Below are positions 1-42,741 of a stretch of DNA of 42,741 nucleotides, in pieces. The stretch comes from Akkermansiaceae bacterium (lineage in GTDB: Bacteria > Verrucomicrobiota > Verrucomicrobiia > Verrucomicrobiales > Akkermansiaceae): NCBI GenBank assembly GCA_903908495.1, contig CAIVSK010000278.1:1-42741 (forward strand). Direction: 5' to 3'. Below the pieces are notes generated by a model. It saw only the letters and a program-made list of their open reading frames with translations. It did no database searches and was not told where the DNA came from. The position numbers and the translations under genes are program-made. The stretch's first letter is position 1; each line of letters opens with the position of its first letter.

Positions 1-3000
1 GAGGGCCACCCTCGGCACATCGCCGCCGCCGCCAACCGAACTGCCCATCGAATGGATCGAGGTATTGAGCGTGCCATCCGGGCCGACGGTGATGAGCTTG
101 CCAGCCGCGAAGGCCGTGCTCCAACCGCCGCCACGGGCGTAGAAGGTACCGCCATTGACCGTGATATCGCAGGTGTTGTTCGGGGCGTTGAGGGTCAAGG
201 AGCCCGTTGAAGTCTTGATGAGGGAACCGCCGGTACCCACGATCGAGCGCGACAGGGTCAGCGTGTCCCAGCCGTTGAATGAAAGGACTGCTCCGGCGTT
301 CAGGGTGATGTTGCCAGCTCCGCCCAGCGTGCCGAGGGTGTCGCCGTCGCCCACATTCACGGTGCCCGCGGTAATGGTCGTCGCACCGGTGTAGATGTTG
401 TAGTCGGTCAACGTCAAGGCACCCGCACCATCTTTGGTCAGGCCGGTGGCACCGGCGATTCCGCCGACACCGCCCAGAATGTAATCCTTGGTCACATTGT
501 TGAAATGCACCAGCAACGGATGCACCGTGACGTCCAGCGCAATGGTCTGGGTGACCGAGGAATCGTCGAAGGAGGCGATTTCACCTTCAGCATACATCGC
601 GGCGCTACCGGCGACCAGCCAGTTGCTGGTCGTCGCGATATCCCAATCGCCGCTGATGGCACCGGTCCATACCGTGCGCGGAGCCACGCTGGAATCCAGC
701 AACGCAATCTGGTTGCCAGCATAACTGTAGCTGATGAGATATCCCGCTGGCAGGTTGAGCACGTTGGCGAAGCTGCCGGTGAGGGTGCCATAGGTGGCGA
801 TGACATAGGCCGGGGCGGTGAGAGTGCCAGTGAGGGCAAAATTCAGGGTGGCGCCGGTGACATTGAGGTTGTTGGTCACATGGAGAATGTCGGTGCCGGG
901 TGCCGCGAGCTTGATGGTGCCGGTGGTGATTACCGATTTGACGGTTTGACTTAAGCCATTGAGCGCCAGGGTGGTGCCGCCGGACATGAGCAGGTCGGCA
1001 TTCGCGCCGATGCAATCTGCAACGCCGCAAACCACGCTGCCGCCTTCAATATGAAGCGCGAGGTTGCCGTTGTTAGCCACGCCATTGAGGACGAGCGATC
1101 CGGCACCCCGCTTGAAGAAGCCGAGCGAAGTGACATTGAGTGGGCCATTGATGACCAAGTCGCCGGTGGCCGTGTTGGCACCCGCGTCGATTTGCGAACT
1201 CATCCCGTAGCCGCCTTTGACCATCTGGATATTGGCGTCAATGACCGAACCGGACGCGCTCGCGGCGACCCACAGGCCGGTGCTGTTGACATCGAAGATG
1301 TTCAAGCTGGCCAGGCCGGTGCCGTACTGGCGGATGGTGGTGGGAGCATCTAGCAATTCAAGCGTGCCCGAGCAGTTGTAGCTGGTGCCACCTTTCAGGT
1401 AGAGTCCGGTGGTTGCGGCGGTACCGTTGCCGTGGACCAGCATGTTGGTGCTGGAATAGCCACCGCCGGTGGAGTAGCCGAGCATCAGGGTGGCGGTGGC
1501 GCTGACGGCGTAGGGAACGTCGCCATTCCTGGCCTGCACTTCGAGCAAGCCGGCGTTGACCGTTGTGGTTCCGGAGTAATTGCTGGACCCGGCCAACACG
1601 AGGGTGCCGCTGCCGAGCTTGCTGAAGCCTTTGGAACCAGCCAGCACCGCATTGATGGTGGTGGTCGGGTTGGCGACCGTGATGGTCGGAGTGCCGGTGG
1701 CGTCCAAGGTCAGCACACCGGCGCTGCCGGTGTTGAGGATCCAGTTGTGGTCAGGGGTGGTATCGCCGAAAACGAGTTGGCCGATGGTGTGCGCGCCGTC
1801 GAGGGTGACGCTGGCGTCGGCACTCAGATTAAGCGTGTCGAAAGCCGCGGTGACGCCGCTGCCATTGGCCACCAAGGCGTGTGCCCAGTTGGCGGGGTCG
1901 GCCCAGGAACCGCCCGCTGCGTTGGTCCAGGTCGGCACGAGCGGGCTTGAGTACGTGTGATAGGTGGAGCTGACCACATCGCTATCGGCCTGGCCGGCGG
2001 CGACTGCGTAGGCCGTGATGGTCATGGTCGAGTCCGTCGGCACGGTGATCGGGCCGCTGTAGACGGGCGACGACGAGGTGGGCGTGGTTCCGTTGGTCGT
2101 GTAATGGATGGTACCGGAGCTGGTAAGGGACACGGCGAGGGATCCGCCGAGATAGATGCCGGCCACGGGCGTGAAAGCGGGTGCCGGGACGACCGGGGGG
2201 ATGCCAAGGTCACGCAACTGGAGGGCATTGACCTGCGTCGAGTGGCTGCCTAGCAGGTTGATGACCTTGGTGGTGGCGGTGGCGACGAACGTGCCGATGG
2301 TGTATTGGCCGAGGGCACCCACCGAGTTGGCGGGGTATGCCAAGGTGACCGTATTGGTGCCGCTGGTGAGCGTCTCGACGCGGTTTTGGCTGTCATTTCT
2401 GGAATCATCCACCCAGAACTGGGCCAGGTATTGGTGGCCAACAGTGAGGGCATTGAGAGTCAGCGTGGCAGCCGCCACTCCGTTAGTGTATTGCCCGCCG
2501 GTGAGGATGTTCTTATATTCCGTGCTCAGGCTGGTGGCCGGGGCGCCGGTGCCGTTGAGGAAACTGCCATAATTGCCGTAAAATCCGGTCAGTGAGACGC
2601 CACTGCCGGGGGCGGTGAAGGCCACACCGTTGACGCTGGTGGCGCTGCTGTTCCAGTCGTACGCGAAAACCAGACTGCCGGAGGTGGTCACGTCCGAGTC
2701 GCCCGCGATGGTCACTGGCGGATTCCACGTGTTGGAGGTGACGCTCACCGTGGCGCTCGCCGAGGTGACGGACCCGTAGTCATTGGTCACCACGATGGTG
2801 TAGTTGCCGTTGTCAGAGTTGTTGCACTGCGCCTTGGTGTAGGTCAGGCCGTTGGCACCGCCAATATCAACGCCGTTCTTTTTCCACTGGTAGTGGAGTC
2901 CCGCCGACAGGCCGATCTCTTTGGCGCTCAGATTGATGTCTGAACCGCTGGCGAAGGTGCCGCCGGTCGGATCTTGGGTGACCACCGGCTTGTCGGTGAC

Positions 3001-3729
3001 AATGAGACCGGCCAACGCACAGTTGGTGTTGGACGGCCGGGAGAGGTTGGTGAGCGTGATGGCATCATTGGTGAGCGCCGGCGTGGCACCGATGCCTAGG
3101 TTGTCCGGCAGCACGCTGAAGGTGACCGTGGCGAGCAAGCTCGATCCTGCGGTCTCGGTGACGGCGACGCTTGAGGTGGTGGTCGTCTTGTTGCCGCCGA
3201 CCAGCCCGAGGACATATCCGTTGGGGAACTTGGCGTTCAAGCCGGTGATGTCCATGCTCCAACCCGTGTTGTCGAGAAAACTCCAGGCGACCTGGTAGTT
3301 GCCCGGCGTGATCGCGGCCAGCACGGCGGCCCCGTCCGCCCAATTGGTATACCAGTCAACACCAGGCTGCAACCCCCAGACACCCGGGGCGGTCAAGCCG
3401 CTCTCCCACGTGTTGGATGCGGTTACGTTCGCGCTGAGACCTCCTCCAAATGGCACTGCTGTGGTAAAAGAAGATTGTGCAGGCAAGGGGTCGGAGTTGG
3501 TCCAGTCGGCCACCTCGACGCCAAAGGCCTTGGCGGTGACCGGTACCCCGGTGGTTTGGTACCCTGCGCCGAAACCGACGGTCTGAGGCGTCGCGCCGGA
3601 GTCGTAGTAGTAAGATTGAAAATTGAGTCCTACGGTGGTGCCGGCTTGCGCGGCACCCAGCATGAGCGCTGCCGCCGGAACGGCCAGCATGCTCTGTCTT
3701 ATAGGGTTTGAAGATACGTTTCGTTTCAT
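1..3729 (-). CDS. Giant exported beta-strand-repeat (PATR) protein, C-terminus beyond window
   Basis: The minus strand is open without a stop from an ATG at 3729 to the window edge, giving 1243 residues and no C-terminus. Residues 1-31 look like a signal peptide: a basic start, an alanine/leucine-rich core and a site near AQA. Two beta-sandwich-like regions follow (about 35-240 and 330-510) around an Ig-like segment (about 246-330, ending NDYGSVTSASATVSV). A chitobiase C-terminal-like segment lies at about 519-585 (IHYTTNGTTPTSSSPVYSG). From about 595 the protein turns into PATR repeats, for example GLTKDGAGALTLTDYNIYTG near 1093, with W-type module starts near 595 and 1015. By family it should be a surface adhesin or passenger-like protein; its ligand is unknown. 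No strong ribosome binding site is visible. Whether it carries the C-terminal module seen on the other exported proteins here cannot be told. Confidence 0.85.
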   Translation of the reverse strand, partial: MKRNVSSNPIRQSMLAVPAAALMLGAAQAGTTVGLNFQSYYYDSGATPQTVGFGAGYQTTGVPVTAKAFGVEVADWTNSDPLPAQSSFTTAVPFGGGLSANVTASNTWESGLTAPGVWGLQPGVDWYTNWADGAAVLAAITPGNYQVAWSFLDNTGWSMDITGLNAKFPNGYVLGLVGGNKTTTTSSVAVTETAGSSLLATVTFSVLPDNLGIGATPALTNDAITLTNLSRPSNTNCALAGLIVTDKPVVTQDPTGGTFASGSDINLSAKEIGLSAGLHYQWKKNGVDIGGANGLTYTKAQCNNSDNGNYTIVVTNDYGSVTSASATVSVTSNTWNPPVTIAGDSDVTTSGSLVFAYDWNSSATSVNGVAFTAPGSGVSLTGFYGNYGSFLNGTGAPATSLSTEYKNILTGGQYTNGVAAATLTLNALTVGHQYLAQFWVDDSRNDSQNRVETLTSGTNTVTLAYPANSVGALGQYTIGTFVATATTKVINLLGSHSTQVNALQLRDLGIPPVVPAPAFTPVAGIYLGGSLAVSLTSSGTIHYTTNGTTPTSSSPVYSGPITVPTDSTMTITAYAVAAGQADSDVVSSTYHTYSSPLVPTWTNAAGGSWADPANWAHALVANGSGVTAAFDTLNLSADASVTLDGAHTIGQLVFGDTTPDHNWILNTGSAGVLTLDATGTPTITVANPTTTINAVLAGSKGFSKLGSGTLVLAGSSNYSGTTTVNAGLLEVQARNGDVPYAVSATATLMLGYSTGGGYSSTNMLVHGNGTAATTGLYLKGGTSYNCSGTLELLDAPTTIRQYGTGLASLNIFDVNSTGLWVAASASGSVIDANIQMVKGGYGMSSQIDAGANTATGDLVINGPLNVTSLGFFKRGAGSLVLNGVANNGNLALHIEGGSVVCGVADCIGANADLLMSGGTTLALNGLSQTVKSVITTGTIKLAAPGTDILHVTNNLNVTGATLNFALTGTLTAPAYVIATYGTLTGSFANVLNLPAGYLISYSYAGNQIALLDSSVAPRTVWTGAISGDWDIATTSNWLVAGSAAMYAEGEIASFDDSSVTQTIALDVTVHPLLVHFNNVTKDYILGGVGGIAGATGLTKDGAGALTLTDYNIYTGATTITAGTVNVGDGDTLGTLGGAGNITLNAGAVLSFNGWDTLTLSRSIVGTGGSLIKTSTGSLTLNAPNNTCDITVNGGTFYARGGGWSTAFAAGKLITVGPDGTLNTSIHSMGSSVGGGGDVPRVAL

Positions 3730-3879
3730 GTTTGTGGGGCTTTGATATCGTTATCGTACAGGTGGATCAGTGGAGGAAGCAAAAGGTGGTCCAACAAAGA
3801 ACTTTTTTTATCTAAGTCAAAAACGAGGGGACGGCAAGTAATAATTTAGGCCAGCACATTTCCTGACAGTAAATATACC

Positions 3880-4020
3880 GTGCGAAACTGCTATGAACGG
3901 GCCGTCGCCACCCACCCGGATTCGGACGACGCCCGCATCAACCTGGCCGTCCGGCTCGAGAATGACCGCCGCCTGCCCGAGGCCTGGGACCAGGTCGAAG
4001 CCTGCCGCGGCGTCACTTGA
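3880..4020 (+). pseudogene. Remnant of a TPR protein (3' end only)
   Basis: A 46-codon reading frame, opened by a GTG at 3880 and ended by TGA at 4018-4020, encodes a TPR-like helix pair: CYERAVATHPDSDDARINLA followed by LPEAWDQVEACRGV. In the same frame a TAG lies a short way upstream and no long gene precedes it, so this looks like the last repeat of a lost TPR gene. It overlaps the 3' end of the GH28 gene on the other strand by 8 nt. It could also be a chance frame, but the A-x-x-H/P-D/S pattern is typical of TPRs. Confidence 0.4.
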
Positions 4021-5302
4021 GCCCGGTCACCTCGGCGTCTGACAAAATGAGTGCCTTGCCCTTGGCAATCGTCAGCGCCGAATCGGTGAAGCGGATGCCT
4101 TTCGCATGGACCATCTTCATGCCAGTGGCCGCAGTGAGGTGGACATTGATGAAATGAATGTCCGCGACGGGCATCTCGGGAAGCCCCCAGATCACGCCCG
4201 CGCCAGGCGACGCGGTGGAGGTCACATTGCTGATGGTGATGTTGTCAAAAGTCGGGGTGAGCGGCGTAATCGCCTGTCGCGGATCCTCGTCCGGAGTCTT
4301 CGGCGTCTTGGGGTAGTAACATACAATTTCAATCGGCTTCTTGACCTTCGTCATGCTGAGGTGGTCATAGGTGACATTTTTCAGCAGTCCGCCGCGACCC
4401 CGTGCGGTCTTGATCCGGATGCCGGCGTCGGTCCCGCTGAAGCTGCAATTGCGCACCAGCATGTTTTCAAGTCCGCCATTGGTGCCCGAACCGATCGACA
4501 TGCCGTGCCCGCGGCGAAATTCACAATTCGAGATGGTGAAATTCCGGTTCATTGCCGGAGCGCACGGTTTGATGGCGATATTGTCATCTCCGGTGTCGAT
4601 GTGGCAGCCATCGATGAGAAAGTTTGTGCCTGACGGATCAATGCCGTCCGTGTTATGAGCGGTTGAGGGAGCGCTAATGGTGATATCGCGGATGGTGACC
4701 TCGGCACACTGGTTGGGGACGAGGTGGAACATCGGCGAGTTGATCAGGGTGATGCCCGCCACTCTAACCCGCTCGCAATGGTCGAATTTGATCAAATATG
4801 GCCGGTGCGGCATATCGTGATTGGCCTCAAAGGCCGCCCACCAGGATGCGCCCTGGCCGTCAATGCAGCCCTCACCGCTGATCTCGAGATCGTGGGATTT
4901 CACGCTGGTGATGCTGTCTTGATACCTTCCATGGGTCTGCGGGTAGGTTGCCATGTCGTCACTGATGAGGATCACGGCTCCCTTTGCGAGATGAAGGTTG
5001 AGATTGCTGCCAAGCACCAGCGGCCCGGTAACAAATCTGCCGACCGGCACGTGAAGCGTGCCTCCGCCACTCTTGCCAACGGCATCAATCGCATGCTGCA
5101 ATGCAGCGGTGTTCATCGTCTTGCCATCCCCCAGCGCACCATAATCCGCCACCGAGAATGCCCGCGCGGGAATCCTTGGAAGCTCCGGCATTGGCAACAC
5201 GGAGCCCGCCTCTAACTGGTTCGCGCAGGCAACAAGACAGATGAATGCAGAAGCCGGAAACCCGCACGCCAATGAATTCCACCGCTGGCGACTGGCGCTC
5301 AC
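4013..5302 (-). CDS. Exported glycoside hydrolase family 28 (polygalacturonase-like)
   Basis: This 429-residue protein carries the GH28 signature set in order: NTD at 217-219, DD at 239-240, GHG at 265-267 and RIK at 296-298. In this family these are the catalytic aspartates and substrate-binding residues of pectate and rhamnogalacturonan hydrolases. The right-handed beta-helix begins around residue 40 (ADYGALGDGK). I chose the GTG start at 5302 because it overlaps the stop of the upstream TIM-barrel gene as GTGA, a usual coupling arrangement. The N-terminus is then a signal peptide with a lipobox-like LVAC near residue 30, so it may be a lipoprotein. An in-frame upstream ATG at 5362 would run 60 nt into the neighbour and is less likely. 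The exact polysaccharide substrate cannot be read from sequence. Confidence 0.9.
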   Translation of the reverse strand: MSASRQRWNSLACGFPASAFICLVACANQLEAGSVLPMPELPRIPARAFSVADYGALGDGKTMNTAALQHAIDAVGKSGGGTLHVPVGRFVTGPLVLGSNLNLHLAKGAVILISDDMATYPQTHGRYQDSITSVKSHDLEISGEGCIDGQGASWWAAFEANHDMPHRPYLIKFDHCERVRVAGITLINSPMFHLVPNQCAEVTIRDITISAPSTAHNTDGIDPSGTNFLIDGCHIDTGDDNIAIKPCAPAMNRNFTISNCEFRRGHGMSIGSGTNGGLENMLVRNCSFSGTDAGIRIKTARGRGGLLKNVTYDHLSMTKVKKPIEIVCYYPKTPKTPDEDPRQAITPLTPTFDNITISNVTSTASPGAGVIWGLPEMPVADIHFINVHLTAATGMKMVHAKGIRFTDSALTIAKGKALILSDAEVTGLK

Positions 5303-6141
5303 TTCGCGTGTGCCTTGACGAAATCGATGTCGGCGCGGACTTGGGGCACGCTGTCCTTCCAATCATTTTCGTGTTCAATCGAGATGTGGCCGTCGAACTT
5401 CTGGTGCTTGAGTTCCTCGAGGCAGGCGGCTACGTCCACCACGCCTTTGCCGGCCACCACCACGGCAGCCTCGCCGGTTGTGGCCTTGTCCTTGAGGTGA
5501 ACGCTGATGATGCGGCCGTTGAGGATGCGCAGGCATTCGATGGGCTTGAGGTTGGAGGTGCACCAGTGGCCGAGGTCGGCACAGGCACCGACACGGTGAT
5601 CGCGGCTTTCGACGACGCCAAGGATGTAGAGGGGATTCCAGACCTTGTAGCTCGGATTGCTCATCGAACCGCCGTGCTCATGGAAGGCCACGCGCAGGTC
5701 AAACTCCTTGGCAGCGGCTTCCCAATCGGCAACCAGTTCGGTCGATTCCGTGCAAACCGAGTAGAGACCCATTTTTTTGGCAAAGCTCATGATGGCATGG
5801 ACTTCCTCGCGGTCCTTGGCACCGACCACGCCATAGTTGACCGGGCGCACGCCCAGGCGGGCACATTCGGCCTTGAGTTCGGCCATCGCCGTGGCGGACA
5901 TCGAGTGGTGGACTTTGTCGTTGGAGCCGGGCTTGAGGTTTTGGCCGGGAAAGAATTCGATCACGTTGCCGCCGGCTTCCTTGGTTTTGGCGATGGCCTC
6001 GAAGGCACTGAATTCCTTGAACGTGTATGCCTGCGCGCCGATAAACCAGCCGCTCTGGCGGAGATTTTCCGGAATTGGGTCGGCGCTGAGGTTTGCGGTG
6101 AGAGCAAGGGCGAGGAGGGTGATGTGGCGGATGGGGGTCAT
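5299..6141 (-). CDS. Secreted sugar isomerase/epimerase-like TIM barrel (AP endonuclease 2 family)
   Basis: The 280-residue protein starts with a signal peptide (MTPIRHITLLALALTANLSA) and continues as a xylose-isomerase-like TIM barrel. Likely metal-site residues are His154/Glu155 (FHEHGG), Asp189/His192 (ADLGHW), His215 (SVHLKDK) and Glu256 (SIEHEND), in the spacing usual for this superfamily. Members isomerise or epimerise sugars, or act on related keto-sugar derivatives; export is common among versions from Verrucomicrobiota and Planctomycetota. Its stop overlaps the GTG start of the GH28 gene, so the two are probably translated together and may work on the same plant or algal polysaccharide. 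The WYL regulator gene lies 86 nt upstream on the same strand. The substrate is unknown. Confidence 0.82.
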   Translation of the reverse strand: MTPIRHITLLALALTANLSADPIPENLRQSGWFIGAQAYTFKEFSAFEAIAKTKEAGGNVIEFFPGQNLKPGSNDKVHHSMSATAMAELKAECARLGVRPVNYGVVGAKDREEVHAIMSFAKKMGLYSVCTESTELVADWEAAAKEFDLRVAFHEHGGSMSNPSYKVWNPLYILGVVESRDHRVGACADLGHWCTSNLKPIECLRILNGRIISVHLKDKATTGEAAVVVAGKGVVDVAACLEELKHQKFDGHISIEHENDWKDSVPQVRADIDFVKAHAK

Positions 6142-6227
6142 GTAGGTAAGGGAAATGTTTTCCGCGGGACGATACGGCGTTGCGGTACGGATCTTGCGCA
6201 GGACGGCAAAGGGATTTTCGGACCACC

Positions 6228-7091
6228 TCAGCCGGCTGTCTCCAGCAAGCGCAGCGGCTGCTTGCCGTCGGCCATCACCAGCCCCAGGCGCTCGCGCAGG
6301 TAGCCCTCCATCGCCTTGCGCACCTTGATTTTGAGCACGCCGTTGCGCATCGCGTAGTCGCGCTCCACAACCTTGCGCTGGGCATCACTCAAGCTCTGGT
6401 GGGCACTGACCCGCAGCGTCACCCACGCCTGCCAATCCTTGTCGGCAGCGGGCAATTCGCTGTGCTCGCGGCTCCACTCCACCTCCACGATCCGACTCAA
6501 GGTGAAATCCCGGAACTCCTCGTGCTGCTCGCACCACGCCCGCACATGCCAGCGAGCGCCGTTGTGAGCGAGCGCATGTGGCCGCAACCACCGCCATTCC
6601 TCCTTGCCGCTGCTGACGCTCGCATAGCGCACTTTCACCCGCAACCCGTTGAGCACCGCAAGAAATATCCGCCGCTCCACCACCCCACCGGCCTCCCGCA
6701 ATGGCATCAGCAGCACCGCGACGCTATCGCTGCCCTCACTGTCGGCGGCCCCGCCGATGGCCCCCACCCGCAGCTCGCTGCCCAAAAAGCGGCCCACCGC
6801 CTCCTCCAGGCGCGGTCGGGTCATCACACACTTCATCTCTGCAACCGCCTCGTAGCGTTTCTCCCGCAAATTATACACAAAGGACCCCGGATTGAGATCG
6901 AGGTAGTGCTGCAAGTCCGATGACGCCTGCGCCATCGAAACCCCAAACAAGCCGCCCAAATCCTGCCGATTGACAATCCCCTTCCACCATGCACACGCCT
7001 CGATAAAGCGCAAACGCTCCATCGCCGCCCAGTTCCGATCATTGGTCTTGTTTCCCATTATGCTAGCTTTGTTGCTTCCGAGGCTTCTCAT
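6228..7091 (-). CDS. WYL-domain transcriptional regulator of the BrxR/CapW type
   Basis: This 287-residue protein has the three-part layout of BrxR/CapW regulators. First comes an N-terminal winged helix (RLRFIEACAWWKGIVNRQDL, then FGVSMAQASSDLQHYLDL). A WYL domain follows (about 125-210; RWHVRAWCEQHEEFRDFTLS), and last a C-terminal dimerisation region rich in basic and hydrophobic residues (VVERDYAMRNGVLKIKVRKA). Known members repress phage-defence operons such as BREX and CBASS and are thought to sense a nucleic-acid or nucleotide ligand through the WYL domain. I chose the ATG at 7091 because AGGTGG sits 8 nt upstream; a TTG at 7115 and an ATG at 7058 are alternatives. No defence gene is nearby. 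The inverted repeat just upstream suggests autoregulation, and it may also control the two downstream genes. Confidence 0.85.
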   Translation of the reverse strand: MRSLGSNKASIMGNKTNDRNWAAMERLRFIEACAWWKGIVNRQDLGGLFGVSMAQASSDLQHYLDLNPGSFVYNLREKRYEAVAEMKCVMTRPRLEEAVGRFLGSELRVGAIGGAADSEGSDSVAVLLMPLREAGGVVERRIFLAVLNGLRVKVRYASVSSGKEEWRWLRPHALAHNGARWHVRAWCEQHEEFRDFTLSRIVEVEWSREHSELPAADKDWQAWVTLRVSAHQSLSDAQRKVVERDYAMRNGVLKIKVRKAMEGYLRERLGLVMADGKQPLRLLETAG

Positions 7092-7107
7092 AGCGCAGCC
7101 ACCTACC

Positions 7108-7158
7108 CTTAGCAAACCTAAAATAAAATACTTACGCCCCGTTGCTGTATTTGCTTAG
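7108..7158. promoter_or_regulatory. Inverted repeat upstream of the WYL regulator (candidate operator)
   Basis: CTTAGCAAA at 7108-7116 faces TTTGCTTAG at 7150-7158, matching at 8 of 9 pairs with centres 42 bp apart (about four helical turns). Nested inside, AAATAC at 7126-7131 faces GTATTT at 7147-7152 perfectly. The enclosed AT-rich DNA reads TATTTTATTTTAGG on the minus strand and could include a -10 region. Position and symmetry fit autoregulation by the adjacent dimeric regulator; this is inference. Confidence 0.45.
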
Positions 7159-7374
7159 ATCGTGAGTGTTTTTTGCAAATGGCTCCAAAAAAATGACTGC
7201 CGAAGGCCTCGCCCGGTCCGCTAGGTTTCGTGCTTTCCGATCTGAGCTTCAAGCCGGGCATCCGCACCAAGCCAGCTCACTTCAACAATCTTCAATCCAT
7301 TCCGATACGCGTGGCACGGCGGCGATGCCATGACACGCCGACCGCCCCCGGCGTTCCATTAGAAGCTGTGGTCC

Positions 7375-10300
7375 TCAGTTGGGGGACACGAGCAGGCGCA
7401 CGAAGATTTGGCCCGCGCCACTGGGCAGGGTGTACTGGACGGAACCGGCGGTGTTGCTGAGGTTGCTGTCGCTGGCAGCCACATTTGACCAGGTGGTCAG
7501 ATCGGGTGACGTCTGTACCACGAATTCACTGCCATAGGCCGAGCTGGCAATGTTACCGCCATTTGGCCACGTGACCTTGCCTGCCACCACGCCGAGATTG
7601 GCGGTGAAGTTCGAGCCGGTTTTGCCCATGAAGTACTCAATTCCGTTGGGCATTCCATCCATGTCGAAGTCGAGGTTGGCAGCTTGGCCGCCGGCGTTGG
7701 TGGCGGCCCAAGTGGCGAAATTGGCGTCGCCGACCTGAAGTTTGCCGCTGCCAGTGATGCGGGCGGTTTGATAAGTCGCACCCGAACCGAGCGCGCCGTA
7801 GATCCCGTTGGCCTGGCTGACGCCCGCGAGAATCAACACCGCCACCTTGTCCGTCGCCGCATGGGTCAAGTTAAGCACTGCCGCAGCGCCGATGGATACC
7901 GCCGAGGTGTCGGCGAAGCAGGCCGTACTCACATTCATGGTGCCGGCGGCCACGGTGGTGTTGCCACGGTAGGTGTTCGCCCCGGTGAGCGACAAGTTGC
8001 CGCCGGTCTGCACCAGATTGAGCGGGTTGGTGCCATCCTGGATGACTCCGGCGAAGCTGCCGCCGGAGGTCAGGGTCAGAGTGGACGCCGCAGCGCCGTC
8101 ATTGACCACCACCGCGCCCACCGCGCCATTGAGGGTACTGACGGTTTCGCTGACGCCGCCCATATCGAGCGTGCCGGCATTGAGGGTGATGCCCACCAAA
8201 TCATAGATCTGATCGCCGCCAGTGCCGCCGAAAACGACCTTGCCGCCATTGAGCGTGAGGCCACCGCTACCTCCGATGACGCGGCTGGCTGCGCCACTCT
8301 TGGCCATGATCACGATCCCGTTGTTGACGACCATTTCACCGTTGTAATTGTCAGTGTCCCCCCCAGCCATGACAAGGGTGTTGACTCCGTTTTTCACGAT
8401 GCGTGCGCTGTCGATCTTGCCGAGGGTGATCTGGCCGCTGCCGTCGATGGTGAAGGAGCCGCCGACCGCAGTGATCGGGGTGGCGCTGAGGTCCACCGCC
8501 GCACCGGTGTTGGTGAGGATGCCGCGGAGGGTGGCTGCGGTGATGACGTTGGTGGCGAGCACGTTGTTGCCGTTGAGGTCGAGCGTGCCAGCGAGCGGAA
8601 TGGCCACTGCTCCAGTGCCGAGCGCGTTGGCGTTGGCCATTTTCAAGGTTCCGGCGTTGACCGTGGTGCCGCCGTCGTAGGTGTTCGCCGCGGCGAGCGT
8701 CAGGCTCGAGCTGCCGCTCTTGGCAACGCTTCTGCCAGTGCCCGACACGATCCCGCTGACCGCCATGGCGGCGGTGTTGGCGTTAAAGGTGACCGCGGTG
8801 GCGGCGCCGGAAATGTCACCGGTCAGGGCGAGCGGGCCGGTGCCTGCGGTGGTGAAGGTGTGCGGTTTGACCAGCACGATGGGCAAAGCCAAGGTTTGCG
8901 GGTTGGCCGAGTGATTGACCACCTCGGCAATGGCATCACCTAACAAAGTCAACGCGGGTCCGGCGGTGGTGAGGGTGAAACTGCCGGCAGCGGCCGCAAA
9001 GGAGAGCCCGTCCACGGCGTAGGCGGCCTCCATCACCGGGGCCAGGCGCGTGGTACCGGCGAAGGTCAAGTGGTCGCCCGCAGACTGGACCGCCAGATTG
9101 AGATCCCAGTTCTCCGCGCTGCTCCAATTGTCATCGGTGCCGCCGCCGTCCCACACCAGCGTTTGCGCCGGGGCCACTGCCAGCGAGAGGACGCCGGTCG
9201 CCTCGCTAAACGTCCAGGTTTTCAAACCATCCACCTTGGTATGGACATGGCTGGACGCGGTGAAACCCAGGACGCTGAAGGTATCGCCGTAGGTCACATC
9301 CAGACTCGAGCGATCCACCGCGGTCCAGAAATTGCCATCGGTGAGGTCGGCAGCGCTCAGGTCGAGGACCAAGGAGCCGTTGAGAGTCGCCGCGCCACCG
9401 AGCGCACCGAGCAGGGCGGTATTGGTGTTGTTCGCCCCGATCACCAAGCGCAGCCGCGCGCTTTCCGCCAGTACCAGCGTTCCTTGGGACACGGTCGTGT
9501 TGCCGCTGTAGGCATTGCTGCCGTTGAGGGTGAGGGTACCGGCGGTGGTTTTGGTCAGGGCAGCGGAGCCTCCGAGGTTGACCGAGACCACGCCGTTGCG
9601 TGCGGCGAAGGCGGCGGTGGCGTTCAGAAAGCCGCCACCGCTGAGGGTGCCGGCGCTGAGGCCGTCGGCGGACCCGAGCGAGAGGGTGGCGACGGTTTCG
9701 GACAAGCCTTTGGTATCGAAGACGCCGCTGTTGACCGTGAGGAAGGTGGAATCGAAGATTTGGTCGCCGCCAGTGCCGCCGAGCTCGACGGTGCCGCCAT
9801 TGACGACCACGCCGCTGCCGCTGGCATGGACCGAAGAGGAGCTGGTCTTGCCCAGGATCAGGGTGCCGGAGCTGACGCTGGAGACATAGAGGAAGCTATT
9901 GTCGCCGTTGCCCGCGAGGGTGACCGTGCTGGAGCCGGTCTTGACCAGCGCGTTGCCGTTGCCGTTGCCCAGATCGCCGAGGATGATATTGCCGGGGCCG
10001 CCGATGGTGAAACTGCCGGCGTTGTTGATTCTGGCGTGACTGCTGAGATTTACCGGCGCGCCGGAATTGACCAGGGTGCCGCGCAGGGTGTTGTCCGCGA
10101 AGGGTTTGGCAAGGTCAAAGCCGGCGAGATCCAAGGTGCCTGCGGCGCTGAGGGTGACCGAGCCGGAGTTGGAGCCAAGCGCGGCGGAATTCCCCATCAC
10201 CACGGTTCCGGCGCTGATGATGGTGCCTCCGCTGTAGTAATTGCCCGAGGCCAGCGTCAACGTGTGGCTCCCGGTCTTGGTCAGCGCCGCGCCGCTGCCG

Positions 10301-12810
10301 CCGTCAACCGCCCCGGCGATGACAATGTCCCCGACTGCCGCATTGATGGTTTGGTTCTGCGCCAACGTCAGCGATGGATTGAGTGTCTGAGGGGAGGTGG
10401 AATTATTGACCACACCGCCGGATCCGGCCAGGGTGAGATGACCGGATCCGCCCAGCGTGAAGCTTGCCGCCGTGGCATTGAACGTGAGGCCGGCGACTGA
10501 ATAATCCGCCTCAATTTCCGGCGCAGTGCGGGTGGTGCCGCCGAAAACCAGCGAGTCCCCGACCAGGCCGGGTGCCAGATCGTTCGACCAGTCGGCGCTG
10601 GTGGCCCATGCGTCGTTGGCACCGCCACCATCCCACAGCACCGCTGAGCTGGTCACGCTTAGGACGGCGATCGAATTGACCGGGGTGGAGCTGGTGTCAG
10701 TGACGGTCACGGTGAGTGATTTGCTGCCCGCCAAGGTGTCAGCGGTCACCGGCATGGCGTACGAATAGTGCACACCATCGCCGAGGCTGTTCATGACCTG
10801 GGATGGCGCGCCGCCGATGGGAGTCAAATCGACGCTCACCTCGCTGATCGGATAGGCACCGAGGGTCACTGCGGCGGTCACCGTGACGTTTTCGCCGCGC
10901 AGCGCGATGGCATCGCCGCCGAGGTCGGTGGTGACACTGGCAGCGACAAACAGCGAGACCGAAGCACTGTAATGCAGCAGCACCTGATGGTTGGCGGCAT
11001 CCGTCACGACGGTGAAGTTGGCCGCGTTGGCCGGCGGAGTGCCTTCAAAAATCACGCTGGCAAAGCTGCCCGTGATGTTGCCAGCGACGGAGATCAACGG
11101 GTAATCCGCCGCGTCCAGAGCGGCGGCACCGCCGAGGCTGGTGACGTGCAGGATATTGGAGTTGAGCGACAAATCACCGGCGATGCTCAGGTGGTCGTTG
11201 CCGCTGGCGGCGGACGGGCTGGCGTCCATGCCAAGCGTACCACCGAGGCTCAGGTCAAGGTTATTGGAAAACGTCAGGTTGCCGGCGCTGGTGCTGGTTC
11301 CCGGATAAATCCGCGCCGCAGTGCCGGCAGTGGCCACGCTGCCGGACACCGTGCCGCTGCCCGCCAAGACTTGGCCCGTCCCCAAGGTGAACGCCTTGGC
11401 GGTGACATCCAGCAGCGCTCCCACACCGACCTGGATCGAGGGACTCGCCAGCGAGCCGGAAGCCCCGAGCGCCAGGGTGCCGTTGGTGACGGTGGTGTTG
11501 CCGGTGTAGGAATTCGCGCCGTTGAGCGTGAGCTTGCCGCTGCCGATCTTGGTCAGGTTGCCTGTGCCGCTGAGGTTGCCGGCATAGGTTTGAGTGCTGT
11601 TGTTCTTGCCAGCTTGGAGGGTGATGGCCGCCGTGCCATCGGTTAGGGCGAGGCTGTGGGAACTGCCGCCGCCACTCAGATTGCCCACGGTGTAGGTGCC
11701 GATGCCGGTGTTGAAGGTGAGCTTGGCCGTCGATGAATTGGGAATCACCACCGTGGTGTTTTGCAGTGCGTTGGCATTGCCCAGCCGCAACCAACTGGCG
11801 CTTTGAAAGGTCGTGTCGCCGCTGAAGGTGCTCGCCCCGGTGAGAATCAAGTCCGGATTGGTCGCCCCGGTGTTGGTGGATTCAATCCGCAATTGGGTCA
11901 CGGCCGTGCCATCCTGGATCACACCGGAAAATCCCACGTTGTTGCCGCCGTTGCGAATCCGCAGCTGGGTCGTGCCGCTGCCGTTGTTGGTCACCTTGCC
12001 GGAACCGACCAGCCCTTGGATCTGCCAGTTGTCGCCCAAGGTCCCGTAACCGTTCAAATCCATCGTGCCATTGACCGTGGCGGTGTTGAAAATCTGGCCG
12101 GTAAACGCGCTGCTACCACGGCTGGTCCGGTTGACCCCATATTGGAGGGTCGCCCCGACATTGACCGTGACGTTGTTGACGGAACTGCCGTAATTATTCT
12201 CCGAGATTGTGTCCACCCCCTTGTTCAAAATCAGGGTCCCAAAGGCCACCACCGGACTCATGCTGCCATTGTCAGAACTGCCGCCGAACTCCACCCGGCC
12301 GGTATTGCCGCTGCTACCAATGGTGACGGTTCCCCCCGTTTGGTCGACATCGCGCACACTCAGCGTGCCGCCGTTGGCCACCGCCCAGGTCTGGTTCGTC
12401 GTGGTGTTCAAATCGGCGGTAATCGTATTGGTGCCGCTGGTGTTGCTGCTGATGATCCCGCCAGCACCGACATTGAGTTCCTGCGGCGAGGCGGTCGGAC
12501 TTTGGACCACCCCGCTCAAGGTCCAACCACCGACCGCCGTGCTGAACGACAAGCCGTTGATCGAACGACTGGCCGTGAGCTTGGGCATGTTCACCCCAGC
12601 CGGGCCAAAGCCACCAAACATGGCAACGTCGGTCGCCGTGCTATCGGCCGGCACCAGGTTGCCGCTCCAATTGGCCGTCGTCGTAAACGACGTGTCGGTG
12701 TCGCCGTCCCAGTTGATGGAAGCGGCGGCGGCCGACTGCGCGATGCAGAGGCCAACGGTGATGGCGGTGAGCGAGCGGAGCGGGGAGCTGACGGGGAATC
12801 TTGGTTTCAT
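7375..12810 (-). CDS. Giant exported PATR beta-strand-repeat protein (1811 aa)
   Basis: The start is taken at the ATG at 12810, where MKPRFPVSSPLRSLTAITVG begins a clean signal peptide ending near SAAAA; an in-frame ATG at 12957 only adds an unlikely leader. The body is almost entirely PATR-type beta-helix repeats (for example LTKTGSHTLTLASGNYYSGG). There are three large modules, each opening with a W-rich motif: NWDGDTDTSFTTTANW near residue 32, WDGGGANDAWATSADW near 725 and WDGGGTDDNWSSAENW near 1218. An Ig-like stretch lies at about 640-720. The last 115 residues (about 1697-1811) hold a calcium-loop motif (DFDMDGMPNGIEYF) and end in IFVRLLVSPN, a module shared with other exported proteins in this window. 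No outer-membrane beta-barrel domain is present, so it is not a classical autotransporter. It is probably a surface or matrix protein; the ligand is unknown. Confidence 0.9.
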   Translation of the reverse strand: MKPRFPVSSPLRSLTAITVGLCIAQSAAAASINWDGDTDTSFTTTANWSGNLVPADSTATDVAMFGGFGPAGVNMPKLTASRSINGLSFSTAVGGWTLSGVVQSPTASPQELNVGAGGIISSNTSGTNTITADLNTTTNQTWAVANGGTLSVRDVDQTGGTVTIGSSGNTGRVEFGGSSDNGSMSPVVAFGTLILNKGVDTISENNYGSSVNNVTVNVGATLQYGVNRTSRGSSAFTGQIFNTATVNGTMDLNGYGTLGDNWQIQGLVGSGKVTNNGSGTTQLRIRNGGNNVGFSGVIQDGTAVTQLRIESTNTGATNPDLILTGASTFSGDTTFQSASWLRLGNANALQNTTVVIPNSSTAKLTFNTGIGTYTVGNLSGGGSSHSLALTDGTAAITLQAGKNNSTQTYAGNLSGTGNLTKIGSGKLTLNGANSYTGNTTVTNGTLALGASGSLASPSIQVGVGALLDVTAKAFTLGTGQVLAGSGTVSGSVATAGTAARIYPGTSTSAGNLTFSNNLDLSLGGTLGMDASPSAASGNDHLSIAGDLSLNSNILHVTSLGGAAALDAADYPLISVAGNITGSFASVIFEGTPPANAANFTVVTDAANHQVLLHYSASVSLFVAASVTTDLGGDAIALRGENVTVTAAVTLGAYPISEVSVDLTPIGGAPSQVMNSLGDGVHYSYAMPVTADTLAGSKSLTVTVTDTSSTPVNSIAVLSVTSSAVLWDGGGANDAWATSADWSNDLAPGLVGDSLVFGGTTRTAPEIEADYSVAGLTFNATAASFTLGGSGHLTLAGSGGVVNNSTSPQTLNPSLTLAQNQTINAAVGDIVIAGAVDGGSGAALTKTGSHTLTLASGNYYSGGTIISAGTVVMGNSAALGSNSGSVTLSAAGTLDLAGFDLAKPFADNTLRGTLVNSGAPVNLSSHARINNAGSFTIGGPGNIILGDLGNGNGNALVKTGSSTVTLAGNGDNSFLYVSSVSSGTLILGKTSSSSVHASGSGVVVNGGTVELGGTGGDQIFDSTFLTVNSGVFDTKGLSETVATLSLGSADGLSAGTLSGGGFLNATAAFAARNGVVSVNLGGSAALTKTTAGTLTLNGSNAYSGNTTVSQGTLVLAESARLRLVIGANNTNTALLGALGGAATLNGSLVLDLSAADLTDGNFWTAVDRSSLDVTYGDTFSVLGFTASSHVHTKVDGLKTWTFSEATGVLSLAVAPAQTLVWDGGGTDDNWSSAENWDLNLAVQSAGDHLTFAGTTRLAPVMEAAYAVDGLSFAAAAGSFTLTTAGPALTLLGDAIAEVVNHSANPQTLALPIVLVKPHTFTTAGTGPLALTGDISGAATAVTFNANTAAMAVSGIVSGTGRSVAKSGSSSLTLAAANTYDGGTTVNAGTLKMANANALGTGAVAIPLAGTLDLNGNNVLATNVITAATLRGILTNTGAAVDLSATPITAVGGSFTIDGSGQITLGKIDSARIVKNGVNTLVMAGGDTDNYNGEMVVNNGIVIMAKSGAASRVIGGSGGLTLNGGKVVFGGTGGDQIYDLVGITLNAGTLDMGGVSETVSTLNGAVGAVVVNDGAAASTLTLTSGGSFAGVIQDGTNPLNLVQTGGNLSLTGANTYRGNTTVAAGTMNVSTACFADTSAVSIGAAAVLNLTHAATDKVAVLILAGVSQANGIYGALGSGATYQTARITGSGKLQVGDANFATWAATNAGGQAANLDFDMDGMPNGIEYFMGKTGSNFTANLGVVAGKVTWPNGGNIASSAYGSEFVVQTSPDLTTWSNVAASDSNLSNTAGSVQYTLPSGAGQIFVRLLVSPN

Positions 12811-13367
12811 GAGCTGGATGTTTTGTTGGAAAAATGAGCCGGGCGGATCGGACCGGTCAAAATGATGAGGCTGAAAGGGGTGGCTAGCGTGAAATCTCGC
12901 GGCAGAGCCACAACCCTGCCGTGCGAGGTGGATCCGGGATTTCCGGCCGCAAGACAATCAGAGCCAAAAGTTTGGTAGACGGCCTCAGCCCGCCCACCCG
13001 CGGGTGAGGCTTGATAGACAGGTGCGGCCTGATTGTATACAAAACATTGCCGAATCACCGGATACGCGGAGCAATTCGTGCGATTGAGCAACTTCACCGG
13101 CCGCGGCGAGGCCGGGCGTCCACCCCTGGACGTGGCAGCCACGCGGATGACTTGCTGCGAGACCCAGCAATCACGGCCTGCCACAAGGACGTGGCAGCCA
13201 CGTGCGGGCGTCCTCTCACCTTGCCGCGCATGTTCGGGCAGGATCAAGATTGCTGCGGGCGGTCTTGCTGCTTGCCTTGGCGGCGGTTTTAGCGGCACTT
13301 TGCGGGGCCACTAACCAAGCTTGCCAGCCGGCTGGTCTCGGTCCCGATCCCCCACCCTCTTATTGCC
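12811..13367. other. Intergenic region between divergent PATR and GH97 genes
   Basis: This 557-nt gap lies between the divergent starts at 12810 (minus) and 13368 (plus) and must hold both promoters. I find no convincing -35/-10 pair and no frame with protein-like character. The right half carries two copies of a short palindromic repeat, listed separately. Confidence 0.5.
13128..13202. repeat. Two copies of a short palindromic repeat
   Basis: The 16-mer GGACGTGGCAGCCACG occurs at 13128-13143 and again at 13187-13202. Its core, CGTGG-CAG-CCACG, folds as a small hairpin, and the second copy extends it by one pair. The first copy is also preceded by CGTCCACCCCTGGACG, a second hairpin sharing bases with it. 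This looks like a REP-type dispersed element rather than an operator, but only this one locus is visible. Confidence 0.5.
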
Positions 13368-15374
13368 ATGCGCACTGTTCCCCACCACGATGTACCCGCA
13401 GGCCCGCGCCGCGAGAGGCTGGGCTCCGGCAGCCTTGTATACACACTCCGGCGGTTCGCGAGCCGCTCTGCGGCGGTGGTGGTGGCCGTTGGCGGATTGC
13501 TGGTTTTGGGCGCGAGCATTGGTACCGCCGCCGATGGCCATTGCTGGCCGCTGGCGTCGCCTGACGGGCGCTCGGTCATCGCGGTTTCGCTCATGGACGA
13601 TGGCAGCCTCGGCTACGAGGTGACGCGGGATGGCAAACCGGTCATCCGCCACTCGGAGCTGGGTCTGCGGCGCGATGATCAGGATTTCAGCCGCCCCTTG
13701 GCATTCGAGCGGGCCGGGCCGATCGAAGCGCGCCGCGAGACCTACGACCTGTTCGCCGGGCTCAACCCACATGTGGATCACCTGTTGAACCACCGCACAC
13801 TCGCGTTTCGCAACTCCCGCCAGGCCGCGCTGGAAATCGATCTGGCCGCCAGCGATGAAGGCGTCGCGTTCCGCTACCGGTTTCCGGACAGCTCGCCTGC
13901 CAGCTGCACTGTTCAGGCAGAAGCCACCGGCTTCGCGCTGCCGCCCGATGCCCGCGGCTGGCAGCAGCCGTATCATGCGGCGAGCCGCTACACGCCCGCT
14001 TACGAGGATTTCTATTTCAAGGTGGCGGTGGGTGACCCGCCGCCGCGCTCGCGGGAAAAACCCTTGGGCTGGGCGTTCCCCGCGCTGTTCCAACTTCCCG
14101 CCACGGCGACCTGGCTGCTCCTCACCGAATCAACCGGCCCGGACTCCTTTTGCGGCTGTCACCTCGGGCCCGACTCCGCGGACGGGGTCTATCACATTGC
14201 GTTTCCCGCCGCCGACGAAGTGACCCCGGGCTGGCACAACGCGGACGGCCCCGAACCGCGCCATGCGCTGCCGTGGACGCTGCCGTGGCGCGTCATCGTG
14301 CTGGGCAAGTCAGCGGGGGCCATTGCCACCGCGACGCTCGTCACCGATCTTGCGCCGCCTTGCGCCATCGCCGACACGTCCTGGATCCATCCCGGCCGCG
14401 CCTCGTGGTCGTGGTGGTCGGGAGGCGCCAACACCGCCGCGAGGTTTGCGGCTTTCAGCGACTTCAGCGCGCGGATGGGCTGGGAATACACTTTGTTCGA
14501 TGCCGGCTGGTGGGAACCTGGATTGGGCGGGATTGCCCGCTATGCGCAGGCCAAAGGCGTGATGCCGTTGGCTTGGTTGAGCGCCGGGGATTTTGCCGGC
14601 GCGGGACGCGGCAAGCGCAAATTGGACGAGGTGGAGGCCGCCGGAATCCGCGGCGTGAAGGTGGATTTCTGGTGCTCGGACCGGCAGCCGGCCCTTGCTG
14701 CGATGCTTGCCCTGTTTGAAGATGCCGCCTCGCGCCGGATGGTGGTGGACCTGCACGGCTGCACGCTGCCGCGCGGCTGGCAACGCACCTGGCCGAATTT
14801 CCTAACTGCCGAGGCGGTGCTGGGAGCCGAGAGTTACATGTATGAATCGCAGTACACCGCCAAGGCCGCGGAATTAAACACGATCCTGCCGTTCACCCGC
14901 AATGCGGTGGGCCCCATGGACTACACGCCCGTCGCCTGTTCGCCGAAAAAATACCCCCGCACCACCACCGCGGCCCACGAACTGGCCACCGCGCTGGTCT
15001 TCACTTCGGGGTTGATTCATTATGCCGATAAACCGGAGTTCTTTGATTCGCTGCCCGCCGCCGCACTGCAGGTCCTGCGCGACGCCCCGGCACGCTGGGA
15101 TGAAACAAAATGCCTGCTCGGCGAACCGGGGCGGGTGGTCGTCTTCGCCCGCCGCAGCGGCCAGTGCTGGTTCATCGCCGGCCTCAACGGCACCGCCGAG
15201 ACCTTGCCGCTGACGTTGGATCTATCCGCATTCGCCGGCTTCCATCAGCGCCTGGAAATCGCCGAAGGGTCCGACGCCCTGATGCAGGTGACGGCACATC
15301 CCCTGGCGGAAGCCGCTGCCTGGCAGCATGCCATCCCCCCCCGCGGCGGCTTCATTCTGCGCCTGGACCCTTGA
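13368..15374 (+). CDS. Exported glycoside hydrolase family 97 (alpha-glycosidase)
   Basis: The 668-residue protein matches GH97 in layout. It has an N-terminal beta-sandwich (about 60-290, opening SPDGRSVIAVSLMDDGSLGY), a catalytic TIM barrel (about 325-580; GWEYTLFDAGWW, GIRGVKVDFWCSD) and a C-terminal beta domain (about 590-668). Asp433, in KVDFW, sits where retaining GH97 enzymes carry their nucleophile, while inverting members of the SusB type lack it. An alpha-galactosidase-like or other retaining enzyme is therefore more likely than a SusB-type alpha-glucosidase. Glu482 and Glu488 are candidates for other active-site acids. A hydrophobic segment at about 34-52 after an arginine-rich stretch is the export signal; the 28-residue leader before it is unusually long, so the true start may lie downstream. 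No SusC/SusD-like genes are nearby. Confidence 0.88.
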   Translation: MRTVPHHDVPAGPRRERLGSGSLVYTLRRFASRSAAVVVAVGGLLVLGASIGTAADGHCWPLASPDGRSVIAVSLMDDGSLGYEVTRDGKPVIRHSELGLRRDDQDFSRPLAFERAGPIEARRETYDLFAGLNPHVDHLLNHRTLAFRNSRQAALEIDLAASDEGVAFRYRFPDSSPASCTVQAEATGFALPPDARGWQQPYHAASRYTPAYEDFYFKVAVGDPPPRSREKPLGWAFPALFQLPATATWLLLTESTGPDSFCGCHLGPDSADGVYHIAFPAADEVTPGWHNADGPEPRHALPWTLPWRVIVLGKSAGAIATATLVTDLAPPCAIADTSWIHPGRASWSWWSGGANTAARFAAFSDFSARMGWEYTLFDAGWWEPGLGGIARYAQAKGVMPLAWLSAGDFAGAGRGKRKLDEVEAAGIRGVKVDFWCSDRQPALAAMLALFEDAASRRMVVDLHGCTLPRGWQRTWPNFLTAEAVLGAESYMYESQYTAKAAELNTILPFTRNAVGPMDYTPVACSPKKYPRTTTAAHELATALVFTSGLIHYADKPEFFDSLPAAALQVLRDAPARWDETKCLLGEPGRVVVFARRSGQCWFIAGLNGTAETLPLTLDLSAFAGFHQRLEIAEGSDALMQVTAHPLAEAAAWQHAIPPRGGFILRLDP

Positions 15375-15724
15375 TCCCGCCGGGCGAGGTGCTGTGGTTG
15401 ATCGCGCTTGGAGCTTGAAGACCAAGACCGCAGACCCCGATCATCGATGCCGAACTGGCGCAGGCAAGTCGGCCACGCATTCAGGTTCGTTGGCGAAGGT
15501 GAAGCGCTCATCCTCCATGAAGCCATCAATCACGTCCCATGCCTGCCGCTTGGTTAGCGGAGGATTTCCATAGCCGGCGAGCACCCCGGCGTTGGTGAGA
15601 AGTCCCACCCATCCCTGCTGGGTGACGCGGCAAAAGCACTTTCCAGCTTTCTGTCAAACTGCCACATGGTCTTGGCGGCCTGCACGCCACGTCGGCGGTG
15701 GATCAGGGCTCCCTGTTCCGCGGC
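15375..15724. other. Intergenic region between convergent GH97 and Sua5 genes
   Basis: This 350-nt gap between converging genes contains the VapC-like remnant on the minus strand. No clear terminator hairpin with a T-tract is visible for either gene, and nothing else is recognisable. Confidence 0.5.
15441..15653 (-). pseudogene. Fragment of a VapC-like PIN-domain toxin gene
   Basis: A 70-codon open stretch on the minus strand reads like the middle of a VapC PIN domain: CFCRVTQQGWVGLLTNAGVL, then LTKRQAWDVIDGFMEDERF and FANEPECVADL. VapC proteins have this C-R-V-T-Q...LLTN...LT..AW order between their N-terminal acidic strand and the last catalytic acids. In the same frame a TGA at 15656-15654 interrupts the upstream part (DHVAV before it), and the frame stops at 15443 before the C-terminal active-site region. 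No start codon, N-terminal LLDVN-type motif or antitoxin gene is visible. It is most likely a dead toxin gene. Confidence 0.55.
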
Positions 15725-16762
15725 TCACGCCTTGTTCGGTCCGGCAGCGCGGCGGAGGCGGTCCATGATGGCGACGCCGAGGCCGGTTTCGCTGACGGGT
15801 TCGGCGATGATCGCGTCGAGGCCGGCCTCATCGAGGCGGCGCATGACAAAGAACAAGCGGATGGCGGCCTCGGCGAGTTTGCCGCTGCCGGGGCTCAGCG
15901 CTTCGATGCACTCCCATTCGTGGAGGCTCACGAAGGGACCGTCGTCGGCACCGGTATAACTGAGCAGTCCGTAGCGTTTCCCTTCCTCGGGGTGGAAATC
16001 CTCCGGCTTCTCCAATAAAATCAACGGGGTCCGCGGCGCGTAATGGCTGGCGAGCTGGCCGGGAGCCTGGGGCAATTGGCCCACGGTCTCGCGGGCTTTC
16101 TCGACTCTGCCGAATTCCTGGAGCTGCTCTTTGGTGATGGGGCCGGCGCGGTGCAGGTGGAACAACGGCTTTTTGCCGGGCCGCGCTTCGATGGAGATGA
16201 TAGTGCTTTCGATGCCCTCGCAGCAGGCACCGGCATCGATGACCAGCGGGATGCGCCCGCCGAGCTCCTTGATGACGGCGGAGGCGGAGGTCGGAGAAAT
16301 GCTGCCGAAGCGGTTGGCACTGGGGGCGGCCAGCGGGCGCCCCAGCGCCTTGTTGATGGCACGGAACACCGGGTGCGCGCTCTGTCGCACCGCCACGGTG
16401 GGCAAGCCGCTGGTCACCAGGTCGGGCACATCGGGGTGGCGCGCCAAAATCAAGGTGAGCGGACCGGGCCAGAACTTGCCGATGAGTTGGTTGACGTAAT
16501 CCGCGATGTCGTCCGGCACGATGGCCACGCGCGGTAGGTCGCCGCGGCTGGCAATGTGGACGATGAGCGGGTCAAACGACGGCCGCTCCTTGGCGGCAAA
16601 CACCTTGGCCACCGCCGCCGGATTGAAGGCATCAGCGGCCAAACCATAGACGGTTTCGGTGGGCAGGGCGACGATTTCCCCTTGTTGCAACAAGGCACAG
16701 GCCTCGCGCAGCGCGTCTTTCATGTCATCGTCGGCAATTTGTAGGATCCGGGTCTCGGGCAC
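15725..16762 (-). CDS. tsaC: L-threonylcarbamoyladenylate synthase (Sua5/YrdC family)
   Basis: This 345-residue protein makes threonylcarbamoyl-AMP from threonine, bicarbonate and ATP, the first step of the t6A37 tRNA modification. The YrdC domain spans about residues 15-205, with the hallmark PTETVYGLAADAFNP and KERPSFDPLIVH near the start, WPGPLTLIL in the middle and PLAAPSANRFGSISPT further on. A linker with SHYAPRTPL (about 250) leads to the C-terminal Sua5 domain, so it is the long Sua5 form rather than the short TsaC form. I keep the GTG start at 16762 because AGGGTGG lies just upstream and ETRIL matches the usual N-terminus; an ATG at 16723 is possible. It is divergent from aroK with an 87-nt gap. 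Confidence 0.95.
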   Translation of the reverse strand: MPETRILQIADDDMKDALREACALLQQGEIVALPTETVYGLAADAFNPAAVAKVFAAKERPSFDPLIVHIASRGDLPRVAIVPDDIADYVNQLIGKFWPGPLTLILARHPDVPDLVTSGLPTVAVRQSAHPVFRAINKALGRPLAAPSANRFGSISPTSASAVIKELGGRIPLVIDAGACCEGIESTIISIEARPGKKPLFHLHRAGPITKEQLQEFGRVEKARETVGQLPQAPGQLASHYAPRTPLILLEKPEDFHPEEGKRYGLLSYTGADDGPFVSLHEWECIEALSPGSGKLAEAAIRLFFVMRRLDEAGLDAIIAEPVSETGLGVAIMDRLRRAAGPNKA

Positions 16763-16837
16763 GCCGCCACCCTACCCCACGCCGGGCCCGCTGGCGATTG
16801 CTGATTTTTCCGGTTTCTCGAATCGCCGCAATCCGCT

Positions 16838-16843
16838 TATACT
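16838..16843 (+). promoter_or_regulatory. Possible -10 element (TATACT) close to the aroK start
   Basis: TATACT lies only 6 nt before the aroK ATG at 16850, with a weak -35-like TTTCTC 18 nt further upstream. If used, transcription would start at or next to the start codon, giving a leaderless mRNA. This fits the absence of a ribosome binding site here. The evidence is a single hexamer. Confidence 0.3.
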
Positions 16844-16849
16844 GAGCCC

Positions 16850-17419
16850 ATGCAGCCCCCGTCCATCCCCAACAACATCGTCCTCATCGGCTTCATGGGC
16901 TGCGGCAAGTCCACCATCAGCCGCGAGTTGCGCCGCCTCCTCGGCTACCCGCTGGTGGACATGGACGCCATCATCGAGGAACGCGCCGCCAAACCGATCA
17001 ACCGGATTTTCGAGGAGGATGGCGAGTTGGTCTTTCGCGACATGGAGAGCGGCTTGCTCGAGGAACTGGCCGCTGCGGCAGAAAAAACCCGGATCATTGC
17101 CACCGGCGGCGGCGTGGTGGTCCGCTCGCAAAACCGTGCCACCTTGCAGCGCCTCGGCTACGTCGTGTGGCTGTGCGCGCCGCCGGCCGTGATCCTCAGC
17201 CGCACCCGCAATAGCCAGGAGCGCCCGCTCTTGCACGCCGACGATCCGGCCGCCCGCATCGCCACCCTGCTGGCCGAACGCGAGCCGTGGTACCGCCAAA
17301 GCGCCCATCTCACCGTCGAAACCGCCGGCCTCAGCAGCCGCGAAATTGCCACCGGCATCCTCGAAAGCGCCCGCTACTTCTTCGCCGGCCACCCCCACGC
17401 CCCATGCCAGGAACCGTGA
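16850..17419 (+). CDS. aroK: Shikimate kinase
   Basis: This 189-residue kinase phosphorylates shikimate at the 3-hydroxyl with ATP in the aromatic amino acid pathway. The P-loop GFMGCGKST covers residues 14-22. The shikimate-binding acidic motif follows as VDMDAIIEE (about 36-44), the GGG motif as ATGGGVVV (about 83-90), and the lid region with its arginines as TRNSQERPLL. Length and motif order are normal for AroK; the C-terminal tail of about 15 residues is a little longer than usual. The 3' end overlaps the queG start by 16 nt, so the two genes are probably co-transcribed. Confidence 0.95.
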   Translation: MQPPSIPNNIVLIGFMGCGKSTISRELRRLLGYPLVDMDAIIEERAAKPINRIFEEDGELVFRDMESGLLEELAAAAEKTRIIATGGGVVVRSQNRATLQRLGYVVWLCAPPAVILSRTRNSQERPLLHADDPAARIATLLAEREPWYRQSAHLTVETAGLSSREIATGILESARYFFAGHPHAPCQEP

Positions 17420-18441
17420 AAGCCCTGGCCGCCGCACTCGGATTCGACGAGTGCCGCATCGCCCGCGCCGCCCCAGCCGCCCACGCCGACACCTTCCGCC
17501 AGTGGCTCGCCGATGGCTGCCATGGCGACATGGCCTGGCTGGAACGCAGCCCGGAACGCCGCTGCGATCCGCGCGAAGTCCTCCCCGGCTGCCAATCAGT
17601 CATCTGCCTCGCCCTCAATTACTACCCGGGTGCCAGCCCGTTCCCGGCCCACACCGACGGCGGCTACCGCATCGCCCGCTACGCCTGGAACGACGACTAT
17701 CACGACCTCATCGAGCAAAAACTCGCTGAGTTCGACGCCGGGCTGCGGGCGCTTGGCGGCCACCAGCGGAGTTATGTAGACACCGGCCCGGTGCTCGAGC
17801 GCGACTTCGCCAGCACCTCCGGCCTCGGCTGGAACGGCAAATCCACCCTCCAAATCCACCGCCGGCTCGGCACCTGGTTTTTCCTGGCGGAAATCCTCAC
17901 CACCCTCGAACTGCCACCCGACCCGCCCTCCGGCGACCACTGCGGCACTTGCACCCGCTGCATCACCGCCTGCCCCACCCGGGCGATCACCGCGCCCCAC
18001 CGCGTCGATGCCCGCCGCTGCCTCGCCTATCTAACCATCGAGCACAAGGGCCCCATCCCCGAGGAATTCCGCCGCGCCATGGGCGACCGCATCTACGGCT
18101 GCGACGATTGCCTCGATGCCTGCCCGTGGAACCGCTTCGCGCAGCAGTCCCGCGACCTGACGTTCCATGCGCGTGGCGAGATTTTTTCCCACCGCCTGCG
18201 CGATTTTCTCGATCTCGACGACGCTGGGTTCCGCCGGCTTTTCGCCCGCTCGCCCATCCTCCGGCTCAAGCGGCCGCGCTTCTTGCGCAACGTCTGCGTG
18301 GCCCTCGGCAACACCGGCGATGCCGACGATCTGCCAGCCCTGCGCCGTGCCGCGGCCGACCCCGCCCCCCTCATCGCCGAACACGCCGCCTGGGCGCTGC
18401 GGCAACTCGGTGGCGAAGCGGTCTGTAGCGGCGTTCTGTGA
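17404..18441 (+). CDS. queG: Epoxyqueuosine reductase
   Basis: The 345-residue protein reduces epoxyqueuosine to queuosine in tRNA, using cobalamin and two [4Fe-4S] clusters. Cluster ligands are visible as C180-C183-C186-C190 (CGTCTRCITACP) and as C206 with C233-C236-C240 (CDDCLDACPW). Asp126, in YVDTGPVLERDFA, matches the conserved acid of the active site. A HEAT-like helical tail follows from about 295, as in QueG structures. The ATG at 17404 lies inside the aroK 3' end. The last residues (VCSGVL) and the TGA come from a palindromic repeat that continues downstream, so the original C-terminus may have been altered. Confidence 0.95.
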   Translation: MPGTVKALAAALGFDECRIARAAPAAHADTFRQWLADGCHGDMAWLERSPERRCDPREVLPGCQSVICLALNYYPGASPFPAHTDGGYRIARYAWNDDYHDLIEQKLAEFDAGLRALGGHQRSYVDTGPVLERDFASTSGLGWNGKSTLQIHRRLGTWFFLAEILTTLELPPDPPSGDHCGTCTRCITACPTRAITAPHRVDARRCLAYLTIEHKGPIPEEFRRAMGDRIYGCDDCLDACPWNRFAQQSRDLTFHARGEIFSHRLRDFLDLDDAGFRRLFARSPILRLKRPRFLRNVCVALGNTGDADDLPALRRAAADPAPLIAEHAAWALRQLGGEAVCSGVL

Positions 18442-18548
18442 GCGTCGCTGCCAATGAGATGCGCTTCTGCCATATGCAGTCGCATGGACTAGCGACGGTC
18501 ACAGACCGCCGCTACAATGCAGCGCTGTGGCGGCGTCGCTGCCAATGA
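18424..18548. repeat. Palindromic repeat with flanking direct copies, overlapping the queG stop
   Basis: The 18-nt arm at 18424-18441 (TGTAGCGGCGTTCTGTGA) and the arm at 18499-18516 are reverse complements at 17 of 18 positions, enclosing 57 nt. In addition GCGTCGCTGCCAATGA is repeated directly at 18442-18457 and 18533-18548, each followed 3 nt later by GCGCTT. The element fills the gap between the convergent queG and PATR genes and contains the queG stop codon. It resembles dispersed REP-type repeats and could also act as a bidirectional terminator. Confidence 0.7.
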
Positions 18549-18565
18549 ACAGCGCTTGTTTCGAG

Positions 18566-21500
18566 TTATGGCCCCGTAACCTTGAGGCGCACGAAGATCT
18601 TCACGTCGCCCTGGGGAAGAGTGTATTCCAGCGGCTTGCCGTCGCTGAGATGGGAATCGCCCGCGGCGACATCCGACCACGAGGCCGGAGACATGTCCGT
18701 GGTCGACGTCTGCACCACATAATCGCTGCCGTAAACTCCGCTATACTGTGCGCCCTTCGGCCACGAGACCTTGCCATTAACTACGCCCGGGTTGGCAGTG
18801 AATCCAGAGCCGGTCAGTCCCATGAAGTATTCGATACCATTGGCGACGCCGTCGTTGTCATGGTCCTGATTCATGAGCTGGCCGGGCGCGTTGGTGGCAG
18901 CCCAGGAGCTGAATCCACCCACGACGGTGAGGGTGACAGCCTTGTTGGTGCCGCTGATGGTTTCGTTATACTTGATGAGGTACTGGTTGGCACCCAAGGT
19001 GACGGTAGTGCCGTCGCCCAACCCGGCAAAGGTGACGCCGTTCCATGCTCCGGTATAAGAGATCAGGACGAACTTGCTGCCACTGGCGGGCGTACCCGCG
19101 CCGATATCAGATACCATGAGCGTGGACGCCGCGTCGATGTTGAGGTTGCCGTTGATGGATAGCACGTCCGCAGCAAGGGTCGCCGAGTTGATCTGACAAA
19201 CCAGCGAGCCGGTGGAACCGAACGTGAACGCTCCGGTGGTGAGGGTGCCGATGCCATTGCCCGGCGCGACGGTGCCATTGTTGTTGACCGCGCCGCCGAG
19301 CGTGCCGACGCCAGTTAGGGTAGCGCCGGATGACAGGTTGACCGCCCCGGTCGCAGCGCTCTGGTTGCCATTGACGACCAGTGTGCCGCCGGTGGTCACC
19401 GCGGTGGCTTCGGTATAACTGTTGTTACCCGTGAGAGTCCATACATTGGCACCGGACAGGGTGACACCCATCGGATTGGTGCCATCGGAAATCACGCCGT
19501 TGATCGTGCCATTGGCACCGCTGAGCCCGCCGAGCAAAAGAAAGCGGAGGCTGGTATTCGCGGCAATATTCCCGTTGAGCGTGAGGCTGCCGCCGACGAC
19601 GGAGATCGCGGTGCTGCCACCGCCGGCGGCGAGGGTGAAGTTGCCGTTGATGACGTTGTCTCCGGCGACATTGCCGATGGCCGGCTCGGTGAAGTTGGCG
19701 CTGCTGGTGATGAAGCTGATCGTGGCCGGCAGCGTGAGATCGCCGGCGGACCCGTCCAGATAGAGCTGCGGCCGGCCGGCGGTGCCGTTGGTCAGATTGA
19801 TCGTCTTGGCGCCGGTTCCCAGCGCACCTACGTTGTGGATTTTCAAGCCGCCGGAGTTGATGGTGATGCCGCCGGCGAAGGAATTATTGCCCGTCAGGGT
19901 GGCGACCGCGCCAACCGAACCGCCGGTCACCTGGCCGATGGTGATGCTGCCGGAGCCGCTGATATCATTGGCGACGGTATAAGCCGCGTCGCTGCGGTCG
20001 AGCAGCAGTACGCCGTTATCGGTGACCGCTCCGCTTCCCAGATTGCCGGTGAGGGTTTGGGTGCCGATCTGCAGGGTGCCGCCGTTGATGAAGGTGGAAG
20101 CATAACTGTCGGTGCCGTTGAGGATCAAGCGCGAGGTGCTGTTCTTGATGAGGTTGCCTGCGCCCAGCGACAGGTTGCCGCTCACGGTGGTGACGACGCT
20201 GCCGTCCATGGCGAAAGTCAGGTCGGTGTCGGTGCCGGTGACGGTGTTGCTGAAGGTGAAGCCCGCGCCACCGTCCGTCTTGATCGTGGAGGCGGCGCTG
20301 AGAGTGATGGCATTGCTCAGGGTGATCGCCTTGCCGGAGCCGACGTGCAGCACGCCGGCTGCGCCACCGTCGCCGGCGATGTCAAACGGCTCATCGACGG
20401 TCGATCCGTTGGTCAGGTTGCCAAAGTTGACCTGCGCGCCGGATTGCACGGTGGTTCCAGACGCGTTGCTACCGAGCGCAGAGGCATTGCCGAGATAGAC
20501 GGTCCCGCTGGTAATCACAGTCGCTCCGTCATAACTGTTGGATCCGCCGAGGACCAGGGTGTTGCTGCCCGCCTTGGTGAATCCCAAGCCCGAACCGTCG
20601 ATCACGCCGTTGAGAGTGAGCTGCGAGACGGTGGTCAGCACCGGACTGGTGCCGCTGAGCGTGACATTGCCCGCCACGCTGAGCGCGCCACTGTCCGTCG
20701 CATCCCCGAAGATCGTGTTGGCGGAAATCGTCAGACCGTTGGCGAGACTGCGCGCGGTGGCGGAGTCCGAGGACAGCCCCGAACCCGCCAGAGTGATAGG
20801 CCCGGAGCCGAGCGCGGTGGCGGAGCCGACGCGGACCCGGCCGCCGGAAAGCGTGCTGCCACCCGCATAACTGTTGGACGTGGTGACCGTCAGCATCGAG
20901 CTGCCGGATTTCGTCAGACGGCCCTGACTGATGGTGCCGCTGCCGCCCAACGTGTAATCCACCGTGGATGCGTTGACGGTGACCGTGTCGCTGCGCAATT
21001 CGCCGATGAGATTCACGTTCGGCTGGGCCGAGCCGTTCGAATCGAAGGTCACCGCATCGAGCCAGCGGAACGTTTGCGCGGAGTACCCCAGGTCCAGCCA
21101 GTTTGCGCTCGTATTCAGGTCCCACGTGCCGTTGACCGAGCCGGTCCAGATGAGCGGGATGCCCGGCCCGAAAGTGATGCTGGCTGATGTGAAGTCCGAA
21201 GCGAACGACGACGTCCGATATCCCGAGGTGAAGCCGCTGGTGCTACCGGTGAGTGCGGCGAAGGTCAGGATCGGATAGGTGCCCGGTGTCATGCCGCTGG
21301 CGGGAGCGATGAAGACGGGACCGGTGATATTGAGAGTGCCGGTGACGTTGAGTGCCGGTGACAGGGTGGGATCCGGAGCGAGGGTGCCGGAGAGGTTGAG
21401 GTTGCCATTGACCGTGCCGTTGCCGGCGAGCGTGCCGCCAGTGACGGTGACATTGCCGACTGAACCGCCCAGCGCAAGTGTGGCGCCGGTGTTCACGGTC

Positions 21501-24352
21501 ACAGCCCCTGCCAGCGAACCGGTGACCGACAGGGTGCCGCCGTTGACGGTGGTCGCGCCGGTATAGGTGTTGACGGCGGGCAGGATCCATTTGCCAGTGC
21601 CGTTCTTGGTCAGCGCGAGCTTGCCCAATCCGCCGGTCACGTCGGTCAGGGTGGCGGCCAAGGTATTACTATCGGCATTGGTCCCGGTCAGCGTGAGGGT
21701 GCGGTTGATATCCGCAGTTGCTCCGAGGGTGGGGACGAATGCATTGGTGGATGCTGCGGTGGTTGGCGTGTTGAGGGTGATCGTGCGGTTGGCGACGTCG
21801 ATCGCGCTGATCGTGGTGCCTGCGGCAAGCGCCGCTCCGGTCACGGTTTGGCCGACGGCGAGGCTGGACGAGTTATCGAGAGTGAGCGTGCTCGCACCGA
21901 TGGCGCAGGGCGCGCAGTTCTGGCTGGTGGAGCCGGCGTTGTGGGTCAAACTGGTGGATGTCAGATTGAGCGGGCCGCTGCCGCTGGCGTCGATCGTACC
22001 GCCTTTGGGCAGCAGGCTGACGCTGCGGTTGGACGAGTCACCGGTGCCGACATAGCGGAGGGTGCCGCCGAGAGTGATCGATGCGGCGGTGCCAAGCGAA
22101 CTGGCGGTGCCGCTGTTGACGAGCTTGACGACCTGGGTGCTGCCGGAATTGAGGATTGGAGCTTGGTCGAAGTCGTTGTCACCGCGGGTTAGCGAGAGCA
22201 GACCGCTGCCACAGTGGATGATGGTGGTCTGATAGGTGCCGTTCGTCGCAACCTTGCTGTTGAGGACAAAATCTCCGGCTCCAAAGAACGACATCGGGCG
22301 AATACTGGATGCGGCAGCTGTGTTGCGGAGGGTCGATGTGGTGGTGGAACTCGCGCCGATCGTCAGGGTGCCCGCCACCGATTCCATGCCGTAAGCACCG
22401 CCGGTTTCGGCGATGACCACATTGCCGGCCCAAGTGTTGTTGCCGGACACATTGCGCAGGGAAACCTGGTTGCCGATCGTGGCACTGCCGGAGGCGTAGA
22501 AGGCCTTGCCGGAGATGTTGAGCGTCTTGTTAGCGTCGATGGTGATGTTGTTGGCCAGTTCGAGAATCGAAGTGCCCTGGTTCAAGCCGCGCATCTGAAC
22601 GGTGCGCACCGTGGCTGGAGCACCGAGCGCCTCGGCATGGGTGACGCGGATGCTGCCGTAATTGTTGGAGGCGGTCGCTCCGGACGTCAGGTTGCCGGTG
22701 GTCCAAGTGCTCGGGCCGGAGAGAATCAGGCTGGCGGAACCGGTTTTGGTGACGACGGCGGTGCCTTGGATGCCGCCCGAAAGTTCGGTGGTGCCGGTAT
22801 TGGTGGCGACGGTCAGAGCTCCGGTTAGAATCGTGGGACCGGACACGAGAAGGTATCCGCTGCCGGTTTTGGTGAGCGTGGCGGACGCCTTGAGTCCGCC
22901 GCTGAGTTCGGCGGTGTTGGCGCTCACCTGGATCGTGCGGGATGCGCCGTTGAGGTCAAGCGGGTTTGCCAAAATGAGCTTGCTATCGGCCTGGGCGCCA
23001 TTGAGCCACAAGCTGTTGCAGTTGATTTGCGCGACGTTGGACTGCGAGCACGTCAGCGTGACGGTGCCAGCGGCGGTGGCTACTGCGCTCAGAGTGATCT
23101 GGTTGGTGCCGATGGCCGTGATGGTGCTGTTGGCGGGAATGCCGGTGCCGGTGATGGTCATGCCAACCGTCAGGCCGGTGGTGGTGATGGCAGTCACCGT
23201 GTTCGAGCTGAGGGCGGTGGTACCGGTGGGTGCCGCGTAGGCCATGAATTGCAAATCCGCCCCGGCGCCGCCAAGGTTGACGGCCAAATTTCCGCCGCGG
23301 GCACCGAGGCCGCTGATGCGGGAGCCACTCTGCACATACTGCCACTGGATCTGGCCGGCGCCGCTGCCGACGGAGCGGGTGAAGGAGCCGGACGATTGGA
23401 ACAGGCCGTCAGCGGAAGCGGTGAGCAACAGGTTGCTAGCAGCCGGCAAGGTGCCGGGCTCGGCCCACAGGGTGCCTTGGGAATGGCTGGTGCCGCCGCT
23501 CCACGAGTTGGACGTGTTAGTCAGATGGACGCCCTCGTTGTCGCAATATCGGAAAGTGACCAAATTGGCACCACCGCTGATGGCACCGGTGATATCAAGG
23601 CGGGATGCACCGCTGTTGGCGATGCGCACGGCACCGGTATTCACGGTGATGGGTCCCTGAATGGTATTCACGCCAGTGCCGGCACCGACGAGCGTGCCAA
23701 GGGGGGCTGAGTTTCCTCCCTGTCCGGTCAGATTGAAGGAAACCGTGGCCGGCACGGTGATTCCGCTACCTTGGAAACGACAAAACTGCCCGCTGGTGCC
23801 GGTGCCCACCACCGTGATGCTGGTGAGGCCGCCGAGCGCCGCCGCGGAGCTGAACTGCACGCCGGCGCTGTTGGTGCTGGCAACGTCCGGGAGGGTGACC
23901 GCCCCGCTGATCGTGTTGGTGCCGGACAGAATCACCGTGCCGGCCCCCGTTTTGCTGAAACCGTTGGTGCCTGCCAAGGGCGCTGAAATCGTGTGTCCGG
24001 TGCCCGTCAACACATTCAGAACCGGCGCGCTCGCACCGTTATCCAGGGTCAGCGCGTTGCTGCCCGCAAAAATCCAGCTGTTCGAAACCGTCGTGGCATC
24101 CTGCACCTTGAGCGTGCCGATCGTGTAGGCCGCGTCCATCGTCACGGTCACGTCCGGAGTGATGTTGACGCTGCTGAAGTCCGCAATGGCCGAGGGACCG
24201 GACGCCACCGTGGCGCTGGTCCACTTGCTGGTGTCGCTCCAGTTACCAGACCCGTTGATGCTCCAGGTGCCATTGGCGGCTCGCGCCGGGCCGGACATGC
24301 ACAAAATGGCGAAGGAAGGAAGCAGGCATGCGGCAAGTTTTTTGGTTTTCAT
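18566..24352 (-). CDS. Giant exported PATR beta-strand-repeat protein (1928 aa)
   Basis: The ATG at 24352 starts a standard signal peptide (MKTKKLAACLLPSFAILCMS, site near ARA). The mature protein opens with a W-rich motif (WSINGSGNWSDTSKW) and consists mainly of PATR repeats such as LTKTGSGYLLVSGPTILTG. A second W-module begins near residue 1066 (IWTGSVNGTWDLNTSANW). A beta segment with the pattern VGMTITGTGIPANSTITAIG (about 380-435) recurs in diverged form at about 817-870 (VGQTVTGAALAAGTTISAI), an internal duplication. The last 117 residues carry a calcium-loop motif (DHDNDGVANGIEYF) and end IFVRLKVTGP, closely related to the tail of the gene ending at 7375. No beta-barrel translocator is present. 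It is likely a surface or biofilm protein of unknown ligand. Confidence 0.9.
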   Translation of the reverse strand: MKTKKLAACLLPSFAILCMSGPARAANGTWSINGSGNWSDTSKWTSATVASGPSAIADFSSVNITPDVTVTMDAAYTIGTLKVQDATTVSNSWIFAGSNALTLDNGASAPVLNVLTGTGHTISAPLAGTNGFSKTGAGTVILSGTNTISGAVTLPDVASTNSAGVQFSSAAALGGLTSITVVGTGTSGQFCRFQGSGITVPATVSFNLTGQGGNSAPLGTLVGAGTGVNTIQGPITVNTGAVRIANSGASRLDITGAISGGANLVTFRYCDNEGVHLTNTSNSWSGGTSHSQGTLWAEPGTLPAASNLLLTASADGLFQSSGSFTRSVGSGAGQIQWQYVQSGSRISGLGARGGNLAVNLGGAGADLQFMAYAAPTGTTALSSNTVTAITTTGLTVGMTITGTGIPANSTITAIGTNQITLSAVATAAGTVTLTCSQSNVAQINCNSLWLNGAQADSKLILANPLDLNGASRTIQVSANTAELSGGLKASATLTKTGSGYLLVSGPTILTGALTVATNTGTTELSGGIQGTAVVTKTGSASLILSGPSTWTTGNLTSGATASNNYGSIRVTHAEALGAPATVRTVQMRGLNQGTSILELANNITIDANKTLNISGKAFYASGSATIGNQVSLRNVSGNNTWAGNVVIAETGGAYGMESVAGTLTIGASSTTTSTLRNTAAASSIRPMSFFGAGDFVLNSKVATNGTYQTTIIHCGSGLLSLTRGDNDFDQAPILNSGSTQVVKLVNSGTASSLGTAASITLGGTLRYVGTGDSSNRSVSLLPKGGTIDASGSGPLNLTSTSLTHNAGSTSQNCAPCAIGASTLTLDNSSSLAVGQTVTGAALAAGTTISAIDVANRTITLNTPTTAASTNAFVPTLGATADINRTLTLTGTNADSNTLAATLTDVTGGLGKLALTKNGTGKWILPAVNTYTGATTVNGGTLSVTGSLAGAVTVNTGATLALGGSVGNVTVTGGTLAGNGTVNGNLNLSGTLAPDPTLSPALNVTGTLNITGPVFIAPASGMTPGTYPILTFAALTGSTSGFTSGYRTSSFASDFTSASITFGPGIPLIWTGSVNGTWDLNTSANWLDLGYSAQTFRWLDAVTFDSNGSAQPNVNLIGELRSDTVTVNASTVDYTLGGSGTISQGRLTKSGSSMLTVTTSNSYAGGSTLSGGRVRVGSATALGSGPITLAGSGLSSDSATARSLANGLTISANTIFGDATDSGALSVAGNVTLSGTSPVLTTVSQLTLNGVIDGSGLGFTKAGSNTLVLGGSNSYDGATVITSGTVYLGNASALGSNASGTTVQSGAQVNFGNLTNGSTVDEPFDIAGDGGAAGVLHVGSGKAITLSNAITLSAASTIKTDGGAGFTFSNTVTGTDTDLTFAMDGSVVTTVSGNLSLGAGNLIKNSTSRLILNGTDSYASTFINGGTLQIGTQTLTGNLGSGAVTDNGVLLLDRSDAAYTVANDISGSGSITIGQVTGGSVGAVATLTGNNSFAGGITINSGGLKIHNVGALGTGAKTINLTNGTAGRPQLYLDGSAGDLTLPATISFITSSANFTEPAIGNVAGDNVINGNFTLAAGGGSTAISVVGGSLTLNGNIAANTSLRFLLLGGLSGANGTINGVISDGTNPMGVTLSGANVWTLTGNNSYTEATAVTTGGTLVVNGNQSAATGAVNLSSGATLTGVGTLGGAVNNNGTVAPGNGIGTLTTGAFTFGSTGSLVCQINSATLAADVLSINGNLNIDAASTLMVSDIGAGTPASGSKFVLISYTGAWNGVTFAGLGDGTTVTLGANQYLIKYNETISGTNKAVTLTVVGGFSSWAATNAPGQLMNQDHDNDGVANGIEYFMGLTGSGFTANPGVVNGKVSWPKGAQYSGVYGSDYVVQTSTTDMSPASWSDVAAGDSHLSDGKPLEYTLPQGDVKIFVRLKVTGP

Positions 24353-24489
24353 GGTAAGACAAGGGCAGGGCTAACCAATCCACCCCCTCGGCGTCAAGGC
24401 TACGTTTCAAGATTTCGCACTTTGGCTCGCGCAGGGGCCGCGCAGGACTGAGATTGCTTGCCGCAGCAAACCGCCGCGCTCCAATCAGT

Positions 24490-24529
24490 TTCGCAAATCA
24501 GACAGCGATTTCGCGAATCCGTCATTGCT
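24490..24529 (+). promoter_or_regulatory. TTCGC box, copy 1
   Basis: TTCGC at 24490 and TTCGC at 24510 are 20 nt apart start to start, and ATTGCT begins 14 nt after the second. AGAC occupies the invariant AGNC position inside the first half. The spacing is identical in five copies in this window, all in the same orientation. Copy 1 is the more distal of two upstream of the first LamG gene. Confidence 0.6.
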
Positions 24530-24575
24530 CGATGACGCGGAATTCTGATCTAATCATCATGCAATTGGGTATTAC

Positions 24576-24616
24576 CTCCGGTTCCAGCGGGGCATCCGAC
24601 GCAAGTCGGCAGCCTC
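24576..24616 (+). other. GNRA-loop hairpin, diverged copy between the two TTCGC boxes
   Basis: The left arm GGGGCATCCGAC (24589-24600), loop GCAA and right arm GTCGGCAGCCTC (24605-24616) form a stem with two internal mismatches. It matches the second hairpin found downstream of the three LamG genes. CTCCGG at 24576-24581 corresponds to the right arm of the first hairpin there, but a clear left arm is missing. Confidence 0.45.
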
Positions 24617-24634
24617 CTGCTCTTTCCGTGAAAT

Positions 24635-24674
24635 TTCGCTTAAAAGACATTTTATTCGCCAAATAAACATTGCC
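24635..24674 (+). promoter_or_regulatory. TTCGC box, copy 2 (proximal to LamG protein 1)
   Basis: TTCGC at 24635, TTCGC at 24655 and ATTGCC at 24669 keep the exact 20/14 spacing; AGAC is at the AGNC position. The box ends 174 nt before the ATG at 24849. It aligns without gaps to the copies upstream of the next three transcription units. Confidence 0.65.
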
Positions 24675-24848
24675 CGAGGAAGCGCTTTCTGGTTTCTTTA
24701 TAACGGATTCGAGCATGGGTGCCAGAATCACGGAAGCCGTTCCGATTCGGGCCCGCCCCACCCCTTGAAGCACCCTGTCGCAACAACATTCCCTCTCCCA
24801 TCGCCAATGAATGAATCGATAACCCCTGCACTCCCGCAGTCCTAACAC

Positions 24849-27800
24849 ATGAAACAGACCCCCATTCAACCGCCCCCAACGGGGCACTCACGTTGGCCCG
24901 TCGGCAACGCAGCCCAAGCCGCATCGAATCGTCACAGCAAGCAATTCCGACCCCTCCACCTCGCCGCCAAATCCGCCGCGCTCGCTGCGGCAGTGCTGAT
25001 GGCAAGCGGGTTGAACCGGGCGTCAGCCCAGGATCCGGACCTCATTTTCTCGGTGCTCAGCAGCGAGTGTCCGGCCACCGGGAATTGGCCGATCGCAGAT
25101 CCGGTGGGCAGTTCGCTGTCGCGCAACGGGTCACCCACCACCATGATCATCAACGGTGAAAAGTGGGAATGGAACAACCGCATGACCTCCCAGGACTGCT
25201 GGCGGGTCGGCGGCCCCTACTCCTCCATCGCCTGCAACGGCGTGACCATTGTGGCGGCGGTGCGACCGGTGTATTGCAATCCGGGCGGCGAACCCCGCGG
25301 CGAGATCGTGGACATCATGTACGATCGGCTTGCCCTGGCGATCAGCCACGCCGACGGCCGCATCATGGTGTGCAGAAACCACTGGGTTGACTTTGGCCCC
25401 GCCATTCCTAACGGGCAGATCACGATCCTGAGCCTGGTGGTGCAGCCCAACGGCTCGTATGAGGTCTTCGCCAACGGCGTTTCGAAGATGACGGGTGGCG
25501 CAGATGGCGATTTCAGCAGCCAAATGGTTCCCACGGGCAGTGAAAGCTTCAAAAAGTACGTTGACGTCGGCCGCAACGATCCGGACGGCTGGTCCGCCTT
25601 CAATGGCAACATCGGCGACGTTTACCTCTACAAAGTGGCGATTGACTCCACCAAGCGCGGCAATTTGGAAACCGCGATGATCGCGAAGTTTGGCACGGCG
25701 GCGATGTACACCGTCACCGCCACTGCCGGGCCGGGTGGTTCGATCAGTCCGTCCGCCGCCGTGGCGGTGCCGCAAAACACCAATCAGACATTCACCATCA
25801 CCACCAATTACGGCTCCATCCTCAACGACGTGCTGGTGGACAACGTCTCACAAGGCGCGGTGAGCAGCTACACGTTCAGCGACGTGACGGCCGACCATAC
25901 CATCGCCGCGAGTTGGACCTCGCTGCCGACCTTCTCCGGCACGGTGAGCGGTTCTTCCGGCCCGATTTATTCCGCCAGAGTGGCGCTCAGCGATGGCAGC
26001 AGCGTGCATACCAACGCCGCCGGCCAGTATAGCATCATTGCCCCGGCCGATGGCGCATATACGTTGACCGCCTCGAAGGGTGGCTTTGTCACCTCTGCCG
26101 CGCTGCCGGCGACCATGACCGGCGGAGTCTCGCTCACCGGCCTGAATTTCACCCTCGCCAGCAGCTCAGGCCTGGATCCGCTGGTGGTGCTGGATGCATC
26201 CACCCTGACGGAAGGCACCGATCTGGCGGCGTGGCCAAACACCGGCACCCTCGGCGGAACCTTCGACAAACATCCGGGCGGTACCGGTCCCAATGTGGTG
26301 GCCAATTATGCCGGCACCGGCAAACAAGCGGTTGAGTTCATCCAGCCCTCTCAGGACGATGCCGGAAGACGGACCATGGCGTCGGCCATCCCTGCACCGG
26401 GCGAAATCACCGGTAATTCCGACTGGACCATCTCCACTGACCTCTATCGGCCAGATATGGGAGGCAACGATAGTGCCTATATGAGCTGGTCCGGCACCCA
26501 GGATGGCGTTGGCGGGTCCGCGGCATTCTTTTACAAAAACAATTGGGCCTACATGCATTACGCCAATGACAGTGGCTTCAACGCGGTGCCAAGCGCCAGC
26601 GCATGGCATAATGTGACCATCACCTTTGATGGGACTCGCGAAAAACTGTACGTGGATGGCGTTCTAGACTCCAACAATTCCCGCAGCCTCAATATCGGCG
26701 CATCCCACCTCATGATTGTTGGCAGCAGGACGGATAACAACACCTGGGGCAACGACAATTATTGGCGCTTCAACGGCGCAATCTCAAAACTCCAGATCTT
26801 CGACCAGGCCCTCAGCGCGAGTCAAGTGGCAAAACTCGCGGGTGCCCCGACCTACGACTGGGCAGGCCCCGACAATGGCATCTGGAGCGATCCGGCCAAC
26901 TGGAGCAGCAACGTGCCGGTCTCCGGCAAAGTGGCGGAGTTCTCGGATGCCGGCGCCGGAGCCACCGTCCAACTCGACATGCCGGTGACCATCGGCGGCG
27001 TCGAATTCACCAACACGGTCGCCAACCAAACCATCGCTGCTAACAATCCAGCCAACAATCTGACCCTCAAGACCGTGGCGGTGGACGCCGGATCGCATTC
27101 CATCAGCGCCAATGTCAATGCTCCCGGCGGCCTGATGGTCAGTGGTGGCGGACAGGTGAGCTTCAGCGGCGCGGTGACCTCCAGCGGTGGCGGTTGGTTG
27201 CCGACCCAAATCAATGGTGCCAGCGTCGTGCTGAGCGGCTCGGGCTCGTGGACCGATGTCTCGGGACAATACCTCGCCATCGGCAATGACGCGTCAACCG
27301 GCACTCTGATCATCAACGACTCCGCCACGTTCGACTGGTCGGGCACCGCCTCGATGTGCATCGGCTGGGGCGCAGGAGGCACCGGCAAAGTGGTGCAGAA
27401 TGGCGGCACCGTCAAGGCCCCACAGACGGCCACAGCCTGGTACAACAACAGCGGCCCCGGAATCATGATGGGCCTTTGGGATGGCACGGTCAGCAACGCC
27501 GAATATGACCTCAACGGCGGCACCCTGATCACCTGTAATGTCTATGGAATTAATGAAGGGTCCGGCATCACCGTCCAACCTCCCACCGGCACCGTGCTGT
27601 TCAGGTTCAACGGCGGCGTGCTGCAGGCAACCCAAAACGACAGCACGGATAGCTCGGTCGTCAGCGAAGGTACCAACCACCTGCTGGGCAACATGACCCA
27701 CGGCTATGTCGGCACCAACGGCGCCATGATCGACACCGCGTCGTTCTCCTGCAGCATTGACCAGGCCCTCGAACATGATCCGGCCGCCTCGGCCACCGAC

Positions 27801-28472
27801 GGTGGCTTGACCAAGCTGGGCGAGGGCAACCTGACCCTGCTGCGGGCGGCCACCTATACCGGCGCAACCAAGGTGCAGGTTGGCACGCTCGCCTGTGCCA
27901 CGCTCGCCTCGCTGGCACCCACGACGGTGGAAATCGATGCTGCGGCCACCCTTGAACTCAGCTACACCGGCACCCAGGGCGTTACCGGCCTGAAGATCGG
28001 CACCAGCGTCATGCCGCTCGGAACCTATGGTAGCGTTGGTTCTGGCGCGCCGATTGAGAACTCGCACATCACCGGCCCAGGGATGGTGACGGTGGCTGCC
28101 AACCCGTACGCCACCTGGGCAGCGAACTATCCGGGCCACGACCTGAGCAACCCCGCAGCCGACTTGGACCACGACGGCCAGAGCAATTTCCAGGAATTCG
28201 CCTTCGGCCTCGATCCGACCACGGGCTCCTCGGTCAATCCGATCAGCGTGCCATTCGACAAGACTACTCACAAGTTCAGCTACACCCGCTATGCGGCCAG
28301 CGGCCTGAGCTATACGGTGTGGACCAGCCCGGATCTGCAAACGTGGGCCGGACCGGCCGCCGTGAGCGAATCCGTGGGTGCCCCCAACAGCGCCGGGGTG
28401 GTAACAGTGCAAGTGACGCTAACCAGTCCTCCGGCAGGCAACACCCTGTTCGTGCGGGTTAAGGCGGAATGA
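24849..28472 (+). CDS. Exported multidomain LamG protein 1
   Basis: This 1207-residue protein has a long basic leader and a signal peptide (about 1-61, core LAAKSAALAAAVLMASGL, site near ASA). In order it holds a LamG/ConA-like jelly roll (about 62-280; EPRGEIVDIMY, then DVGRNDPDGWSAFNGNIGDV) and an InlB-type B-repeat (about 287-357; TATAGPGGSISPSAAVAVP). Next are a carboxypeptidase-regulatory-like fold (about 362-437), a second LamG domain (about 442-667; WHNVTITFDGTREKLYVDG), a PATR-like beta region opening YDWAGPDNGIWSDPANWSS (about 668-1090), and the shared C-terminal module (about 1088-1207; DLDHDGQSNFQEFAFGLDPT, ending LFVRVKAE). The parts suggest carbohydrate binding at the cell surface. 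It is the first of three tandem paralogues. Two TTCGC boxes lie upstream. Confidence 0.87.
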   Translation: MKQTPIQPPPTGHSRWPVGNAAQAASNRHSKQFRPLHLAAKSAALAAAVLMASGLNRASAQDPDLIFSVLSSECPATGNWPIADPVGSSLSRNGSPTTMIINGEKWEWNNRMTSQDCWRVGGPYSSIACNGVTIVAAVRPVYCNPGGEPRGEIVDIMYDRLALAISHADGRIMVCRNHWVDFGPAIPNGQITILSLVVQPNGSYEVFANGVSKMTGGADGDFSSQMVPTGSESFKKYVDVGRNDPDGWSAFNGNIGDVYLYKVAIDSTKRGNLETAMIAKFGTAAMYTVTATAGPGGSISPSAAVAVPQNTNQTFTITTNYGSILNDVLVDNVSQGAVSSYTFSDVTADHTIAASWTSLPTFSGTVSGSSGPIYSARVALSDGSSVHTNAAGQYSIIAPADGAYTLTASKGGFVTSAALPATMTGGVSLTGLNFTLASSSGLDPLVVLDASTLTEGTDLAAWPNTGTLGGTFDKHPGGTGPNVVANYAGTGKQAVEFIQPSQDDAGRRTMASAIPAPGEITGNSDWTISTDLYRPDMGGNDSAYMSWSGTQDGVGGSAAFFYKNNWAYMHYANDSGFNAVPSASAWHNVTITFDGTREKLYVDGVLDSNNSRSLNIGASHLMIVGSRTDNNTWGNDNYWRFNGAISKLQIFDQALSASQVAKLAGAPTYDWAGPDNGIWSDPANWSSNVPVSGKVAEFSDAGAGATVQLDMPVTIGGVEFTNTVANQTIAANNPANNLTLKTVAVDAGSHSISANVNAPGGLMVSGGGQVSFSGAVTSSGGGWLPTQINGASVVLSGSGSWTDVSGQYLAIGNDASTGTLIINDSATFDWSGTASMCIGWGAGGTGKVVQNGGTVKAPQTATAWYNNSGPGIMMGLWDGTVSNAEYDLNGGTLITCNVYGINEGSGITVQPPTGTVLFRFNGGVLQATQNDSTDSSVVSEGTNHLLGNMTHGYVGTNGAMIDTASFSCSIDQALEHDPAASATDGGLTKLGEGNLTLLRAATYTGATKVQVGTLACATLASLAPTTVEIDAAATLELSYTGTQGVTGLKIGTSVMPLGTYGSVGSGAPIENSHITGPGMVTVAANPYATWAANYPGHDLSNPAADLDHDGQSNFQEFAFGLDPTTGSSVNPISVPFDKTTHKFSYTRYAASGLSYTVWTSPDLQTWAGPAAVSESVGAPNSAGVVTVQVTLTSPPAGNTLFVRVKAE

Positions 28473-28481
28473 ATCAGTTAT

Positions 28482-28559
28482 GTGGATCGTGGATCGTGGA
28501 TCGTGGATAAAGGTTAGAGGTTAAAGGTTAGAGGTTAAAGGTTAGAGGTTAGAGGTTAG
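28482..28559. repeat. Two adjacent heptamer tandem repeats
   Basis: GTGGATC is repeated three times and followed by a partial unit (28482-28508). After 2 nt, AGGTTAG/AGGTTAA follows in seven uninterrupted units (28511-28559). Both arrays have a 7-nt period. They start 10 nt after the stop of LamG protein 1 and are absent at the same place after the other two LamG genes. Confidence 0.85.
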
Positions 28560-28627
28560 ACCATGCCCCGCAGCGATCCATCATCCTCGAATTAGCAAAA
28601 TCCACCCATGAACTGAACCATGTGACT

Positions 28628-28688
28628 TCCGGAGTGAAGGATTCTCTCCGGACCCCGCGGGGCCGCCGATGAAAGTCGGCGGCCCCGC
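28628..28688 (+). terminator. Two-hairpin 3' element, copy after LamG gene 1
   Basis: Hairpin 1 pairs TCCGGAG (28628-28634) with CTCCGGA (28646-28652) around 11 nt. Hairpin 2 pairs GCGGGGCCGCCGAT (28657-28670) with GTCGGCGGCCCCGC (28675-28688), 14 pairs including one wobble, closed by a GAAA loop. No T-tract follows, so it may be a terminator of an unusual kind, an mRNA-stabilising end or a structured RNA element. Confidence 0.55.
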
Positions 28689-28779
28689 ATTGCGTAGAGG
28701 AGGCATGCCACACACACATTATTGGGCAGGATGGCTCGATTCCAGCCCCGGCAGCCGACCGCCGCCGAACATCCCACGT

Positions 28780-28819
28780 TCGCAAATTAGCCATTAGATT
28801 CGCTTAATGACCATTGCCT
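28780..28819 (+). promoter_or_regulatory. TTCGC box, copy 3 (upstream of LamG protein 2)
   Basis: TTCGC at 28780, TTCGC at 28800 and ATTGCC at 28814 show the exact 20/14 spacing, with AGCC at the AGNC position. It ends 118 nt before the ATG at 28938. TGAGG follows it, resembling CGAGG after copy 2. Confidence 0.65.
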
Positions 28820-28937
28820 GAGGGACGGGTTTCCTGCTCTCCTCGCCAGTGTAACACCGCCTTGATACCGGTGAACCGGAACCGGGGCAAGTCTACCACC
28901 CACCCACCAACCCGCCAGCAAGCCAGCAATCGTTCCC

Positions 28938-31418
28938 ATGAACAGCCAGTCCTTAAAATCCATCACCTCCGCCTGCAATGCACCGCCGCCCAGGCATCGC
29001 ACCGCATTCCGCAAATCCCTGGCACTCGCCGCCCTTGCCTTGGCATTCGGCAGCGGACCCCGCGCCAATGCAGGCCTGGTACTCGAACTGAAACCCGCCG
29101 ACTACGATGCTCCCAGCAAGAAGTGGCCCATCGCCGACGGCAGCATCCTGCCCTCGGGCCCCGCTTCCGACTATTTTGCCTGCGCGACTTGGGCCACCAC
29201 CCCTTCGCTGACCACCAAGGTCAATGCGGGCGACGGCCTGAGCTACAAGGCCGTCGACTTCACCGCAGCAGCCACCATCCTTGGTGGCCCGCTGTGCCCG
29301 GCATCGCTGGGCGGTGCCAACCCCAAAACCATCGAGGCTTGGTGCTTCCAACCCACCAATGCCGGTGGCGACGCCATGACGCTCATCGATCTGAGTCGCC
29401 AGGGTGGACCCGACAACAGCAACTTTTCATTCTGCAACTCGCTGTACAACCGTTCGATCTGGTCGCCGCCCTACATCGAAGGCTGGAACGCAAGCAATGC
29501 GGTGCGCTCAGGCAATTGGGTGCATCTGGTCGCCAGCTACGACGGCGCGTTGCTCAACCTCTACGTCAACGGCGCGCCGGACAAGACCGGCATTGCCCAC
29601 ACCTTCGCCACTGAAGCCGGCGGCTCGATCTCCATCGGCATGATGCGCTACGGCTTCGACGGCACCGCCCACAGCACCAATAATGCCGACGGCTGGAATA
29701 GCTACCGGGGGTACATGGGGTCCATCCGCGTGTATGACGAAGCCAGAAGCGCCAGCCAAGTCAGCGCTGACTATGCCCTGGGCGTCAACTATGGCGAGAT
29801 CGGCGCGGGCCTGCCCAAGATCACCGGGTCGGTTTCCGGCAGCGGCGGCACCATCAGCCCCACCGGAGTGGTGTATGTGGCTGCGGGCGGCACTCAGACC
29901 TACACCTTCACCCCGAATCTGGGCTACCAGGTTTCCGACGTGCTCGTCGACGATCTCAGCGACTCCGCCGCAGTCACCGCCGCCAGCTATACCTTTACGG
30001 GCGTGGCGTCCGACCACACGATTGTGGTTAGTTTCGCTGAACTGCCAAAGCAGACGGTCACCGGCCTGGTGACCGACGGAGCCGCGGGCGTCATGGGAGC
30101 GAAGGTGTACTTCAAGACCAGCGCCAACGCGTCGGTCAGCCCGACATTCACCACCAACACGGTGGACGCCGCCGGCAGCTACTCGATCATTCTGCCACCC
30201 GGCACATGGTATGTCACCGCCAGCGAATTGCACTACTTCACTCCTGCCGACGCGACGTTCACGGTGGCGAGCTCCGCGGTGAGCGTGCCGGACATCGCGC
30301 TGACAGCCAACCCGAACTGGGCGGTCCTGTTCACCCTCAACACCGATGATCTGGCTGCCATCGACGACGGCGCACGCATTGTGAGCTGGGAAGGTTTTGC
30401 CGCCTTCCAAACTTATAACAACGAACTGCCCTTGCTCGGCCCCACGGTGGAAACCATCGATGGCGTCAAGTGGGAAAAGAACGCCCGCGCGGCCTACAAT
30501 GGCAGTGCCTCACCGATTATTCATGACCGGGGTGACGGATTTAAAATCGGAGCCTACGCCAGCGATATCGTCACCGATGGCGTGACGATCGTGGCGGTGG
30601 TGAAGCCGATCCACAAGTCGGGAGACACCGAACCGCGCGGCGAAATCGTGGACATCTTCTATCAAGAACTGTTCCTCGCGATCAACCACCTCACGGGTGA
30701 AGTCATCGTCTGCACCCGCGGCTACGGCCAGCATAACACCGGCTACATGATCCCGGAAGGCCAGAAGACCATCCTCAGCCTGGTGGTGCAAGCCGGCGGC
30801 CAGCTCGCGCTGTTCGCCAACGGCGTGCCGAAGTGGAGCTTTGCCAGCGGCGTTGACTACACGTCCCTCAAATTGTCATGGTCCAACACGATCGACGTGG
30901 GACGCAACGGGTACGACGGCTGGTCCACCTTCAGCGGCAACATCGGCGACGTGTATGTTTACCGCAAGGCGCTGGATGACAGCACCCGCGAAACGCTCCA
31001 AACCAGCCTGGCCACCAAGTTCGGCATCACCCTGGGCACCGCAACGCTCGACTACGCCACCTGGGCATCGACCAAATATCCCGGCGCCAACCTCACCGAC
31101 CCGGCAGCCGATTTGGATGGCGACGGCATGAGCAACTTCCGGGAATACGCCTTCGGCCTCAACCCGACCCTCGGCACGTCGGCCGATCCGATCAATGTGC
31201 CGCTCAACAAGAGCCTCGGCACCTTCAGCTACACCCGGACGGCCAACACCGGCCTAACCTACACAGTGTGGCACTCGACGAACCTTCTGGATTGGGTCTC
31301 CACCGGCGCAAGCGAAGGCACGGTCACCACCCTTGATGGTGTGGAGACGGTCCCAGTCACGCTGGACGCCGCTCTGCTAACCGAACCGAAGCTGTTCGTG
31401 CGGGTCACCGCCCAATGA
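28938..31418 (+). CDS. Exported multidomain LamG protein 2
   Basis: This 826-residue paralogue has a signal peptide (about 1-46, core SLALAALALAFGSG). A LamG domain follows (about 47-285; WVHLVASYDGALLNLYVNG), then an InlB-type B-repeat (about 294-372; GSGGTISPTGVVYVAAGG) and a carboxypeptidase-regulatory-like domain (about 373-450). A second jelly roll (about 461-700; EPRGEIVDIFYQELFLAI, then DVGRNGYDGWSTFSGNIGDV) is the counterpart of the first domain of LamG protein 1, so domain order is permuted between the two. The PATR region is absent. The C-terminal module (about 706-826) has DLDGDGMSNFREYAFGLNPT and ends LFVRVTAQ. It probably binds a glycan at the cell surface, by analogy only. Confidence 0.87.
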   Translation: MNSQSLKSITSACNAPPPRHRTAFRKSLALAALALAFGSGPRANAGLVLELKPADYDAPSKKWPIADGSILPSGPASDYFACATWATTPSLTTKVNAGDGLSYKAVDFTAAATILGGPLCPASLGGANPKTIEAWCFQPTNAGGDAMTLIDLSRQGGPDNSNFSFCNSLYNRSIWSPPYIEGWNASNAVRSGNWVHLVASYDGALLNLYVNGAPDKTGIAHTFATEAGGSISIGMMRYGFDGTAHSTNNADGWNSYRGYMGSIRVYDEARSASQVSADYALGVNYGEIGAGLPKITGSVSGSGGTISPTGVVYVAAGGTQTYTFTPNLGYQVSDVLVDDLSDSAAVTAASYTFTGVASDHTIVVSFAELPKQTVTGLVTDGAAGVMGAKVYFKTSANASVSPTFTTNTVDAAGSYSIILPPGTWYVTASELHYFTPADATFTVASSAVSVPDIALTANPNWAVLFTLNTDDLAAIDDGARIVSWEGFAAFQTYNNELPLLGPTVETIDGVKWEKNARAAYNGSASPIIHDRGDGFKIGAYASDIVTDGVTIVAVVKPIHKSGDTEPRGEIVDIFYQELFLAINHLTGEVIVCTRGYGQHNTGYMIPEGQKTILSLVVQAGGQLALFANGVPKWSFASGVDYTSLKLSWSNTIDVGRNGYDGWSTFSGNIGDVYVYRKALDDSTRETLQTSLATKFGITLGTATLDYATWASTKYPGANLTDPAADLDGDGMSNFREYAFGLNPTLGTSADPINVPLNKSLGTFSYTRTANTGLTYTVWHSTNLLDWVSTGASEGTVTTLDGVETVPVTLDAALLTEPKLFVRVTAQ

Positions 31419-31515
31419 TGCGGAATAGAAAATGGATGGCGGACCGGAGATAGAGGGCTAGACACGATACTCCTCCGGCCACGCCCCCCCCCTCCGCACC
31501 GACACACAAAAGATT

Positions 31516-31575
31516 TCCGGAGTTATTGGTTTTTCTCCGGACTGGCGGGGCCACTGACGCAAGTCGGTGGCCCCG
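31516..31575 (+). terminator. Two-hairpin 3' element, copy after LamG gene 2
   Basis: Hairpin 1 pairs TCCGGAG (31516-31522) with CTCCGGA (31535-31541). Hairpin 2 pairs GGGGCCACTGAC (31547-31558) with GTCGGTGGCCCC (31563-31574) around a GCAA loop, plus one outer C-G pair. Compared with the other copies, an A-T pair replaces a G-C pair in the stem (CCAC/GTGG against CCGC/GCGG), a compensatory change. It begins 98 nt after the stop codon. Confidence 0.55.
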
Positions 31576-31645
31576 TTCTGCGTGCGGTGCTCATGACCCC
31601 GGGGAGGTCGGATATTGGATAGAAAATGAACGCCGAGTTGTGATT

Positions 31646-31685
31646 TTCGCAAAAAAGACATCGAATTCGCGTATTGAGCATTGCC
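31646..31685 (+). promoter_or_regulatory. TTCGC box, copy 4 (upstream of LamG protein 3)
   Basis: TTCGC at 31646, TTCGC at 31666 and ATTGCC at 31680 keep the exact 20/14 spacing, with AGAC at the AGNC position. It ends 133 nt before the ATG at 31819. Confidence 0.65.
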
Positions 31686-31818
31686 CATGTGAATGACCCC
31701 TGCTTTCCTGATAGGTCATTGATAGTTTTGGCCCGGGAGTCCGGGATTGGGGGCAATCCACCACGCGGATCCCCGCCAAAGTGTCATAACAACAGCAACC
31801 TGATACCGAAAAACACCG

Positions 31819-34800
31819 ATGAATACCCAAACCCCTCATTTCCTCGAGTTAACCCGGAGGGCGTTGGCACTTGCCGGGCCCTTGCTTTGGTTGGGCGCAG
31901 CCAGCGTCGCCCCGGCGGCATCACCGATCAAGGTCGCCGGCCAGATGTTGGTCGATCTGAATTACACCCGCGGCATCACCACGGAGGTCAGCGGCGCCGA
32001 AACCGGGGTCACCAGTTGGACCAATTACGGCACCGCGGGCGGCAGCTTCACCAAGGTCACCCTGTCACCTTATGCCGCAACGATGGGCAGCGCCTACCAA
32101 ACCCCGCCGCGGATGACGGCCAACGGAGGCGTCACGGCACCGGAGGCACCCGGCTCGCGCATGTTGGTGGCCTCGTTTCCGACCCCGCCGCAACTGCAGG
32201 GCAACAGCCCGTACTCGATTGAGGTCTGGTTGTGGAAGAACAACACCGGGACCGACCAGCGCGGGGTGTTCGCATGGACCGAGAATACACCCAGCGGTGC
32301 CGATGCCGGAAAACTGTGCGCCGGAGATCCGGTGGCCCTTCACAACAACGGCAAGGACTTGAATTGGGGCACCATGCCGACCAACGACTCGCTCTGGCAT
32401 CATGTGGTGCTGACCTTTGATGGTGCCACCGAGAAAATCTATCTCGACAACGTGCTGACCAACAGCGCCGCCAAAACCCTCAACATCTCGACGGCCACGT
32501 ATTATCCGATGCTTTTCAGCGGCATCTTCAGTCCCACGCCCCCACAAAGCTCGTTCAGCCTGAACGGCTCGATCGCCGCGCTGAGGGTCCACTCCGCCGC
32601 CTTGACCGCCGCCGACGTGACCAGCAATTTCACCGCCGGCATCAGTGCCGTGCCGGTTCTCGACGTGACCGTCGAGGCGCTGGGCGCATCCGCTATCGGC
32701 GGCACCACCGCCACCCTCAACGGAACCCTGATCTCGACCACGGCACCCGCATCGACGGCATTGACGTTCTACTACGGCAGCACCGACATGGGCACCACCA
32801 CCAGCGGATGGGACCACACCGTCACCCTGGCCGCGCCGCACAACACCGGCGCGTTTTCCACCACGGTCTCCGGCCTGACCCCCGACGCGCCGCTTCTCTA
32901 TCGCATTCACGGCACCAACGCCAATGGCGAGGGCTGGTCCGGCGCAAGGGCCTTCACCCCGACCTATCCCAAGGATATCCTAACCTTCAATTTTGGAGCG
33001 CTGGGTGCCGCCACCATTTCCGGCAACACAATCACCAAGAGTGTGCCGTTTGGCACGACCGTGACCGCGCTTGCGGGCAGCTACACGCACACCGGGGTCT
33101 CGGCCTCGCCTGCCTCGCCGTTCAATCTGGACTTCAGCGGGACGGTGACCTTCACCGTCACCGCCACGGATTTCACCACCAAGGACTATTTTGTGACGGT
33201 CACGGTGCTGCCACCCAGCTACAATTGGGTCGGGCCTAACAACGGCTCGTGGTTCAACGCTGCAAACTGGAGTTCCACCCAACCGGCGGCAGGCAAGGTG
33301 GCGGTGTTCTCAAACGCCGGTGCCGGAGCCACCACTGACATTGACGCCAGCACCGCCACCGCTGGCGGCATCCTGTTTAATAACAACGTGGCCAGCACCC
33401 TGGTCAAGTCCACCACCGGCGACGAACTCACCCTGGACAACTCCGGCGCGGATGTGAACATCACCACCAGCGCGGGCACCCATACCCTCGGCGCGAAAAT
33501 CGTCTCCACCTCGGCCGTGACCTGCACGGGTGCCGGCACACTGGTCCTCTCCAGCGTTGGCAATAGCTTTGCCGTCCTCAAACCCGGCAACTCGACCGCC
33601 AACGGATCATTCCTCATGGACGACTCGGTGGTCAGCAATCCGTCACTGACGCTCACCGGGGGCATCAACAACTTCAGAAACAACAATGGCAACACCCCCG
33701 CCCGCTTCACGATGACGGCTGGCACCCTGACCTTGGGCGGCGATTTCCGCCTGTCCCAGGACGGCACCTTCAGCATCTCCACCATCACCGGCGGTACCGT
33801 CAATCAAACGGCCGGCTGGCTCCAAGTGGGCTACAACAGCGGCGTGGCCACCTTCAATCTGGGCGGCACCGCAGCCTACACCACCACGGGATTTCTGGAT
33901 ATGTCCGACGCCTATATCTGCAATGACTACGCCAACTTCTACGGCTCCTCCACCGCCAGTTTCGGCGGCATCAACATCGTCTCCTCAAACAGCGCAGGCA
34001 TCGGCCAGTACGGCATGATCAATGTGTCGGACTCCGCCTCGCTCACCGCCAATGCGATCCAAATCGGTGTGACCCAACTCAACGCCGCCGGCATCAACAC
34101 CGGTACCGTCAATCAGGACGGCGGCACTCTAACCATCAATGGCAGCGCCTCATTGGCGGTGTCCGCACCCGCCGGGGCCCCGCTCAGCCTGTTAGGTAGC
34201 TATAACCTGTCTGGCGGCGTCTTCAAAGCTCGCAAAGTGACGACGGGGACGGGCAACACCGGCACCCCCCGCCTCAATTTCCATGGCGGCACCTTGGCAT
34301 ACAACGACACGGTCGGGCAAACCGATTTCATCGCCCTCGGCACTCATGGTGCGGTTTACATTTACGAGGGTGCCACCATCGACACCGCCGGCCAGAACGT
34401 CACCGTCAATGCCCCGCTGCTGGCCCCCACCGGTTCCGGGGTCACCAGCATCCCGATCAACACCGGCGGCAGCAACCAGTTCGTCCCAGGTGCTGTTAGA
34501 ATCGTGCGCAATGGTGCCGACACCACCGGCATCGGTGCCACCGCCAGCGCGGTGGTCGATCCGGTCACCGGAGTGATGACGGCCATTCGCATCACCAATC
34601 CGGGCACCGACTACACCCTGCCGCCGACCGTGACCCTCGATCAGGGTGAGGGCAGCAGCGCCACGTTAGGCACGGTGGCCATTGGTGCCAGCGCGACGAG
34701 CGGCGGCCTGACCAAGAAGGGAGCGGGCACGCTCACCCTAACCGGCGCTAACACCTACAGCGGCAATACCACGGTGAATGAAGGCACCCTTTCGCTCACC

Positions 34801-35388
34801 ACCACATGCCTGGCAGACACGGCCGACGTGAAACTGGCAGCCTCCGGCGCCAGCCTGAACCTCAACACCGGTGGCACGGATACCGTCCGCGCGTTTCTCA
34901 TCGGCGGGGTGGCTCAAGCCGTGGGCGAATGGGGCCCGATCGGCTCGGGTGCCACCTATGAAAGCAGCCTCATCACCGGGTCCGGCAAACTTCTCGTCAC
35001 CACTGACGCGGTGATCACTCCCTACACCACCTGGGCTGCCACGAAGTACCCCACCGCCAACCTCACCGATCCCGCTGCCGATTTGGATGGCGACGGCATG
35101 AGCAACTTCCAGGAATTCGCCTTCGGCCTCAATCCCACCACCGGCGCCTCGGTCAACCCGATTAAAGTGCCGTTTGCCAAAACCTCCGGCACGTTCAGCT
35201 ACACCCGCAGCGCAGGCTCGGGCCTGACCTACACGGTGTGGCACTCGACCAATCTGGTGGACTGGGCCTCGACGGGTGTGAGCGTGGGCACCATCACCAC
35301 CAACGACGGCGTGGAAACCGTGCCGGTCACCCTCGCCTCCACGCTGCTGACCGCTCCCAAACTCTTCGTGCGGGTGACCGCCGAGTGA
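31819..35388 (+). CDS. Exported multidomain LamG/PATR protein 3
   Basis: This 1189-residue protein has a signal peptide (about 1-35, core ALALAGPLLWLGAASVAPA) and then a LamG domain (about 36-278; LWHHVVLTFDGATEKIYLDN). An Fn3-like domain follows (about 281-385; LTPDAPLLYRIHGTNANGEG), then a DUF5018-like strand set (about 387-466; ILTFNFGALGAATISGN). A long PATR region opens YNWVGPNNGSWFNAANWSS (about 468-1065), including LTKKGAGTLTLTGANTYSG. The shared C-terminal module (about 1069-1189) has DLDGDGMSNFQEFAFGLNPT and ends LFVRVTAE. It thus joins the LamG family of its neighbours to the PATR body of the giant genes. A surface glycan-binding role is inferred. Confidence 0.87.
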   Translation: MNTQTPHFLELTRRALALAGPLLWLGAASVAPAASPIKVAGQMLVDLNYTRGITTEVSGAETGVTSWTNYGTAGGSFTKVTLSPYAATMGSAYQTPPRMTANGGVTAPEAPGSRMLVASFPTPPQLQGNSPYSIEVWLWKNNTGTDQRGVFAWTENTPSGADAGKLCAGDPVALHNNGKDLNWGTMPTNDSLWHHVVLTFDGATEKIYLDNVLTNSAAKTLNISTATYYPMLFSGIFSPTPPQSSFSLNGSIAALRVHSAALTAADVTSNFTAGISAVPVLDVTVEALGASAIGGTTATLNGTLISTTAPASTALTFYYGSTDMGTTTSGWDHTVTLAAPHNTGAFSTTVSGLTPDAPLLYRIHGTNANGEGWSGARAFTPTYPKDILTFNFGALGAATISGNTITKSVPFGTTVTALAGSYTHTGVSASPASPFNLDFSGTVTFTVTATDFTTKDYFVTVTVLPPSYNWVGPNNGSWFNAANWSSTQPAAGKVAVFSNAGAGATTDIDASTATAGGILFNNNVASTLVKSTTGDELTLDNSGADVNITTSAGTHTLGAKIVSTSAVTCTGAGTLVLSSVGNSFAVLKPGNSTANGSFLMDDSVVSNPSLTLTGGINNFRNNNGNTPARFTMTAGTLTLGGDFRLSQDGTFSISTITGGTVNQTAGWLQVGYNSGVATFNLGGTAAYTTTGFLDMSDAYICNDYANFYGSSTASFGGINIVSSNSAGIGQYGMINVSDSASLTANAIQIGVTQLNAAGINTGTVNQDGGTLTINGSASLAVSAPAGAPLSLLGSYNLSGGVFKARKVTTGTGNTGTPRLNFHGGTLAYNDTVGQTDFIALGTHGAVYIYEGATIDTAGQNVTVNAPLLAPTGSGVTSIPINTGGSNQFVPGAVRIVRNGADTTGIGATASAVVDPVTGVMTAIRITNPGTDYTLPPTVTLDQGEGSSATLGTVAIGASATSGGLTKKGAGTLTLTGANTYSGNTTVNEGTLSLTTTCLADTADVKLAASGASLNLNTGGTDTVRAFLIGGVAQAVGEWGPIGSGATYESSLITGSGKLLVTTDAVITPYTTWAATKYPTANLTDPAADLDGDGMSNFQEFAFGLNPTTGASVNPIKVPFAKTSGTFSYTRSAGSGLTYTVWHSTNLVDWASTGVSVGTITTNDGVETVPVTLASTLLTAPKLFVRVTAE

Positions 35389-35485
35389 TCCGGATAGAAG
35401 GCGGGGATTGCAGACCGCGGATACCACCAGATAGGACCCCTGATCAGCGACTCCCCTCCTCCGCTTCAACCCGACACACTCGTTT

Positions 35486-35548
35486 TCCGGAGTTTTTGGT
35501 TTTTCTCCGGTTTTGACTCGGGGCCGCTGACGCAAGTCGGCGGCCCCG
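35486..35548 (+). terminator. Two-hairpin 3' element, copy after LamG gene 3
   Basis: Hairpin 1 pairs CCGGAG (35487-35492) with CTCCGG (35505-35510). Hairpin 2 pairs CGGGGCCGCTGAC (35519-35531) with GTCGGCGGCCCCG (35536-35548), 13 pairs with one T-G wobble, around GCAA. It begins 98 nt after the stop codon, the same distance as the copy after LamG gene 2. Confidence 0.55.
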
Positions 35549-35665
35549 TTTCGTCCCAAAATCCGGGAATAGAAACCGCGGATAACAGGCCATGGCGGGA
35601 GAATGCGCCGAGCTGCGCGCAGGGTCATGCTCTTCGAAGAGGGTTCGGCACGATGCCAAACCCAG

Positions 35666-35710
35666 CCGGCAGGATGCCGGCGCTCCCCGTGGACCGGGCA
35701 TCCTGTCCGG
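35666..35710. repeat. REP-like palindromic repeat upstream of the TlpA-like gene
   Basis: CCGGCA-GGA-TGCCGG (35666-35680) is a hairpin, and CCGGGCATCCTGTCCGG (35694-35710) is an imperfect inverted copy of it. The core GGCATCCTG is shared with the repeat inside the Bat-operon membrane protein gene near 38930, so the two probably belong to one dispersed family. Confidence 0.5.
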
Positions 35711-35769
35711 AAAATTGCGGGCTCATTCAATTTTGTTGCATACAACCAATTCCGGGCCGCAGCCGCGAT

Positions 35770-35809
35770 TTCGCATTTTAGGCGTTGGATTCGCGAATTG
35801 GTTGTTGTC
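35770..35809 (+). promoter_or_regulatory. TTCGC box, copy 5 (upstream of the TlpA-like gene and Bat operon)
   Basis: TTCGC at 35770 and TTCGC at 35790 are 20 nt apart, with AGGC at the AGNC position. GTTGTC stands at +14, where the other copies have ATTGCC or ATTGCT. It ends 96 nt before the ATG at 35906. It is the most diverged copy and the only one not in front of a LamG gene. Confidence 0.55.
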
Positions 35810-35905
35810 GCTGGTGCCGGGATGCTGTTTGCTCCGCGCGGCACAGCTGGCCGGACCGGTACCGTGGCAGGCGTGGCTGCAACCCATTTCAAACCATCTG
35901 ACCCA

Positions 35906-37012
35906 ATGAAAGCCGTTTTTCACAGGATGCTTGTTGCCTTGGTGGCCGTTACGGCCGCGCACTCGTGTTTGGCAGCCCTGAAGGTGGGCGATGCCGCACC
36001 GAAGTTGCAGGTCGGCCGCTGGCTGCAAGGCGAGGCCGTGACGGATTTCGAGGGCGACAAGGTCTACATCGTCGAATTCTGGGCCACTTGGTGCGGCCCC
36101 TGCAAGGCGTCCATCCCACACGTCAATGACCTCCATGAGCGTTTTGCCGACAAGGGCCTGGTGGTCATCGGTCAGGATGTGTTTGAAAAGGACGACTCGC
36201 TGGCGGCACCCTTTGTGCAGGCGATGGCGGGCAAGATGACTTACCGAGTGGCCACCGACGACAAGAGCGATGGTAGCTGCGGGCGCATGGCCCAGAACTG
36301 GCTGGCCGCAGCCGAACAAAACGGCATCCCCTGCGCTTTCATCATCAATAAAAAGGGCCGCATCGTTTCCATCGGCCATCCCATGGCCATCAAGGAAGCT
36401 GAATTGGAAACCCTCCTCGCCGAACCGTCCACCGCTCCCAGCACCCCCGCCCCCGCCCGCCCCGGCATCACCGCCACGGCACCCAGCCCCAAGGCCCAGG
36501 CATTGGCCGCGCGGGCCGCTGCCGAAATCCGCGCCGCCGAGTGGGACAAGGCCGAGGCCAGCGTCGCCGAACTGCAAGATGCTCTGACGGAAAAATTCCG
36601 CGACATCGGAGGTTTGCTCAACCTCGACCTGCTGCTCGCCCGCAAACAGAGCGGCGACGCGCTGCAACTCGCCAAACTCCTGTGCGAGGACTTCAAGGGC
36701 AACCCGGCCGTGCTCAGCGCCGTCGCCGCGCACCTCGCCCAACAACCCGGCACCGCCGCCCCTCTGCTGGCCGCCGCCGAAAAAATCGCCACTCCCATCA
36801 GCGCCGCCACCGGCGCCGTGCAAGCCGGCGCGCTGGCCACCTTGGCGCGCATCGCCTTCCTGCGCGGCGATCAACCCGCCGCTGTGAAATTCCAAACCAA
36901 GGCGGTGGAGTGCGCCGCTGGCAAACCGGACGCCGCCTGTCAACAGGAATTGTTAGAATCGTACCAACAAGGTCATTTGCCGCCAAGCGAACAAACTGAC
37001 AAACCCCGCTGA
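35906..37012 (+). CDS. Exported TlpA-like thioredoxin with a helical C-terminal extension
   Basis: The 368-residue protein begins at the ATG at 35906 with a signal peptide (MKAVFHRMLVALVAVTAAHS, site near CLA). The thioredoxin fold (about 25-165) has the active site WCGPC with Cys63 and Cys66, in the context EFWATWCGPCKASIP, and the cis-proline region GIPCAFIINKKGRI. TlpA-like proteins reduce or isomerise disulfides outside the cytoplasm. A Pro/Ala-rich linker (about 172-195) joins a helical, TPR-like tail of about 170 residues that ordinary TlpA proteins lack. The MoxR gene starts 45 nt downstream, so it may head the Bat operon. A TTCGC box lies upstream. Confidence 0.85.
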   Translation: MKAVFHRMLVALVAVTAAHSCLAALKVGDAAPKLQVGRWLQGEAVTDFEGDKVYIVEFWATWCGPCKASIPHVNDLHERFADKGLVVIGQDVFEKDDSLAAPFVQAMAGKMTYRVATDDKSDGSCGRMAQNWLAAAEQNGIPCAFIINKKGRIVSIGHPMAIKEAELETLLAEPSTAPSTPAPARPGITATAPSPKAQALAARAAAEIRAAEWDKAEASVAELQDALTEKFRDIGGLLNLDLLLARKQSGDALQLAKLLCEDFKGNPAVLSAVAAHLAQQPGTAAPLLAAAEKIATPISAATGAVQAGALATLARIAFLRGDQPAAVKFQTKAVECAAGKPDAACQQELLESYQQGHLPPSEQTDKPR

Positions 37013-37057
37013 CCCGACTGGCCGCCCCGCCCTTTTGCATCCCCCTCCCCTCATCTC

Positions 37058-38029
37058 ATGATTGAAGCCAAAACTCATTTTGTCCAAGCCGTGCGCGATC
37101 GCGTCGGCGAAGTTGTCGTCGGCCAGGACGTAGTGGTCGAACGCATGATGATCGCGCTGCTGACCGGCGGCCACCTATTATTGTTAGGTGTGCCGGGCAC
37201 CGCCAAGACGCTGCTGGTCAACGCCGTGGCCAGGGCGGTGGATTTGAAATTCAGCCGCGTCCAATTCACCATCGACATGTTGCCCTCGGACATCATCGGC
37301 TCGGAATTGCTCGACCAGACCACCGGCAAGTTTCGCACCCATCAGGGCCCGGTGTTCACCAACCTGCTGTTGGCCGACGAAATCAACCGCGCCGCGCCGA
37401 AAGTCCAGAGTGCGTTGTTAGAGGCGATGCAGGAACGCAAGGTCACCATCGGCAATGCCAGCTATCCGCTGCCCGTGCCGTTTCTGGTCATCGCCACCCA
37501 GAACCCGATCGAACAGGCCGGCACCTTCGAGTTGCCCGAGGCCCAGCTCGACCGCTTCATGCTTTGCCACCGGCTCAACTATCCGACAGCCAGCCAGGAG
37601 GAGGAAGTGTTGCGCCGGCAGTTGAAAATGGGCCTCAAGCGGGTTGAAGGCGGGGCCATGCCCAAGACCGCCTTCGATATGATCGGCGGCGAACCGGTTT
37701 GTCACATCGGCGACCTCGTCGGCGCGATGGAAAAAGTCCAGGAGGTGCATGTGAGCGAGGTGTTCATGAAACACACCGTCGAGTTCGTCAGACTCACCCG
37801 CTCCCATCCGAGCATCGAACTGGGCTGCTCGCCGCGCGCCGGCCTGGCCATCGTGCAGGCTGCGCGGGCCCGCGCCTTCGTGCTGGAACGCGACTACGTG
37901 GTGCCGGAAGATTTGTTTGAATTGGCCGAGGACGTAGTGCTGCACCGCATGCGCTTGAGCTACGAAGCACTTGCCGAGGGCCAAAAACCCGCGCAAGTGC
38001 TCGAGGAGTTGTTGCAGAAACTCGGCTGA
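37058..38029 (+). CDS. MoxR-family AAA+ ATPase
   Basis: This 323-residue ATPase has Walker A GVPGTAKT at 44-51, Walker B LLLADE at 103-108, sensor 1 ATQNP near 149 and a C-terminal lid domain, all typical of MoxR. MoxR proteins act as chaperone-like ATPases together with VWA-domain proteins encoded beside them, which is exactly the arrangement here. The DUF58 gene follows 7 nt after its stop. No clear ribosome binding site precedes the ATG; the sequence upstream is C/T-rich. Confidence 0.95.
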   Translation: MIEAKTHFVQAVRDRVGEVVVGQDVVVERMMIALLTGGHLLLLGVPGTAKTLLVNAVARAVDLKFSRVQFTIDMLPSDIIGSELLDQTTGKFRTHQGPVFTNLLLADEINRAAPKVQSALLEAMQERKVTIGNASYPLPVPFLVIATQNPIEQAGTFELPEAQLDRFMLCHRLNYPTASQEEEVLRRQLKMGLKRVEGGAMPKTAFDMIGGEPVCHIGDLVGAMEKVQEVHVSEVFMKHTVEFVRLTRSHPSIELGCSPRAGLAIVQAARARAFVLERDYVVPEDLFELAEDVVLHRMRLSYEALAEGQKPAQVLEELLQKLG

Positions 38030-38036
38030 TTCCCCC

Positions 38037-38894
38037 ATGCACGCCACCGGGCAACTCACCCACGACCCGCTCGACGCACGCCAATTCGAAATTGCCGTGC
38101 GCCGTCTCGCCAACGCCCTGAGCTACGGCCAGGAAAGCTCGCCATTCCTCGGCGCCGGCATCGAGTATGTCCAATCGCGCCTCTATCAAAGCGGCGACCC
38201 CGTCAAGTTCATCGACTGGCGCATCACCGGCCGCACCGGCAAGTATCACGTCAAGGAATACGAGGCACCCAAACAAATGCCTGTCTATCTGCTAGTTGAC
38301 ACCTCCGCCTCGATGTGTGTTTCCTCGCAGCGGTTGAGCAAATACGCGTGGGCGGTGCAATTGGCCGGCGGCCTGGCGCTGGCCGCCGTCGAACACATGA
38401 ACCCGGTCGGCCTCATGACCGTCGGCGAGCGCGATCTGCACCACACCCCGTCGCTGGCCCGCAACGCGATCATGCAGTGGCTCCATCAGCTCCGCCACTA
38501 TCGCTTCGTCGAGGGCACCACGCTGGGCAAACGCATCCGCGAGCTCATCCCGCGCGTCGAGCAGCGCTGCTTGTTCGTCGTCATCAGCGACCTGCACGAC
38601 ACCGATGCCATCCCCGCCATCAAACTCATGGCGCACGATCACGATTGCGCCGTGCTGCACCTGGAAGACCCGGCCGAACGCGGCCACACCCGCGGCGGCA
38701 TCTTCCGCGCCCTCGAAGCGGAAACCGGCACCGAATTCGTCGCCCACGGCCGCAGCCGGTTTTTCTCCAACGAGGAAACCCACACCCTCGCCCGCGCCGG
38801 AGTCGACTATCTGCTCTTGCCCACCGATGCGCCCATCGTCCCGCGCCTTCGCCATTTTCTCAAAAGCCGCAAAAGCACGAGGAGGACGGGATGA
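38037..38894 (+). CDS. DUF58 protein with VWA-like fold
   Basis: This 285-residue protein carries the DUF58 signature DPVKFIDWRITGRTGKYHVKEYE-like block at about 54-76 and a MIDAS-type motif DTSAS at 88-92. DUF58 proteins are regular partners of MoxR ATPases and are thought to bind a metal ion and a protein client. The start is the ATG at 38037, just after the MoxR stop. Its TGA overlaps the ATG of the next gene (ATGA), so translation is probably coupled. Confidence 0.9.
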   Translation: MHATGQLTHDPLDARQFEIAVRRLANALSYGQESSPFLGAGIEYVQSRLYQSGDPVKFIDWRITGRTGKYHVKEYEAPKQMPVYLLVDTSASMCVSSQRLSKYAWAVQLAGGLALAAVEHMNPVGLMTVGERDLHHTPSLARNAIMQWLHQLRHYRFVEGTTLGKRIRELIPRVEQRCLFVVISDLHDTDAIPAIKLMAHDHDCAVLHLEDPAERGHTRGGIFRALEAETGTEFVAHGRSRFFSNEETHTLARAGVDYLLLPTDAPIVPRLRHFLKSRKSTRRTG

Positions 38895-39859
38895 GCAGGT
38901 GGGTGCGGTCTAGCCAATCAACCGGAGGACAGGCATCCTGCCTGTCTCGGCCGACGGGCTTCCAGCCTGTCGAGTCATCGGCTGACAGGCGGGACGCGCT
39001 GCCTTCCCTCACAGGCTGGAAACCTGTTTTACTAACAAAAATCGCCATCCTTATCCTGGCCCTCACGCCACTGCCCGCCTTCGCCACTCCGGCCGCGCCC
39101 GCCGCCACCCTTGAGCGCAGCATCGGCATCGAAGGCGACGTGTCGGTGACGCTGGCGCGCGGCGACTACCAACCGCGCCCGTTGGATGACCGCACGCCGC
39201 TCATTGTCCGCGTCGAGTCGATCACACCGGCGGCTGGCGGTCAGTTCACCTATAACTTGCATTACATCGGGTTTGAGCCTGGCACCTATCAACTCGCCGA
39301 CTATCTGGAGCATCCCGACGGCAGTTTGGCAGCGGAAATTGGCGGAGAGAAATTGCAGGTGCGCTCGATCCTGCCGCCGGATCACGACGGTGTGCTCAAT
39401 GCCTATGTGCCACAGCCGTTCCCATGGTTCGGCGGCTATCGAATGTTGCTCGCATTCCTCGCCGCTCTGTGGGTCGCAGGCATCGCCGCCTTCATCTACT
39501 TCGGGCGCACCAGAAAACCTCTCAGCGTGCCACGGGTCGTGGTGCCGCCACCGACGTATGCCGAACGCATGCAACCACTGGTGCTCGCCGCCGCCGCCGG
39601 TAACCTGGCCGCCTCCGGCCAAGCGGAACTCGAACGCCTCATGACCGGCTACTGGCGCGAAAAACTCGCCCTGCCCGACCAGCGGATGGCCGACGCCCTG
39701 GCCCACCTCAAGCGCCATCCCGAGGCGGGTGCCTTGCTGCATGCCTTGGAACGCTGGTTGCATCGCCCCGGCGGCGCCACCCGCAAGGAAATCACCAACC
39801 TGTTAGAACCCTATCATCTAGCGGCACCGGCCACTGCAAGCGGAGAGGGGGCCGCGTGA
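38891..39859 (+). CDS. Bat-operon membrane protein with repeat-derived N-terminus
   Basis: This 322-residue protein is not a family I can name. It has a hydrophobic export segment (about 50-66, IAILILALTPLPAFA) and an exposed beta-rich domain (about 70-178). One transmembrane helix (about 185-205) and a cytoplasmic helical tail (about 215-322) follow. Its place between DUF58 and BatA resembles the DUF4381-type or BatD-like members of other Bat clusters. Residues about 11-47, with TGFQPV and TGWKPV, are encoded by a palindromic repeat; they push the export signal unusually far from the start. Start and stop overlap the neighbours by 4 nt (ATGA before, GTGA after). Confidence 0.75.
   Translation: MSRWVRSSQSTGGQASCLSRPTGFQPVESSADRRDALPSLTGWKPVLLTKIAILILALTPLPAFATPAAPAATLERSIGIEGDVSVTLARGDYQPRPLDDRTPLIVRVESITPAAGGQFTYNLHYIGFEPGTYQLADYLEHPDGSLAAEIGGEKLQVRSILPPDHDGVLNAYVPQPFPWFGGYRMLLAFLAALWVAGIAAFIYFGRTRKPLSVPRVVVPPPTYAERMQPLVLAAAAGNLAASGQAELERLMTGYWREKLALPDQRMADALAHLKRHPEAGALLHALERWLHRPGGATRKEITNLLEPYHLAAPATASGEGAA
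38927..39024. repeat. REP-like palindromic repeat inside a coding sequence
   Basis: GACAGGC (38928-38934) and GCCTGTC (38940-38946) form a perfect hairpin. GGCTTCCAGCCTGT (38957-38970) and ACAGGCTGGAAACC (39011-39024) are reverse complements at 13 of 14 positions. The element lies wholly within the 5' part of the Bat-operon membrane protein gene and keeps its frame. Confidence 0.7.
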
Positions 39860-40785
39860 GTTTCCACCATCCGCAATTGCTCTGGCTGCTCGCTTTGCCG
39901 GTGCTGTGGGGGTTTTGGCAATGGGTGCGGCGCGGCCACCCGGTGGTGCTGCCTTTCGATCACGGCCAGCAGCGTGACGGCCGCTGGCTGCGCGCGCTGG
40001 TGAATCTGGCCGGCACTTTGCCCGCGGTGTTGCTGGCCATCGCGGTGCTGATGTTGGCCGGTCCGCGCCGCCCCGCCCCGCCGCTGGACGAACGCATCCT
40101 CAACAACATCATCCTGTGCCTGGATGTGTCCGGCTCAATGAGCATGCCATTTGGTACAAAGGGCAGCCGCTTCGAGGCCGCGGTGGCCGCCACCAAACAA
40201 TTCTGCTCGTTCCGCAAGGGCGATGCATTCGGCCTAACCATCTTTGGCTCGGAATACATCCACTGGATCCCTCCCACCAAGGAACTCAGCGCCATCAGCA
40301 ACGCCACCGATTTCGTCAGACCTAACAACATGCCCGCGTGGATGGGCGGCACCCTCATCGCCAACGCGCTGCGCGGCTGCAGCAAGGAACTGCGGCGCAT
40401 TCCCGAAGGCGACCGCGCGGTGGTGCTCATCACCGACGGCGGCAGCGCCGATTTCCAAAACGGTGGCGACCGCAGCGTCGCTCAGGAACTCGCCGAGCAG
40501 AAAATCCGTGTCTTCAGCGTGCTCATCGGCAGCGGTGGCATGGCCGAACCAGGTGCCGACGGCCTCTACACCATCGCCGCAACGACCGGCGGCAAGGTGT
40601 TCACCGCTGGCGACCCCGCCGGATTAACGGCGATTTTTCACGAAATCGACGGCATGCAAAAAGCGAAATTCAAACAGGTCACCGCGGATTGGGTGGATGA
40701 CTACACGCCGCTGGCGGTGGCGGGACTGGCCACCGCTGTGCTGTTAGGCTTATCATTGTTAGGCCTGCGTTACACTCCTTGGTAA
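39856..40785 (+). CDS. BatA-like VWA-domain membrane protein
   Basis: The 309-residue protein has two N-terminal transmembrane helices (about 5-23 and 49-69), a VWA domain (about 84-275) and a C-terminal helix (about 283-303), the usual BatA layout. The MIDAS motif DVSGS begins at Asp90, and ITDGG supplies the later metal-site acid. The GTG start at 39856 overlaps the previous stop as GTGA, with GGAGAGGGGG just upstream. BatA proteins of the Bacteroides type have been linked to oxygen tolerance; in other bacteria the role of such MoxR-VWA clusters is less clear. Confidence 0.9.
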   Translation: MSFHHPQLLWLLALPVLWGFWQWVRRGHPVVLPFDHGQQRDGRWLRALVNLAGTLPAVLLAIAVLMLAGPRRPAPPLDERILNNIILCLDVSGSMSMPFGTKGSRFEAAVAATKQFCSFRKGDAFGLTIFGSEYIHWIPPTKELSAISNATDFVRPNNMPAWMGGTLIANALRGCSKELRRIPEGDRAVVLITDGGSADFQNGGDRSVAQELAEQKIRVFSVLIGSGGMAEPGADGLYTIAATTGGKVFTAGDPAGLTAIFHEIDGMQKAKFKQVTADWVDDYTPLAVAGLATAVLLGLSLLGLRYTPW

Positions 40786-40789
40786 AGCC

Positions 40790-41803
40790 ATGACTCACGA
40801 GCAAATCATCACCTATGCCACTTGGTCCGCGCTCGCCATCGCGGCGCTCGCGGCCGTGGGCGAGTGGCTGCATGGCCGCCGCGTGGCCCGCTTGAGCCGC
40901 TTGGCGTTCGGGCCGGCAGCCAAGCCGCGCGCCTGGACGAAGCTCGCGCCGCCCTTGCGGGTGGCGGCACTGGCGGGCGTGGTGTGGTCGCTCTTCACGC
41001 TCATCGCGTTCAACCATCTCTCACGCGACCGCGACCGCCACGCCACCGTCACCCGCCACCTGATGATTTTGCTGGATGTGTCGCCGTCCATGCAACTCAC
41101 CGATGCCGGCGAAAGCGGCAACCAGCCCCGCGCCGTGCGGACGGCCGAGTTGCTCAAATCGGTGCTCAGCCGGGTCCCGGGCGACAACGTGCGCTTCAGT
41201 GCCGCGAGTTTCTACACCGAGGCGCGGATGCTCGCCCGGGAATGCCAGGACCGCGAACTCATCGTGCATTTTGCGGCGGAGGTGCCGTTTCATTTCACCT
41301 ACAAGCCGGGCAAGACCGACCTGCTCAAATCGCTCAACCAGACGGGCGAAATGATGAAGGACTGGCCGCGCAAATCCACCACATTGTTAGTCATTTCCGA
41401 CGGCGACAGCGTGTCGCCCGCCGGCCTCAAACCAATGCCATCGGCCGTGGCCGACGTGTTGTTTGTCGGCGTCGGAGAGGCCGCCCGCGGCACATTCATC
41501 GACGGCCACCTGTCGCGCCAGGACAGTGCCACCCTCACCCAACTCGCGCGGCGTCTGGGCGGCAAATACTTCGATGGCAACACCCGCCAAATCCCCAGCG
41601 ACGCCCTGCAAAAACTCAACGCCGAGGACCCAAGCTCCGCCAAATGGCAGGCCGACCGCCGCCTGGTGGCCATCGCGGTGCTGGCGGCGTCGGCCGCGCT
41701 GTTGTGCCTGCTGCCACTTATGTTAGAATGGTTTGGCAGCGCGTGGAAAGCCCGCGTGCCAGCCCATCCGCAGCGGCTGAAACGATCGGAGGTGGCACCA
41801 TGA
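40790..41803 (+). CDS. BatB-like VWA-domain membrane protein
   Basis: This 337-residue protein is a second VWA membrane protein with helices at about 8-25, 55-75 and 292-312. The MIDAS motif DVSPS begins at Asp96 (LMILLDVSPSMQ), and ISDGDS provides the later acid. It starts 4 nt after the BatA-like stop, and its TGA overlaps the next start as ATGA. Two VWA proteins in a row after MoxR and DUF58 are the core of Bat operons. Confidence 0.88.
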   Translation: MTHEQIITYATWSALAIAALAAVGEWLHGRRVARLSRLAFGPAAKPRAWTKLAPPLRVAALAGVVWSLFTLIAFNHLSRDRDRHATVTRHLMILLDVSPSMQLTDAGESGNQPRAVRTAELLKSVLSRVPGDNVRFSAASFYTEARMLARECQDRELIVHFAAEVPFHFTYKPGKTDLLKSLNQTGEMMKDWPRKSTTLLVISDGDSVSPAGLKPMPSAVADVLFVGVGEAARGTFIDGHLSRQDSATLTQLARRLGGKYFDGNTRQIPSDALQKLNAEDPSSAKWQADRRLVAIAVLAASAALLCLLPLMLEWFGSAWKARVPAHPQRLKRSEVAP

Positions 41804-42540
41804 GGAAATATTTCATTCTGCTGTGGTTGCTGCTGCCCTTGCCGGTGGTGGTGCTGCACTTCGGCCGCGGCCAGCAATGGCTGGCCCGCGACATGGCCCA
41901 TGCCTTCATCGTCGAGGCCCAGACCCTCGAACACCAGGAAAACTGGCCGGAAGCAGACCGCTTGTATCGCGAGGCGGGCAAGTGCCTCGGCAGCGGTGAG
42001 CCGGACGTGAAGTTGCGGCTCGACCTCGCCGAGGTGCGCACCCGCTACCGGCAGGGCGACGCGGTGGCCGCGATGGACCAGATGGACAAACTGGCCAACG
42101 ATGCGGCATTTTCCGCGATGCCGCCCGACTATCGGCGTGAAGCGCGCGAACTGGCCGGGCGCATCCACTACTACGCCGGCTGGGTGATGCGGCTGGAAGG
42201 GGCGCGCCGCGAGTTGTGGATGGAGGAGGCGGAATTGGCGCGCCAGAATTTCCGCCTGCTCACCGAACAAAGCGCCAGCGAGGGTGCCAAGGACTACGCC
42301 GTCAAACAACAGACCAACTTGGAATCATCGGTCCAGTTAGAGCGGATGAGCCTGTTTGAATTGATGGGAAAAGCACTCCCCGAAGAAGGCCGCAAAATGG
42401 GTGGCCAGGGATTGAGCGAACAAATGGGCAAACGCCGCGGAGAACGCGGCAAGGGCAATCAACCCGGCATCGGCGAAGGCGAAGGCGATCCAGCCCCCGG
42501 TGCCGGCACCCAGCGATTCCAACCCGGCTCCGGCTCGTGA
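41800..42540 (+). CDS. Small membrane-anchored TPR-like protein (BatC position)
   Basis: The 246-residue protein starts at the ATG at 41800, with GGAGG 8 nt upstream, the best ribosome binding site in the operon. One N-terminal transmembrane helix or signal (about 4-20) is followed by TPR-like helices (for example ENWPEADRLYREAGKCLGSG, then DLAEVRTRYRQGDAVAAMDQ). The tail is rich in Gly, Glu, Arg and Pro and looks disordered. Its place fits BatC, a TPR protein of Bat operons, but the sequence alone does not prove it. Confidence 0.8.
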   Translation: MRKYFILLWLLLPLPVVVLHFGRGQQWLARDMAHAFIVEAQTLEHQENWPEADRLYREAGKCLGSGEPDVKLRLDLAEVRTRYRQGDAVAAMDQMDKLANDAAFSAMPPDYRREARELAGRIHYYAGWVMRLEGARRELWMEEAELARQNFRLLTEQSASEGAKDYAVKQQTNLESSVQLERMSLFELMGKALPEEGRKMGGQGLSEQMGKRRGERGKGNQPGIGEGEGDPAPGAGTQRFQPGSGS

Positions 42541-42571
42541 ACCGGAACTAACACGAATATTTCTCTATCTT

Positions 42572-42741
42572 ATGAAGACGACATTGCATTTCACAAGGAA
42601 CAGCGCGCCGCTGCTGCTGGCCACCCTGCTGCTGGCCGCGACACCTTCCGCCCCAGCTCAATTCAGCATCCAAGTCACACCGCCCGCCGCGCCTCCGGCC
42701 GCTGCCACGCCCCCCGCCGCTGCCACCCCTCCGGCCGCTGC
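42572..42741 (+). CDS. Secreted protein with Pro/Ala-rich repeats, cut by the window edge
   Basis: From the ATG at 42572, 56 codons remain in the window. They encode a signal peptide (MKTTLHFTRNSAPLLLATLL, site near APA) followed by FSIQVTPP and repeats of the type ATPPAA. It starts 31 nt after the previous stop, so it probably belongs to the Bat operon; a BatD-like protein would be expected here, but too little is visible to say. No ribosome binding site is evident. Confidence 0.6.
   Translation, partial: MKTTLHFTRNSAPLLLATLLLAATPSAPAQFSIQVTPPAAPPAAATPPAAATPPAA

Follow-up and report, generated by a model that had tools for sequence, protein, structure and literature searches.

The recurrence of one 40-base sequence ahead of four genes for exported proteins raises the question of what this box is, and whether it marks a shared mode of expression or only the history of the genes that follow it. 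A preliminary description of the window (the whole stretch of 42,741 nucleotides that was analysed) had reported five gapless copies facing the same way, and had proposed a dimeric regulator, a special sigma factor or a shared leader RNA as their reason. A search of the whole window on both strands for TTCGC-N15-TTCGC finds exactly five places, all on the + strand (24490, 24635, 28779, 31646 and 35770), and these align without a gap across 40 nt, as described. Four of the earlier positions are right and the third had been placed one base late, at 28780; the AGNC at positions 11-14, the TTG at positions 36-38 and the last six bases had all been read correctly, and the proximal boxes do end 96-174 nt ahead of ATG codons. 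The boxes, with their E values against the genus profile described below, and their presumed targets are as follows.

24490..24529, + strand: box 1, distal, 145 bp upstream of box 2 (E 4.1e-8)
24635..24674, + strand: box 2 (E 1.2e-5)
24849..28472, + strand: presumed target, exported LamG protein, 1207 aa
28779..28818, + strand: box 3 (E 1.4e-8)
28938..31418, + strand: presumed target, exported LamG protein, 826 aa
31646..31685, + strand: box 4 (E 2.8e-9)
31819..35388, + strand: presumed target, exported LamG protein with autotransporter-type repeat, 1189 aa
35770..35809, + strand: box 5 (E 8.5e-6)
35906..37012, + strand: presumed target, exported TlpA/ResA-like protein

The repeated 40-base box is a real motif. 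From base composition, about 0.001 occurrences of TTCGCN15TTCGCN10TTG would be expected per window on both strands, and 0.1 of TTCGCN15TTCGC, and an unfiltered profile search of the window ranks the same five boxes at the top (E 8e-8 or better), with the next match at E 0.02. The suspicion that tandem duplication contributed is correct for the three LamG-type genes, which share a 300-nt 3′ repeat (61-78% identity) and a recurring hairpin, but duplication does not account for the motif itself because boxes elsewhere in this genome, and in others of the genus, precede unrelated genes. The fifth box had already been noted to stand before an unrelated gene, and both the TlpA gene of the window and its 74%-identical counterpart in genome G033 carry it.

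The hairpin is GC-rich and lies upstream of boxes 2, 3, 4 and 5 (window 24588-24619, 28658-28689, 31546-31577 and 35519-35550), three of its four copies directly following a LamG gene. Its core, GACGCAAGTC, is present in three of the four copies, and other loci, about 520 kb in all with some counted twice, contain it once. Because one copy sits between boxes 1 and 2, the arrangement suggests that box 1 is a remnant of a lost gene or the promoter of a very short transcript.

How widely the box is distributed was examined in this genome (6.2 Mb; G000) and in 72 others of the genus. The pattern with AGNC and at most one mismatch gives seven matches in this genome and none in a backward control. 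Across the 73 genomes, TTCGCN15TTCGCN10TTG occurs 69 times in 22 genomes, and 52 of these matches fall in nine: G000 (8), G012 (3), G025 (4), G032 (1), G033 (17), G049 (1), G050 (9), G052 (7) and G063 (2). The other 17, spread over 13 genomes, were set aside as background, a reversed control giving 14 over all 73 genomes, and none of these 17 places is among the profile matches at E≤0.1. With a profile built from 43 sites, and a genus search whose stricter filters lose weak matches, 85 sites reach E≤1e-3; they fall in 11 of the 73 genomes, with none in the other 62, and 14 are in this genome and the rest in 10 of the 72 others. A stricter pattern run over 84,980 species genomes, from which records of the window's own genome were possibly left out, recovers 19 stretches, each of them from a MAG that bears the title Verrucomicrobia or Akkermansiaceae bacterium, and among 20 other genomes of the family 19 have no box and one has a weak partial match.

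The anatomy of the motif was derived from 43 non-redundant sites and consists of two 20-bp units in tandem, TTCGCaAAwTgGaCAnTGgA followed by TTCGCgaAwTGGnCATTG, with a weaker conserved zone at about positions 50-66 that peaks at 59 and 64. Because the search pattern prescribed both TTCGC elements and the TTG, the free evidence lies in the remaining conserved positions (A8, C14, A15, A28, T30, C34, A35 and others). One unit matches the other at 68% identity, against 13-28% at four other shifts, a figure to which the search pattern itself contributes. In nine genomes searched with any gap from 7 to 25 between the TTCGC elements, the gap was 15 in 36 of 40 matches, 14 in two, 16 in one and 20 in one; a few profile matches are 21-bp variants (G000:C194, G033:C323 and G033:C320). 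The idea of two equal half-sites that are spaced by two helical turns and would suit a dimeric regulator is thus supported by a fixed 20-bp period, and tandem asymmetric half-sites at such a period are the form taken by operators of AraC/XylS-family activators.

What follows the units resembles a promoter. With the closing TTG read as a -35 element, a T....T hexamer stands 17 bp after TTGNNN in 26 of the 43 sites, where 2.1 would be expected at any single offset, and at a spacer of 16-18 bp in 34; a side peak at 12 bp (19 of 43), which is a point against the explanation favoured below, is due to two other conserved T positions. In the window, each of the five boxes has the hexamer at 17 or 18 bp, giving these predicted promoters.

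Box 1, + strand: -35 TTGCTC 24525-24530, -10 TCTAAT 24549-24554, 18-bp spacer
Box 2, + strand: -35 TTGCCC 24670-24675, -10 TTTCTT 24693-24698, 17-bp spacer
Box 3, + strand: -35 TTGCCT 28814-28819, -10 TCTCCT 28838-28843, 18-bp spacer
Box 4, + strand: -35 TTGCCC 31681-31686, -10 TTTCCT 31704-31709, 17-bp spacer
Box 5, + strand: -35 TTGTCG 35805-35810, -10 TTTGCT 35828-35833, 17-bp spacer

The frequent -10 forms (TTTCAT, TCTCAT, TTTGAT) are poor when compared with TATAAT, which is probably why a scan for consensus sigma-70 promoters, with five predictions, placed none at a box; such poor -10 elements are what activator-dependent promoters would be expected to show. An iterative search for the -10 element recovers 6.4 bits per site, versus 4.9 and 4.7 in two control windows further downstream. 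In five orthologous promoter pairs from the sister genomes G050 and G052, chosen since both retain the pattern, identity is 96% in the box (a figure that this choice biases upward), 91% in the spacer, 97% in the -10 and 78% in the upstream 100 bp, and at 90% on the downstream side the contrast is small. The closing TTG is accordingly best read, from its sequence context, as the putative -35 element of a sigma-70-like promoter whose spacer is 17 bp and whose -10 is weak; the proximal half-site abuts or overlaps this predicted -35, as at AraC/XylS-family operators.

The same layout bears on the two other proposals for the box. Were the TTCGC repeats recognition elements of an alternative sigma factor, the fixed spacing and the mostly fixed orientation toward a gene would be expected, but the repetition of one unit (in part a product of the search pattern) argues against this, as does the position of the motif upstream of an ordinary TTGNNN-N17-TNNNNT; no core elements departing from that form were seen. 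With a weak -10-like hexamer 17 bp after the TTG, a sigma-70-type layout, the special sigma factor put forward earlier is not supported, and we consider it very improbable. Less probable still, to the point of being barely credible, is that the box begins a conserved leader RNA: it does lie 5′ of genes in the sense orientation, but information content falls to background beyond position 66, where the leader would start, and Rfam has no match at the window boxes. The scan of 24000-36500 against Rfam gave one sub-threshold miRNA match, away from any box.

The genes behind the boxes have features in common. Each site was asked for an ORF on its own strand, 200 aa or longer, beginning no more than 350 nt downstream and having a hydrophobic N-terminus, a crude test for export. 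Of 68 sites with enough sequence, 52 pass both parts, ten have an ORF whose N-terminus is not hydrophobic, and six have no ORF; of 3000 positions drawn at random from these loci, 12.6% pass both parts and 37.5% the first only. The enrichment upstream of exported-protein genes that the preliminary description had named as support is therefore present. Among 20 profile matches not used in the model, two of them at E 0.0136, 11 pass both parts, four the first only and five neither; two profile matches in this genome at E 0.0136 have no suitable ORF downstream. The 16 of 68 sites that fail one or both parts, and likewise nine of the 20 blind matches, count against the explanation that we favour below. 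For the TlpA/ResA-like gene of the window the start at 35906 is preferred because an in-frame ATG at 35822 falls within the predicted promoter.

A Pfam scan of 19 target ORFs finds LamG, TlpA-like, Thioredoxin_8, GH2, GH127, alpha-L-arabinofuranosidase, SASA esterase, DUF6055, metallophosphatase and prepilin-type families, no family for two of the ORFs, and no xylose-metabolism family in any of the 19. Membership of the pseudopilins in NCBIfam Verru_Chthon was rejected, the matches being below cut-off, and a literature search by that name gave no match. A DUF6055/LamG target at L009:6214-10047 (G000:C28) matches NCBIfam Svx/AvrXca at 157.9 of 625 bits, and this assignment was also rejected, the score being far below the cut-off. 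Within the window, GH28 and GH97 genes (4013-5362 and 13368-15374) have no box, and the regulon therefore leaves out some nearby carbohydrate enzymes. Two giant minus-strand ORFs with passenger-associated-transport repeats (7375-12957 and 18566-24352; 1860 and 1928 aa) are also without a box.

Which protein might read the box is suggested by a second locus of the same genome. There a box at C420:15533-15570 points at a pseudopilin gene, and a gene transcribed away from it (G000:C420:15694-16896) encodes a 401-aa protein with an AraC-type domain (G000:C420:16636-16872). Pfam places a C-terminal HTH_18 at residues 315-393 (53.8 bits against a cut-off of 33.6) and an N-terminal Peripla_BP_3 sensor at residues 102-284 (53.8 bits against 26.5), the make-up of a XylR-type regulator, and its sole sequence relative in the PDB is E. 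coli XylR. The two share the order of sugar-sensor followed by AraC DNA-binding domain (4FE4/4FE7), but the match is a distant one (E 7.1e-11), confined to residues 177-389.

Orthologues of this regulator are 69-100% identical in G000, G052, G050, G012, G033, G025 and G063 and 53% identical in G059; after these, the best match in the genus drops to 28% identity (E 1.1e-26). In six genomes (G000, G012, G025, G050, G052 and G063) the gene lies divergent from a box at a distance of 78-231 bp, and in G059 the same divergent arrangement spans about 690 bp. That longer distance counts against the explanation favoured below, as does the G033 orthologue, which has no box alongside, the best candidate being a broken half-site-like match at E 0.91. 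Orthologues are present in eight of the nine genomes with at least two profile matches, the ninth being G032, and in none of the 64 others (hypergeometric 7e-10, uncorrected for relatedness, and made optimistic by shared ancestry). With Sua5 identity as a proxy for relatedness, the distribution of box and regulator appears patchy: both are absent from the close relatives G013 (91%; 76% complete), G018 (86%) and G058 (86%), and both are present in the distant G063 (75%) and G059 (72%).

These observations have to be weighed against the possibility that the box is an activator operator for some other, unlinked regulator and that the XylR-type gene beside it is a mere neighbour. There are 16 AraC-type domains in this genome to choose from, and boxes occur without a detected orthologue in G032 (four sites; 82% complete), G049 (one site; 97% complete) and G060 (one site; 94% complete). 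Conversely, of 386 genomes sampled across the order, seven have a regulator match at E≤1e-60, and the one outside the genus (G387, 63%) lacks the predicted boxes, none being found at E≤0.05 and only half-site-like stretches lying around its regulator gene; its sites may have diverged, the regulator may serve a different role in G387, or our assignment may be wrong. Against an unlinked binder stand the co-occurrence across genomes and the direction of the neighbouring box, which faces away from the regulator gene, so that this gene is not simply the target of its own neighbour. In addition, when 63 sequences around boxes were scanned for AraC domains only, using the C420 protein and Pfam, the sole related domains were those of the regulator orthologues, at six loci, plus one unrelated gene; a MarA probe of the ORFs near boxes gave no match. 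On balance an unlinked binder seems unlikely to us.

We therefore think it likely that the box serves as operator for a dimeric XylR-type activator, the C420 orthologue group, and is joined to a sigma-70-like promoter, because its form matches AraC/XylS-family tandem sites and a XylR-type protein is linked to it. One regulator monomer would recognise each 20-bp unit, placing one helix-turn-helix on TTCGC and its second, about one turn further along, on CAnTG, and the promoter-proximal unit would end in the TTG that doubles as the -35 element. Binding of the box by the C420 regulator is what we infer from these arrangements, and the regulator presumably activates rather than represses: bound to its effector it would occupy both units and aid RNA polymerase, switching on exported proteins of which several would degrade polysaccharides. 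The ligand is presumably a sugar, and the GH127, arabinofuranosidase and GH2 targets suggest one freed from an arabinose- or galactose-containing polysaccharide; because GH127 and arabinofuranosidase are among the targets, our guess would be L-arabinose.

The layout of the box is not new. In the available text of PMC4514859, AraC/XylS-family operators are consecutive asymmetric sites, each touched by the two helix-turn-helix motifs of one monomer in adjacent DNA turns, with TGCA-N6-GGNTA-N6-TGCA-N6-GGNTA for XylS and CACC-N5-CTTCAA-N6, twice, for MekR. Like the XylS, MekR, AraC and MtlR operators treated there, the box has two consecutive asymmetric half-sites of two short blocks each, upstream of the -35, but its half-site is TTCGC-N8-CANTG and its period 20 bp, compared with 21 bp summed from the XylS and MekR formulas, a difference that counts against our reading. 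A predicted motif of Vibrio XylRA, which the available text of PMC12125979 describes as two AT-rich direct repeats before xylan-utilisation genes and as resembling XylR sites, is likewise a pair of direct repeats, but TTCGC-N8-CANTG is a different sequence, and unlike those of XylR and XylRA the targets of the box are exported LamG, pseudopilin, TlpA and arabinofuranosidase-type proteins. The earlier remark that no motif of this form had been described thus holds, as far as these sources go, for the box itself, of which we recognised no publication, and fails for its layout. A word search of titles and the starts of abstracts, in which the motif letters were not searched, found no study of such a Verrucomicrobiota regulon, motif or promoter, or of a link between pseudopilins, LamG proteins and polysaccharides. 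Switches of this kind are already known, and what appears to be new is the operator sequence, together with the regulon and the genes in it.

For the broader proposal, that one XylR-type regulator runs a genome-wide regulon comprising a pseudopilin operon, giant LamG surface proteins, a thiol-redox protein and arabinan/galactan-type enzymes, we see the case for and against as evenly matched. If it is true, the regulon would be the equivalent of a polysaccharide-utilisation locus with its genes dispersed, and a single sugar signal would call up both a pilin-like apparatus and surface proteins. The analysis also provides a predicted regulator-operator pair and a target list for a group of Verrucomicrobiota, and the shared switch would tie pseudopilin and LamG/DUF6055 proteins that are so far uncharacterised to enzymes that degrade polysaccharides, which gives a clue to the role of these proteins.

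Two minor observations concern genes near other boxes and regulators. At G000:C131 (L128) a second AraC-type gene, not orthologous to the C420 regulator, lies convergent to a box-bearing SASA-esterase gene. Weak boxes in G059 (L138; G059:C64:2389-2429) and G060 (L139; G060:C105:7073-7113) precede a gene whose translation reads as Xaa-Pro-peptidase-like, and a similar gene follows the regulator gene in G387 (G387:C24; L148); this gene is possibly a second, older target.
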